The notes under the pieces are model-generated. The model did no database searches. It was not told the DNA's origin and saw only the letters and a program-made list of their open reading frames with translations. From contig OX439050.1 in the NCBI GenBank assembly GCA_949317995.1, forward strand, positions 50,345,777 through 50,409,776: 64,000 nucleotides of DNA. The letters run 5' to 3'. The position numbers and the translations under genes were made by a program. Shown piece after piece: positions 1-64,000 of this stretch; the first letter of the stretch is position 1, and the number at the start of each line of letters is the position of its first letter. This DNA is from Acholoe squamosa. Lineage: Eukaryota; Annelida; Polychaeta; Phyllodocida; Polynoidae.

Positions 1-379
1 GAGAGATGTTTGTTTACTCCTCTCGCTCTCAGTGATGGCACTTCACTGGGATTGGAGAAATTCTTGTCTTCATCAGGCATGCATGGTTTATATTATCAAT
101 GCATGCACAGAGTGCATACATAAAAAAGAAATATTATGGGGATTGTATCATGGACTCACCTCACTGATAGAGTATTATATAGCAGTGCCTATACATAATA
201 TACAATACAGTTCCTGTAGATTAACAGCACCTCTTGCTGTAATTCAACACTCCTAGTTTCTGTAAATTTACAGCAATAGTTGATGGAACTTCAATTGCCA
301 GCAAAGGTTTCTGTAAATTTACAGTATATTCTGCTGTTCATTTATAGCAAAACATGCTGTTCATTTACAGAAAATATTG

Positions 380-451
<72 letters not shown>

Positions 452-1079
452 AGTACATACATACATTTTGAGATTCTTTTCTTACTCAGCACCAGTTAGC
501 ACGAACATGACTAGTATTGGGGTGTTGAGACAGAATTTACATATGGGTATAACAAAGAGACACAGTAGCACCGTATATCCTAATTTACCAGGATTGGCAA
601 GGTTTCTTGGCGGTCCCTTGACCTCCATATAAGCAGGCTTTATATGTCCTTTAAAATAACATCGTGGACTTACACAGTAGTAAGTGGTATTGTGTAGGTC
701 TATGATAACATGTTATACCACAGCTGGGCAATGTCATGGTGAATTATCCTCAATCCTGCATTCTGATTGGCTAATTGACAGTTGGCATGGATGGATAATG
801 CACTACCTGTATAAGAGCTTAACTTAATCTTGCCTTTGGACTTCACAATTGATATTCCTGTGGTATTAGATGGCTGATTTGTCTGTGTTATAATGGGAAT
901 AAGGCCCATGGTCATGGCCATGGTCATGCTCTAAACTGTATTGAGACATCTTGGGGGCTTGTTCTCTCTGAATGGTCACGTCATCAGGTAAAATAACTGG
1001 GGCATAATATTATCTCTAATACAATGAGAGATGATAGTGACATTCAGCGACAGCGGAGGATGTTATATGCACATGGTAA
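1..1079. other. unassigned upstream DNA
   Basis: AT-rich, no gene recognised. It holds the TA microsatellite and two copies of CTGTAAATTTACAG (260-273, 311-324) within a series of looser variants between about 210 and 380, possibly the remains of a short tandem or palindromic repeat. No promoter for the ATPase gene could be assigned. Confidence 0.4.
381..448. repeat. (TA)n microsatellite
   Basis: About 34 uninterrupted TA units. Confidence 0.97.
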
Positions 1080-1157
1080 TATGCTTATACGTAAGTTCCA
1101 TATATGGAACTTACATATAAGCATAACCATTATACTGCACATATATGTGCAGTATAA
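1080..1157. repeat. two adjacent palindromes
   Basis: 1080-1125 is an inverted repeat with 21-bp arms, one mismatch and a TATA loop. 1130-1157 is a perfect 28-bp palindrome centred in CACATATATGTG. Either could extrude as a cruciform. Confidence 0.85.
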
Positions 1158-1199
1158 AGGTAAAGATTCAATTGTTCCATGCTTATTGCACACCTTTAT

Positions 1200-1412
1200 A
1201 TACAACCCAGCTATGGGCTAGCTTTAATAAGGCCTTGATGCAAAAATTAACAGTAGCATACAATGATGCTCTGCGTATGCTTCTGGGTTTACCCAGGTAT
1301 GCCAGTGCTGGGGAGACCTTTGCAGTTTGTTGCCAGTCCCATGAGGCCCTTCGGGCCTTAGGACGTTAAACAAACCAATCAATCAATCATTTGAAGTTTG
1401 TGGTCAGCCAAC
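1200..1412 (+). mobile_element. LINE 3' fragment with (CAAT)n tail
   Basis: The translation contains TTQLWASFNKALMQKLTVAY and NDALRMLLGLPRYASAGETF, resembling the C-terminal region of animal LINE reverse transcriptases (CR1/L2-like: V-AYN-x-A-x-R-x-L-x-x-x-PR-x-SA). It is followed closely by a tail GGACGTTAAACAAACC and (AATC) repeats. It is 5'-truncated, and no target duplication was identified. The clade assignment is tentative. Confidence 0.65.
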
Positions 1413-1786
1413 ATGTGGTACAACAATCAGAAAACTTGTTAACAGTTTTATATGTCGTTTAAAAAATAAAAAAAATGTACTGATAAAAGGCTTAGCAATA
1501 AGTGATACCCAGTACACTTCCCATACCTGAAGATGTTGTTATCAAGAACTGTACATACATTTCAATACTCAGTAAGCTGCTTTTTACATAGTGTACCTGC
1601 TTACCATATGTGTATGCCTTATTCTCCTATGGACCTTTTGTACAACAACTGAATCTGAAATAAATTTTGAATTGAAATTGAATATAAGACCCTTTGACGT
1701 CTCAATATTCCCTTACAGCACTCGCACGGCCATGCCCCGTGCCTTATACCCTAAATAATAGACAAATATATTTTGTGACCTTCAGG

Positions 1787-1867
1787 ATGGATGAATACAA
1801 ATCTCCAAGTTACGGTACCACTGGGAGCACGGGTGCCAACCCACCTATAGCTATGGGTGGAATCAGT
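1787..1867 (+). CDS. ATP13A exon 1 (first recognised)
   Basis: Encodes 27 residues, [10 protein letters not shown] onward, Ser/Gly/Thr-rich, ending at a GTAAGT donor (1868), phase 0. TTCAG just before the ATG could be a splice acceptor, in which case this is an internal linker exon and the true start lies upstream. It is weakly conserved, so less certain than the other exons. Confidence 0.6.
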
Positions 1868-4800
1868 GTAAGTGCAATTATATTCCCCTATTCTACCCCC
1901 AGAATTCTACTCTATTACGATATAACTTTCGTAGCTTGTTAGGGAGTGGTCATTTTTTAACAACGGGGGGGGGGACAAAAAAAAATTCAGACCCCTGTTA
2001 GGAAAAAAAAATCGTCCTTTTTGAGAATAAAAGGGATAAAAGGGGGGGGACAGGAAAATTTCAGACCCCTCGGAGGGGGGAGGCGGAAGAATTTTCGCCA
2101 CACGCGCACAGACTTTCACCAACCCCCCCTGTTGTTAAAAAATGACCACTCCCTTAGGGCATTTAACTATAGTTAGGTTTTCTATGACAAGTAGTGTAGG
2201 CTGTCCTGAAACCAAAGGGCATAATATGAGCTTTTAATATCAAGTTCTATTCTCATTTTAGCCCCTGTAAACATCACTATCAATCTTAGAAAAAATAATA
2301 TTATACTGTTATTATAGTGTACTGGTGAGTAGATCGAATCATATAGGGTTAACAATAATTCTACCTCTTGACGTCTTTTGTCAGGGTCAGTCTCTGATCA
2401 GGTATTTCAACAATAAGAAGATAAAGTATGTTTGGGACCATGGCAAACTCAGCTTTAGCAAGCTAAGGTAAGTGCTGCATATATAGTTGTGGACTATAAA
2501 TCATTATTATTGACTGTCATGATATTGTAAGGGGTTGTGGCCTTACGGACCTGGGGGGTTCGGGTCTTACGATTCGGAAAGAAAGAGTAAGACGGTGTTT
2601 CAAGTGTATGCCAACGGATAGATTTTATTACGAATGCACACTCATGGCTACCCGGTAGTATTAAGAGGGCAGCTAATAGTTATCAAAGGTGTTCTACATG
2701 CTTGGAGGCCAGAAGGGCCTCTGACGTAGCGGCTGAGCCCTGGGCTTTATATAAGGACCCAGGTGTTCGTCGTCAGACATCCCCACAGACCCGGATCGGT
2801 GCTGCCACCTATCTGGAACCTGAGGAACGTCCGACGACTCGACTCACCCGCCACGTCAGACGGTACCCAACACTATGGTTACATGTTATGTACCTCTACA
2901 ATATGAAAAAGGAACTACATTTGCAGTGAATTGGCTTTTTAAATCAGTGCATTTCAAACCTCCCAAAAACACAACTGCTCATCAGCCAATGGCACTCGCC
3001 ATCCCTTCATTGCAACCACAATTCAATTTCACTCTTGATTCAGGGGCCTTGAAGTCAACCATTCCTGCTCCTTCTTCCATGCGGCCAAAGGCCTCACCAT
3101 GCAGGAACAGGAGAGACAGTGAGTGGCACATTGTACTGATTAATGTTTGTGAATATTGATATCAATCAAGAGAAGTAAATGAACCTAATCTGTGGTATGA
3201 GAATACTGATATTTCATTACAAAAGAGTAGGTCTCTTCCCTCATAGCTCAAATATCTTTACCCTGATACTACATTGTGATGATAATTGTACATCTTTAGT
3301 GAATGTCTAGGGAAATCAAATATTCTAATGAACTTGAAACATGTTCTCATTTTTTGCAGGCGGGTACTGTATGGCTTCAACACCATTGTTGTTCATGTCA
3401 CCTCCATCCTCAAACTACTCTTTACTCAGGTTAGCAGTTAGATGTTATATTTGTTGGCATGTGTATAGATGCTTTATCAGTTCCCATGGTACATTAAGCA
3501 ACTCAGCACCAAAATGCTTCACATGATTAATCTGTTATTTGATATAATATACAGAATTTGACATATTTTATTTCATGCACAGTCAATTTCATGGAAGCTT
3601 TATTTATATACAATATATGATATCTATTTCCCTCTTTACCCCTAAGATTAGAAGAACCTTAGAAAGTATCAAAAGCTTCATTTCAAGATTTCTTTTTCAT
3701 CACCTAATAATTCAGTCTCTAATCTTAAGGTGGGTCGCTATCATTGAAATGGAGCCTACTGCACAGGTTTCTGAACATAGGTTATTTTCATCAGAATTTC
3801 ATTATGGTAGGCACATAGTATATATGCCCTAAATGTCTACAAATATTTTTGGGGGATTGTGGTCAAAATTGTCCAATTTGACAATTTCAAATTTTGGCAT
3901 ATTTACATCTGAATTATTTTCTGCATTCTCTGACATTCCTTTGGGCCTTACAATTATACCCCTCATACTACTTAGACAATGCTTTTAACATGATATGATA
4001 CTTCCAATTATTGAGGGCTTATAATGAAACAATGTTTTGCCACGGACTTTTATATTTTACCCATCACGCAGTGCTTTGAATATGGATTATTGTCAGTTTT
4101 TCCAATACTTTTTTTTATTTCAAATGGCCAAAACTCCAAAATTATGTGTGGGACCCCATATCAAAATTACTTTTATTTAATGGCAAATTATCTGAGCAAT
4201 ATGTCAAAAAAGTTTAAGACAAATCTAGGAACTAGAAATAGGTGATCTAATTATTTTTATTATAAAATAATAGGAAATTTATCCTCCTTTTTGCCAAAAC
4301 GTGATAGATTTACCCATAATACATTGAGTTTGAGTTTTAACAAGTTTTTATTTGGCAAAAATCATACAGGTGCAATTTTCAGATCAGCCTTGTAATTGGA
4401 GAAAAAAAAATTATTGATAAATAAGGATATTAGAACGCTCACCATATGAGTTTTCATATTTCTGTGTTTGCTAGTTGTGACAGAAAAAAAATTTCAAATC
4501 TTAGTCATTTTTTTCTGATTTTTAGGTCAAAATGGATTTTTTTTTCAAAATTTATTATAAAAAAAAAGTAGCATGGGACCCCCTATTTTTCTTTTCATAT
4601 TCTGATTCTAGATGAGTTTAGATACCTCTGAGAGAAAAATTACGAAAATCTAGGAATTTTGATTCAATCGTAGCGACCCGCCTTAATACCCATATATATG
4701 TGTATGACGGCTGAGCCAGTATGTGCCACTAAGTATATATATCATATATAAGGGAAATCTCGCATTTCAAACATTTCAATTTTACAGATGCTGAACCCAT

Positions 4801-7800
4801 TTTATGTGTTCCAAGTCTTCAGCGTACTTCTATGGTATAATGATGAGTACTATTATTATGCGTCAGCTATCGTCATCATCTCTGTTTTCACTCTGACACT
4901 CTTCATCTACCAGACACGCAAGGTGAGTGGTAAACCAAGTGGTAAAACTTAAGTCATTCTTATGCATTGCCTTCAATGTGTAATTTCCATGGCCATTTCT
5001 ATTGAGCAATGATATTTTGTGATATGTTTTAGATAATTCATGACATGAATGCTCTTTTGTAATGCTCGTTGTTAGAAACAATGAGATGCTCATTAACTCA
5101 TCTCCCATAGAGCTTGACAAGATAAACTGTGAACAAATTGTGGACTTTGACATACTGCTTACAGTTTAATACACTGTTTATAGATGCAGCGTGCTCTTAA
5201 ATCTACCATAACAGCACATTCCGTCATCCCTATCTATAATGGAGATACTTCAGGTTTGTGCCAATGCCAATCTGTCCATGCTGATTATCATATCCCACTT
5301 GTCTTCATCCTGATTCATATATGCTAGTGTTTGATAGATATTAATATGCCCCAAAGGTTCCCTCTTGCCTGCTTTTGGCCAGCTTCCTATCCATGATTTA
5401 TTTTTCTTTCTTTTCTGCACCATATAGAAAGGTAAAAATTGAATTGAAAGATCGTAATGGGTATTGGCCCTATACGTAATTATCACCATTCATACACTTC
5501 TGGTCCCGCTCCTTATAGACCATTTAATCAGGGGAATTGATTCGCCAGACTAAAATATGTCTTTCTATGTGCTACTTAAACTATGGCATTGTACAAGTGA
5601 ACCTTTGTATTTATTTCATGTTATCTTGGTTTGAAATATTTCAAACTTATATAAAAACACACAAAATGATCTTTATTTAATATTTTAAGATCATTTCAGG
5701 TGCTTTTACTGGCCTTGAGATACGGGGGAGGGTTATCTCAGGAGGGGTGTGTGAGATGCCGAGCTCCAAGGTTAAACCTATGGGGTGTCCATATTCCACT
5801 GCTTCCAAAATGAAATAACAGTGGGTGTTCCACAAATAGGGTTGGGTATCCCAATGAGGCTTATAGTATTGCATAGCTGACGGGGGAAGAGATAAAAGTG
5901 TTATCATGGTTTGAATTAGTCATCTTCTTTTAAAAAAACATGGTAACTGTAAACATCCTTTATAACATCTTATCATAAAACTGGAGAAAGAACAGCCTTA
6001 ATGGTACTTTTTCATTGGGCCAATACATGATTTCCCACATAGATTTCAAAGCCCGGTATACAACATCTTTATAGAAGAACAACAATTGATACCTATAAGG
6101 AAAAGAATTGAATTCTGGCCCACAAGGCTATGAATCTAAAATATTTCACCCCTTGTTGTAATGTGCTATTCTATATTCTTTTACACTTACAGAGTACATA
6201 GATGTGCAAACAGACATGTTGGTACCAGGCGATGTCATAGAGGTACCACGTCATGGTTGTATCATGCAGTGTGATGCCGTACTTATTAGTGGCAACTGTA
6301 TCGTCAATGAGAGCATGCTCACAGGTCAGCTATCACATTTCACGTCAAGTTGTTTTTACGATAAGCTATGTTTCCTTACCTAAGTCAATGTTAGTAGCAA
6401 GTTGATCAATATTGATTGACCAGTTTCAATTCATTGACTCAACATTCTGTGCCAACTAGTTCAAAGATGGAGCAGGTTAGGTCTAACACCTAAAAGACCC
6501 GAGTTTTAAATGCAATTTTCAATGTTATTTTCAATTCAATTTTCAATATTCAATCAGATATTGACAAATAGTGAGTGATTACTGACATATGTTGATGAAC
6601 TGCTGACCAATAATGAGCAATTACTAACATAAATTGACTAATTGCTGACAAATAGTGCATTATTACTGACATATTTGCTGACAATGCATCATGACATCCA
6701 TAAAAGGGTTAACTGCACATCAATGCATTGTCTATCAATAAAGGGTTGACTGTGCATCAATGCATTATGCTATCCCTAAGGGATTAGCTGTGTATCAATG
6801 CATCATGCCATCCATAAAGGGTTAAATGCATCAATGCATCAGGTTATCCATGAAGGGTTAAATGTGCATCAATGCATCATGCTGTTCATAAAGGGTTAAC
6901 TGTGTATCAATGCATCATGCCACCCATAAAGGGTTAAAGTGCATCAATGCATCATGCCATTCATAAAGGGTTAAAGTGCATCGATACATCATGTTATCCA
7001 TGAAGGGTTAAATGTGTATCAATGCTTTGTAACATCCATAAAGGGTTAACTGTGCATCAATGCTACATGCCATTCATAAAGGCTTAAAGTGAATCAATGC
7101 ATCATGCCATTCATAAAGGCTTAAAGTGAATCAATGCATCATGCCATTCATAAAGGGTTAAATGTGCATCAATGCATCATGCTATCCATAAAGGGTTAAC
7201 TGTGCATCAATGCATCATGCTATCCATAAAGGGTTAACTGTGCATCAATGCATTATGCTATCCATAAAGGGTTAACTGTGCATCAATGCTACATGCCATT
7301 CATAAAGGCTTAAAGTGAATCAATGCATCATGCCATTCATAAAGGATTAAAGTGAATCAATGCATCATGCCATTCATAAAGGGTTAAATGTGCATCAATG
7401 CATCATGCTATCCATAAAGGGTTAACTGTGCATCAATGCATCATGCCATTCATAAAGGGTTAAATGTGCATCAATGCATCATGCTATCCATAAAGGGTTA
7501 AATGTGCCTCAATGCATCATGCTATCTATAAAGGGTTAGATGTGCATCAATGCATCATGCCATTCATAAAGAGTTAAATGTGCATCAATGCATCATGCTA
7601 TCCAAAAAGGGTTAAATGTGCATCAATGCATCATGCTATCTATAAAGGCTTAAAGTGAATCAATGCATCATGCCATTCATAAAGGGTTGACTGTGTATCA
7701 ATGCATCATGCCATCCATAAAGGGTTAAAGTGCATCAATGCATCATAGGGAAGTATGTGCGGCCCCTGGACAGCCTGCTAATCCTGTGCACCTTAGAGGG

Positions 7801-10800
7801 TAAAAGTAAAGTACATGTACTCAGGACGTCAGTACAGAGAGCTGCTTTGGTGTGTGGTCATCAGACCGGAACGAAATTGTTTATCAAGAAGGGAGCCCGC
7901 CAAAAGCTGTGCTGGGGTAGACCTACCATAAATCGACCAACACTATACAATACCTATATGATTTACAATTTTTTTTTCATAGTAATATGCACAATATACC
8001 AAATTGATTTCCAAGTTAATCCACAATACTTTGCAATGGTCAATTTAACATCAATATGTATACAATACCATTGCAAATTTTAAAACAAACAATTTCACAT
8101 AAAATGGGCAGTGGTCGATTTATGGTGCACATTACCCCTATACGCAAAAAGCTTCGGCGAAAACGTGTACACTAGAAGTAGACCCGAGTTCGAACCTCGG
8201 GTCTAATAATTGATGTTAAGAATTACCTGGTAGTGTAAATTGGAAATACAGACACTACTGATTAATACTATCATTATCATTTTCGACAAGATTCTGGGCA
8301 GCCATACAATGGCCAGTGGCTGGGACTAGGTTTGGTATGCCTATTGGATTTCTCACATCTTAAAACCTTTTGGAAGTTTGAATGGAAGGTTACATTTTAG
8401 AATTTGTGTGTGTTTTTTTTTTAAATTCCACATTAAGAAATCAGTGAGTGTTTCCTTACTTCCAAGCTGGGAAGTATAGCCCTGTTTGCAAAGAAAATGT
8501 ATTGTTATGCCATTCAATTCATTCATAATTTTAGGTGAGAGTGTACCTGTGACAAAGACCCCACTCCCCAATCCAGAAGTTTCCTCTCAGAAGCCCAACA
8601 GTAACATAATGTTTGACATGAAGGAACACTCCCGTCATGTGCTATTCTGTGGTACACATGTCATCCAGACCAGGTACTATGGTGGACAGAAAGTGCGAGC
8701 AGTTGTTATACGTACAGGTAACTACATGTATCAAGTTATAGGGGCCACAAGTAAAGCTAAGTTAGCATAAAAATGATTCAACCTTTTATAATCTATTTTT
8801 GTCTGACAATCTTAGGGTGATCCAAGCAAGTATGTTATACTTAAGGCCACTTAGAGTAAGTAAAGCTAAATGTATAATTTAATCATTAATGTCATCTAAA
8901 TTGTCAGCATGAGGTCAAGTGAATATAGGAATCTATACAGCCTACCAGGCTTTATGAAGATGAGGGTGTTAGGTAAAGTACAAAAATTTAGGGACACCAT
9001 ATAATTTAATCTTATAGTAAATTTAAATCATCTTTTTAGTTTGTAAACTTTAACTGCAGGATTCTCCACGGCTAAGGGGGAACTTGTCCGCTCCATCATG
9101 TTCCCCAAACCTTTAGACTTTAAGTTTAGTCAAGATGCTTTCAAGTTCATTGGAGTCCTGGCACTGATTGCAGCAATTGGTATGATTTACACACTTATCC
9201 TTATGGTAAGTCAACAATGCAATGTTTTAAATTTGTGGTACGAATTTTCACTCTGTCTTCTTTATATATACTTGCAGATACTTTCATTGTCTCTCCTTAT
9301 GCATATTTATAAATAGGAATAGAACTGGCACACAAAGCTTTTATATATCATCACGATTCCTTCAACAGATCAGAGGTGGATACCCTGCTGGTGATATTGT
9401 GAAGCGCACACTCGATCTGATCACTATTGTAATCCCACCTGCTCTGCCAGCAGCCATGACAGTGGGTATTGTTTTTGCTCAGAGTCGTCTCAAGACCCAG
9501 CGGGTGTACTGTATTAGTCCCAGGTCTATCAACCTGTGTGGGGCTATTAACACAATCTGCTTTGACAAGACTGGTACACTCACTGAGGATGGGATGGACA
9601 TGAAGGGCATCCTTCCTACTGCAAACAACATGCAAGTATTCGCATAAGATGGATAAGGGGGATACACAATTGTCTCATCTTCACGTAAAGGGGGTCAACT
9701 TAAGAATGCTGCTGTCCATACTTTTTCACCAACCTAGGGTTTTAGTTTTTGGTACATGCCATTCTATGGGGAAATATGAGATGATCAAAGCTCAAAAGGG
9801 TTAATTGTGATGTATTATTCTTGTTACAGGTTTCAAAAAGCAGTACAGTCTGCAGTAGAGTTAGGGCATGGGACAATGGTCTCGGCCATGGCCACCTGCC
9901 ACTCACTTACCATCATTGAGGGCAAAATCTCTGGTGATCCACTTGACCTAAAGATGTTTGAATCCACTGGCTGGGTAAATATTTTAACTATATTTACACT
10001 AGCCCACTGATTATCCCTTTTCCCCTATTGAAACTGGTATTTAGGTGTGAAAACTAGGCGAGGGCATTCATGGGATACACATGGGTAGTGCCTGGGCCCA
10101 TGTGGTCTTTATAGCCCATTGACCTTCTCAGCACTGAACAATAATGATATCATGATATTCACTAAATAAATGACAAATGAGGCTGTTTTGTTGTATTTCC
10201 AATGTAAAAGGGGCCCATGTGAGTGCGATGGCTAGGATGTTATACTTCATGAGTGCTGTATTCTGCTTGAAGAACTTTTTGTTAATGGAGGAGACATTAT
10301 AGATAACAAGAAGTTTACAGAATTGCCTCTAGTATGTTATTTTAAATGAAAATCCACATCAAAATGGATTCATGATCTACATGTAATTGATTTCTTTATT
10401 ACTTTATTGTGCTTTTTATTACCTCACCCTCTTCAGGACCTTGAGGAGCCTCGGGAGGATACAAGTCAATTTGATGTCATCATGCCGACCATTGTACGCC
10501 CAAAGATACCTGATTTGGTCCAGTCTTCACATGCAGGGAATGTAGGTTATTTTCTAACAGTTCAAACTATTCAATACAAAGAGCATTGGTATGGGACCAA
10601 GGTAATGTTGTGCCATATGATATGATTACCATGCATTTACTGGCAGTGAGGTATTTGTAATTAAGTAATACAATTTCGTCATTCCAGACCTAGTACTGAT
10701 AGCCAAAATATAGACCTGCTTGATTGTATTTTCTTATAGAACCTACCACATGAGATCAGCATCCTGCGACAGTTCACTTTCTCGTCTCACCTCCAACGTA

Positions 10801-13800
10801 TGTCTGTCATTGCCCGCACAATAGGATCTGACCACTTTGATTTGTATACTAAAGGTGCTCCAGAAAAGATTGCCTCCCTCAGTAAACCAGAAACAGGTAC
10901 AGCCCAATTTTCAATCCAGTACTTCTATCAGTATAAGATAACACTCAAATGGTTAAACATACCTTCTCCTCAGCTTCTCTTCTTTTCCTCTAAAAGTCGT
11001 TAAATTGATGTCAATCTTCGTAATCAGACAGACAATTAATACTTATCTGAGAGCTATTACAGACTCATTATTTGGGTTCCCGAGCCCCCTAAGAATGTGG
11101 AATAACAATTGGTTATAAATGGACAATTGCCTTCTTCAGACTGTCCTGTTGAATAATTCTGTTTTGAGAACTTAAACCTTACCTCTGCACCCTGCACTTA
11201 TTGTCCTTACCAACTGCTTTCTACAAGTGCTGTGAACTGGTCAGGTAGTAAATTTGAATCAAGTGTGACTTGTATAATATGAAGTGTATAAAGGAGGGAT
11301 AACACTGAACATGACATACTTACTCAGATTTGGTCCAGTATGAATTGATGATAACCTTAGACTTTGCTTAACAGTGCCAGCTGACTTCCATGACATGCTG
11401 ATGTACTACACCCAGCAGGGTTTCCGTGTGATAGCAGTAGCATGGCGACCATTACATAAAATGAGCTTTGCGAATGTGCAACGTGCTGAGCGTGAGCAAC
11501 TCGAATGTGATCTGGAGTTCCTTGGTCTTCTCATCATGGAGAATAGACTGAAACCAGAGAGCATAATCACTATAAAGCACCTTACTGAAGCAGCCATCAG
11601 GACCATTATGGTCACTGGTTAGTATGCACTCATAGTAACACCATATTTGTTTGCAATATGTGGAATGGATTCTTTAATGAATAAAAGTATCAAAAGATAT
11701 AATGCACCAGAATCATTACATTTTTTGGATAAAAAGATAATACTCCAGCCTTTTAAAACACTGATATTTTGAATACTTTTGCAAGGTGATCTCCTAAAGA
11801 ATAGTACCTAAAGAATAGTACCTAATCAAACTCCTTTTATACCTCATGTTACACTTCAAAATGTCTTATTTCTTACAAGGTGATAACATGCTGACGGCCT
11901 TAAGTGTGGCAAGGGACTGTGAGATGATAGAGCGGGGCAGTCGGGTCATCCTAGTTCATGTGACAACCCCAACTGATGGAACCAAACCTACAATTGAGTG
12001 GACATGTGCCGACGATGTACAAGATAAAACAGAGGACGGCACAATCTTTGCTGAAAAGGTGTGCAATAAAAGATGTCAAAGTTATGCTTAGGGACCCAGG
12101 TGAAAATAGGGGTCAGAGGGCATTCAATTCAGTTCAGTTAGGCCCATAATGTTCCATTATGAAGTACTTGTAAAATTGAGATAAGGGTTTGAGAGAGAAC
12201 TGATATGAAGGATGTATCTTTGATAGAACAAATAGATCAGGGCACTAGAGATTAACTATCATATCATTCAATTAATGAAAAGCATTTTTATATTTACCAA
12301 AGACTACTGCAGGTCTGCAGGAACACCGTGTACATTTTGCCATCACTGGAAAATCTTGGAAACTTGTTCGAAGCTATTTTCCTGATTTACTGCCCAAGGT
12401 AAATACATGGATTTTGTTCAATGCAATTGAATAGGAAGTTGGGGAATGGTGGATGCCCAACATATGATACTCATCACCTGACAAAATATAGTGATACCTT
12501 ATGCAAATACAGAATCTATATTCTTAATCAAACCTTATTCTCCAATGGCCTTTAACATTTCTGATATTTTCCTGCATTATTGCAGTTGGTTGTTCGTGGA
12601 ACTGTATTTGCACGAATGTCTCCTGACCAGAAAATGCAACTCATTGAGGCATTACAGGAAATTGGGTAAGATTCGCTTTATGAATTATAAATTGTACATG
12701 CTGTATCATTGTGAATAAATACCTAGGCACTTGTTACATATTTTGAGGGATGGTTATCTGTGGTCCATGTAGAAAAGAGCCTTAAAGAGGTATACTTTAT
12801 TACAGCTAGGAGTAATTTCAACACAATCGTACCCCGGGTGTTTGTACAAGACTGGTGCTTATTCAGGGCCTGTTGCTAAAACGCAATGGAACAGCACTTC
12901 GACTCCCTTATTAATAAAGATATAATGATATTCATTAAACTAAGTTGTTTGCAGCACATTGTGATCGCAAAAACTGTGTGTCTTCACTGAATGAAATAAC
13001 TAGACCTAGTTTGACCATGTTCATCCAATTATTTCTATTTTCCCTATTTGAAACATTGTAGAATGCCTGAACTTCATATCTAATCACATCCAGAGAGTGG
13101 ATGTGATTAGAGTGTGTCAGGGTGGAAGCTGCCATCCTTGATGGAGGATTACTTTGGGGATTACTTGGAAAAGGGAAAATATTTAACAAATCAATCCCTT
13201 TCTGCTTGCTTTTTACGACTTTGTTAAGTCCCAGACGGTTCTGACCGGAAGTGGGGTTTTATTTTAGTTCACTTGAAGTCTTGTTTTATTTACATTCTAC
13301 TACCACAGAGGGCAGCACCAGTAGCGCTGTTCCTGTGCTCACATTGACAATTGTAAAGTTAGATTTTAACACCCCCACTTAAACTTATGATCGATACATT
13401 GCTATGTATACCACTTTGAAAAAATATTTATGATATGATCAATACACACTTATGATCAATACAGCTTGTTGATAACACTTGGTTTAAAACATACTTATGA
13501 TACATGATGGTTTACATTTATGTACCCATTAGTACACTCAGGGACTTCACAAGCCTAGGTTTTGCAACTGGCTTTGTAAAAACATCAGCAATGTTTTCTG
13601 CTGTAGGTAAATACTCTAGTTTGAAAGTATTATTCTGGACTTCATTTCTCACAAAATGATATCTGATATCAATATGTTTAGACCTTTGATGGTGTACTGG
13701 ATTTTTCGCTAGTGCCAGTCCCCATACAAAACAATACTCTTTGTTTGCTTAATACCAGTCATGTCAGTAAAAAGTTGATTTAGAAACTTTACCTCTTGGG

Positions 13801-16800
13801 TAGCAGCTGACAGAGCCATATATTCAGCTTCACAAGTGGGTAATGCAACAGTCTGTTGCTTTCTACTTTTATACGAAATGAGTGGACCGTTGTTGGTCAC
13901 CTTGAATGCGTAAACAGTTATGCTCTTTCTGTCATCAGATGCTCCCCAATTGGCATCACAAAAGCCACTGAGTTCTGAATTGAGACATTTTACCTTTAAC
14001 ACAGGTATCACAATTGAACTTGTTCTTATCAGTGATTTTCATACCATCAACAACTGATTCGAGATTAATGCAATCTTTTACATTACAGTGACCAAGGATT
14101 TTATGCCACTCTTCCACTGTGTGGGATCGAACACTAGATTTACCAGTTTTGTTGAGAAAATACAATATACCGTGTTTCTCTATTTCAAACCGAGTACCGT
14201 CTGGAGTGTTTAATTCAGCCAAGTCAGGACTGAACTTAACACTCGCACCTTTTTCAGTTGCCGCTAGCACTGAAAACATATCCTGTTTATAGGATGGGAC
14301 ATAGAGGGCATTCTCCAAAAGAATGTACTGTGGCCTACCTTCACTGCCCTCAATTAGTACACTGGCTGTATCTTTACTTGTACGGCTGCCATTCAAATTA
14401 CAGTTTGATGGGTACAAATTTGGATTTTTCGGTAACAATATGGGTAGTTGCGCCACAATCAATCAACAAACTGTACAGGCTAGTAGGATTACAAACATCA
14501 GTATAATCTATGCTAACCTTGAACGCAAATGACTGCCCTTGTTTCGAAATATTGTTGCTGGCTACCTTAGCCGAGTATTTCTTTATACACTGATTTGTGT
14601 AATGAGTTTTGGTTTTACAGTTATTGCATCACTTGTTGTTACCCTGCTTTTTGTTTTTACACTTAAAAGATCTATGTCCTGGTTTTCCACATGCATAACA
14701 CATATAACAGGGTTTGCTGGGGCTGTCACTCTTCTCGGCATCTGACACAGTTTTCATCACATTTTCCTGTTTGGACTCTGTGTCACTCGACTGGCACTTT
14801 TCTATCTCCTCAAAATTTCTAAGTGCCACTTTAAAGTCACTGAACCTATGGTCATCCTTTTTGGTGATAACAGTTCCAAAAGTATTATAGTCAGCTGGAA
14901 GACCTTTTAGAACCATAGCAATAAGTAAACTGTCACTCACATCTTTCCCTGCTTCTTTCAGCGCATTTGAAGCGGTCTCGGCACAGATGACATAGTCGGT
15001 GATACACTCATCTGTACCTTTTCTCAGTGATGTCAGTTCAGTGTATAGGGAAATAACCCTGGGCTTACTTTTGCCTCTGTAGTGGTCTCTGAGAATTTTA
15101 AGAGCCTGTCTGTCATAATCCTTAGCATCTCTAGTGATAAGGAATAAGCTCCTGTCATCCAAAAACTGGACAATTTCTGCATAGGCCTCAGCCTTTTTGT
15201 CTGTAGCTGCTATACCATTGCCAGCAATAACTTCCAATAATTTCTGCTGTCTCATGAAGGCTAGGAATCTTCCTTCCCAAAGCTCACATTTGCCCTCATC
15301 TCCATCAAAATACAAGTGTCTGGGCCCATAACCTGTCAGGGTGGAAGCTGCCATCCTTGATGGAGGATTACTTTGGGGATTACTTAGAAAAAGGAAAATA
15401 TTCAACAACTCAATCCCTTTCTGCTTGCTTTTCATGACTTCATGAAGTTCCAGATGGTTCTGACCGGAAGTGCAGTTTTATTTTAGTTCACTTGAAATCT
15501 TGTTTTATTTACATTCTTCTACCACAGAGGGCAGCACCAGTAGCACTGTTCCTGAGCTCACATTGACGATTGTAAGGTTAGATTCTAACAGAGTGCACAT
15601 CTAATCACATCCAGAGTGCTGTGGACTCTGCATATATGGGTAATTGCACAGGGAGTGCTATACTCATAGGGGGTCCCCATTTCAAAATATGGTACTCATC
15701 ATGGGAAACAGGAATGTCATGTTCACTTTTGAATTTGAGCACTCTAACCTCACATAAGTGCAGGTCCTGACTAGGTGTGAGGTCATAAAGGTAGTTGACA
15801 TGTAAGAGCAGGTGCACTGAAACAATTAGGGTAAATGGAATATTATCTCCCTAATGCATACTAATAAGCAGTACTAACTATTATGGTTATTTTAAACGAT
15901 CTAGTATCTCCTTTGGAAATTCAACAAGGTCATTATAAGATATGTTCCCATAACTTCATGGGAAAGAAAAATCCTATTGGGCTGGTTCTCTACTTAAATG
16001 AATTCTTCTTTTCTTTAGGCTGTGAATCAGTAAATGATCTCTACTTGAACTATTTGTTGCTTTCCTTAGGCTAAGGATTAATTAATGATAAAGCCTAACA
16101 CCTTAGCATTCTTGGAGAAATTATTCCATTCACAGATGCAGCGGTTCACACTGGACACAAAGGCCACACTAGGTTGCGTCCAGGAGGTAATTTTGTACTT
16201 GTGTCTAGCCATTCTGCCCAATAATCAAACCTAGTTTGGCAATTGTGACCACTGCAGAAAGCTTGTAAAGGAGATGTGTCCAGAGAATCTTTTCAGTGCC
16301 CCAAGCACAGGCTAATGGGCTTTGTTGAGGCCTACAGATGGATTAAAACAGAATGATTGCTTGATTATTTCAATCTAGGTAAAGAATCATCAGCTCCAAA
16401 TACTCAGGAAGTGCATAGTAACATTCATCTATAAATTCACTTTGGTTGAATTGAAGTTACAACTTTTTTGAACTTGATCGAGACTTTTAAATAAATTCAC
16501 TCATGAAATAAGTGTCATGTGGGATCATTTTGATGTCTAGTTCACACAATATTTCAATTCTGTTATCATTTTTTTCACATTTATGTACCACTCACAGAGG
16601 TCTTACCTGTGTGCTAATTTCTTTACACCTTTTTACATTCCTTCATCCCCTATAGCTCATAAAGTCTAGCATTTTCCTGTCTTTTCCTCTAAAGTTTCTG
16701 ACTGCCTCCCACTTTAAACTCATTTTTATTCTACCTCCTTAGTATCTAACTATTGCTCTCAAGCAGGTCTGCATTCTCTCCTTGGCCCCCGCCCATTCCT

Positions 16801-19800
16801 TCTTTTTCAATCGTTTGCCCTTTTTTGTCACTTCTAGGGTCTTAAAATACCCATAGCTGGTCAGAAACCTTGCATTTCTGACCGTTGGTGGTCAGAAACT
16901 GCATTTCTGACTGTTTGTGGTCAGAAAGGTGACATCTCATTCTCTATGTGGAAAAATAAAGGCTTTGGTCTTACTGCTATTAATTGAATCCTTACAGTCT
17001 CTTACCTACTTGACTTTGCCGGCTTTTCTATTATTCATGTGTATATTTGATCCTTTTAACACCCTAAAAAACCTTTCTCAAAATGTGACCGGTCAGAAAG
17101 GTGACAAATGTCCGGTCAGAAAGGTGACATCTCACATTGTGAATGCAAAAATATAGACTTTGAACCTAGAGTTTCTACTTCAAACCTCACCATCTCTGTC
17201 ATCCCTTAAATTGACATCCTTCCTGTAACTCATGATCTTTAATTTCCTATTATATTTACAAAAAAAAAGGTCTTTCTCCAGGTTAAAAAGGTCACCTTTC
17301 TGACTGGTCAGAAAGGTGACATCTCACCCTCTATATGAAAAAAAAAAGATTTTGATTTGAGCCTACTGTCATTAATTTGATCCTTACCTTCTTTCCCTTC
17401 TTTACAATATCAGCATTTCTCTTATTCATGTTCTGCGATTTCCTCTCGATAATACCCAAAAAAACATTCCACAGATGAGAATGTTACCTTTCTGACCAGT
17501 CAGAAAGGTGGCACTTGTCACCTTTCTGACTGGCAACAAAACAGCCTTCAGAGAGAAAGGCAGAAAGAAGCTGAAAGAAAACTTTATGAGAGAAGGAGGA
17601 ATGGAACTTGTTCTTGTAGAAAAGGGAGGAAAATTAAAAATAATATTAGAATCTAAAGAAAACTGAGTCTTTTTCATGTTTTTGTGTCACCTTTCTGACC
17701 GGCATGTCACCTTTCTGACCGGCACTGGTCAGAAAGGTAAAAAGAAGATAAATAGTCAGGAGAAGGGACTCTGGCTAAAAGTTGAAAGAGAAAAGACAGG
17801 GGAGACATGTTCCTAGAGGGGTGGAGGAAAAGAAGGATTAAATAATATATGCCTTAGCACAGGAAGAAAGTGAAAAGTCATTGGTGAAAAAGAAGGGGAG
17901 ATGGGAAAGAGAACTGATTTTGGAACACTGACTGTATCAAGAAAAAAAGAAAGATAAGAAAAGTAAAGAAGATGAAAGGGCAGTTTTCATCTCTCTCTGT
18001 CACTTAGCATAAAAATTGGGAATTTTGTTGTTCTTTTAAGTAAAAAAACCTGTTGAGAGAGTCAGAAACGGCCAGAAACTGTAAGGAGGGAAGGAAGTCA
18101 ACAATACAACTGTTTTTTTCAGTTAAAATTGCATATCTAAAAAAGAAAAGAAAAAGACTACACCATACTACAGACATAGGGGTGAATGACTGCAATGTTC
18201 TTTTGTAAGATACACAAAAAAAGTGTTGTCACCTTTCTGACTGGTCAGAAAGGTGACATTGCACTGATTTCATGAGACACACTGATATAACTTCTTGTAC
18301 TACCTTCCTGGAAATAATCTATAGGGGCTCTCATTTCCTGTGGATATCTATATCGGTGTAAACAAAAAATCAATGAGAAAACTCTACCCCAGAGCACTTT
18401 GTTCATCAGACTTAATCAACTTCATCCTGTTTCAGAATTGTTCTATCAATGAAATGCATCAAGAAAACTGGGCATATGTTGGGATATCTATAGCTTATGG
18501 TGGCCAACTACCTAAATTCCCCTGCAACTATACAGGACCTGGAATCATTTAAATTCCTCTACGGAGATTTTAGCGATTTTTCTGAAAAAATATTTACAGT
18601 AGCTTTCACATGAGGCAACGTGGCAGCCATCTTGGATTTTCAAAGTAGTTTTATATGATGTTTAAGTCAGGAAATGCATATTTGAAAACATCTATGGCTG
18701 ATGGTGGCCGTCTTGGATTTTTTTTTGGAAAGCTCAAAATAGCTCAATTTAGTACATTTTTGTTTAGTGATGCATCCCAGAGTGGTTTCATACATATTTC
18801 AAGGCAGGAGAAGAATGTAAAAAATAAAATATCAATTAAAATTGATCTAATTAAATATTTTCCTACTTTTCCTATTTGGAGAGGGTGTCGAAGGGGGTTA
18901 TAGTACTCAAATTGAAAATTCATGTGATATTCTTGTTTCCCATTATGAGTACCATATTTTAGGATGGGGACTGCCTTCACAACTTTGATTTGACGAAATA
19001 GCTATAGTGACATACAGTGTAGACTTGATATGAAGTCACTAGACAGCAACTAATAGAGGCTACATGCAATGGTGCCCAGAATGACTATAAACATCATCTT
19101 AACCAGCGATCCTTCATGTTCATTTTGTGTTTCCAACTATATTCTACCATGACAGGTACTACGTTGGGATGTGTGGAGATGGTGCTAATGACTGTGGTGC
19201 CCTGAAAACTGCTCATGCTGGAATATCCCTGTCTGAGGCTGAGGCATCAGTTGCTTCCCCTTTCACATCCAAGGAGCCAAACATCAGCTGTGTGCCTACT
19301 GTCATAAGGTAGATTAACCCTAAGTATTATCAGTTTAATATCATGTCAACTGTGTCCACCACTTTTCAAAGAATCCAAGAACTTTTGTGTCTGCCACAGA
19401 TGGTTAAACTAATAAAAGAATAGAGGAAAAGAAGTATCAGTGTTGATGACAAACATGCTGTGTTTGCAACTTAGACCACACTGTTGACTTTATAAATTGG
19501 CACTTTATGGCAGATTTATGATTTATAGTAGCATTACACTTCAACCTCTTGGCTGTCTGTTTGCTCAGGGAGGGCCGAGCAGCACTGGTGACATCATTTG
19601 GCATCTTCAAGTACATGGCATGCTACAGTCTAACTCAGTTTGGCACTGTTTGTATCCTCTACTGGGTAGGTACTTCTTTTCGGAAGAGTTTCCTCTGTAT
19701 CAATATTTTCTGCTTATGGTTACAGCTGATGGCCAAGACATAAAATGGGCAATATTTGTGATGTTGAGTGTGAAGAGATTACTTCTATAACTTGTTAAAA

Positions 19801-22800
19801 TTGTTTCTTTGCAGATTAGTGCCAACATCACTGATTTCCAGTTTCTCTACATTGACCTGTTCTTGGTTACCAGTCTCTCAATCACGTGTAAGTAGAATAA
19901 AAGTCACATTGTTGTGACATAAGATTAATAACATGCTGATGAAGACATGAAATAGAGGTTGGAAGGTATTTATGCTTGATATGATATCCAGACTCTTCTC
20001 TTGATCATTTTCTATGTACATTTTGTATATTATTCTATAGTGGCATGTTTAGTGCTCAGCCACTAATAGATTTCAAAACTCCTGTACCCCTAGCCCATAT
20101 TTGAGACTGGTGCTTATCCAACCAGCACATCCACACGGGCCCCAGATTGGATTTCTGTGGGCCTTCTGGGCTAGCCCAGATGTGGGCTCAAGCTGGTTAT
20201 TGTCTGAACTGCCAGATAGGGCCCAGGTGGGCTCAGCCCAGAAACGTCTTTTTACTATAAGCGATGGCTGCTGTTTCCCTCAATTCATGACATTGGAAAT
20301 ATTCCTAAATTATATGTCTATCAATACCATTCTACTTGAGAATAAAAGAAATAGCATAAAAACCTATAATCTAGTTCATATTCTATATAAAGTATGCTAA
20401 AGGTCATCTGAAATATAATGAGGGCCTCTGGGGACTTGAACTATCAACCATTGCATATAGAATCCACTGCTGTTCCTACTGAGCTAAGTTGGCAGCTGAG
20501 ATAGTTGTAGCTAAAATGGTAGAGTGTTGCCAATGCAATGAGAGGAGGGGAACAGTAGCCATCTCTTAGAGTGGAAAGAGATTTCTGGTCTGAGCCCACT
20601 TGGGCCCCATCTGGCAGCTCAGACATTCACCAGCTTTATGTCTGGGCTAGCCCAGAAGGCCCACAGAAATAACACTTGGGGCCCTTGTGCACATGCTGGC
20701 TGGGTAGTCGAAAACTGTTTTTAGTGCTACAGATTAATTTGAATACCCCCTTACCCCCCATGCCTATTCAAGACGCTGGTACTTAAAAAATCCACTACGC
20801 TTACTGTTTTTGCTCATCTTTTCAGTTGGCTACACCCATGCATACCCACATCTGGTGGCTAAACCTCCCCCAGTGCGCCTCCTGTCCTTTGCACCCATCT
20901 TTTCCATTGTGGCACAGGTGGTTATCATCCTTGCAATTCAGGTCCTCACCGCACATTTTACCACCATGCAGCCTTGGTAAATATACTGCCTATATATTGA
21001 ACACTATCTGTTATATCCACTCTAACCAGAAAGACCCCCTTCTTTAATTTTGTCATACTATTTAATCTGCATCTCCATCTGCAGCCTATGACCCATCAGT
21101 AGTATATAGGGATAAACTCAGCGTATAGCTACAGCTACTGAAATCCGTTTGACCTACTTACAAACCGGAAGTGACCTAGTTTTGAAGTAGGTCACATGCC
21201 CAATGGCCCAATGGGCATGTGACCTACTTTCTTGAGCTCTGATTGGCTGAGAGATAATTCATGCTAATTTATGCAAAACATGACCTACCGTAAATTCTCT
21301 TGTATAAGCGGTGGAGAATCCAAATTGAAATAAGGCTTATAGGATTGACCCAAAGTCAGGGTGCTACCCTACCTTACCCTACCCTACCCTATTTTACCTT
21401 CCTACCTACCTACCCACCCCCCTGTTGTTAATAATGAATGCTCCCTAACATTTGTCTGCCATTTTGCACGCGCTAAGTCGATGACAACATAAGTCAAATG
21501 TTTCGCCATCCACCTAGTTTGCCTTTGGTTATTTATTTTTACGTTGTGGTGGGAGAATGTTATGATGTAGGTGCTATAAGTTCTCTAATCCATTTTGCAT
21601 ACGGCAATGTGTAAACTTTAGTTTGTGCTTGAGAGTCTTTAGAGGCACCATTTGATCTAATTTCACGATTTATATGGGTTCCATTGTTTAAGCTGTTCTG
21701 TGCACTGGCGACTTGTTCATGTAACCCCAGAGGGCTGTCTGTAACTCTTGCCCCCACTTATTTTGCTGCCAGTAAATCCAAGTGATGTGTCCTTAGGTGG
21801 ACATGTCCTTGTCACCACTGTCCAGCTGTTCACCTAGTGCTGCAGAGTTAGTAGGATCCTTTAACAGTTGGTTCAGAACCATGCCTGCTTCCAATAATGC
21901 CTGGTTTGTCTGGCTGCTTGATCTTTGGCCAGAAGGGATTATGTCCTGACCATTTTCAGGCACAGTGGGTCCCTGGCTAACTGTTAACCCACTAGTATCT
22001 TCAGTGAAGTGGGTGTTACCCAGTTGTCCCACTGCACACTTGAGGAGCATTGACTGTCCTAAAGTTATGTCCAGGGCTGCTACATCAGCAGGCAGGAGTG
22101 TAGTCAAAACCTGCTCAGAATCCAGGTCTTGCTTTCTCAGTAAATCCATGGACTTTTTTAATACCAACTTCTTTCCCCCAGTCAGTGAAATTGAAGGGGG
22201 CTTGCTCCCCTTCTTGGTTATCACCCCCTTGCTGACTCATGGTGAGGTGAGCTCCTCAAAGGTGCTTCTGCTGCTGCCGACGCGCGCTGGACACTGAGTG
22301 AGTGAGTGGGCCGTGTGAAAGTGCATGCCCTGCACCCAGGTTTTACCCCTTTCCCCTGTCCTCCACCCCAGAGAGGGGAGGGGCTGCAGTTAGGTTGTGT
22401 CACTTATTTAAACTCCCTGCTTTCTCCTTTACTCACCCTACCCAATTTCACCTACCTACCTACCTACTTTAGCCTAGTTTACCATTAAATCTTAGTTAGG
22501 TCCTTTACCCCAGTATGTATTATTACCCCCACTTAAACTGACCACCGAGTTGCCACTGTGAGCATTGATGGTGCAAGGTTCACTCACTGCTTCACTACCT
22601 CTGAGCTTATCCACTTCTCACAAAAGAGAAACAGAGGTTTTTATTTCAGACATAAGAGGTGGTGTAGAACAAGGTAAGCTGTTTCAACTGTGGGGGTATT
22701 GTCCTGAACATCATCCTTCAGACGCATTTATTCCTCCCAACTTAAATTTTAGAGAGTGTTTCCTTCAAAACAACACTGCACCTTTGGTAAAGAACGGCAA

Positions 22801-25800
22801 ACACTCCTTTTGTCCATCCATAAAAAAAACTGATCACAAAAAGTAAAAATTGGCAGCATGTTGAAAAATAGTAGTTTACACCCCACCCTGTTTGCATGCT
22901 ACACCACTGCCATTGCCATCTGTCCTCCAGCATCAAAAGACAAGTGTGGATTTCATCCTTACCTCTAGTCCCACTCATCATAACATTCTACCACCACAAC
23001 CCCCCACAACAACAACTACTGGACACTGGTCCGTGCTTGTATAATAAACAATGCTGTTTACATGTTACCAGCTGTTCAAGAACCATCTGTGCTACATGCT
23101 CCAAAAGATTAGCATGTTGAAAATCAGCATGGTGGAAATTCCTTCAAGATCAAGCAAAAGTTAGCTCCATTACACCTATAGCTTTCTACACTGCTCACTC
23201 ATATTAGGATTAATTTATAAACCTACTTCACTAGCTACACATCTAGGAACACAGTATAAACACCCAAAAGTGTAACACAAAACTGATATATACACACCAC
23301 AATGTCTCATTGTCTCTAATGGAGAATGTTTTCTTAATAGCCTTACCATAACCATAGCGTGCAGTACAGAGCCAACGTCATAATGTTGACATATACAGGG
23401 GGGGGGTCGCCATAGAGTTAACATAAGGGCAAAATATGCAGTGGGCGCCATAGACTTAACATTACATTAACTTAACATTGGTGAAAAAATGTTATGATTG
23501 AGTAGTCCTGAGTAAAGGAAGGAGGGGCGTTAAATCCAACGGCTAGCTTTGATCCTGGAACACAGGTACCATTGGGTGTGCTGCTGTCTTTTGATCTTTT
23601 GGAGCATGTAGCACAGATGGTCGTGAACAGCTGGTAACATGTAAACAGCATGTTTATTATACAAGCACGGACCAGTGTCCAGTGGTTGTTGTTGTTGTGG
23701 TGGGAGAATGTTATGATGAGTGGGACTAGAGGTAAGGATGAAATCCACACTTGTCTTCGACCCTGGAGGACAGATGGCAATGGCAGTGGTGTAGCATGCA
23801 AACAGGGTGGGGTGTAAACTACTAGTTTTCAACATGCTGTCAATTTTTACTTTTTGTGATCATTTTTTTTTATGGATGGACAAAAGGTGCAGTGTTGTTT
23901 TGAAGGAAACACTGTCTAAAATTTAAATTGGGAGAAATAAATGCGTCTAAAGGATAATATTCAGGACAATACCGCCACAGATGAAACAGCTTACCTTGTT
24001 CTTCACCACCCCTTATGTCTGAAATAAAAACCTCTGTTTCTCTTTTGTGAAAAGTGGATAAGCTCAGAGGTAGTGAAGCAGGAGTCATGATCAGCTGAGC
24101 AGTGAGTGAACCTTGCACCGTCAATGCTCACAGTGGCAACTCGGTGGTCAGTTTAACCCTTTAAGGGCAGAGCAAAAATGGTTGCCCTGGCCATGGGGAC
24201 GGCCTCTAAAAAAATTATAGTTTCTAGAGGACGAGCCTATTTTCAATTCCTATACAAATCCTATATAATGGGCGTCAACTATAGTCGATGCTAGGGCTAC
24301 CATGGTGTCGACTATAGTCAATGCTAGGCCTACCATGGTGTCGACTATAGTCGATGCTAGCCCTCAATGGGTTAAGTGTGGGTAATACATACTGGGAAAA
24401 AGGACCTAACTAAAATTTAAAGGTAAACTAGACTAAAGTAGGTAGGTAAAATAGGGTAGGGTGAGTAAAGGAGGAAGCAGGGAGTAAGGGACATCAAGTT
24501 GTTGATAAAGTTTAAATAAGTGACACAACCTAACTGCAGCCCCTCCCCTCTCTGGGGTGGAGAACAGGGGAAAGGGGTAAAACCCGGGTACAGGGGTGCA
24601 CTCTCCACTCACTCACTCAGTGTCCAGCGCGCGTCAGCAGCAGCAGCAACTTTGAGTAGCTCACCTCACCATGAGTCAGCAAGGGGATGATAACCAAGAA
24701 GGGGAGCAAGCCCCCTTCAATTTCACTGACTAGGGGAAAGAAGTTGGTTTTAAAAAAAGTCCATGGATTTACTGAGAAAGCAAGACCTGGATTCTGAACA
24801 GGTTTTGACTACACTACTGCCTGCTGATGTAGCAGCCCTGGACATAACTTTAGGACAGTCAATGCTCCTCAAGTGTGCACTGGGACAACTGGATAATACA
24901 CACTTCACTGAAGATACTAGTGGGTTAACAGTTAGCCAGGGACCCACTGTGCCTGAAAATGGTCAGGACATAATCCCTTCTGGCCAAAGATCAAGCAGTC
25001 AGGCATTATTGGAAGCAGGCATTGTTCTGAACCAACTGTTAAAGGATCCTACTAACGCTGCAGCACTAGGTGAACAGCTGGATAGTGGTGCCAAGGACAT
25101 GTCCACCTAAGGACACATCACTTGGATTTACTGGCAGCAAAACAAGTGGGGCACAGGGTTACAGACAGCCCTCTGGGGTTACATGAACAAGTCGCCAGTG
25201 GACAAAACAGCTAAAACATGGAACCCATATAAATCGTGAAATTAGATCAAATGGTGCCTCTAAGGACTCTCAAGCACAAACTAAAGTTTACACATCACCA
25301 TATGCAAAATAGATTAGGAAAAAGTGTTAACTTTTAGCACCTACATCATAACATTCTCCCACCACAACATAAAAATAAATAACCAAAGGTAAACTAGGTG
25401 GACAGCGAAACGTTTGACTTACGTTGTCATCGACATTGCACATGCACGCTAAATCCAAAATGGCTGACAAATGTTAGGGAGTGTTCATTATTAACAACAG
25501 GGGGGTGCCTAACCACAAGGGGGCTCCACTAAACCCAGCTATAAGTAGTTCCAGTAATATATAATAATGTATAACACGTGCACAACCCCTACCTACTTTA
25601 CTCCTACCTACCTACCCACACCCCCTGTTGTTAATAATGAACGCTCCCTAACATTCGTCCGCCATTTTGAATTTAACCTATCTCTACGCATGCGCAAAGT
25701 CGATGAGAACGTATGTCAAACGTCTGCTGTCCACCATTTTGAATTTAATCTATCTCTGCACATGCGTAAAGAGAAACCTACCGTAAATTCTCTTGTATAA

Positions 25801-27704
25801 GCCTCATCCCTGGTATAAGGCGCACCCTGAGTTTAAAAGGAGACTATGAGGCAGGCTTGAAAATTGACAGTTTAGTACTGTTCTATGCTGTAAAAACCCC
25901 TCATATAAGCCGCACCCTGACTTTCCTATAAGCCTAATTTCGATTTGGATTCTCCACTGCTTATACAAGAGAATTTACGGTAGGTCATGTTTTGCATAAA
26001 TTATCTCTCAGCCAATCAGAGCTCAAGAAAGTAGGTCACATGCCCATATATGGGCACTTCCGGTTTCAAAACTAGGTCACTTCCGGTTCGTAAATAGGTC
26101 AAACGGATTTCAGTAGCTGTAGCAATGCGCTGAGTTTACCCTTATATACTACTCCCATCCTATGTGGTATATATCATATTTCTAGATCATGCATGAAGTC
26201 CTACAAGACTGCACCTATTGTTCTCTTTTCCTGTAGGTTTAAGCCATATGTATATTCGGAAGAAGAAGAAAACTTTTATATTTATGAGGGGACAGTGCTG
26301 TTTATGGTTGGGTCCTTCCAGTACATCATCCCTGTCATCATCTTCGCTAAGGGTGCTCCATACCGTAAAACCATCTTCTCTAATTGTAAGATGACAAACT
26401 TTACTACATACAACCAAGCAGTTTTAGAAAATGTTCTTGAATTCTGATGTCTGAAAAGAAATTCCAAATATGGCAAATAGTTTTGAATTCCCCAGACTGA
26501 TCCAGTAAACTCATTAGTAAACTCTCCTAGAAAGTTTTAGATAAAGTTTTGTGTATCATTGTATGGTGAATGTGACTCAAAGTTTTCCTTGTCACAGGCA
26601 AATTCAAGCATGATTGAAATTTGACTAGTCCAGGCTATAATTAGAGAGTCATCACATTTCTTTCTAAACCTAGCATAAATGAGATGAATTTATGTATATT
26701 GTACAGACTATTTCCTGCTGAACTTGGTGGTGTGTATTGTTGTCACTGTCTACACAGTACTCTACCCATTTAAATGGTACAACGACTTGCTTGAGGTGAG
26801 TCATTAAAGGCCTATATAAAATTTATAGTTGATTGCCGGCTGTCAAAACATATGATTATTGCATGACATTGTGTTCGTTTTTCAAGTCAATGTCAATCGT
26901 TTTCTATAATCTGAACTACATTTCTACAGCTAAAGCTGCCACCATCGATGTCATACCGAGGGATAATGATAGCAGTTGCAATCATCAACTTTGTTGCCTG
27001 CCTTATGTTAGAGGTAGGTATTAGACATAGCTTGTAAAATTATTTATAACCTGCCCTATGCTAGAGTCAGTTTAGAGTAAGTTCTATCCTGCTCTATATT
27101 AGAGCTTATAACTTGTTCTATATTAGAGGTAGGATGTCACTTATAACCTGCTCTAAAATAGAGACAGAATGTCGCTGTTCTATAAGCTGGATGAATCTTA
27201 TTGGCCTACTACAGTGTAACAAGGTGACACTTGAGGCAAGGGAGAGGTGTCACAGTATAGACAGGCCTATGCAAGACTTTTTTTTTCAAAACTATGTTTG
27301 TTTTGCAGACATTCATCCTGGATAATGAGTCAGTAAAAGGTTGCTGTGGGAGGCTATGGCAGAAAATCAGGCATCGTAAACTCAAGCCATATGAGAAAAT
27401 AGAGGCCGAACTACAGAGCACCCCGAATTGGCCACCTGCTTCCACTGACCGCCCTGTGGTCGATGTTCTCCGCTTAGAGAGCGGCCCCGAGCCAGAGGGT
27501 GGCAAACTCATGATGGAAGAAGAATTGGCAGCTGGATGTGTCCACCAAAGAGGGAATGTGAATATTAGTTATGAGCCTGATGACATAGAACTGATGGATA
27601 ATGGTGAAGGAAAAGGCATGAAACTACATGGTTGGGAAGACAGCATGGCACCACTTGTGGACAATGACCTTGGTGGTGGGCTGAGGCTTAGCACTCACTT
27701 GTGA
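1787..27704 (+). CDS. ATP13A: P5B-type ATPase (ATP13A2/3-like), 25 exons
   Basis: Predicted P5B P-type ATPase; characterised animal relatives are late-endosomal/lysosomal polyamine exporters. Exons: 1787-1867, 2385-2467, 3044-3118, 3360-3429, 4788-4922, 5184-5253, 6193-6324, 8535-8717, 9060-9205, 9369-9631, 9830-9974, 10437-10541, 10740-10896, 11375-11617, 11880-12058, 12321-12398, 12586-12665, 19156-19308, 19569-19665, 19815-19887, 20826-20976, 26237-26385, 26707-26795, 26930-27013, 27309-27704. Their sum is 3417 nt, and every junction keeps phase. Visible hallmarks are PGDVIEVP and TGES (actuator), [11 protein letters not shown] (M4, P5B type), [12 protein letters not shown] (phosphorylated Asp), KGAPEKI (nucleotide domain), TGDN and [13 protein letters not shown] (hinge), then C-terminal membrane segments. 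The family is about 1180-1220 aa; this model has 1138 and lacks the N-terminal Ma membrane segment. The start at 1787 is the first ATG after an acceptor-like TTCAG, so upstream exons may be missing. Intron 10 needs a GC donor. Introns 17 and 21 are swollen by transposons. Confidence 0.93.
1941..2154. mobile_element. MITE with 24-bp terminal inverted repeats (AGGGAGTGG family)
   Basis: AGGGAGTGGTCATTTTTTAA at the left end is matched perfectly in inverse at the right (24 bp: 1941-1964 and 2131-2154). The interior has G-runs and no coding capacity. It sits in intron 1 of the ATPase gene. A related copy is at 25,476-25,649 and a half-copy ends at 21,446. Confidence 0.8.
2385..2467 (+). CDS. ATP13A exon 2
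   Basis: Encodes [14 protein letters not shown], matching the family's conserved RY-x-x-x-x-x-x-Y-x-W segment in the P5B N-terminal domain. Acceptor TTTTGTCAG, donor GTAAGT, ends in phase 2. Confidence 0.85.
2526..2883 (-). mobile_element. probable solo LTR
   Basis: A 358-bp GC-rich island in an AT-rich intron. On the minus strand it begins TGTAACCATAG and ends CCCCTTACA, with TATATAAA followed about 115 bp later by AATAAA, as expected of an LTR. No 5-bp target duplication is visible, so this is an inference from structure. Confidence 0.5.
3044..3118 (+). CDS. ATP13A exon 3
   Basis: Encodes [18 protein letters not shown], the Cys-containing segment before M1 in ATP13A proteins. Acceptor CTTGATTCAG, donor GTGAGT, phase 2 on both sides. 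Confidence 0.88.
3360..3429 (+). CDS. ATP13A exon 4
   Basis: Encodes [20 protein letters not shown], corresponding to the family's YGPN-I-x-V-x-x-S-x-x-x-LL segment leading into M1. Acceptor TTTTTTGCAG, donor GTTAGC, ends in phase 0. Confidence 0.88.
3725..4686. mobile_element. non-autonomous TIR element flanked by TTAA
   Basis: Inverted ends GGTGGGTCGCTATCATTGAA (left) and its near-complement before TTAA at 4683-4686 (about 2-3 mismatches in 20). TTAA directly flanks both ends, as with piggyBac-type insertion. The interior is about 950 bp, AT-rich, with no coding capacity. It lies in intron 4. Confidence 0.75.
4788..4922 (+). CDS. ATP13A exon 5 (M1-M2)
   Basis: Encodes [20 protein letters not shown] followed by a hydrophobic stretch ending in FIYQTRK: membrane helices M1 and M2. 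Acceptor TTTTACAG, donor GTGAGT, phase 0. Confidence 0.93.
5184..5253 (+). CDS. ATP13A exon 6
   Basis: Encodes [19 protein letters not shown], the start of the actuator domain after M2. Acceptor TTTATAG, donor GTTTGT, ends in phase 1. Confidence 0.85.
5254..6192. other. intron 6
   Basis: 939 bp between exons 6 and 7; nothing recognisable. Confidence 0.7.
6193..6324 (+). CDS. ATP13A exon 7 (actuator domain)
   Basis: Encodes [20 protein letters not shown] and IVNESMLTG. The TGES loop is completed by the next exon. Acceptor CTTACAG, donor GTCAGC, phase 1. Confidence 0.95.
6675..7745. repeat. 38-bp minisatellite
   Basis: About 28 tandem copies with consensus near GCATCAATGCATCATGC followed by (C/T)ATCCATAAAGGGTTAACTGT. 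Units vary between about 36 and 38 bp, with a C-T alternation giving TATCCAT and CATTCAT subtypes. It lies inside intron 7. Confidence 0.95.
7746..8534. other. rest of intron 7
   Basis: 7746-7930 is less AT-rich than its surroundings and may be an unidentified repeat fragment. 8181-8205 is a 9-bp stem with loop TTCGAAC, resembling a tRNA T-arm or pol III B box; no A box or full cloverleaf was found. Confidence 0.35.
8535..8717 (+). CDS. ATP13A exon 8 (TGES, actuator domain)
   Basis: Starts [12 protein letters not shown], completing the TGES dephosphorylation motif across the junction, then [13 protein letters not shown]. Acceptor ATTTTAG, donor GTAACT. The 2.2-kb intron before it holds the 38-bp minisatellite. 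Confidence 0.95.
9060..9205 (+). CDS. ATP13A exon 9 (M3)
   Basis: Encodes [20 protein letters not shown] and a hydrophobic helix ([19 protein letters not shown]), the family's M3. Acceptor AACTGCAG, donor GTAAGT, ends in phase 0. Confidence 0.95.
9369..9631 (+). CDS. ATP13A exon 10 (M4 and phosphorylation site)
   Basis: Contains [20 protein letters not shown] (M4 with the P5B PPALP signature) and [12 protein letters not shown] with the phosphorylated Asp at 9564-9566. It ends in phase 2 at a GC donor (GCAAGT at 9632). Using the nearby GT instead would put the next exon out of frame. Confidence 0.96.
9632..9633 (+). other. GC splice donor of intron 10
   Basis: Exon 10 ends ...AACAT and the next exon begins G TTT CAA. 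Only a cut before GCAAGT keeps the conserved frame across the junction, giving a GC-AG intron with an otherwise strong donor. Confidence 0.85.
9830..9974 (+). CDS. ATP13A exon 11
   Basis: Encodes MATCHSLT and [15 protein letters not shown], the conserved GDP-x-(D/E)-x-K segment of the nucleotide-binding domain. Acceptor TTGTTACAG, donor GTAAAT. Confidence 0.95.
10437..10541 (+). CDS. ATP13A exon 12
   Basis: A variable nucleotide-domain linker ([20 protein letters not shown]), phase 0 at both ends. Acceptor CTCTTCAG, donor GTAGGT. Confidence 0.85.
10740..10896 (+). CDS. ATP13A exon 13 (nucleotide domain)
   Basis: Encodes [15 protein letters not shown] and [13 protein letters not shown], the F-S-x-x-LQRMSV and KGAPE nucleotide-binding motifs. 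Acceptor TTCTTATAG, donor GTACAG, ends in phase 1. Confidence 0.95.
11375..11617 (+). CDS. ATP13A exon 14
   Basis: Encodes [34 protein letters not shown] and RTIMVTG. The TGDN hinge motif continues in the next exon. Acceptor GCTTAACAG, donor GTTAGT. Confidence 0.95.
11880..12058 (+). CDS. ATP13A exon 15
   Basis: Starts [17 protein letters not shown], completing TGDN, then a variable loop. Acceptor TCTTACAAG, donor GTGTGC, ends in phase 0. Confidence 0.94.
12321..12398 (+). CDS. ATP13A exon 16
   Basis: Encodes [20 protein letters not shown], the conserved A-x-x-GxxF/W segment of the P domain. Two candidate acceptors lie 8 nt apart (12312 and 12320); only the second keeps frame. Confidence 0.9.
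12586..12665 (+). CDS. ATP13A exon 17
   Basis: Encodes [20 protein letters not shown], the FARM-x-P-x-QK motif before the hinge. Donor GTAAGA. The following intron is 6.5 kb because of the copia and inverted-repeat insertions. Confidence 0.95.
13079..13109. repeat. palindrome beside the copia insertion
   Basis: CTAATCACATCC and GGATGTGATTAG form a perfect 12-bp inverted repeat with a 7-nt loop. The sequence right of the copia element (15,600-15,612) repeats CTAATCACATCC, so the element landed in a tandem/palindromic repeat. Confidence 0.8.
13115..13371 (-). repeat. copia 3' LTR
   Basis: 257 bp, same length as its partner, with scattered substitutions. It is preceded in element orientation by a short purine tract (AAGTGGGGG). 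Confidence 0.93.
13709..14011 (-). pseudogene. copia RT/RNase H C-terminal fragment
   Basis: Encodes [20 protein letters not shown] and [20 protein letters not shown], the conserved copia RNase H end (D-A-(D/N)-W-x-x-x-x-DRKS and EAEY-x-AL). Its upstream part is missing. The frame differs from the preceding segment at the deletion junction near 14,010. Confidence 0.9.
13990..14628 (-). pseudogene. copia second zinc knuckle, protease and GAG-pre-integrase segment
   Basis: After the gag stop the same frame continues with a second CX2CX4HX4C knuckle ([14 protein letters not shown]), then [14 protein letters not shown] (retropepsin-like D-C-G-A), then HKILGH and [10 protein letters not shown] of the GAG-pre-integrase domain. 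It stops at the deletion junction, so the integrase catalytic residues are absent. Confidence 0.85.
14629..15354 (-). CDS. copia Gag
   Basis: Encodes a copia-type capsid region ([35 protein letters not shown]) and a zinc knuckle [14 protein letters not shown] (CX2CX4HX4C). The likely start is the ATG at 15,354, which lies 21 nt inside the LTR, so translation crosses the LTR/PBS boundary. A longer in-frame reading from 15,435 would also be within the LTR. It ends at a TGA (14,629-14,631) between the first and a second zinc knuckle, which is probably a mutation because the frame stays open beyond it. Confidence 0.88.
   Translation of the reverse strand: MAASTLTGYGPRHLYFDGDEGKCELWEGRFLAFMRQQKLLEVIAGNGIAATDKKAEAYAEIVQFLDDRSLFLITRDAKDYDRQALKILRDHYRGKSKPRVISLYTELTSLRKGTDECITDYVICAETASNALKEAGKDVSDSLLIAMVLKGLPADYNTFGTVITKKDDHRFSDFKVALRNFEEIEKCQSSDTESKQENVMKTVSDAEKSDSPSKPCYMCYACGKPGHRSFKCKNKKQGNNK
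15320..15333 (-). other. copia primer-binding site, half-tRNA type
   Basis: GGTTATGGGCCCAG directly follows the 5' LTR in element orientation. It is complementary to the anticodon stem-loop of initiator tRNA-Met (CUGGGCCCAUAACC) rather than to a tRNA 3' end, the priming mode established for Drosophila copia. Confidence 0.85.
15334..15590 (-). repeat. copia 5' LTR
   Basis: 257 bp; carries the predicted gag start near its inner end. Flanked outside by the target duplication GAGTG. Confidence 0.93.
16859..18260. repeat. cluster of inverted GGTCAGAAAGGTGACA motifs
   Basis: About 16 copies of a 15-16-bp motif occur in both orientations, e.g. plus at 16,919, 17,091, 17,114, 17,306, 17,727, 18,243 and minus at 17,291, 17,484, 17,518, 17,686, 17,706, 18,228. 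Several pair head-to-head to form a 30-bp palindrome (17,291-17,320, about 18,228-18,258). The DNA between copies is not repeated. Confidence 0.85.
18600..18725. other. minor repeated phrase
   Basis: GGCAGCCATCTTGGATTTT (about 18,619) and GGTGGCCGTCTTGGATTTT (about 18,703) are related 19-mers in direct orientation, about 85 bp apart. No function was inferred. Confidence 0.4.
19156..19308 (+). CDS. ATP13A exon 18 (hinge [11 protein letters not shown])
   Basis: Encodes [20 protein letters not shown] and [17 protein letters not shown], the Mg-binding hinge motif of P-type ATPases with the P5 spelling NDCGALK. Acceptor CATGACAG, donor GTAGAT, ends in phase 2. Confidence 0.97.
19569..19665 (+). 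CDS. ATP13A exon 19
   Basis: Encodes [20 protein letters not shown] and a hydrophobic end (FGTVCILYW), the M5 region. Acceptor TTTGCTCAG, donor GTAGGT. Confidence 0.95.
19815..19887 (+). CDS. ATP13A exon 20
   Basis: Encodes [19 protein letters not shown], the conserved Q-FL-x-IDL membrane segment. Acceptor TCTTTGCAG, donor GTAAGT. Confidence 0.95.
20118..20708. mobile_element. inverted-repeat element in intron 20
   Basis: Left arm about 20,118-20,297 and right arm about 20,531-20,708 are imperfect inverse complements of about 180 bp, sharing TTCTGTGGGCCTTCTGGGCT and AGCCCA/TGGGCT-rich stretches. The spacer is about 230 bp. No coding capacity. Confidence 0.75.
20826..20976 (+). CDS. ATP13A exon 21
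   Basis: Encodes [20 protein letters not shown] followed by a hydrophobic helix ending in TMQPW. Donor GTAAAT, phase 2. The following intron is 5.3 kb and filled by the large inverted-repeat element. Confidence 0.95.
21424..21446. repeat. half-copy of the AGGGAG MITE
   Basis: GTTGTTAATAATGAATGCTC then CCT matches the right terminal repeat of the MITE at 25,476-25,649. The partner end is missing in this arm. Confidence 0.6.
21793..22224 (-). CDS. fold-back element protein, left-arm copy (unknown)
   Basis: Encodes about 140 residues: [40 protein letters not shown], then a Ser/Gln-rich linker and [18 protein letters not shown]. The first 45 residues resemble the helical pattern of a SAM-like domain (weak inference). 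An upstream ATG in good context (about 22,241 on the minus strand, MSQQ...) is in another frame; the two frames meet at an A-run, which suggests an indel. Further open sequence with [11 protein letters not shown] and [14 protein letters not shown] lies downstream at 21,560-21,757. The function is unknown. Confidence 0.5.
   Translation of the reverse strand: MITKKGSKPPSISLTGGKKLVLKKSMDLLRKQDLDSEQVLTTLLPADVAALDITLGQSMLLKCAVGQLGNTHFTEDTSGLTVSQGPTVPENGQDIIPSGQRSSSQTNQALLEAGMVLNQLLKDPTNSAALGEQLDSGDKDMST
24157..24371. mobile_element. 215-bp TTAA-flanked MITE in the right arm
   Basis: Inverted ends CCCTTTAAGGGC / GCCCTCAATGGG, with TTAA at 24,153-24,156 and 24,372-24,375. The interior contains three tandem copies of a CTACCATGGTGTCGACTATA-type unit. 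The matching position of the left arm (22,533-22,536) has a single TTAA with the same flanks, i.e. the empty site. Confidence 0.9.
24763..25110 (+). pseudogene. fold-back element protein, right-arm copy
   Basis: Encodes the same protein as the left-arm copy with a few substitutions ([33 protein letters not shown]). Here the upstream ATG frame (from about 24,671, [20 protein letters not shown]) ends at a TAG where the left copy has TGG, and the A-run before the conserved part is one base longer than in the left arm. Confidence 0.55.
25476..25649. mobile_element. MITE, AGGGAG family
   Basis: 23-bp inverted ends (AGGGAGTGTTCATTATTAAC at 25,476 and its inverse ending at 25,649, one mismatch). 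The interior is non-coding and CCTA-rich. Confidence 0.8.
25777..25984. mobile_element. MITE with perfect 26-bp TIRs
   Basis: CCTACCGTAAATTCTCTTGT at 25,777 is repeated in inverse up to 25,984 (26 of 26 bp). It contains two further internal TATAAGCC(G)CACCCTGA phrases. A single end is present in the left arm near 21,287. Confidence 0.85.
26237..26385 (+). CDS. ATP13A exon 22
   Basis: Encodes the acidic [17 protein letters not shown] loop and the [18 protein letters not shown] membrane segment typical of the family. Acceptor CCTGTAG, donor GTAAGA, ends in phase 1. Confidence 0.95.
26707..26795 (+). CDS. ATP13A exon 23
   Basis: Encodes a membrane helix, [20 protein letters not shown]. Acceptor TTGTACAG, donor GTGAGT. 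Confidence 0.93.
26930..27013 (+). CDS. ATP13A exon 24
   Basis: Encodes [20 protein letters not shown] and FVACLMLE, the last membrane helix. Acceptor TTTCTACAG, donor GTAGGT, phase 0. Confidence 0.93.
27309..27704 (+). CDS. ATP13A exon 25 (C-terminal tail, stop)
   Basis: Starts [17 protein letters not shown] (cytoplasmic Cys-rich turn seen in the family), then a long acidic tail ending at TGA 27702-27704. The tail is longer than in ATP13A2 and looks poorly conserved. Acceptor GTTTTGCAG. Confidence 0.93.
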   Translation, partial: TFILDNESVKGCCGRLWQKIRHRKLKPYEKIEAELQSTPNWPPASTDRPVVDVLRLESGPEPEGGKLMMEEELAAGCVHQRGNVNISYEPDDIELMDNGEGKGMKLHGWEDSMAPLVDNDLGGGLRLSTHL

Positions 27705-28400
27705 TCTGACGATGTACCGGTACTACTTGAAGACTTGTGTTGTTTCTAGTATAAAACATTTATACTAATTCAATATTACCTTATTCATGGTATAAGACCT
27801 GTGCAATTTCATACTTTGGCTTGTAAACCATTGCTTGTACCACTGTGGACTATTGTCAAGCATTGAGCACTACTTGTGACTACTTATAAGCTCACAAATT
27901 ACAAAATTGAAAAAAAACAGAGATCATTTGATTGTAATGGATATGCTTTGGCAGAATTAGGAAATCAAGATGATGAAAATGTTATGTAATCACAGATTAT
28001 TCAGACTAACAACTTATATGTGTTTAACAAATCGGTTGGGAGAATGGAGAAATGTATAATAGATCATATATTGAATTCATAACTGTACTTTATATCAAAG
28101 AAACATGCAGAGACATTTGTACATAACCCCAGTAATCGATTCTCAGAATGAACATGTTTAATGGCTATCTTTGGTCTTTGTCTTGTGGTTTGAAGTTTGA
28201 ATGGTGATGAGGAATGGACAGCCTTTGCTTATTTGAAAATCTAGACATACAAGTGTTTGGTTTTTAGATATGAATGTGTATTACTTTAGAGAGAAAGGTG
28301 GCAGAGACCACTAGAGCTTCTGAGTCATTGCTACAGCTGAAGAGTGGTTGTTTGATATGATGTATAGTAGTTACATGTAAGGAAAGGGGACACTTTTGTA
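27705..28400 (+). other. 3' flank/UTR of the ATPase gene
   Basis: AT-rich, non-coding. No AATAAA or ATTAAA signal was found in the first 700 bases, so the polyadenylation site is not assigned. Confidence 0.4.
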
Positions 28401-28429
28401 CATGACTGATGTGGTGGCTACCAAGTGGA

Positions 28430-29470
28430 GTGTAGGAATAGAGGGTAGGTGACAGGTGAGTGTTGGTACAGGTGGGGTATGGGAGTAGAGGGTAGGTACA
28501 GGTGCCAGCAGGAGTATGGGAGTAGAGGGTAGGTGTGGTGATAAGTGAGTGTTGGTACAGGTGTCAGGATGGGTACAGGAATAGAGGGGAGGTGCAAGTG
28601 GGTGTTGGTACAGGTGGGGTATGGGAGTAGAGGGTAGGTGACGGGTGAGTGTTGGTACAGGTGTCAGGTGAGGTATGGGAGTAGAGGGTAGGTGAGAGGT
28701 GGGGTATGGGAGTAGTGAGTGAGTGAGTCAGTAATAGATGTTTAACACCATTTCAACAGCTGAGGTTATATTTATGGCGAGAACCACATTACACAATTTC
28801 ATGAGGGATTCTGTCAGTCCCCTCACATATGTGCACCACACACATGAGAGTGGATAGGAAAGAGGAGAAATAGACCCTTTTAAGTGGGGTAGGGAAGCCC
28901 TGGGTATGAGACTAGAGGGTAGGTGACAGGTGAGTGTTGGTATAGGTGTCAGGTGGGGTATGGGAGTAGAGGGTAGGTGACAGGTGTCAGGTGGGGTGTG
29001 GGAGTAGAGGGTAGGTACAAGTGCCAGGAGGAATATGGGAGTAGAGGGTAGGTGACAGGTGCCAGGTGGGGTATAGGGGTAGAGGGTAGGTGACAGGTGA
29101 GTGTTGGTACAGGTGTCAGGTGGGATATAGGAGTAGAGGGTAGGTGACAGGTGAGTGTTGGTACAGGTGACAGGTGGGGTATGGGAGTAGAGGGTAGGTG
29201 ACAGGTGGGGTATGGGAGTAGAGGGTAGGTGACAGGTGAGTGTTGGTACAGGTGTCAGGTGGGGTATGGGAGTAGAGGGTAGGTGACAGGTGCCAGGTGG
29301 GGTATGGGAGTAGAGGATAGGTGACAGGTGAGTGTTGGTACAGGTGTCAGGTGGGGTACAGGAGTAGAGGGTAGGTGACAGGTGAGTGTTTGTAAAGGTG
29401 CCAGGTGGGGTATGGGAGTAGAGGGTAGATGACAGGTGAGTGTTGGTACAGGTGCCAGGTTGAGTTAGAG
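28430..29470. repeat. VNTR of GTAGAGGGTAGGTGACAGGT-type units
   Basis: Degenerate tandem array (unit roughly 50-60 bp built from GGTGACAGG, GTGTTGGTACAGGTG and GGGGTATGGGAGTAGAGG blocks). It is interrupted at about 28,710-28,910 by a repeat related to the SINE-like insertion at 50,771-50,953. Confidence 0.93.
28710..28910 (-). mobile_element. SINE-like repeat inside the VNTR
   Basis: Shares TATGTGCACCACACACAT, GGATAGGAAAGAGGAGA and CCCTTTTAAGTGGG with the copy at 50,771-50,953. Its tail is GTGAGTGAGTGAG instead of TGATTGATTGATT. Target duplication not resolved because of the VNTR. Confidence 0.7.
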
Positions 29471-29888
29471 GGATTTCGGGGAGATGAAAGTACGGTTGAT
29501 ATAAAAGTTGACTATTAGTGAGTCTAAATAGCTAGTCTGAGGGCGGTAGGCGAGTGCCCGGGTCTTTCATGGTAACTGATCAGAGTAGGAATACACTCCT
29601 ATAGAGCGTGTAAGTGGCTACTGAAGCCATATTCAGATGGTAGACGCTACATCATTATGGAGTCCAATTACTGGTCATGGTATGGGTATAATCTTGTGAA
29701 GGCCTGGGAAGTGTAATCATAGACATGAGTGTTTTGTTGGAATCCATTCTGGATATGGCCTGATATATCCCTATAGAGTATCAAATGCCTCAGGACGGGC
29801 CGGTTTGCAAGTGTCCCTGGTAGACTTTGTCCATGTGAATCTGGGGGTCAAGGTGATCGAGACTGTGGTCGTGGTTTAAAAAATAGAC

Positions 29889-30076
29889 ATTTCAAAACCC
29901 GGAGATCGAGTTTTACGATTGCATGAACCACTTAAACATGTCAAACTGGCATGTAATTTGAATGGTCCGTTTACAGTGAATACTATAATCAGGGATTGTA
30001 CTGTCTTAATACAGTCGGATATTGGAAGAATATATAACTCCAATGTAGATAGGTTATGTGCCTGGTCAGGGAGGTA
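29889..30076 (+). pseudogene. element B integrase C-terminal domain
   Basis: Encodes KPGDRVLRLHEPLKHVKLAC, then NGPFTVNTIIRDCTVLI and NVDRLCAWSG. It aligns along its length with element A's VGDKVLRYYEPLERLKL...EGPFKIIRI...NVGKLWPWKG. The catalytic core upstream is unrecognisable or absent. Confidence 0.8.
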
Positions 30077-30186
30077 GACCTCCGATGAAATGTATGGAGG
30101 TTCTAAATCTATATTGAATGTGGATAGGGTACCTTGTTTAGAAAAGGAGCCCCAGGAGACAAAAAAAGGCACCGGATAAGACTGTA

Positions 30187-31180
30187 ATGCCTACGCAGCG
30201 AGAGGAGGAGTTGATGGAGTTCGACGATAATCTTGAGAACTTCAACCTGGGACAGGGCAGCAAACTGGTTTCACCGTTGCCAACCTCCCCAGGTCGTGAT
30301 GGTCCAGGCAGAGATCACCCTCCTATGCTGGATACAGTACCCACGACAGTCGTGGAGGAATCCGGTAGTGTCACTGGCGAACCATATACCGAAACGGATG
30401 TTGATGCTGATGGTAAGATCCTGGATGATGGGTTCCAGACCCTAGGATAACACTGAGTGAGCGAAGAACATTATCCGTCATTTGATGGCCAATACCTCTT
30501 TGTTCACCTGAGCCTAATGAGCTTGGCCGAAGCCCGGTGCCATATACGGATAGACCAGGAAGTCTGACGCAGTAAACTGGAGGTCATACCTGACCATGTA
30601 TACCCGGAAATCCCACAGGAATGGCTGACGGATTATGGATGGCTTCAGAGGGGACTTATGGTCCACTATGAATTCCGAATGGGAGTTTACGATGCTGCCA
30701 TGATTCACTCTTAGCACGACCAGATCGTAGCTACTGAGGACTAGATGACCTTTCACAAGTGAATTGGGCCGGTCTCTTTATGCTCGTAAACATAGCCTGT
30801 TGAAGTGGACACGAGCTGAATCAAATCCTGGATGAGAGGGTGGCTACAAAAACTAAATATTAGGAGGAGGAGAGGAAGCAGCTTGATGATGAAGCCGCTA
30901 TAGCTCCCCCCATTGCCAAGATTGTCGTAACCGGCAAAAGAGTCCTAAAGCAGAGAAATCGGTATCTAAAACTAAAGTAAAGAAACCAGATAGCTCTGCC
31001 GCCTCTGAGGATGAGGGCTGGACAAAGACTCAAACAGAGAGGGAAAGAAAGGCAGGACTCCGCAGGCTTAAGAACCTTCCGGATTCTGCTTTGATCCAGC
31101 AGCATAGTAAAGCTGCCGAACCAGCAGAGAATTTGGGAATAGACGATACAGAGTCTATTCCAGAATCAAATGCTTAGGAT
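30187..31180 (+). pseudogene. element B, first downstream ORF (broken)
   Basis: Begins MPTQREEELMEFDDN. Later frames read YGWLQRGLMVHYEFRMGVYD and SSAASEDEGWTKTQTERERK. The position and composition correspond to element A's ORF at 40,096-41,347. Several stops and frame changes. Confidence 0.5.
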
Positions 31181-31233
31181 GAGTCGGATGACAACATGGT
31201 CCCCTTGACATTCCTAAGCAGAGCGATGGGCCA

Positions 31234-32130
31234 ATGCCAAAGGTGGGTTTAAGGAACGCATCCCGACCTGCATGCAGGACTGTATTACCGGCACAACTAA
31301 GAAGGGTACCATTAAATATGCGTGCCCCAAAAAGTATAACAAGGACGGTAACTCTTACAGACAGTGATCCAATCCCGAATAAGATGTACCAGAGTATTTG
31401 GCTACTACTAAATAACTGTGCCGAGACTTATTACAGTCCCATCCAGAAGAAGAAGCTTCGATGGGCCTTGGATAAATGGTATTCCAGGACCCGGAAGACA
31501 TGCCCTTTCTCCATATGCATGGATAAAAGCGACATGGAGCAGGAACGTACATGGGATACCCAGCTATGTTTTTTGGTGGAGAAACATATGCACCATCACC
31601 CCGAGTACTCTTGTGATCCGGATGAAGGTGAAAAGAGTACTAAATGTACAAAGCGTGTAAATTTTAAGCGCCGAGGTGACTTATGCTGCAATGGGAAATT
31701 GGCACATGCTGACGGATTGAACAAAGCTTGTGACCAGGTCATGGCTTTGCATAAAGAACTCATGGCTGAGTTCCGTAAGATGGACAATGAGGACGAAGGA
31801 CGGTGCAAACTAGATCTCCATGACGAAGAATTGAACGACTGCTGTAACTCGGGAAAGAAGCCAGCTCAATCCGTCAGAAGCAGGAAAGAGGGCCGTAGAG
31901 AGGAATCTCCCAAGCAACAGGATAGCACCAATGGTCGAGGGGATCGTTCCAGATCACCCGTTGTCCATCATGCTGCTAAAGTATCACATGAGCCGACCTT
32001 TAAACATCCTTCACAGGTGTTAAGAGGCCCGAGACACGATTCCAGCAGATTAAGTTCATCTAGAGCTGCTGCTGAAGCTATGCCTGGCAAGCTGGATTGG
32101 GAGGACATGGTCCCGAGAGTCAAGTCTTGA
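31234..32130 (+). CDS. element B zinc-finger protein
   Basis: 298 residues, open. LRWALDKWYSRTRKTCPFSI then EKHMHHHPEY gives a C-X4-C...H...H arrangement. A second Cys/His group follows (SCDPDEGEKSTKC ... LCCNGKLAH). It is homologous to element A's zinc-finger ORF (QWAMTQW, CPFESC, HHMHHKP). The C-terminal half is charged and Ser-rich. The element is otherwise decayed, so the open frame is notable. Confidence 0.75.
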   Translation: MPKVGLRNASRPACRTVLPAQLRRVPLNMRAPKSITRTVTLTDSDPIPNKMYQSIWLLLNNCAETYYSPIQKKKLRWALDKWYSRTRKTCPFSICMDKSDMEQERTWDTQLCFLVEKHMHHHPEYSCDPDEGEKSTKCTKRVNFKRRGDLCCNGKLAHADGLNKACDQVMALHKELMAEFRKMDNEDEGRCKLDLHDEELNDCCNSGKKPAQSVRSRKEGRREESPKQQDSTNGRGDRSRSPVVHHAAKVSHEPTFKHPSQVLRGPRHDSSRLSSSRAAAEAMPGKLDWEDMVPRVKS

Positions 32131-32246
32131 CACCAGGGGAAAAGGGAAAACTTCGGAGGAAACCAGCTGCTACAGCTGGTACCTCTTCAGCTGGTGGTAG
32201 CATTATTTGAAGCTGGGTCTGCAGGTTCACCTACCCCCAACTCTGG

Positions 32247-32707
32247 GTGGTGTACCATATGTACAAATGGGAGCAGATCCATCCGAATCTAGATGGAACT
32301 GGAGGTAGCCCACCTCCTGTATCACAACCACCACCCAAAGTGGAAAAGGAGCAACCCAAAGCTGAAGTTCAGAGCACAATCTATCAGGTGTGCGAAGGAC
32401 TTCAATGTCAGAGGGCCATTACATTCCATCAGGGAATGATTAATGACATCCTGATGTGTTTCCGGGAGCTGCACGAGGCCGAAAAGGATCGTGTGGAGAA
32501 ACTGGTCAAGGATGATTTGAAATATCAGGAAGACCTCGCTGAAAAGGCACAGCTAGGAAAGTTCAGTACACATCCTGAAAAAGAAACTGGATGACAAAGA
32601 AAAATGTCAGACTGCATAGTAAGTTTATGACATTTTTTCGGCGTCGATTTAGATGAATGGGATGGCAGTAAGGAACATGCCATGCGGTTACTCAAAGACA
32701 AATAGGG
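32247..32707 (+). pseudogene. element B, third downstream ORF (truncated)
   Basis: Pro-rich start (GGSPPPVSQPPPKVEKEQ), then a charged helical part. After a frame change it reads VDLDEWDGSKEHAM, matching the end of element A's third ORF (KHLDEWDGS). It is cut by the LTR at 32,708. Confidence 0.65.
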
Positions 32708-32896
32708 TGTAGGGGCCGGCATCGTTGTATATATATTAGTGCCGTTCATCCGAGAGACGTGTTCGTGTGGTGCTTGTTCCTTCTATGCCAGCTAGGTGTC
32801 GCTTTGCGATACCCCGTTGGTACAAGAGGGGGCAGCACCATGCCTCGCGTCCAGCTTCTACTAAGAAGCCGGACGAGCGGCAGAAGGGGACTGGAC
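32708..32896 (+). repeat. element A 5' LTR, truncated
   Basis: TGTAGGGGCCGGCATCG... identical base for base to 44,105-44,293 as far as it extends. The missing 3' part includes the polyadenylation region and the primer-binding site. The following 60 bp contains a 9-bp hairpin (GATGCCACC/GGTGGCATC). Confidence 0.93.
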
Positions 32897-32963
32897 GATG
32901 CCACCAGTAATGGAGGTGGCATCGTAAGATTGTATCCGGGTACACCTCAAAACGGATACAGGA

Positions 32964-34637
32964 TTGTTTAGGGGGGTATTAAGACCCCCAACTTTGGACT
33001 TGAGCGATTGGTCCCAAGTTATAACTAGCAGACGCCAGCTGGGTCCTATTGTACCAGCAGGCTCGGCTAGCAGCTTGGGTACCCCAAAGGCACAAAGCCC
33101 TATGCAGCGTACCGCGATCCCCCCGGAAGCGGTACCGGAGGGGGCAAACGGAGAAGCCCCACTAATGACATCGTCGGATCATGATAGTGACGATGGTAAA
33201 GCTATAAAGGACCCATTGGTCCCTAAAGCAACCCCGAAGACTAAGCCTCGGGATGCCGAACCGAGAAACTCGGAAAAGCATTACCTAGGCCTATCTTTGG
33301 ACGAAGGCTTGTCTGACTCCATGTTCAACCCTGGAGGCAGCCGCAAGTCGATATACGGACGTCGGATGGGCCCCGGGTATAAAACTACCTCGGCCTATTT
33401 GAAAGCCAAAGAGCAGGTAGAGTTACAGGCTAAGAGGCAACATGAACAATTCATGGCAGCCCAATTGAAAATAGAAGAGGAGACTAAATCTCGGATCGGC
33501 AAATTACGATCCATTGAACAGGAGGTGATTCTAAAAGAATCAGACATAAAATATCGTCTAACTTCCGTAGCCCATCGATTGGAGCGAAAGGAGAAAGACA
33601 AACGGGAAAAAGAGAGACGACTGGCTGAGTTGGAGCTCGAAGAGGCCAATAGAGCAATCGAAAAGGCTAGAGCCGAGGAGGTTGCTAAGGCCCGGGATGT
33701 AAACAAACTACAATCCGAGTTGCATGCCATGGAGAAGTTAAAGAAACTTCAACTCCAAAAGGCAGAGACAGAGGCCAAGTTGGTCTCGGAACTATCCGAG
33801 ATCAGGAGAGAGACCAACGAATATCAGCGGTCTCAGAAGGAGAAGGGTGAAAAGTACCGTCTATTGAAGGATACTTTTAAGCGGGAGGCATTGGCCGCCC
33901 AGGAGGAGCGAAACCGAGCTGTTGCGGAAAATGAGAAGATTCGATCCGATATCTTATCAGAAAACGCACAGCTAAGGGAGGAGCAGCGAAATCTCACTAC
34001 AGATGTAGCTACCCTCACAATAAATAAGTCTGCTATGGAGAGTTATTTACATGAGCAAGAGCAGGCGAATGCTCCTCCTGCGAGTAAGGACGCAAACCCG
34101 AACTCGACGTTTGTTAAACAGGGTGACCCAGTCTCCTGTTCTACACCTAAGCATCCGCAATACAACCCTTTTGTCAATGACAATGCGACGCGGAATGTAG
34201 ATCAAGGGGGAGTCTATATCAGAACCCAAGATAGGCACGGCCGAACTAGTAGAGTCCGGATAAGTGAGGTCCCCATAGTCCACAACTTAGACCCGGACTA
34301 TGTACCCCGGGATGCTTCCGACAGTAGCGCGGAGACTAGTGGTTTCCACATACATGTGGATCAGACAGAAAGTGTTGGGTTGGGAGCTGGTAATGACAGC
34401 AGCCAACAAACTCCATCAAACGATGGTAGTCAACCGACGGGGAACCAGCCATCCGATGGCGGCCACCAAGGTGTGCAAGGGGGGGCGGTGCTACGGGTAC
34501 TACAGGTAGCAATAGCACCTCGGGTACCGGCCCTAACCAGGGTGGTGGAAGCTATACGAATCACAGTGGTTCACAGTGGACGTATACCCAGCCGCCACCA
34601 CCACCTCCACCGGGCAACACAAGCTTTGGTGGAATAG
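32964..34637 (+). CDS. element A Gag, N-terminal part (coiled coil)
   Basis: Open for 557 codons with no ATG until 33,102. The N-terminal coding region may have been lost with the LTR deletion. A long charged helical region (about 33,400-34,070: Glu/Lys/Arg-rich with heptad-like spacing) is followed by an Asp/Ser/Gly/Gln-rich linker. At a run of seven G (34,479-34,485) the plausible frame moves to one that continues as SNSTSGTGPNQGGG and a poly-Pro stretch into the next ORF, so this and the next entry are probably one protein split by a 1-nt indel. Confidence 0.8.
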   Translation: MFRGVLRPPTLDLSDWSQVITSRRQLGPIVPAGSASSLGTPKAQSPMQRTAIPPEAVPEGANGEAPLMTSSDHDSDDGKAIKDPLVPKATPKTKPRDAEPRNSEKHYLGLSLDEGLSDSMFNPGGSRKSIYGRRMGPGYKTTSAYLKAKEQVELQAKRQHEQFMAAQLKIEEETKSRIGKLRSIEQEVILKESDIKYRLTSVAHRLERKEKDKREKERRLAELELEEANRAIEKARAEEVAKARDVNKLQSELHAMEKLKKLQLQKAETEAKLVSELSEIRRETNEYQRSQKEKGEKYRLLKDTFKREALAAQEERNRAVAENEKIRSDILSENAQLREEQRNLTTDVATLTINKSAMESYLHEQEQANAPPASKDANPNSTFVKQGDPVSCSTPKHPQYNPFVNDNATRNVDQGGVYIRTQDRHGRTSRVRISEVPIVHNLDPDYVPRDASDSSAETSGFHIHVDQTESVGLGAGNDSSQQTPSNDGSQPTGNQPSDGGHQGVQGGAVLRVLQVAIAPRVPALTRVVEAIRITVVHSGRIPSRHHHLHRATQALVE

Positions 34638-34651
34638 GGGGCAATCGAACC

Positions 34652-35770
34652 TTGAACGAAACCAAGGCGATTGAGTGGAGCAAACAGCAATGCACTAGAT
34701 TGATGTATGCTCATAATTCCGCCCGAAGGGTAGCCGTGATTCCTAAGGAATATGACGGTACTCGACCATGGAAAGAGTGGTTTGAAGATTTCATCGATGT
34801 GATGAATTGTAATGGTTGGACCCCATACGAGGCCAAGCCGCATCTAGTGAGATGCTTGAAAAGCGGGCCGGGTCGCATGGCTGTAGAGCAATGGCGGACC
34901 TGGTACGGTCTCGTAGGGAGTTTCGAGCAGTTAGTGGAATCTGCTAGTGGACTGTTATGTAACATGCTCAAGGAGGATCCGATGGTCCGCTTTAAAAAAC
35001 GCACGCAGAAGCCTAACGAAGCTTTCAGAGCATACGGTATGGAACTCCATGCCCTGCTAAGCAAGGCCAGGCCCGGTACTGAAAACCAGGACTGGTATAT
35101 GGACGATTTAATTACACAATTCGTTAAGGGTCTGAGAGACCGAGACGAGCAGATTGCTGTGAGAGATGCCTGGAAGGAAGGCATAACATTGCACGGTATA
35201 TTTAATGGTATAGATATGGCCGTGAAGAAGCGAACCATGTTAGCCGGGGACATACCGAACACCAGTGGCTCGGCTCCCCTAGCATCAGTAACCCAGCAGT
35301 CCGAGGTAAACAGTACCTCGGACGACTTTGAACTGATTGAAATCGAACAGGAGGACGGCACCTTCTGTTCGATGCAGCTAAGGAAAAATGCTTCAGGTAG
35401 GAAGTATATTCCGAGGAAGGCATTTAATAAGGCAAGGGATTCTAGGCCATCTTCCGAGGTCAAGGGTGACCCGAAAGTTGGTGAGAAGGCAGCCAAGCCT
35501 CTTGTAAGCACTGATAAAGCGAAGGGTCAGTCTCCGGACATGACCAAACTTATGGAGGATATGTGTAAGAAAATTACAGATGCCCTCCAAGCCAGTCGGC
35601 AAAGGCCCCGGGTGGATCGCCGGAGGGTTAAGTGTTTCAGGTGCCAGCGCATGGGACACTACTCCTCTGAATGCACCGCTGCTAAGCCGGTAATGGCTGC
35701 CTTCTATGAAGCCGAAGACAACGGCGAAGGAAGGGAGAACACTACGGATTCCACTGATGTGGAAAACTAG
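34652..35770 (+). CDS. element A Gag, capsid and zinc knuckle
   Basis: Gypsy-type capsid helices (YDGTRPWKEWFEDFIDVMNC, RTQKPNEAFRAYGMELHALL) followed by a CX2CX4HX4C knuckle CFRCQRMGHYSSEC near the C terminus. It ends ...GAAAACTAG. The protease frame lies in -1 relative to it. The residues before the stop resemble the GGGAAAC-TAG site of elements C and D with one changed base. Confidence 0.9.
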   Translation: MNETKAIEWSKQQCTRLMYAHNSARRVAVIPKEYDGTRPWKEWFEDFIDVMNCNGWTPYEAKPHLVRCLKSGPGRMAVEQWRTWYGLVGSFEQLVESASGLLCNMLKEDPMVRFKKRTQKPNEAFRAYGMELHALLSKARPGTENQDWYMDDLITQFVKGLRDRDEQIAVRDAWKEGITLHGIFNGIDMAVKKRTMLAGDIPNTSGSAPLASVTQQSEVNSTSDDFELIEIEQEDGTFCSMQLRKNASGRKYIPRKAFNKARDSRPSSEVKGDPKVGEKAAKPLVSTDKAKGQSPDMTKLMEDMCKKITDALQASRQRPRVDRRRVKCFRCQRMGHYSSECTAAKPVMAAFYEAEDNGEGRENTTDSTDVEN

Positions 35771-36432
35771 TGGGGGTTGTATCCACGGCATTGGGTATAA
35801 CCCCGGAGAGGAACGAATGCCAAAATGCTACCGGGGGTGACCCGGTGGAAGATTTCGAATCAAATTCACCTGGAGGCCGGGTGGCTGTCGGTGCGCACCC
35901 CTGCACCTTGGCCGGGGCCAGGGACCCTAGTGCTTATGTGTATGGTAGTGAACATATGGAGGCGAGTCGCCGCACTGGGGGAGAGGAAGGATGGATCAAA
36001 GAGTTGATCCGAGTGTGTGGGACACGCCTTCCCCCAAGTCATCCGTGTCTGGAATTTTTGAGAGGACTCGGATTGAATCTTGGTGATTCGGGAGACTTTC
36101 ACCAGTTTACCAGTAACCCCTCTCCTTTAGGGGGGAGACGGTGGTATGTACCCATATCTGTGGAAGGCCGGGTAGGTGAATTCTTGGTGGATACTGGAGC
36201 CAGCCACTCCTGTGTGTCCAAAAGATTCTTCGACTCGGTGGCCGGCAGCCATGAGAACCTCAAAACGGGGGTAAATGCTTGCACAGCCGACGGAAGCAGT
36301 ATGCGTACTTTTGGTAGGACGTTTATGCCTATCCGTATAGGAGGCAAAGAATTTGTTCTTTCGCCAACTATAGCAGAGGTTAGTGATGACGGAATCCTCG
36401 GATAGGATTTTGCAAGCTTATATGGGGCCGTC
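35770..36432 (+). pseudogene. element A retropepsin
   Basis: Contains FLVDTGASHSCVSKRFF (catalytic DTGA) and, about 60 residues later, the family's ILG flap-side motif, which is interrupted by an in-frame TAG at 36,403-36,405 before DFASLYGAVLDP. The same frame continues into the RT segment. Confidence 0.85.
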
Positions 36433-37440
36433 TTGGACCCTAGGGATGGTATGATGAGTATACGGAACCCGTATGGCTTGCATGTCCAATGCGTATTGAG
36501 ACAGGTGTCTTCGGTTGCATCAGTGATACACACGGTGAAGATCCCACCGGGTACCACTTGCGATGTCCTTTGTGGCGGATCAATGGCCCAAAGGAATGAA
36601 ACTGGAGTCTATGAACCCGACACGGTGTATCTGTCAAGTATCGGGTTGGACTCAGTGGATACATCAGTGGCTAATGCAGCTTGGACTGTATTACCCATGA
36701 CTAACCGAAGTGGTTCAGTGGTCTACTTGAAGCGAGGCGACAGTGTGGGTAGGATGAGTTCGGTTGAACACGTCGCCGAGGCTAGGTTCAATAAACCACT
36801 AAACCCTGTTAGTAAGCATCCATTAGATGAAGAATTCCAAAAGCTGATTGACCAATCAGATTTACAGAATACGGAGGATAAGGATTGCCTAGCGAAACTC
36901 CTACAAAAGTATGAGAGTGCTTTTGGTAGGGAAGGAGGACCGGTGGGTAGATCCGACAAGGTGTTGCACACCATAGATGTGGGCAACGAGAAACCTTTTA
37001 AAATCCCGTATCGCAGACTTCCTCTTAAGAAGAAGTTAATTTGCGAACAGGAAATACAAAAACAGTTGGACCTAGGGGTCATCGTGCCGAGCTCGAGTCC
37101 CTGGTCCAGTCCTGTTTGTATGACCACTAAGAAAGACGGTACAATCCGCTTTTGTGTCGACTACCGAAAACTGAACGGTATAACAAAGAACTCATATCCT
37201 TTACCAAGGATAAACGAAACATTAGATAGCTTGGGTGGGAACCAATGGTTCTGTACCTTGGACTATCAATCCGGGTATTGGCAGATACCGATGCACCCTG
37301 ATGACATGGAGAAAACAGCGTTCTCCAGTCATATGGGGCTATTCGAGTATAATGTCTTACCCTTCGGATTGTGTAACGCCCCCGCTACATTCGAGGCCAT
37401 GATGGAATCCTTGTTGAGTGATCTTTTGTGGAAGAAAGTT
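36433..37440 (+). CDS. element A reverse transcriptase, N-terminal part
   Basis: Typical gypsy RT: SPWSSPVCMTTKKDGTIRFC, VDYRKLNGITKNSYPLPRIN, YQSGYWQIPMHPDDMEKTAF, LPFGLCNAPATFE. The frame is lost about 37,435, immediately before the YLDD active site, which lies in another frame in the next segment. Confidence 0.93.
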
Positions 37441-38450
37441 TGGTCTACTTGGACGACGTTGTCGTGTTCGGCAAGTCGTTTAGGGAATGCCATGCAAATC
37501 TGCAATTGGTACTCGACCGGATACTATCAAACGGTCTAAAACTCAAACCCAAGAAATGTAACTTGTTTAAGAAAACAATTACATACTTGGGAAGGATCAT
37601 CACCCCCAACGGAGTGAGCGCAGATCCGGAGAAATTAGAAGCTGTAGAGAATTGGGAAAGACCCACGAGTGCTAAGGAGGTGAGATCATTTCTAGGATTT
37701 TGTTCCTACTACCGTGATTTCATACCGAATTATTCTCGTGTCAGCTTTCCTATGCAGTGCTTAGCTCACTGGACCCCGGGTAGGGCACGGGACCCATTCC
37801 CATGGACCAGCAAGCAAGAAGAATCTTTTAATAAAATAAAAGATTTGTTTAGAAACACACCCGTGTTGAAATATCCCACTCCCGAGGGACATTTCATCTT
37901 AGACACAGATGCGAGCAATGATGCAATAGGGGCGGCTCTCTCTCAGGTCCAGGAGGGAGTCGAAGTCCCAATAGCATTCGCTAGCAATACGCTAAGCAAG
38001 ACCCAGCGTAATTATTGTACCACCAAGCGGGAACTCCTCGCGGTAGTGGTGTATACGAAGAAGTTTAAGCATTTTCTCTGGGGAAGTGACTTCACTTTAA
38101 GAACCGACCATTCGTCTCTTAGGTGGCTCCTTAACTTTAAGGACGCCGAGGGGATGATTGAACGATGGTTAGCTCATCTATCCGAGTTTGGATTAGAGCA
38201 TAAACAAATAGAGCACCGACCCGGTGCTAAACATATCAATGTGGATGCCTTGTCGAGGCGACCTATCCGAAGGTGCCAAAATGCCACTTGTGAAGACTGC
38301 AGGGCCCACAATGCTGTGGTAGCCGGGTTGGTATTTAATTATACCACCCCCCCGGTATCCCCTGGGAGGAGGCTGTATGTAGCTACCTTGATTGGTCCCC
38401 AGAGGCCATCAAGAAGTTCCAACAGTCGGATCCCACCACCGCGCGCATAA
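37428..38450 (+). CDS. element A RT C-terminal part and RNase H
   Basis: Begins at SLVYLDDVVVFGKSF (RT active site), continues through EVRSFLGFCSYYRDFIPNYS, then RNase H (ILDTDASNDAIGAALSQVQE, TTKRELLAVV, LRTDHSSLRWLLNF, HINVDALSRR). A second frame change near 38,385 separates it from the integrase part. Confidence 0.93.
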   Translation: MEESLVYLDDVVVFGKSFRECHANLQLVLDRILSNGLKLKPKKCNLFKKTITYLGRIITPNGVSADPEKLEAVENWERPTSAKEVRSFLGFCSYYRDFIPNYSRVSFPMQCLAHWTPGRARDPFPWTSKQEESFNKIKDLFRNTPVLKYPTPEGHFILDTDASNDAIGAALSQVQEGVEVPIAFASNTLSKTQRNYCTTKRELLAVVVYTKKFKHFLWGSDFTLRTDHSSLRWLLNFKDAEGMIERWLAHLSEFGLEHKQIEHRPGAKHINVDALSRRPIRRCQNATCEDCRAHNAVVAGLVFNYTTPPVSPGRRLYVATLIGPQRPSRSSNSRIPPPRA

Positions 38451-38872
38451 TGGAATACCTACAGTCAGGTATTAAACCGGCAAGGCCGCTAGTATCCCTA
38501 GAAGATAGGGAAGCGAGGCGATTGCTAGCTCAATGGACCGAGCTAGAGATCCGAGACAGCATACTATGCAGGTGGAAGACAACTCCCACCAACGGTAGGC
38601 TGTTGCAAATAGTGATCCCCGCCCTGATGAGGAGGGATATCATGTATTATTGCCATGGTCACCAAACGAGCGGCCATTTCGGTAAGAAGAGGTCAATAGA
38701 GCGCCTACAAAGGCGTTACTACTGGCCTGGAATGAGAGGCGACCTGCTCCGGTGGATCGCCACTTGCCCAGATTGTTGTAAAAACAAGCCTGGACCTGGC
38801 CGGGGAAAGCAACCCTTATCCCAGGAATTGTTTGGTGTCAGGTTCGCTCGAGTGGCGATAGACATCTACTAA
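38450..38872 (+). pseudogene. element A integrase N-terminal domain, core deleted
   Basis: HHCC zinc-binding domain (CHGHQTSGHFGKKRSIERLQ, CPDCCKNK) and the start of the catalytic core, VAIDIY with the first Asp, then a stop. The next bases already encode TPNMLVFGEDI, which normally lies about 200 residues later. The second Asp and the Glu of D,D35E are therefore missing. Confidence 0.88.
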
Positions 38873-38885
38873 TTGCACTCCAAAC

Positions 38886-39584
38886 ATGCTAGTGTTCGGC
38901 GAGGACATCATAATGCCCGCCGACTTAGTGTATGGAGTGGTTGAGATAGACCCGGAGGCGCCCTGCACTGTGTTGTTTGTGGAGTCGTTAAGGGATAGGT
39001 TCAAACATGGATACGAGGCCGTTCGGAAAGAGCTGCTGAAGAGTGCGAAGTGGCAAAAGGTGGGTTATGACACCAATGCCAAACGAATTCGTTTTAATGT
39101 TGGGGACAAAGTACTAAGGTACTACGAGCCGCTAGAACGGCTGAAGCTCGTAACGCCCTGGGAAGGTCCATTTAAAATCATTCGCATCATCTCCGAGTCT
39201 ACGGTGATGATGGAGGACTGCCTAACTGGTAGGAAATGGAAGACAAATGTCGGAAAACTTTGGCCCTGGAAGGGACGCGAAGAGGCGGAGAGGGAGTTCG
39301 GTTACCAACCACCTGAGTCTGTCCCTAGCGGACCTAGCGTGGTAGTACCGATGAAGCGCCCTAGAGGCCGGCCGAGAAAAATGCCGAAAGACGAGGTAAT
39401 AGTCAAAAAGAAGACGAAGGCCAGGAAACGACCTAATCGTAAGAAAAGGAAGAATGTCTCGCTGAGTGAAGGCACTACGTATGGGAAAGGTTTCGCCATG
39501 GCTAAGCGGAACCCAGAAAAGGCCGTACGTAAAGCCGGGAAGAATAAGAAGCTAACCGAGGCGTTAGACGCAGTCCCCGGTTGA
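38886..39584 (+). CDS. element A integrase C-terminal (GPY/F) domain and basic tail
   Basis: Encodes VGDKVLRYYEPLERLKLVTP, WEGPFKIIRIISEST and NVGKLWPWKG (GPY/F-type module), followed by a very basic tail (KRPRGRPRKMPKDEVIVKKK, AT-hook-like PRGRPRK). Confidence 0.85.
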   Translation: MLVFGEDIIMPADLVYGVVEIDPEAPCTVLFVESLRDRFKHGYEAVRKELLKSAKWQKVGYDTNAKRIRFNVGDKVLRYYEPLERLKLVTPWEGPFKIIRIISESTVMMEDCLTGRKWKTNVGKLWPWKGREEAEREFGYQPPESVPSGPSVVVPMKRPRGRPRKMPKDEVIVKKKTKARKRPNRKKRKNVSLSEGTTYGKGFAMAKRNPEKAVRKAGKNKKLTEALDAVPG

Positions 39585-40095
39585 GGTCTGCTGTAACCTA
39601 ACTCAGTACACAACGAGCTGCTGCGTGTTGTCCGCCGTAGGCGGTTAACATACGTTCCACGGCTGGAGATGCCGAACGCGCCCCCCCCGGGTAGCTGTAT
39701 CCCGTGAGTGGCGGACGGATTAACCGGTACATTCGCTTTGAAGCGTTGTATACACCGCCAAGCTCCAGACGATAGCACTCGGGTAGTAGGCCGCGTCTCG
39801 CATGTCGAGTCGAATGTTAGTTCGGATCTAGTTCCCTAGGTGGCGCCGCAGAACTAGGTCACCGGATAGCCTTTGCGGGATCTTGCGAGACGAGAGGTCT
39901 GACGTCATATTGTTCATAACTAGAGCGGACTCGTGGTGGTAAGACGCCACCCGTTTCGCTCTGGTTAGTGTTGGCGTTAGGCAGCCTCTAGCTGTCGAGT
40001 TAGCTTGCTCTAACTAGCAACCTTTGTTGGACGAATCCTTCGGGAGGAGTCCAACACATTTGCCAATTCACAAATTGGAAGTCGCCCTCAGTGCC
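39585..40095 (+). other. element A spacer between pol and downstream ORFs
   Basis: 511 bp without a supported reading frame; it may hold a promoter or splice signals for the downstream ORFs, but none was identified. Confidence 0.4.
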
Positions 40096-41347
40096 ATGGC
40101 ACAGGGGACGATTGACGCTGCGCGTCAAACAGCCAACGTTCTGTTGGAAGGCGAGGACCCGAAGGTCCCGTCTCGGGTCGAGGAGTCTATGGACTCTTCA
40201 ACTGAGGAGGCAGCCCTGACGCTCTCTGCGATGGCCGAGGCCACCGACCGGGAGAGGATGCCACCTCCACCACCACCACGCCCGGAGCCCGCGTCTACGG
40301 CGGCTTCGGGTGATAGGATTGATGTCCTGGACATCCCAATGTATCCTCCGGGATTCAAGACTCGCATCGAGCGTATGGCTCACGTCGATGACGAGGCTGG
40401 TGTCGTGTACACCTCCTGGGGGACTTATATCCCCATGCACGCCTCCATGTTCGGATACGGACGGCTGGTGGTGAAACCAGGCGTGCCCGAGGCCATACCA
40501 GACAACTTCAAGACTCTGGTCATGGACTCGTGCAGCGACGAGTTGGCTGACAGTATGCCAGTCTCTTGGCTCCGGAACTATCGAAAGTTGGCGGAGAAGA
40601 TGGCGGTCAACGAGAGCTTGGCCCGAGCAGTACTGATCTCCGAAGGCATTACCCGGAAGGCCGCGGAGTTAAGAGAGTCTGAGTCCGACATGGATACAGA
40701 CTCTACAGTCACTCTTTCCTCGGTGGAAACCGGCCGGGTCAAGCGATTGACCCACAAACCTGCACCAAAGGGTCCTCTCACTGAGAGTGACCTGGAGGTT
40801 GAAGACCTTAGGATCGCCATCGAGAGGTCCACATCCGAGAAGGAACCGGGTGCCGACATACCGGAGGCGCATGGCGAGATCTCGGAGGAGGACATCTCGC
40901 GTCAGCAGGCTGCTGTTGAAGCCAAGCGAGCCAAGCTCGCCAAACAGCAGAAGGAGCTCACCGCAGCTCGTCGGGCCCACCGAAAACAGCAGGCCCAAAG
41001 TAAGGCGAAGGCTTCCTCCGTCTCTGGTGGAGCCCACGCCCCCCACCAAGTCGAGGGGTAAGGGCGACCCGAAGGCGCCCGCCTCCAAGACACCAGCCAC
41101 CACAGTAGCCACCTCGGTTACTGCAGCGTCCACTGCCAGCACTAGCGGAGCGAGCGCCAAGTCCTCTACCAAGGCTTCGTCTGGTACTACTGCCACCAGC
41201 CGAGCCAGCCGTAGAGGAGAGGGCATTTACACGGACAGTGAGGGAAGCAAGAGCGACCCGGAGCTGCCCGAGTCAGCCAGATCTGATTTGGAGTCCGTGA
41301 CAACGTGGGAAGAGAGTCCACTACATGTGTCCGGGCGCCGTCAATAA
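40096..41347 (+). CDS. element A downstream ORF 1 (unknown)
   Basis: The start ATG is in good Kozak context (GTGCCATGGCA). It encodes an acidic protein with TSWGTYIPMHASMFGYGRLV and VSWLRNYRKLAEKM in the middle and an Arg/Gln-rich helix (QQAAVEAKRAKLAKQQKELT) later. At a run of six C (41,039-41,044) one frame stops at 41,061 while the overlapping frame continues as a Ser/Thr/Ala-rich tail to 41,347, suggesting an indel. No family recognised; element B has a decayed relative. Confidence 0.6.
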
Positions 41348-42437
41348 GGACGGTGATAGCGACGACGAGGAATGGATGAAGTCCGGCCCCTCGGATACGC
41401 CAGTGGGTAAATTCTACCTCATTTGGATTGACCAGCTCAAATCCAAATTGGGGTCGATTTACAGCTATGAGGCCCGGACGAAAGTCCAATGGGCGATGAC
41501 CCAATGGGGGCCATCCGGCAACCGCCGGAGGTGCCCATTCGAATCGTGCCAGCTGGCTCTCACGGGAGAGAAGGTGTTTGAGACGAAGCCCCGCTTCGCT
41601 CGACACATAGTGGAGCACCACATGCACCACAAGCCCCTGATGATGTGTGTGCTCGGAGACCGTCCGAGCAAACTATGTGACGGCTCGTTCTCCACTAACC
41701 GGCGTCGGGACATGGCTCTGCATCTGCAGAAAGCCCATGGCACCGGCCTGGAAAAGACGAGGAAACGGGCCCTCAAGTGCTTCAACGAGCTCCTGGCTAA
41801 CTGGGCCTCGTTGAGTGTCAAAGACATCAAGGAGCAGGCATTCAAGACCGGATTCTGCTCGTGGAAGAGTGGCAACCTGTTGGCCTTCTTCCAGATCAAC
41901 TTCTCCTCCACCAAGTTCGGGATGCCCAGCGAAGTGCACCTGAAGATGAAGAAGTGGAGGGGAGATGACAAGCGGGAGAAGATCAAAGCCCGCTCGAAGG
42001 GTCCTAACGGAGGCACAGCCACGGCTAACGGTGCTTCCAAAAGGACCCGCGCAGACCGGTCCGTAAGCCCTTCGGGTAATAAGGACCAGCCTAGACCAGC
42101 CAACCCAGCTGATCGTCGCGAGTCGGGACAACAGGTCTCGGCTCTAGATATGCCTAGCAACCAGGCCCGTAGGGCGGTTAGCCAGGCGGCCACTCCGGCC
42201 ACCTCTACACCACCTGCACCCGCGAGGCAAACCCCGGGCGAAGCCTCTGGCAGCCAGGATGATGGGGGCGAGCTCTTCGCTCCCCCATCCGGGTACACAT
42301 CTTGGTGGGCTGGTGAGGGATCTTCCGGCAAGCGCCCTACGTACAGTGAGTACGCGGCGAAGTTCCCTTCCATGGGACCAGCGGGACCCGAATCTCAGGT
42401 CCTAACCCCCTTGGGCCGGGTCCAAGCCCCGGGGTAG
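41325..42437 (+). CDS. element A downstream ORF 2, zinc-finger protein
   Basis: Starts at ATG 41,325, overlapping the previous frame by 23 nt. It has two C2H2-like fingers: CPFESC...RHIVEHHMHHK (C-X4-C-X18-H-X4-H) and CVLGDRPSKLC...LHLQKAHG (C-X9-C-X14-H-X4-H). Basic, Ser/Pro-rich C terminus. Equivalent proteins sit at the same place in elements B, C and D. The role is unknown; DNA, RNA or host-factor binding are all possible. Confidence 0.8.
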   Translation: MCPGAVNKDGDSDDEEWMKSGPSDTPVGKFYLIWIDQLKSKLGSIYSYEARTKVQWAMTQWGPSGNRRRCPFESCQLALTGEKVFETKPRFARHIVEHHMHHKPLMMCVLGDRPSKLCDGSFSTNRRRDMALHLQKAHGTGLEKTRKRALKCFNELLANWASLSVKDIKEQAFKTGFCSWKSGNLLAFFQINFSSTKFGMPSEVHLKMKKWRGDDKREKIKARSKGPNGGTATANGASKRTRADRSVSPSGNKDQPRPANPADRRESGQQVSALDMPSNQARRAVSQAATPATSTPPAPARQTPGEASGSQDDGGELFAPPSGYTSWWAGEGSSGKRPTYSEYAAKFPSMGPAGPESQVLTPLGRVQAPG

Positions 42438-42450
42438 AGGCCGTGGTGGA

Positions 42451-43335
42451 ATGGAGTCCACCCGAGCTCCCCCGGGCGGTGGCCGAGGCCGAGGTGGTGC
42501 TACGGTTGAGGGCCCGTCTGTCCCTCCAGCAGGCGCTCCGCCTGCCACTGTGGAGGCCGCCGCGCCCCCACCAGTTATAGTTCCACCAACGGCCCCTCGG
42601 GTGCCCGTTATGGAACTGATATCAGGAACTCTGTCAGGTCTTCAGGATCCGAACACGTTTGTTGATCATCGCGATGTTCAAACGGCCAGGATCCAGAATG
42701 ACCTGATGGCGGAATGGCAGGCATTGCATCGCCAGAAGTCAGTCGACTACTGGCGTGTAATGACTGAAGCCACCTTCAACCTGGTCTACAAGGTCCAGAA
42801 GAGGGAGGAAGAGAAAATTCAGGTGCAGGAAAGGAAGAATGTCGAGGAGGCAATCCAATCCTGCCGGCGCCAGCAGTTGGAAGCTGAAAAGCTTAAAGAG
42901 TTCCACCGCGCTGAGAACGCCGGGTACATCCGTAAGTACAAGGAGGCTGACCTCAAGTTCTTCCTCGCATTCGGGAAGCACTTGGACGAGTGGGACGGCT
43001 CTCCGTCGTCCCTGTCCTTCGCTCCGGCTGCTCCACCGGTTCCGGCTGCTCCACCGGTTCCGGCTGCTCCACCGGTTCCGGCTGCTCCACCGGTTCCGGC
43101 TGCTCCACCAGTTCCGGCTGCTCCGCCCGTTCCGGCTGCTCCACCCGCTCCGGCTGCTCTACCTGCACCCGAGGCAGTGGACAGTCCGTCCGCGGTGATG
43201 AGCGCGCTGAGCTTGGGGAGCGACACGCCCAGCGAGACCTCCACGCTGCTCTCTGTGAGCAGTTGCAGCAGCTCGGCTCCGGCTGCCTCAGCGGAGTCGG
43301 CTGAGAAGATGGACACGGATCCGGAAGATCTTTAA
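42451..43335 (+). CDS. element A downstream ORF 3 with PVPAAP repeats
   Basis: 294 residues: Pro/Ala-rich head, charged helical middle (VYKVQKREEEKIQVQERKNV), then at least six tandem PVPAAP units (43,030-43,150) encoded by near-perfect 18-bp DNA repeats, and a Ser-rich acidic end. Starts 13 nt after the previous stop. Relative in element B (LDEWDGS motif). No known domain. Confidence 0.65.
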   Translation: MESTRAPPGGGRGRGGATVEGPSVPPAGAPPATVEAAAPPPVIVPPTAPRVPVMELISGTLSGLQDPNTFVDHRDVQTARIQNDLMAEWQALHRQKSVDYWRVMTEATFNLVYKVQKREEEKIQVQERKNVEEAIQSCRRQQLEAEKLKEFHRAENAGYIRKYKEADLKFFLAFGKHLDEWDGSPSSLSFAPAAPPVPAAPPVPAAPPVPAAPPVPAAPPVPAAPPVPAAPPAPAALPAPEAVDSPSAVMSALSLGSDTPSETSTLLSVSSCSSSAPAASAESAEKMDTDPEDL

Positions 43336-44104
43336 GTGTCCATCTGATGGTGTTTTATAGTACCCGAGGGTAAAGGCATTTATCATGCCAGAGGTACTTA
43401 TCCTTACACTGGACTCGCCGATCTGGGACCGAACCTGCAGTGAAGATGGACGCTAACCCGAAACACAAAGAGGATTACTACACCTAACCGGGGCTCCATC
43501 TTCCCACCTTCATCAGGGCACACCATAACAGCAACGTGGCTTGCCACCACATATATGTCGCCGGGTGGAGCTGCAGAAACCAGTCGTTCCAGATTCGCCG
43601 GAAGTCCGGTATTTTGTAAGGGCGATCCTGCTACCCTGGTAGGACGTCTATTATTATCAGTATTAATATTTTGTGTAAAGCTATTTTTATATAATATTTA
43701 TATTCTTGTAATCAAACCAAACAAAATTATTCTCGGGTTATTTACCCCACCTCAGGTCGGCTAGTTACTACTATAAAATATGGTTAATACCATTTCACTA
43801 CATATCTACAACTTTTTATCGCGTCTCTAATACTATAATAACACTGTAACATTGTTACCATCTACTACCCTAGGTCGATGGTGCATAAGGCACCACTTCC
43901 TAATTGTTATCATTAGTTACTTCGGGTTATATGCGACGATGCCTCATCATGTACATATTATTTATAATGCCCCTTAATGTTCTATATTCTATATGAACAC
44001 TTATGTATAGACTTAACTATGTGTGTATAACTTATTATTGTATAAAGTCAACAATAGGTATTTATTAAATACACCCAACCCTAGGTATAGTCTAGTGGGG
44101 GTGG
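43336..44104 (+). other. element A 3' untranslated region
   Basis: AT-rich, non-coding, ending in a purine-rich tract (CTAGTGGGGGTGG) directly before the 3' LTR, the expected position of the polypurine tract. Confidence 0.6.
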
Positions 44105-44467
44105 TGTAGGGGCCGGCATCGTTGTATATATATTAGTGCCGTTCATCCGAGAGACGTGTTCGTGTGGTGCTTGTTCCTTCTATGCCAGCTAGGTGTCGCT
44201 TTGCGATACCCCGTTGGTACAAGAGGGGGCAGCACCATGCCTCGCGTCCAGCTTCTACTAAGAAGCCGGACGAGCGGCAGAAGGGGACTGGACGTGGTCC
44301 AGTCAAGACGCTCAGTTACAATCCATTGAAACTTGAATAAAGTCCTACCCGAGAGGTAGGGGTATCCGGGGCTTTGCCCAACCCGAACTACTCGTGTTGT
44401 GTTGGTATCTCTAGTGATAAGCGAGCCAACGAGCCACCCAACATATAAGTCGATACGAACCATTACA
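44105..44467 (+). repeat. element A 3' LTR
   Basis: 363 bp, TGTAGGGG...CCATTACA, with AATAAA at 44,336-44,341. The first 189 bp are identical to the truncated 5' copy. Confidence 0.9.
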
Positions 44468-44562
44468 ATGGAAAGAAGTAACTGCAGCCTTTATGTTAGG
44501 ATTCGTATTAAAATGAATCTGTATAGTATATTGGATTGAGTACCATACTTAGCCATATATAC

Positions 44563-44842
44563 TGTAATAATCACAGAAGACCAGACTCAGCAAATAAAGT
44601 TCTATAACAGTTGAAGGCGTTTGGTTTATTTCTTATGGGTCTTATGGCTAACAGCTCTCATCAATTCTTGTATCAACATCAATTATCCTTGCTTGTTATG
44701 AAATGCACCACCCTTACAGGCCGTCACCGGTCGCAACCACCAAACCCAGAGTCGCCGACCACACGTCTGCCACCTGGAAGTCTCTAATTGCATTCCCCCA
44801 CTGCGACCACCGAACCGACTTTTATTGTGTGACGAGCTGTGA
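44563..44842 (-). repeat. element D 3' LTR, truncated
   Basis: Matches 54,061 onward (TGTAATAATCACAGAAGACC...) until GACGAGCTGTGA, where the two copies diverge. About 120 bp of the U3 end, and the polypurine tract, are missing. Confidence 0.88.
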
Positions 44843-45300
44843 GCTGGGCCGGGCCTGGAAGTCTTGCTGCTGTGTGCGCTGGCCCTGGTGCTCCGGGCAC
44901 CCAGAGGGTTGGACCATAGGTCGGTGCGGGATATCTCGCAGGCGTCGCCATGGCTGCGCCCCCGACTGGGCATGGAGGGGGTGGTGCCATCTCCTGGTTC
45001 CCCCTTGGACTGTCGTTGCATAGTAATTAGTTTGTACCGTCGACGGCCCGTATAACTCAACCCAGCCGTGAGCTCTTCCCCCTACAGGCGTATACTCCTC
45101 CCCCAAGTCCGACGATGGGGCCAGGTCTGATGCCCACCTCTGGAGGCGGTCCGGTTGTTCCACCCGCTTCCAGGGTATGCGTTCAGGGTGGTCGCCATAC
45201 CAGACAGGGCAACCTCCAAGAGGGTCCATCCCCTCCGCGCGGGGAAACTCCGGCTCCCGGGGCCATTCGGGGACGTACTCCCCCCATTCATCGGCCCATT
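44843..45300 (-). other. element D 3' region
   Basis: No supported reading frame between the charged tail and the truncated LTR. Confidence 0.4.
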
Positions 45301-46552
45301 CGTCCCTCCTCTCGCGACGTAGCCGTGGACCCCCCCGATCTCTGCCATGGCATCTTCTCCGTGTGTCCTCGTAGCGATCCTGCTCATACTCATTTTGGTC
45401 CCGTCGCCGATCATATTCCTCATACTCTCGCTGCCTCTCGAATTCTACATCTTCCCATCTCCCATATCCTCGCCTCTCGCCATCTCCTTCACGCCTAGGG
45501 TCGTGGTCATCCTGACCCCTATATCTTCCCTCTTCCTGGTTTCTCTCTCTCCTTCTCTCGATCGCTCCCTTTCTGTGTCTTCCCTCTGTCTCTCCTCCCT
45601 TTCCCTTCTTTCTCGCACTTCCACTTGTTTCTCCTCTCTCTCCCGTCGGTCCCTATCGTCGCTCTCCTTCTCTTTCGCATTAAGTTCCTCCCAGTCCTTC
45701 TTCTCCTTCTCACTCTTCTCCTTCTGTTTCTCTTTGTCCTCTTTCTCTTTCCTATCTCGTTTCTCTTTCTCCCTCTTTCTCTTCTCTCTTTCCTCCTTTC
45801 TCTCCTTATCTTTGTCCTCCTTCTCCTTGCGTTTCTCCCTCTCCTCCCCCTCTCTCTTGTCCTTATCCTCTTTCTCTTTCTGTTTCTCCCTTTCTTCCCT
45901 CTCTCTTTTGTCCTTATCCTCCTTCTCCTTACGTTTCTCCCTGTCTTCCCTCTCTCTCTTATCTTTGTCCTCCTTCTTGCATTTCTCCCTCTCCTCCCTT
46001 TCTCTTTTGTCCTTATCCTCCTTCTCTCTGTGTTTATCTCTCTCCTCCCTTTCTCGCTTTTCCTTATCCTCTCTCTCCTTGTGTTTCTCCTCCCTCTCTT
46101 GCTTCTCTCTGCCCTCCTTCTCTTTGCGCCCTTCCTTCTCGTCCTTCTCTTTCTTTTCTTTGTCCTCATTCTCTCTTTTTCTTGTCTCGGCGCTCCTTAT
46201 CCTCTTTCCCCTCTTTCTCTTTGTCGCGCCGCCGGTCTTTGTCTTCTCTCTCTTTCTTCACCTCACGGCTCTTTCTATCATCCTCTCCCTTATCACCTCT
46301 CTTATCCTTCCTTTGGCTTTTATGCTCCCCCTCTGTTTTCCCCGTACTCCCCTCTGTCTCTTTAGTAAGAGTCGCGGTTGCTTCCTCCGCACCTGCACAC
46401 GGCTCGTTCGCCAACTCCCCCTTAGCCTGGTCTGTCTCCCCCGTCGGATATGCGTCTTTCCCTGGGGTCATCTCGGGGGTGTGGGCCTCCCTGCGCACGA
46501 CTCTCCTGACATCGCCTTTGTCAGGCGAAGAGCCTCCCTCCGAATCGGTGTC
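45300..46552 (-). pseudogene. element D charged helical tail of the zinc-finger protein
   Basis: Follows an in-frame TAA (46,553-46,555): the same frame reads REAHTPEMTPGKDAYPTG and a Lys/Glu/Arg-rich stretch to a TGA at 46,166. One base out of frame, the sequence continues as many repeats of a KEDKDKREREEREK pattern, predicted as a single alpha helix, then Arg/Asp/Tyr-rich repeats (REYEEYDRRRDQNEYEQD). Probably the C-terminal part of the upstream protein after a stop and a 1-nt shift. The long plus-strand open frames here are antisense shadows. Confidence 0.55.
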
Positions 46553-48868
46553 TTAGGCGACTGCCCTGTTTGAGACCTGGTTGGGTGGAAGTATAAACGG
46601 GTCCTCCTCCTCCCAGTCCAACTCCTCTGGCTCCTCCCCCAAGTCTACCCGGGAAGCCATAAGGCGCTCCAGCCGTCCTCCCACCACGGATGTGTTGTTT
46701 TCCGACGTGTGGGTTGGGACCGTCTGCGGTGACGACGTCAGTATCTGACGAACCTGCTCTGCGTCCCTGAGGGTCGCCGCTCCCTCAGTCTCCGGTGCCG
46801 CTGCCTCGAACAGTGGGGACGACGCTATACTGACCTCGTGGCCGGTAGGGGACAGCCAGGACTTTTTCCGCAGCGCTTCTGCAATCAGGCATTTCTGGAA
46901 CTCCTTCTTAGCAGTCTCCGCCATCTCCTCTGCCCTGCGGTTTGTCTCCTTCAGGAGCTCGGCAGGAACCAGGGTCCCGTCGCTGTCTATTATCAGGGAC
47001 TGTAATAAGATCGGGTTCCCATCTCCGCTGGACGCCGGGCCACTCACCACCTGCTCCAGCAACTGGTTAGCCTCCTCTGCCAGGTTCTCCGGCTCCCCCT
47101 GTCCCAACTGTTGTGCCAATATCCGCGCGGCCTCGAAGTCCTCAGTGGACCTGGTGCTCATCAGATCCCCCTCAGCGTTTACGGCCAGGGTGGGAGGGTC
47201 CACAGAGTCCTCCTCCGTAGCTGCTGACGTGGAGGCCACTGATTCCGGTGCCGTCTTCAGCATCTTAGAAGGGGGGCTGCACTCCCCCTCCAGTGTCCCC
47301 TCTTGGCCCCCTTCTCCTAGCATTATCTTGGGCAGGTTCGAATCCCAGGGGGTCTCGTCTTCGCCCATCTCACGGTTGCCCTTACGTTTCCAGCCTTTCT
47401 CCGTTTCGGTCCGTTCCCCCGGTACGTTGGGCCGTCCTAACAGTGAGCGGCTGCGCCGCCGGGTATTTCCAGTGGTGACCGCACCCACCATGCTGCGGAC
47501 TCTCGGGCGTCTGGGAGAGCACCTAGGGGTCTCCTTACTCTCCTCTGGAGTTGGGGTTCGTCGTCTCTCCGTAGGCGTCTCCTCCACCCCCGAACTCTCT
47601 AGCAGTCGTTTGGTGGCCAAATGTGCTGCCCTTCGACTGCTTCTGCGCCGTGGCGTTGGGGACGTGGGGGACCCCTGCGAAGAATCCAGGCTTTCCTCTC
47701 CACCCCCTTGCTCCCCGGCGACCGAGGTGGCTTCGCGCCCATGATATTGGATGATATTCTTCGGTGGCCGCTGGCTTCGTGGCAACGTGATCCACTCATG
47801 GCTGGCATGCAGAGCGACTAGGTGGCTGACCAACTCATCCCATCGGCCGCCTTTTACCTGGAACTTGCATCGCAATACAGGGCAATTCAACCCCGGTCCA
47901 CACGACTTGTGCTGGGCTAGAACATGACGGTTTAGCACGTCCTTTCGCCAGAAAGTACGGCCACACTCGGGGCAATTCAGCAGTGTCTCCGATTTCCTCA
48001 TGTTGTTGTCACACTCTGTGGCCCAGCTATAGCCTCGTTCTCGTGCCTTGTGGTCGGTGGTACGAATGAGGTCACGGTGTGGTTCCCGGGCATCCCGCCA
48101 GGTGGCCTCACAATCTCGGTGGTAGCCTTCGGTGGCCCATCCTTCACTTGCCTGTCGTTGCTCTTCCCACCGCCAATTCTTGGCTGTAAAAATACCTTGT
48201 ACCGCCTTACTCATGTTTTCCTGTGTTTCCCCCTTCTCTTTTGGAATGACTGTGCAATATTCTGGAGTTTTCCCTCTGGGGTCCCAGTCCACCACCGCAA
48301 CTTCTTTTTCTCTTTCTAGCAGGGTCAGAAGCCCCCCCCCCCCCACAGGGGATCTCAATTCGGCCCTTCCCAAACTATTACCCACTACTGCTCTATCTCC
48401 CACTAACGGTTCCTTCTCTTCTCTTGCAGATGAGCCATGCCCCACCGGAGCCCTGGAAGCGACCACCCCCAAGCCCACCGACCGCCCTTTTCCGGCTCCC
48501 AGAAGGTAAGTTCTGTTATCCTCACTATGTCTCGGGACGCCCTGGGGTAGATTTACTATGAAGGAAGGTTGTAAACGTCTTCCTCTGCCTTTCCACACCT
48601 TTTCTAACCCTTCTGCTCGCTCCTCCGTGGCCATAGGGAAGCGCTCCCTCTCTTCCTCTCCCACCGCGGCGGCAGTTGTCAAGGCAACGCCGCCGGAGCC
48701 CGGATGTGGCGGGAAACCGACCGCCGCCTCCAGGTGGCGCGCAGGTGACCCTGCCACCATGGTGGCAGCCGGTGGCGCTGCCGGAGGCCAGGCCCACTGT
48801 TCTGGGGCCCCGACTACTCGAGCCTCCCCTACCGATTCCTTCTGGGTTCTGGAACCTTCTTTAACAGG
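46553..48868 (-). CDS. element D zinc-finger extension
   Basis: In the same frame as the integrase C-terminal domain and separated from it only by TGA 48,869-48,871; 735 codons are open from ATG 48,760. Two fingers: CPECGRTFWRKDVLNRHVLA followed by QH (C-X2-C-X12-H-X4-H, canonical) and CPVLRCKF...SHLVALH (C-X4-C-X14-H-X4-H). Long acidic/Ser-rich region after the fingers. This arrangement parallels the fused pol of element C. No known family beyond the fingers. Confidence 0.8.
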   Translation of the reverse strand, partial: PVKEGSRTQKESVGEARVVGAPEQWAWPPAAPPAATMVAGSPARHLEAAVGFPPHPGSGGVALTTAAAVGEEERERFPMATEERAEGLEKVWKGRGRRLQPSFIVNLPQGVPRHSEDNRTYLLGAGKGRSVGLGVVASRAPVGHGSSAREEKEPLVGDRAVVGNSLGRAELRSPVGGGGLLTLLEREKEVAVVDWDPRGKTPEYCTVIPKEKGETQENMSKAVQGIFTAKNWRWEEQRQASEGWATEGYHRDCEATWRDAREPHRDLIRTTDHKARERGYSWATECDNNMRKSETLLNCPECGRTFWRKDVLNRHVLAQHKSCGPGLNCPVLRCKFQVKGGRWDELVSHLVALHASHEWITLPRSQRPPKNIIQYHGREATSVAGEQGGGEESLDSSQGSPTSPTPRRRSSRRAAHLATKRLLESSGVEETPTERRRTPTPEESKETPRCSPRRPRVRSMVGAVTTGNTRRRSRSLLGRPNVPGERTETEKGWKRKGNREMGEDETPWDSNLPKIMLGEGGQEGTLEGECSPPSKMLKTAPESVASTSAATEEDSVDPPTLAVNAEGDLMSTRSTEDFEAARILAQQLGQGEPENLAEEANQLLEQVVSGPASSGDGNPILLQSLIIDSDGTLVPAELLKETNRRAEEMAETAKKEFQKCLIAEALRKKSWLSPTGHEVSIASSPLFEAAAPETEGAATLRDAEQVRQILTSSPQTVPTHTSENNTSVVGGRLERLMASRVDLGEEPEELDWEEEDPFILPPNQVSNRAVA

Positions 48869-49951
48869 TCATAATGTACCACCCTTTTCTTGCGTCCCAT
48901 CTGTATCTCCCATACCGGGCCTCCTAGGCTCCTTGTGATTTTCCAGGGCCCTGACCAGGGGGCGCATGAACTTTGGGCACTTGCCCACCTCTTTCTTCAG
49001 GACCATATAGTAGACATTGTCCCCAACTTCCAAAGGTTCGCCTCGTACCCTGGTCGAATAATTCCTTTCTTGACGCCGGACGGCCTCTCCCATTTGCCGG
49101 AGGGCGTAGGCATGCCCTTTTGCCATCCTACCCTGCAATTCGGCCGCGTAATCATCATAGTCCTCCGGCTTATCCCCCACTCGTTCTGGTGCTGGGTACA
49201 TAAGATTTCCCCAGCATCAAGAAGTTAGGGGTTTGGTTGGTAGAGGCTAGCACCGAGGATCTATATGCGGCCATCATGTACGGGAGCTGTAAATCCCAGT
49301 CCTTCTGATCCATGGACATGGCCAGCATGGACTCCACCATGCGATTGCAGCGCTCTACCAACCCATCAGACTTCGGATTATAGGGGCAGGTCCGTGTTGT
49401 CGCCACCCCCTACAACCTATGCACCTCTTGGAACATCTGGGCCTGGAAGTTCCGCCCCTGGTCCGTATGGATCGTGCCCGGGGGTCCCAAGTGGCAGACC
49501 ACCTCCGTGACAAAAGCCCAAGCGACTATTTCGGCCTCCTGATCTGGCAAGGCCACCGCCTCCGTCCATCTAGTAAAATAATCCATGACGATGAGGATAT
49601 GCCTATTCTTCCGTGGGAGGGGGCCCATCAAGTCCATGGCCATCCTTTCCAACGGACATGCCACCGGCACATGCCGCATCATGGCCCAGGGGGTTGAGGT
49701 GCCGCCTTCCAACTCAAGCACTGAGGGCACGAGGCCAGCCACTGAACCACGTCCCTCCTGTAGTTGGGGCAATAGTAGGCCTGCTGGAACCGCCTCAGAC
49801 TCCTGGCTCTGCCGAAGTGACAACTCAAGGGAGCCCCATGAACGCTGGCCAGGACCTCCTCCTTCTTGCTATCCAGCACCAAAACCTGCAGGAAGGTCCG
49901 GCCTCCCGGCTCCCACCATACTCGGCAGAGTACCCCGGCTTCCAATCGCAA
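48869..49951 (-). pseudogene. element D integrase
   Basis: HHCC domain (HGAPLSCHFGRARSLRRFQQ, CPQC), core residues MDLMGPL, HTDQGRNF and GLVERCNRMVE (D, D, E all visible), and a GPY/F-region remnant (EVGDNVYYMVLKKEVG). Two frame changes and one stop interrupt it. Confidence 0.88.
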
Positions 49952-50770
49952 TCAGGGGAACTGTACCACCAGGGTGTCTACGGCATAATTTTCCCCTGCA
50001 AGGGCATCCTTCGAAGTGACTTTGTCATCCTCGACCCATTTCCTCACTCGTGTGAGCACTGGATCATCGTTCTGAGCCTGCCTCCAGACTCCCCTTTGAT
50101 CCACAAATATCCCCTCATCTACTTCCGGCATTGCTTCGGGAGCTCCCCTTTCCTCCACGGCCTTGTCAGCAGCAGCTTCGCTTCTAGTTACCACTCGACA
50201 CTCCGCCAGGGTCCCAATAGCCCTCTCCCGTTCCCCCGAAAGGTCCTCAAACGGTGGGGAACCCGGTTGCTCCCCCATGCCACACTGGCTGCAGGGCCTC
50301 CAGGACAACCCATCTGCGTTGCATCTCCTTCCTTCTGTGTTGCCAGGATCCTTTCCCGGACGGTGCTCAATGACGTGGTCAAAGGTCTCTAGTAACTGTA
50401 GCCATCTAGCTACCTGACCCTCGGGTTCCTTGAAACTGGCCAACCACTTTAGAGCGACATGGTCGGTCCGGATGCGTACTGGGTGTCCCACCAAGTAGTG
50501 GCGAAATTTCTTCACCGCGAACACGACCGCCAACAGTTCCCGGCGGGTGACAGAGTAATTCCTCTCGCACCGACTCAAGGTACGGCTAGCATAGGCCAAA
50601 GGCCGCTCCTGATTATCCTGTACTTGGGTCAGCACCGCCCCCAATCCGAGGTCGCTGGCGTCAGTGTCCACCAGGAGGCGTCCTTCGGCCATCGGATAGG
50701 CCAGGATGGGTACGCTCACTAATTTATCCTTGAGAACCTGGAAGGCCTCAGCACAGTCCCGATTCCATGA
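49952..50770 (-). CDS. element D RNase H and linker
   Basis: LLVDTDASDLGLGAVLTQVQ, TRRELLAVVFAVKKFRHYLV, RTDHVALKWLASFKEPEGQV: gypsy RNase H. The upstream part is separated by the SINE-like insertion, which falls between the RT thumb and RNase H. Confidence 0.9.
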   Translation of the reverse strand, partial: SWNRDCAEAFQVLKDKLVSVPILAYPMAEGRLLVDTDASDLGLGAVLTQVQDNQERPLAYASRTLSRCERNYSVTRRELLAVVFAVKKFRHYLVGHPVRIRTDHVALKWLASFKEPEGQVARWLQLLETFDHVIEHRPGKDPGNTEGRRCNADGLSWRPCSQCGMGEQPGSPPFEDLSGERERAIGTLAECRVVTRSEAAADKAVEERGAPEAMPEVDEGIFVDQRGVWRQAQNDDPVLTRVRKWVEDDKVTSKDALAGENYAVDTLVVQFP

Positions 50771-50953
50771 TTGATTGATTGATTGATTTGTGTTTTACAG
50801 CACTTTAGCGGCACTAAGTGGCTATCCCGTGCTTCACAGGTTGATAATTTAACAGAGGAATGTGTCAGTGCCCGCGCATATGTGCACCACACACATCCTG
50901 AAGGGATAGGAAAGAGGAGACAAAGACCCTTTTAAGTGGGCTAGGGAAGCCCG
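50771..50953 (-). mobile_element. SINE-like insertion with 12-bp target duplication
   Basis: 183 bp flanked by CCGATTCCATGA at 50,759-50,770 and 50,954-50,965. On the minus strand it starts CGGGCTTCCCTAGCCCACTT and ends in an (AATC)n tail. A tail of simple repeats and a 12-bp duplication indicate LINE-mediated retrotransposition. No clear pol III boxes. A relative sits at 28,710-28,910. Confidence 0.88.
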
Positions 50954-50965
50954 CCGATTCCATGA

Positions 50966-51740
50966 GAACCTCTTATTCTTCTCGGTTAGCTCCGAGAGTG
51001 GCTTAGCGATAAATCCGAAGCCAGGCACGAAACTGCGATAGTAGCCGCACAGGCCTAGAAAAGAGCGTACCTCCGTCACTGAGGTTGGCACCGGCCACCC
51101 TGACACAGCAGCGATCTTCTCGGGGTCCGTGCCAATCCCCTCTTTGTCAATTCGGTGGCCCAGGAAGTTTACCTGTTCACGCACCAGCTGGCACTTGGAG
51201 GCCTTTATTTTTAGGCCCGCTTCCTGCAGGCGCCCTAGGACAAGCTACAATTGCTCAGCGTGCTCTTCCAAAGACTCCGAGAAAAGGATGATGTCATCTA
51301 GGTACACCAGGCACGCTGTCCATTAAAGGCCCCTCATGACAATCTCCATGAGTCTCTCGAACGTCCCGGGGGCATTGCAAAGCCCGAAGGGCATCACTCT
51401 AAATTGAAAGAGACCACGGGTGCGTAACGAAAGCAGTCTTTGGTTTTGACTCCTCCTCCATCGAGACTTGCCAGAACCCGGACGCCAGGTCAATGGTGCT
51501 AAACCAACAAGCCCCAGACATGGAGTCTAGCGAGTCGTCCATCCGCGGGAGGGGATATGCGTCCTTTATTGTGACAGAGTTCAGTTGCCTGTAATTGACA
51601 CAAAATCTAACACGGCCATCTTTCTTTTTCACAAGGACTACGGGGATCGCCCAGGGGCCCACGGCAGGCTCAATCACCCCTTGCTGAAGCATCTTATCAC
51701 CTCTTGGTCGACCACCTCCCGCCTGTGCGGAGCCAAACAT
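50966..51740 (-). pseudogene. element D reverse transcriptase
   Basis: VVLVKKKDGRVRFCVNYRQL, DAYPLPRMDDSLDSM, MPFGLCNAPGTFERLM, LVYLDDIILFSESL, EVRSFLGLCGYYRSFVPGF. Frame is lost near 51,410, and TAA/TAG stops lie just before YLDD and in the following helix. Confidence 0.9.
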
Positions 51741-52683
51741 CGGGGTGCCAGTTTTATGGGGGCAGCCACCCCTGTGTTAATCGCGTGTGCTACCACATCC
51801 GTATGGCCCAGGTCTTCATCCCCCTCCTGGAATGCCGCGCGATTACGCTCCAACAGTCGGACCCATTTCGGGTCCCGTTCGACCCTCGACCCCCTTAACA
51901 GGATTGCAATCAAGTCGGCTCCCGGGGTGCCAGCGACAGTTCCGTGTAGCTCCTGGTCGCCTTCTGTTACCATCCTACACACCGGCTTGCTTATTACCTC
52001 TGCATGTCCGAGATGCATACCCCGGTATACAGTAACTGAGTCGGGCCCCGGGTTACAGACTAACAGGGACACATCCCCTCCTCTTGGCCGCGATAGCGTA
52101 CGGCCAACCCAGATTCCCCGGGAGCTTTCTACCCGTGGCAGGCCCTCCACAACCACCTCTTCCCCTTCAAATCTTGGCAGAACTCGGCCCATGATTACCT
52201 TTTCAGAGGCTCCTCCTACCACTTCAGTGGCTATGCTGACTATCCTACAATTGTCAGTCTTGACTGTCTCTGGCCACAGGAACCTACCCTCTGCCAGATT
52301 GATGGTAGCCCTTGTCTCCCTTAAGAAGTCGGCTCCCAGTAGACCGGCCGCCGCAATATCAGCAATGACAAACGATGTACTCTCCTTCCTTGCTCCGCAT
52401 TGCAGGACCGTGGAGACCCTGCCCTCTACTTGCAGGGGCTTTTCATCGGCAGTGTGAAATGCCGACGTGGTCGGGGCCACCTCTCCTGGGGATCCCGTCC
52501 CCTTCTACCACGCTGTAGACAGCAAATTACTGGTAGCTCCGGTGTCCACCACTAAATGAATCGATTGTTCCCACAGCACTCCTTCCACCTCGAGGCTGTT
52601 CCCCTTCCTCTCCTTCCTCCCCAGCCATTCTCTCTGCTGTTCGGCAGTGTGGGTCTTCCCCCGGCTGACGGTGGAGACCCCTT
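51674..52683 (-). pseudogene. element D protease and spacer
   Basis: Begins in the -1 frame after gag. IHLVVDTGATSNLLSTAW has the catalytic DTGA at 52,535-52,546. A TAG at 52,505-52,507 replaces a Trp codon of element C. LLGADFLRE and a Gly/Val-rich region follow, open to 51,674. Confidence 0.85.
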
Positions 52684-54008
52684 CTAGTTTCCCAATGACT
52701 TAGCCTCGGCATCCCTTCTCCTGGCCGCCTCCACACGCTTCTTCCAGGCAGGGCAATTGCGTTTGAAATGCTCCTCCGACCTGCACTCGAAGCATGATCT
52801 CCTTGGCCCGGGCTGTACGCTCTCCTTCTTGATAGACTGGCCCCGTCTTATTTCCGTTGTGAGGCCGGCCAACTGTTCCTTGATTTCTGACATTTCCTCT
52901 GCCATGGATCGTGACAAGGAACGGACTTGCTTATTTTTCTCTCTTGTTTGAGGTAGGCCTCCGCCTGCACTCCTTTCTCTACTGCTTGGAGTAAATTCTT
53001 TGTCTCCCCCTGATACATCCAGTTACGGAGTTCCCCATCGTCTAAGCATTCTACAAAACGGTGCTTAGCCATCACATCTACCGTTGCAGCATCCGCATTA
53101 GGGTACAACAGGTGAACTAGTCGCGATATTTCTTCGGAGAGTGTTTGTAGTTCCTCGCCTGGCTTTCTCACTCTGGTGCGGAGCAGGGCCTTGTAGGACT
53201 CCCCTTGGCTCTGGGGTTGGAATCGGTTGATCAGCGCTTCCCGCAAGTGCCTATACCCATCTTCTGACGAGGGTTTGACGGCCGCAAGCAATCTCCTTGC
53301 CACGCCTGATAGACTAATCCCCAAAAAGGTTCCAGCTTCCTTCTCCGACCACCTGTTGGCCAGGACGCAGAGGTCGAAGTGAGATAGGAATTCCTCCAGA
53401 TCACTTGATCCATTGTATTTGCCTGGCATCACGATAGGCTTTCGTGTGGGGCCGTCGCCCCCTGCCCCAGGGGTCTCTTCTGCAGCCGAGGGTTGTCTGG
53501 CCAACACTGCTGTAGGTATCACATCCCCTCTGGGCTCCACTGCGGTCCTTAGAGTCTCCGGGCCCCCGCCTCTCTCCCCATGGGTCACTCATCTCCCGAC
53601 CATTACCCTCTGGTGTCCTACTAGATCCCTCCCGCTTAAAATAGGCTTTGGCGCCCCACCGCTTGCACCACCGGACGCCCCCCGGAAAGGATTATAACTT
53701 CTCCTGGCCACATTTTCGCTTGGAACCGTCTGTGGCTTGGCCATAAAGTCGAAGAACTCCCCCAACCCTCTCTCTGCAGGCCTTTCCTCCTCTCGCCTCA
53801 CTTCCCACCAACTGAGGGGGTTTTTAGTAGCCCCCGACCACCTTTCTTCCCCACCGGCTGAGTCGGTGGTACCACTGGCCACCTCCGGCGTCTCCTCTTG
53901 CAACTGTCTCCGAAACAATATCTCCTCATCCACTATTTCTACCACAGATCCTTTTCTCCCCCTACTCAGCCCTTCCTCTTCTCCACCACTAAATTCGCTG
54001 TCTGCCAT
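52684..54008 (-). pseudogene. element D Gag
   Basis: ATG 54,008, 52 nt inside the 5' LTR. Acidic head (VVEIVDEEILFRRQL, similar to element C's VLLEVVDEEVTLRQR), capsid (LEEFLSHFDLCVLANRWSEK, NRFQPQSQGESYKALLRTRV), knuckle CFECRSEEHFKRNC. An in-frame TGA (53,589-53,591) and one frame change near 52,920 break it. Confidence 0.88.
52687..52693 (-). promoter_or_regulatory. element D gag-pol slippery heptamer
   Basis: GGGAAAC immediately before the gag TAG (52,684-52,686), in the X XXY YYZ register for -1 frameshifting; pol continues in the -1 frame. Confidence 0.8.
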
Positions 54009-54060
54009 TTTTCTTTTGTGATTGCGCGGGTTCGGGAAATACCAACAGCGCTGTCACCAA

Positions 54061-54457
54061 TGTAATAATCACAGAAGACCAGACTCAGCAAATAAAGTTC
54101 TATAACAGTTGAAGGCATTTGGTTTATTTCTTATGGGTCTTATGGCTAACAGCTCTCATCAATTCTTGTATCAACATCAATTATCCTTGCTTGTTATGAA
54201 ATCCACCACCCTTACAGGCCGTCACCGATCGCAACCACCGAACCCGGAGTCGCCGACCACACGACCACACGACCACACCTGGAAGTCTCTAACTGCATTC
54301 CCCCACTGCGACCACCAAACCGACTTTTATTGTGTGACGAGCTGTGACGTCACAGGCGTGACATCACCAGTCGCCACCATGTCGCCCCCAGGCGGGATAG
54401 ACCCCAACTACCGCTCCCGGGCCGGTGGCTGCCACCGAGCTGACCGTCTACTCCACA
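54061..54457 (-). repeat. element D 5' LTR
   Basis: 397 bp. On the minus strand it ends ...GATTATTACA and is followed by TTGGTGACAGCGCTG, the presumed primer-binding region, also found after the LTR of element C. Confidence 0.9.
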
Positions 54458-55184
54458 ATACTAGTAATAACTATTAATAAGTGATATATAATCACTACAA
54501 TACCGTATTTTTGTATTAACCCCCAATGGTTAAATACTGGGTACTCCTGAGCTGTCCCAGATATGCTGCATATTACGAGTGATTGTTTGATCGACCGATC
54601 TGGAAGACGTATGTGACCGTTCATTGGGGGAGCAGTCACTCCACATTGCATCCGGATACCTCACCTGGACAATTATTCATATACTGTGGACTATTTAGGG
54701 GCATAAAAGCATAATCGAGGATATTGCTATTATGTTATCCAAAACGTCATTATATATTATCCCAGAACTTTAGCACTACGTAGAGGATTAGGGTAGCTGC
54801 CCTATCAACATCCATATTAAATAATACTGCAAAAGACAATAGCACATCCATCCGGTGGTTAGCTGACCACGGGGTTTACGTTAGACGCTCGAGGGACCGG
54901 GATCATCAGCCCAGGGATTGTCATATACATGTCTATATAAATTTGGACACTTGTTCTATAATTAGAACTACTAGTATATTACTTTGACTGTGACTATTCA
55001 TATATGATTACGGGTATTATCTCTGTTCAGTATCGACATGACCAAGTCAACCATAACTGTGTTCATATATGAAAATCATTTAATGATCTGTGATTCGGAT
55101 GGTTTTCATAACTTATCTACTAAATGACTGAGTCATTTCTGTTAATATATTGTTGAATATGTGTATATATATATATATATATAT
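54458..55184. other. DNA between elements D and C
   Basis: 727 bp AT-rich, no gene recognised, ending in a TA-rich stretch where element C sits. It may be the displaced remainder of element B, but no homology proves it. Confidence 0.35.
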
Positions 55185-55561
55185 TGTGGCGGAGACGGAG
55201 GGGCCGTTGGCGGAGCCGAAACCATCCTGGTGTGGGGGCGGCGAGGCCAGCGGTCCTGAAGTAACGCGGTTACGTCGGCAATAGTAGTCGGCGGAGGAGA
55301 TCCTCCGACGCTGGCCTGCCGTAAAGCGGGCCGGGGTCGGAGTATCTGCCTATGTATAAATAAGGGAGTTGTTACTCCGATTAGTTAGTTCCGAGTTGCA
55401 GACAGAGAGGAGCAGAACTCTAAAAGGCTTATCTCCGGATTAATATATACGATATAAGACTTAGATGGTGTGGCGAGGACTGCCAGGAAATAAAAGACAC
55501 TGAAGTCAAGCTGTCGGAGTTGTGTAATTCTTTATTAACCATAGAGTCGGAAAACGCTACA
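55185..55561 (+). repeat. element C 5' LTR
   Basis: 377 bp, TGTGGCGGAGAC...CGCTACA, with TATAAATAA at 55,355-55,363 and AATAAA at 55,489-55,494, i.e. a plausible U3-R-U5 order. Confidence 0.88.
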
Positions 55562-55576
55562 TTGGTGACAGCGGTG
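55562..55576 (+). other. element C primer-binding region
   Basis: TTGGTGACAGCGGTG directly after the LTR, shared with element D. TGG at position 2 fits pairing with a tRNA CCA end; the tRNA was not identified. Confidence 0.6.
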
Positions 55577-55601
55577 TTTGAAGACCCACGAGAGAAAGAA
55601 G

Positions 55602-56957
55602 ATGGCGGAGGCTTCAGAAACGATAAACTTACCTGTGGAGAAGAGGGATACGGAGGAGATTAAGCGGGAAAAAGGGGTTTTGCTGGAAGTGGTGGACGAG
55701 GAAGTGACGCTACGGCAGAGAGGGGCGGTGAGGCCGGAAGAGATGAATCCGGAGAGACAAGCAGAACCCGCCGATAGAGCATCCCGGGAGGAGGTAACGG
55801 ACACGGGATATGAGGAACCACGCGTTAAAGAAAAGGAGCCCTACCTGTGGCCATGGGAGAGGGAGGAGAAACCGGCGGCCTGGAGGTTGAGGCACCCTAA
55901 AGGAAAACTGGGTGATGCAAATGCCTGGCTGGGGTTCAACCCGGGAAGGGACGATGGCGGAAAGGTGCTTTGGTGGCCGGAGGAGCAGGCGGAGATGAAT
56001 AACCCAAGGAAGGGGAGCAAGCGGGCACCGGCCGAGGTTCGCCCCGAAACCGGGAGACGTGCGGAGGAGGCGGATAAGGACGAAGTAGGGGAAGGTGGAG
56101 ATCTCCGGCAGGGTAGAGGAGTTATGGGTCGTCCGGAGGATGGCTGGAGAGGAGGTGCCGATGGGGAGAAGGAGGCAAAGGGTAAGCCAGTGGTGAAACC
56201 CGCTAAATATGATGGCACCACAGACCTATCTGACTACCTCAACCACTTCGACCTGTGCGTCAAAGTAAACGGATGGAAGCCAGAGGAGGCGGGTATGTTC
56301 CTAGGTCTGAGTCTGTCGGGGGCAGCCCGGAGATTGTTGACGGGAAGGAAACCAGCCACGCCGGAGGGGTATGAGGAGTTAAGAAGGGCACTCGTGGAAA
56401 GGTTTGAGCCTACTAATCAGGAAGAGATCTACAAAGCGTTCCTCCGCACTAGGGTCCGGCGAAAGGGGGAGGGACTGCAAGAGTTACAGGAAGAACTGAA
56501 AAAGTACACTAAGTTAGCATATCCGGAGGCAGACGCCCGGACGACAGACACCTTAGCGCTCGATAGATTCCTATTGTGCCTCGACAATCCACTCAGGCAG
56601 TGGGTGTATCAGTCAACACCGAAAGATTTACAATCCGCAGTAATGACGGCGGTGGGAGCGGAGGCGTACTTACAAGTGGAGCAGGAGAATATCCACAAAG
56701 TGCGGGCGGCGGATGCGTCAGTAAATGAACACCTCAAGTCCAACAAGGAGGAAATGAGCAAAATGGCGGAGTTGATGGAGCGGTTAGTTCAAAGGCTGGA
56801 TGATCCGGCGGTGTTGGGGAGGAAGAAAAAGCCAAGCAGTGGTGCTTGCTTCGGATGCGGACAGGAAGGCCATTTCAAGCGAGAATGCCCAAATATCAAG
56901 GCCAAGGAGGCACCCAGGCCGGTGAGCGAACAGGCTAGTCCGGCGGCGGGAAACTAG
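55602..56957 (+). CDS. element C Gag
   Basis: 451 residues from ATG 55,602 (MAEASETINLPVEKR). Acidic head with an E-V-V-D-E-E motif shared with element D, then capsid (DLSDYLNHFDLCVKVNGWKP, ALVERFEPTNQEEIYKAFLR) and the zinc knuckle CFGCGQEGHFKREC (CX2CX4HX4C). It ends at TAG 56,955-56,957, preceded directly by GGGAAAC. The structural protein for particle assembly and RNA packaging. Uninterrupted. Confidence 0.95.
   Translation: MAEASETINLPVEKRDTEEIKREKGVLLEVVDEEVTLRQRGAVRPEEMNPERQAEPADRASREEVTDTGYEEPRVKEKEPYLWPWEREEKPAAWRLRHPKGKLGDANAWLGFNPGRDDGGKVLWWPEEQAEMNNPRKGSKRAPAEVRPETGRRAEEADKDEVGEGGDLRQGRGVMGRPEDGWRGGADGEKEAKGKPVVKPAKYDGTTDLSDYLNHFDLCVKVNGWKPEEAGMFLGLSLSGAARRLLTGRKPATPEGYEELRRALVERFEPTNQEEIYKAFLRTRVRRKGEGLQELQEELKKYTKLAYPEADARTTDTLALDRFLLCLDNPLRQWVYQSTPKDLQSAVMTAVGAEAYLQVEQENIHKVRAADASVNEHLKSNKEEMSKMAELMERLVQRLDDPAVLGRKKKPSSGACFGCGQEGHFKRECPNIKAKEAPRPVSEQASPAAGN
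56948..56954 (+). promoter_or_regulatory. element C gag-pol slippery heptamer
   Basis: G GGA AAC in gag register, followed by TAG. Slipping back one base gives GGG AAA and opens the pol frame. The same heptamer serves gag-pro frameshifting in some retroviruses (established knowledge). A downstream RNA structure was not modelled. Confidence 0.85.
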
Positions 56958-59900
56958 AATCGACCTATACTAAAGGCCAAGTACAGGTCGAGGGAAGTGG
57001 GCCTATCAATGTGATACAGGGCCGCCGAGAGAGGGGCGGAGGAGGATTGATAGTAGAGGGTCGGCTGGCAGGGGCCCCCATCCAATTGCTGGTGGACACT
57101 GGTGCGTCGCTTAATCTGGTCTCCGAAGGATGGTGGAGCAGGTGGGGCGGACGGGGACGCCTGGGGGAAACGGCGGAGAAGATCTACTCCGTCGACGGGC
57201 GGCCTATGGACATAAAAGGGGAAGTGTACACAGAGCTGGAAATCGGGAGGCGCACTATCAATGTGCGTTTCGTAGTCAGCGACACCGGGACGGAGGGAAT
57301 CCTGGGGGCGGAGTTCCTCCGCACCAACAAACTAATGGTCGACGTAGCAAAAGGGCGCCTAGTGTGGACAGAGGAGGATTCCGTGTGCCGAATCGTCAGC
57401 ACCCGAGCGGCGGTGCTGGGATCCGGACAGGAGGCCATGCTAGAGGGAACTCTAGCCGGACCCTGGCAACAGGGGGACGACGGGATGATTGAAGGGATGG
57501 CCGGACACAAGGGTGAACCGAGCTTCCTGGTGGGGCGGGGGCTGGTATGCCCCGAGGGGAGGGCAACTTGGGTCAGGGTGCTCAATCCTGGTCCTGAGCC
57601 AGTGGTGATATATAGAGACATGACTCTAGGGGCCATTCAACGAGTGGAGTGCAGAGGCGGAGGCGAGACAGTGGCCGGAGAGGGATGGTGCCGGATGGTG
57701 GAGAGAGGTGAGCCGGAGGAGCTAAAGTGTTTGGTGGACGGGTTAGTGAGCGGGACGGAGGCTCACCGTAGAAAGGAGCTTGCACGGCTTATAAGGAAAC
57801 ACCTGGGGGCATTTCAGAGGCATAAGGGCGACAAAGGGCACACTCAATTGGCCAAGCATAGGATTGATACGGGGGTACATCCACCTATCAAACAACCGCC
57901 GAGGCGATTGGCACCCCATAGACGAGAGGCGGTAGAAGAGGAGGTGGAGAAGATGTTGGAAGCCGGAGTGATTGAGCCATCCACTAGCCCGTGGGCTTCT
58001 CCGGTGGTCCTAGTAAGAAAAAAAGATGGTACCACTCGCTTCTGCGTGGACTACCGGAGGCTCAACGCCGCCACCGTGAAGGATGCTTATCCCCTGCCTA
58101 GAGTGGAAGATTGTCTCGATACCATGGCGGGGGCCGCGTGGTTTTCGTCAGTGGATCTGGCCAGCGGCTACTGGCAGTTGGATATAGAGGAGGGGGATAA
58201 AGAGAAAACAGCATTCACGACACACCGGGGGCTGTTCCAATTCCGGAGAATGCCCTTCGGTTTGTGCAATGCGCCAGGCACCTTTGAGAGGGTGATGGAA
58301 GTGGCCATGAGGGGACTACAGTGGAAAACTTGTTTGGTCTATCTAGACGACATAGTCGTATTCTCCGCCACCTTCGAGGAGCATCTTGGCCGGCTTGGGG
58401 AGGTACTTCAAAGGCTGGAGGATGCTGGGCTTAAGATCAAGCCCTCCAAATGCCAGTTGGCTCGCCGCAGAGTGTTATTCCTGGGCCACCAAGTGAGTGA
58501 GGCGGGGGTAGAGACGGATCCGGAAAAGATAGAGGCGGTGCAGTCGTGGCCCACTCCGACCACGGTGACGGAGGTCCGGAGTTTTCTGGGGCTAGCCGGC
58601 TACTACAGGACCTTCGTTCCTGAGTTCTCTACGAGGGCTAAGCCACTGAGCGCGCTGGCCGAGAAAGGGAGGACGTTCCGGTGGTCGGAGGAATGCGAGG
58701 CCTCATTCCAAGACCTAAAAAAGAGACTAACCGAGGCCCCTATCCTGGCTTTCCCCCAGGCGGAGGGACAGCTTACCTTAGACACCGACGCCAGTGACAC
58801 AGGCCTCGGAGTGGTACTGTCCCAGGAGCAGACGGGGGTAGAGAGGGTCCTAGCCTATGGCAGCCGCACTCTCAGCAGGCCGGAGCGTAACTATTGCGTT
58901 ACAAGGAGGGAGCTGCTGGCTATAGTCTTTGGCCTCAGGAAATTCAAGCATTACCTAATAGGGAGGAGGGTGGTAGTCCGAACAGATCATGCCTCCCTGC
59001 GGTGGCTGTTGGAGTTCAAGGAGCCGGAGGGCCAGCTGGCTCGATGGCTGCAGATTATAAGTACTTACGACATAGTGGTGCAGCATAGGCCGGGAAAACT
59101 ACATGGGAATGCGGATGGGCTGTCCAGGAAGCCCTGCAAGCAATGTGGGCGAGAGGATGAGGAGGAGCTACTGCATTGCCGGGTTTTCACAAGGTCTCAA
59201 CGCCAGGAGATGGTTCGGGGGGCGCCTCCGGCGGCGGGGGACTCCACTCCGCCGGCAGGGAGAGAGTGGGGCACACTCCAAGCGGAGGACGCTGTGCTGA
59301 CTCAGGTCAGAGCATGGGTGAACGGGGAGGCGACCACCACAGAGGAGGAAAGAAGGACCTGGGGCTATGAGCTGAGAGCCTGGCATGCCCAATTGGGGCG
59401 CATGAGTATAGAAAAAGGGATACTGGGCCGGTGGTGGGAAGGTGCGGCGGGGGAACGATGCTTCCAAATTGCTGTACCCACCCTGAGCAGGAATGATGTG
59501 CTCAGGGAGGTCCACGGAGAACCCTTGGCGGGGCATCTGGGCCGCAATAAAACCATCCGGCGCCTCCAGACAGGTTACTACTGGCCTGACTTCAGGAGGG
59601 AGGTGACCCTGTGGTGCGCCAGCTGTGAACCCTGTCTCCGGAGGAAGGCGGCTCCACCTCCGCACCGGGCACCAATGGGACATGTGGGTGCCGGACTACC
59701 CCTACAGAGGATAGCTCTAGACGTGATGGGTCCATTGCCCTTGTCCTCCGCCGGGAACCAATATATTTTGGTGGCGGCGGACTACTTCACTAAATGGACG
59801 GAAGCGTACGCTTTACCCAACCAGGAGGCACCCACGGTGGCCAGGGCTGTGGTGGAGGAGTTCATCTGTAGATTTGGAGCCCCGGCGGAGGTGCACACAG

Positions 59901-62900
59901 ATCAGGGCAAGAACTTCCAGTCGGGACTATTCAGGGAAATGGTGGCCTTACTGGAAGTCAGGCAGACCAGAACTTGTTCCTTTAGGCCCCAAAGCGATGG
60001 GATGGTGGAGCGGGCCAACCGAACAATTGAAATGCTGCTGGCGACTGTGGTGGCGGAGGACCAACGGGACTGGGACCGGCGGCTGCCATTTGTAATGGCG
60101 GCGTATCGCTCCTCCGCACACGCCTCCACGGGATTGTCCCCCAATCTTCTGATGTTGGGGCGGGAAACGGTCATCCCCCTGGATTTGGTTTACCCGCTGG
60201 AGCCCAATGTAGGGGGAGGAGTCGGTTATGTGGCCGAATTACAAACCACCATGACAAAAGCATACTCCGTCGCTAGGGAGGCCCTTGGAAGGTCCCTCTG
60301 CAGGCAACAGAGGAACTATGATGCAAGAGCCTCGGCAGGCGAATTCGCTGTTGGGGGCAGGGTCTTCTACTACCACCCTCTCCGGAAGAGGGGACTGACA
60401 CCTAAACTCCAGAGTTATTGGACAGGCCCATGGGAGATAGTGGGGCGCTTAGGGGAGGCGGTGTATAAAATTAAAAAGGGTAAAACTACCAGGGTAGTCC
60501 ATTACGACGCCCTAAAACTGGCCCCGGCGCGGGCCACGGCGGAGGATGTTCCCATGGAGGATGAAACAAGGGAGGCCGAGCCCCTATCTTCGGACAATTC
60601 AGACGAGGAGGAAGGAGGATCCGGAGGGGGCACCATCCGGCTGGTTCAGGTGACCCCGGGGACTGGAGCTGACCGGGAGGCGAAACTGCTGACCTGCAAA
60701 GAGAAAAAGAGACATCAAATAACTGAAACCTGTAAGGGAGGGGCAGCGGATAATGGAAATCGGAAAGAAGGTCTGCGGAGGAGTGCACCGAAGCCTGCCG
60801 GAACCAGCGCAGCCCGGGCCGTCAGACTGGCGCCTCAACTGGATACTTACCTTGGGGCGGAGTGGAGGAGCTGCAAAAGCAAGATGAGTCAAGAAGGCCG
60901 CGACTGGTGCGATGTATGGCTGGAAAATGAAAAAAGGTTGAAGGAAGAAGCCGAAATGTCACATTGGAGGGGGGTAGAACCAGAGGAGGACCCTCCCTAC
61001 GAGGAATGGTCCCTCCCCGAGATGGGCGAGTCGGATGAAGAGGGGGTGAGTGATGAGAGTGAGTTGGCCCACAGAAGGCGGAACCATGGCCAAAACGAGG
61101 AAATCAGGGCAGAAAGGTTAAGGAGGGCGGCGGATCCTGGCCGGAGGAGAATCAGGGAGAAGCATAGGGAAAGATGGTTTATTTACGAAATGATCGAGGA
61201 AGCCATCTACAACAACCATGAAAACGAAGAGAGGGAAGCCAGGAGGGTTGGACGCTGCAGAACAGCCATGACGAAGGGGAGGTCGGGAGGCCAGGCTCCA
61301 AATTCCTCGACGGCAGGCGGTGAGGCCGGCCGGCCGGCGGCCGGAGCGCCGCCTAGCGGAGCAGGGCCGGAGAGGCGGGAGTCACTAAGCAACCCTCATA
61401 ACAGGTTCTCCCCAATAAAAGGCGGGGGAAGGACCGTTAACGGTCAGTCTACAATGCAGGCCGGAGATGACACGCGGTTGGTGGTTCTAAGAGGGACAAG
61501 GCCCAAGGGTGAATCGAGTCGGGGTAGAAATGCTGGTGGAGGGTCAAAGAAAGTGTCTTCCACAGTGTCCAGCCACTCCCGGGAGGGCTCCACACGCTCA
61601 AGACACAGGGAGAGTCGGCGGAGGAGGAGGGAGAGAGAAAGATCTTCCGGCCACTCCTCCTCTAGCCGCTCCACTAGTGGCCACAGAAGGGACGGAGTGT
61701 CTGCCCGGACGGAGGCAGCCAGACATGGGAGGAGGGACTCGGAGAGCCGGAGTCGGAGTGGGAGCTATCGTAGGCGGAGGTCCTCGGCTGACCGCGGATC
61801 ACGTTCCCACGGCTCACAGCAGGCACGTGAGAGCGGAGGCGCCAATGGCGACAACGGTGTCCGGAGTAAGGCTATGATGCAATCGGGGGTTTCCCACGGC
61901 GTGGTGACGGAGGGTGGCCTGACCCAGGGGACGGTGATTGGAGGAGTAGGAAGAGGGGGCGTGACCACCGGGGGGAATATAAGGGAGCGCTATCCGCCTC
62001 ACCCTTCAATTCCTGTTAGCCTATGGACAACGCCACAACTAGTAATGCCTGTCTTCAAAAACAGAGACCAGAAGCCGGTCCCCACGGAGTGGGTGGACGG
62101 GGTGGAGCTGCCGAAGTATCGGTGCGAGATCTGCCGGAAAAGGGGGGACTCCAAGCAGTGGTACTTCATGAGATCCGATGGGATGAACCGCCATCTCCGC
62201 ACTCACGACGAGATGCAAGAGGGCTACCAGTGCCCTAAGTGTGAGTACATGGTAGCCAAGATCCGGGTGGATGATCTCCGGCGACACATCACGCGTATCC
62301 ACCCAGAGCTGGAGGACTGGCAGCCGCCGGAGGAGTGCAGGATGCTACCGGTGGGCCGGGCAACGGAGGCGGGAGGATCCTTGGCGGACAGTAGCCTTGT
62401 GGCTGCCCCAGCTAGCCCGGAGGAAGCTGTCAGGCTCACCACCACAAAGAGGAAGAGGGGGAGTGCGGTGGCCAAGAAAAAGAAACCGGTAAACGCCGCC
62501 TCCAAGCCCGGGGTCCCCCCGCCGCAGCAGGGCACCTCGGCGGGTGGAGGGGGTGCGGGGGACAGCCCCAGCGGATCTACATTCAGCGGCATGGCGTCGC
62601 CGGGAATAACGTTGGAGGAGGAGACGGAGGCTGCTGTCGCCTCCAAATACTTGGAGCAATTGCTGGGATTCCGCGTGGAGGGGACCAGCACACCCCAGAG
62701 CTGTCTCTCCGTCAGGTCCACCCGGAGTATGTCAGGGAAGGGGGTCAAGAGGGCCTTCGAGCCGGAGGGGGGGGAGGAATCGGCGGAAAAGAGGAAGAGA
62801 CAATCCCCACGGGGTAAGGAGCGGCAGGCGGAGGAGGAAGCGGGACCCTCCACCCCGCCACTGGCCACGGGGATACCCGACCTGACACCTCTACTGAGCG

Positions 62901-64000
62901 GGGGGGAGGTGGAAATAGACGAGGAAATGGCGGGGAAACTGAAGTTCGTCATAGGATTACTGGTAGAGAGATATGGACAGGCGGGGGAGACCCCCACCAA
63001 GACTCTGTTACGAATGCAACAGGAGGTGCCTCTAGGGGAAGTCAATGTGAGAGCCCTGGAGGCGGAGTACGAGGAAACCAAGAAAGACACTCCGACCTCC
63101 CGAACCTCCATAAAGTCGGCTGCCTACGAGGACATCTCCGCCACGAGTGGGGAGGACGGAGAGAGCTTGGGACTAGGGGGAAATGGGCTGGACTCTAGCC
63201 CCGAGAAGCAGCCCCCTTACGAACTAGTTAACAAGCCCAAACCCACCCTCTCCGGTGCCAGTCCCGAGACATTGCCCTCCTATGAGGATATGAGTAAACC
63301 TTCCCCTAGCAAACCGAAACCCATCCTGAAGACAGTTACAATCGTGACGCCTGAGCCGCCGGAGAAGGGTGAGGCGGGGGAGGTGGAAGGGGAGGATGAA
63401 ACCAGCGAGGAGTCGGAGGAGGTGGCCATCCCGGCATACGTCCAATCCTGCCCTAAACTGAAAGCCCAGTTCCTGGCCGTACTCAGCGATGCCAAGGAGG
63501 AGGAGCGAAAGAAGAAAAGAGAAATTAAACGGAAAGAGAGAGAGGAGGCGGAGAGGAAGGCCAGAGAGGCTGAGGAGCGCCGGAAGGCGGAAGAGGAACA
63601 GCGGAGAAAGGAGGAGGAGGAGAGGAAGGCCAAAGAGGCGGAGAAAGAAAGACTGAGGAAAGAGATGGAAACTAAAAGTAAAAGCCCTAAAGGAAAAGGG
63701 GCGGGAAAGTCTACGAGGAAGTTCAGCCTGGAGGGAGTGTTAAAAGAGGCGGAGGAGGAGGCCATACAGAACCGATCCATGGATGAGGGTACCGCCCAAT
63801 TAATGAGTAAATTTCAATCGTGTTCCGTAGGGACACCGGTGAAGGAGAAAGGACAGGCGGAGAAGAAGGTACCGAAGACCCCCCTCGTAGAGCCGGGGAC
63901 CTTATTTGCTCTACCCAAGTTGGATAGGTACCCCCGATCCGTGACTGTGGGGTTGGACGGGTTAGTCCTTTGCTCGCCCAAGGGGGAATTCTTGCTGCAA
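56948..64000 (+). CDS. element C Pol fused to a zinc-finger extension (2351 codons, open at the edge)
   Basis: I read the frame codon by codon and found no stop. Order: retropepsin (LLVDTGASLNLVSEG, about residue 50; GILGAEFL), RT (FCVDYRRLNAATVKDAYPLP; YLDD at 58,340-58,351), RNase H (LDTDASDTGLGVVLSQ; TDHASLRW; HGNADGLSRK), integrase (HHCC: HGEPLAGHLG, CASCEPC; D 59,720, D 59,900, E 60,008 with 35 residues between the last two), GPY/F (YWTGPWEIVGRL, about 60,415). Then about 1150 more residues: acidic/basic helical part, RS-like region (61,560-61,810), two zinc fingers (62,123-62,302), a Pro/Ser/Glu-rich region with SAAYEDISA and PSYEDMSK, and a charged helix (63,490-63,670). All catalytic residues are intact. 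The end lies outside the window. Confidence 0.93.
60540..62100 (+). other. element C extension, pre-finger region with RS-like stretch
   Basis: Part of the fused frame. Charged segment (WLENEKRLKEEAEM, HRERWFIYEMIEEAIYNNHE) and then SSHSREGSTRSRHRESRRRR, GHSSSSRSTSGHRR and RSRSGSYRRRRSSADR, resembling RS domains of nuclear RNA-processing proteins. Function inferred only from composition. Confidence 0.7.
62123..62302 (+). other. element C zinc-finger pair
   Basis: Finger 1: CEICRKRGDSKQWYFMRSDG then MNRHLRTH, C-X2-C-X19-H-X3-H with a longer loop than usual. Finger 2: CPKCEYMVAKIRVDDLRRHI then TRIH, C-X2-C-X14-H-X4-H. Part of the pol frame. Confidence 0.85.

Follow-up and report, generated by a model that had tools for sequence, protein, structure and literature searches.

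Element C belongs to the Ty3/gypsy (Metaviridae) LTR retrotransposons; it is young, has amplified recently, and its Pol continues past the GPY/F module of its integrase into a same-frame extension of 1,346 residues (stop excluded) that carries paired C2H2-type zinc fingers. This Pol-finger fusion is inherited and selected and is not the accident of one copy, and the copies examined lie almost exclusively in AT microsatellites, far beyond background. The element lies in a window of 64,000 nucleotides (the whole stretch of DNA analysed, G000:C16:50345777-50409776) of a host genome of 1.48 Gb in 63 contigs. We tentatively favour, at a probability of roughly 0.45, a reading in which the extension, termed X, would stay attached to or associated with the integrase as a nucleic-acid-binding tail. 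The parts of element C are the following.

55164-55184, no strand: (AT)n target site flanking the 5' LTR; directly past the 3' LTR come another six bases of alternating AT
55185-55561, plus strand: 5' LTR, TG...CA, 377 bp, matched to the 3' LTR
55562-55576, plus strand: probable primer binding site TTGGTGACAGCGGTG, adjoining the 5' LTR (a putative naming)
55569-56957, plus strand: gag frame, measured stop to stop; a CCHC knuckle lies close to its 3' end; PF00098 23.9 bits, cut-off 20.8
56948-57004, plus strand: likely signal for -1 frameshifting; slippery heptamer G GGA AAC at 56948-56954, gag stop TAG at 56955-56957
57053-57322, plus strand: aspartic protease domain; PF13650 37.5 bits, PF13975 34.8 bits
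58013-58495, plus strand: reverse transcriptase; PF00078 121.5 bits
58682-59068, plus strand: RNase H; PF17919 / PF17917
59474-59989, plus strand: integrase; H2C2 at 59474-59650 (PF17921 67.1 bits), core at 59699-59989 (PF00665 49.3 bits)
60416-60520, plus strand: GPY/F module (YWTGPWEI...VHYDALKL); PF22938 27.8 bits, cut-off 27.0
60533-64000, plus strand: window part of the in-frame Pol extension X, which runs on to the stop ending at 64573
61560-61830, plus strand: Arg/Ser-rich stretch (sequence; approximate limits)
62117-62302, plus strand: paired C2H2-like fingers, C-X2-C-X19-H-X3-H followed by C-X2-C-X14-H-X4-H
63497-63690, plus strand: charged (K/E/R) stretch, probably helical (sequence; approximate limits)
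64871-65247, plus strand, outside the window (L009:2648-3024): 3' LTR, identical to the 5' LTR at 377/377 positions

The Pfam scan of element C recovers protease, reverse transcriptase, RNase H, integrase H2C2 and core and the GPY/F module in this order, which, together with the TG..CA LTRs, the CCHC gag and the 4-bp target duplications, are the marks of Ty3/gypsy elements. Typical gypsy Pol ends shortly after the integrase, whereas element C adds X. No chromodomain was detected by Pfam at E up to 0.1 in the pieces of element C scanned, which cover the frame up to the window end, 573 bases before it closes. The pol frame opens at 56939 and closes with a stop ending at 64573, 573 bases past the window end, giving 2,544 sense codons (stop to stop, read across the window and the neighbouring stretch L009). 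The original prediction of a frame open for 2,351 codons from 56948 to 64000 was borne out on re-reading, and the extension of the contig that it proposed as a check reached both this stop and the 3' LTR. Its figure of about 1150 residues beyond GPY/F is right for the part inside the window and too low as a total, while the RS-like stretch, the two C2H2-like fingers, the Pro/Ser/Glu-rich region and the charged helix that it described are all present in the sequence. The frame contains no stop, against 55-128 in the other five frames, and the chance of 1,350 successive codons without a stop is about 1e-23 under an independent-base model. In addition, codon usage of the extension correlates with that of pol at r = 0.90 in frame, as compared with 0.05-0.71 in the other frames.

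Judging from the organization of the gag/pol junction, ribosomes probably reach the pol frame through a -1 shift at G GGA AAC. GGGAAAC is a classical -1 slippery heptamer. Here it is followed by a 5-nt spacer (TAGAA, 56955-56959) and a 7-bp stem (56960-56966/56985-56991), whose loop sequence AGGCC (56974-56978) is complementary to GGCCT (57000-57004), a pseudoknot pairing read by eye. The predicted fold of 56955-57060 has z = -2.84, equalled by 1 of 200 shuffles, and GGGAAACTAG is common to element C and one copy of family D at this junction. Ribosomes slipping at the heptamer would thus produce a Gag-PR-RT-RNaseH-IN-X polyprotein with X as its 1,346-residue same-frame tail.

Copies of the fusion were searched for with the piece of the extension running from just past GPY/F through the fingers (window 60530-62499), and the best 67 of 6,159 candidates were scored, a number that is a lower bound and uninformative on more distant relatives. 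These 67 are 99-100% identical over the query and are spread over contigs C1-C18; the frame is of exactly 2,544 codons in 54, of 2,551 in one and of 1,141-2,526 in the remaining 12. Further LTR pairs with the spacing of element C were recovered in an LTR search. A second family, D, was reached through element B, its decayed relative in the same window.

44563-54457, minus strand: element B, with GTAT on both sides (ends and duplication read by eye)
46553-48868, minus strand: post-integrase frame of element B, 771 aa, with a related finger pair at 47804-47980

The start of element B also resembles the primer binding site of element C (TTGGTGACAGCG). When the post-integrase frame of element B was used as query and the best 58 of 1,808 candidates were scored, 21 of the 58 carried frames of 2,583-2,603 codons, although one match row in each of three of these 21 contains a single TGA, which is hard to reconcile with the stated frame length. 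The D copy L040 proceeds, stop-free over an open run of 1,833 codons in the piece examined, from integrase through GPY/F and the fingers to a seemingly disordered region and a long stretch of charged residues. Families C and D have the module order GPY/F, paired fingers, disordered region and charged helix in common, and their integrases are 52% identical over 302 residues, with 43% identity over 72 residues around GPY/F.

The relationship extends to the fingers themselves, as the C and D pairs align by hhalign with E 2e-6 and a probability of 89.5 (C as single sequence). The C2H2 ligand pattern occurs twice in both families, below the curated Pfam cut-offs in each; for element C the match is to PF18658, at E 3.5e-5 and 23.9 bits with a cut-off of 27.3. 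An AlphaFold2 model of the C finger region with element B as second row has a mean pLDDT of 77.6 and a pTM of 0.48, the better-modelled part being the second finger (block pLDDT 84-92). A fold search of the PDB with this model gave nothing significant (best E 0.32, CTCF fingers), searching PDB sequences yielded no more than 11 weak finger matches (E 0.033-0.097), and a protein database search with the C extension gave no match at E 1e-3 or better among the 7,992 candidates scored. The finger helices read RSDGMNR and RVDDLRR in C and RKDVLNR and RWDDLVN in D, for which the zinc-finger recognition code predicts a G-containing site of approximately NCGGNG.

The main rival to the integrase-tail reading, ranked next after it, is that X acts apart from integrase as an accessory protein, in genomic-RNA export, LTR trans-activation or counter-silencing, after release by the protease or from a spliced mRNA. 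X might indeed be severed from Pol by the protease or be produced on its own, and an accessory role is a possibility to be taken seriously. The closest precedent is Cer1 of C. elegans, which likewise has an extension after integrase in the polyprotein frame; this region is the last exon of the spliced CERV mRNA, whose product is needed for nuclear export of Cer1 genomic RNA (PMC10309623). In contrast to X, the CERV part is of about 400 residues (polyprotein residues 1871-2272) and is reached by splicing, and the passages on CERV mention no C2H2 pair, C and CERV being compared here by description only (PMC10309623). The predicted finger site also has a counterpart in the LTRs. Among the 5-mers of the C LTR, CGGAG ranks first (6 occurrences against 0.85 expected; 0 of 2,000 shuffles), and CGGTG shares first place in the D LTR (7 occurrences, with 0.93 expected; 0 of 2,000 shuffles), with 8 of 9 CGGNG occurrences in C and 4 of 8 in D placed upstream of the TATA box. 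These counts are post hoc, the LTR letters having been in view at testing, and the observed number is attained by some 5-mer in 1.8% of the shuffles for C and 3.4% of those for D. Moreover, the interior of element C is itself CGGAG-rich (3.1 per LTR length) and the 5' LTR of element B is weaker (three CGGTG, P 0.06); the LTR of element A has no motif of the CGGTG/CGGAG type. The persistence of the direct fusion in two families, and the poor suitability of frameshifting to a protein needed in quantity, likewise argue against an accessory function.

In other lineages of this genome the finger protein does have an ORF of its own downstream of pol, which is consistent with an accessory role. Element A of the window is one of them.

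40018-43335, plus strand: finger ORF3 region of element A, downstream of pol, in frame pieces 40018-41061, 41301-42437 and 42406-43335

Among the 109 relatives of element A that were scored, 24 keep a single ORF3-region frame of at least 1,170 codons. In a further family with a 1,425-codon pol (L106), pol is closed by a stop and followed, after a gap of about 530 bases, by another frame in the same phase as pol with a Cys/His pair of its own. The A-type ORF3 fingers show no established homology to the C fingers (E 0.49) and a weak match to those of D (E 0.0025, probability 12%). It is plausible that a separate ORF3 would have become fused to pol in the common ancestor of C and D, and the presence of both arrangements hints at a possible link, within Ty3 elements, between free-standing accessory genes and those fused to Pol.

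Target sites bear on what the integrase-tail reading would imply. The 5' flanks of 55 family C LTRs were compared, comprising the window copy, 46 others of the 67 copies (the remaining 20 being outside the sample) and eight LTRs from the LTR search, from which ten were taken and two, proving to be 3' LTRs, were dropped. In 49/55 the 5' LTR is directly preceded by an uninterrupted AT alternation of at least 10 bp (42/47 plus 7/8, the latter scored by eye). The count rises to 53/55 under a relaxed criterion that accepts an array 3' of the element or one broken at a single step, which adds four copies within or bordering an array (L063, L069, L124 and L140), while L079 and L081 lie at short ATAT sites. 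On the 3' side, at least 10 bp of AT is present in 9 of 11. In window positions 1-28000, by comparison, 32 of 254 ATAT sites (12.6%) are in such arrays, a rough background for the 49/55 since this 28 kb holds all 32 sites in one 68-bp array. Two C copies with enough non-repetitive flank display 4-bp RTAT duplications, GTAT (L063/L064) and ATAT (L079/L130); in most others the duplication is unreadable because it is hidden by the AT array.

Family D offers the only like-for-like target comparison for C. Its 3' flanks start with RTA in 19/21 and carry at least 10 bp of AT in only 2/21, and thus D looks like a plain RTAY/ATAT-core element. C, in contrast, lies almost only in AT arrays and needs recognition beyond the core. 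The two Ty3 families L106-L109 had no element end within 4 kb and so fall outside the comparison. Two families first taken as Ty3 controls through their RVT_1 domain (L082-L085) have A-rich ends, are probably non-LTR elements and were dropped.

Under the integrase-tail reading the preference for cutting at RTAT would reside in the core integrase, in line with D and with what is reported for Drosophila Ty3 elements; X, or a C-specific part of it, would add a second layer, by reading the target array or the chromatin on it or, alternatively, by holding the LTR DNA of the element itself within the intasome. A stronger version, in which a Ty3/gypsy integrase permanently fused with a finger ORF3 protein would be directed by this tail to near-exclusive (AT)n insertion, we regard as unlikely. 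If true, it would give an LTR retrotransposon with near-absolute integration specificity at the level of DNA sequence, set by a fused finger domain. Against X-driven AT choice, family D combines a related X with much looser targeting, so that the families may differ in the integrase itself, the predicted finger site of approximately NCGGNG is not AT, and AT arrays are themselves unusual in structure and chromatin. The fingers may instead grip the element's own LTR, with AT choice coming from another part of the tail or from the integrase.

Doubtful, although overlapping with an accessory role for X (the probabilities assigned to the readings hence do not sum to 1), is the explanation that the integrase core, or the structure or chromatin of AT arrays, alone accounts for the AT specificity, X being otherwise employed. 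The general RTA starts of family D despite its related X favour it, as do the Ty3 targets with an ATAT core known in Drosophila (PMC3276498). A core ATAT preference, however, predicts about 13% of insertions in arrays (a value drawn from one array) and not 49/55.

That X is passive, functionless run-on coding, kept open only through the youth of the copies, is very improbable. Youth itself is evident, as the LTRs are identical and the 30 of 67 C copies compared with the window copy over 59030-63997 differ from it at 0-5 positions each, with 13 distinct variants among them (nine synonymous and four non-synonymous). Yet the finger pair is common to C and D, and the extensions of element B and five relatives have diverged under constraint. 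In 14 of their 15 pairs dN/dS is 0.17-0.35, a range lowered by a filter that dropped poorly aligned columns and thereby reduced dN, and raised because B is decayed and L041 and L043 carry in-frame stops (seven and one, respectively). The outlying pair, at 0.69, consists of nearly identical sequences (dS 0.026), while dS is 0.26-1.28 in 13 of the 15. Without the filter, the pair L040-L042 gives 0.24 overall and 0.045 at the fingers, where the dS of 1.6 is uncertain. This substitution pattern indicates that the family D extension is under purifying selection, strongest at the fingers in the one pair examined. The original prediction attributed the open frame to selection or recent activity, and both apply, the second through the identical LTRs of C and the first through the low dN/dS of the related D/B extension. 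An assembly artefact or a host gene captured in one copy has a negligible probability and is refuted as stated, since the extension is present in 67 scored copies over C1-C18 and in family D, and a stop between integrase and fingers, which had been proposed as contrary evidence, occurs in none of the 67 between GPY/F and the fingers (60530-62499).

The view that no gypsy lineage carries such a fusion stands for the C2H2 fingers within open-access PMC text, where no Ty3/gypsy element with a C2H2 Pol extension or with strict (AT)n insertion was found; it does not stand for in-frame post-integrase extensions as such, which are known. Site choice of LTR elements is mostly a matter of a weak local motif and chromatin tethering, and in chromoviruses a C-terminal module guides insertion. 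Chromoviruses resemble element C in having an extra module at the integrase C-terminus (PMC3605345), whereas element C has fingers in place of a detected chromodomain and a far longer tail. The Drosophila Ty3 families 297, 412 and Transpac similarly make 4-bp duplications at an ATAT-type core (PMC3276498), in contrast with the almost exclusive location of family C in long (AT)n arrays. Microsatellite landing sites are described for non-LTR retrotransposons such as some HERO families, which differ from the integrase-based element C in being non-LTR elements with their own endonuclease (PMC4640811). Ginger DNA transposons possess a gypsy-like integrase, with additional C-terminal OTU, Ulp1 and PHD domains in Ginger1 and an RTATAY target in Ginger2, but have inverted repeats and extra domains other than those of C (PMC2836005). 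Family C thus represents a recent burst of near-identical copies making near-exclusive use of a simple DNA repeat. Element C is a good system for how such elements choose landing sites because dozens of near-identical copies keep the tail and those examined are nearly always within AT microsatellites, and its occurrence beside D, with a related tail and a much looser choice, means that a domain swap could directly test what causes the specificity.

Several C copies are located close together on contigs C15 and C6, and these may not all be independent insertions. At L124, the end of a second C LTR follows on the far side of the array, about 25 bases away.

In the 1,425-codon family, a Ty3 family of the same genome named for the length of its pol frame, pol and a separate finger ORF share one phase in the fetched piece L106, so that losing the stops between them could yield a fusion like that of families C and D, whose Pol carries fingers in frame. 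A Cys/His pair is found in the post-pol frames of element A, whose finger region is here in three frame pieces, and of a fragment upstream. Among the relatives of element A, the Cys/His post-pol region forms one frame of at least 1,170 codons in 24 of the 109 scored. The features of L106 and of the window are as follows.

L106, 1-1287 and 1819-3999: pol and separate finger ORF of the 1,425-codon family
Window, 6682-7746: long minisatellite array, 28 copies of a 38-bp unit
Window, 28413-29492: long minisatellite array, G-rich unit of the 54-bp type
Window, 31192-44294: element A (Ty3) with the fragment upstream (31192-32130)
Window, 45540-46090: tandem array with a unit of about 51 bp

The tandem repeats of about 51 bp fall where element B, a decayed minus-strand relative of family D, encodes its charged segment. 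The frame lengths of this family show a spread of a few codons (2,583-2,603), perhaps due to repeat changes. The mutual match of the element B LTRs (94%) is confined to 44563-44842 and 54061-54347 of the window while the 5' LTR seems to extend to 54457, which suggests that one end is rearranged.

The pol C-tails of element A (window ~39340-39390) and of the 1,425-codon family (L106 ~1040-1090) display the AT-hook-like motifs KRPRGRPRKMP and KRRRGRPARKA, respectively; none was found in the examined pieces of C, D and the 1,632-codon Ty3 family. The pol end of the latter (L108 ~1200-1443) contains a stretch judged by eye to be chromodomain-like, for which Pfam gave no report.

Two 5' flanks of C copies contain a neighbouring LTR end or a sequence like one. 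In L124 another C LTR end lies inverted, about 25 bases off across one AT array, and in L057 sequence similar to a C-type LTR end is positioned 16 bases away.
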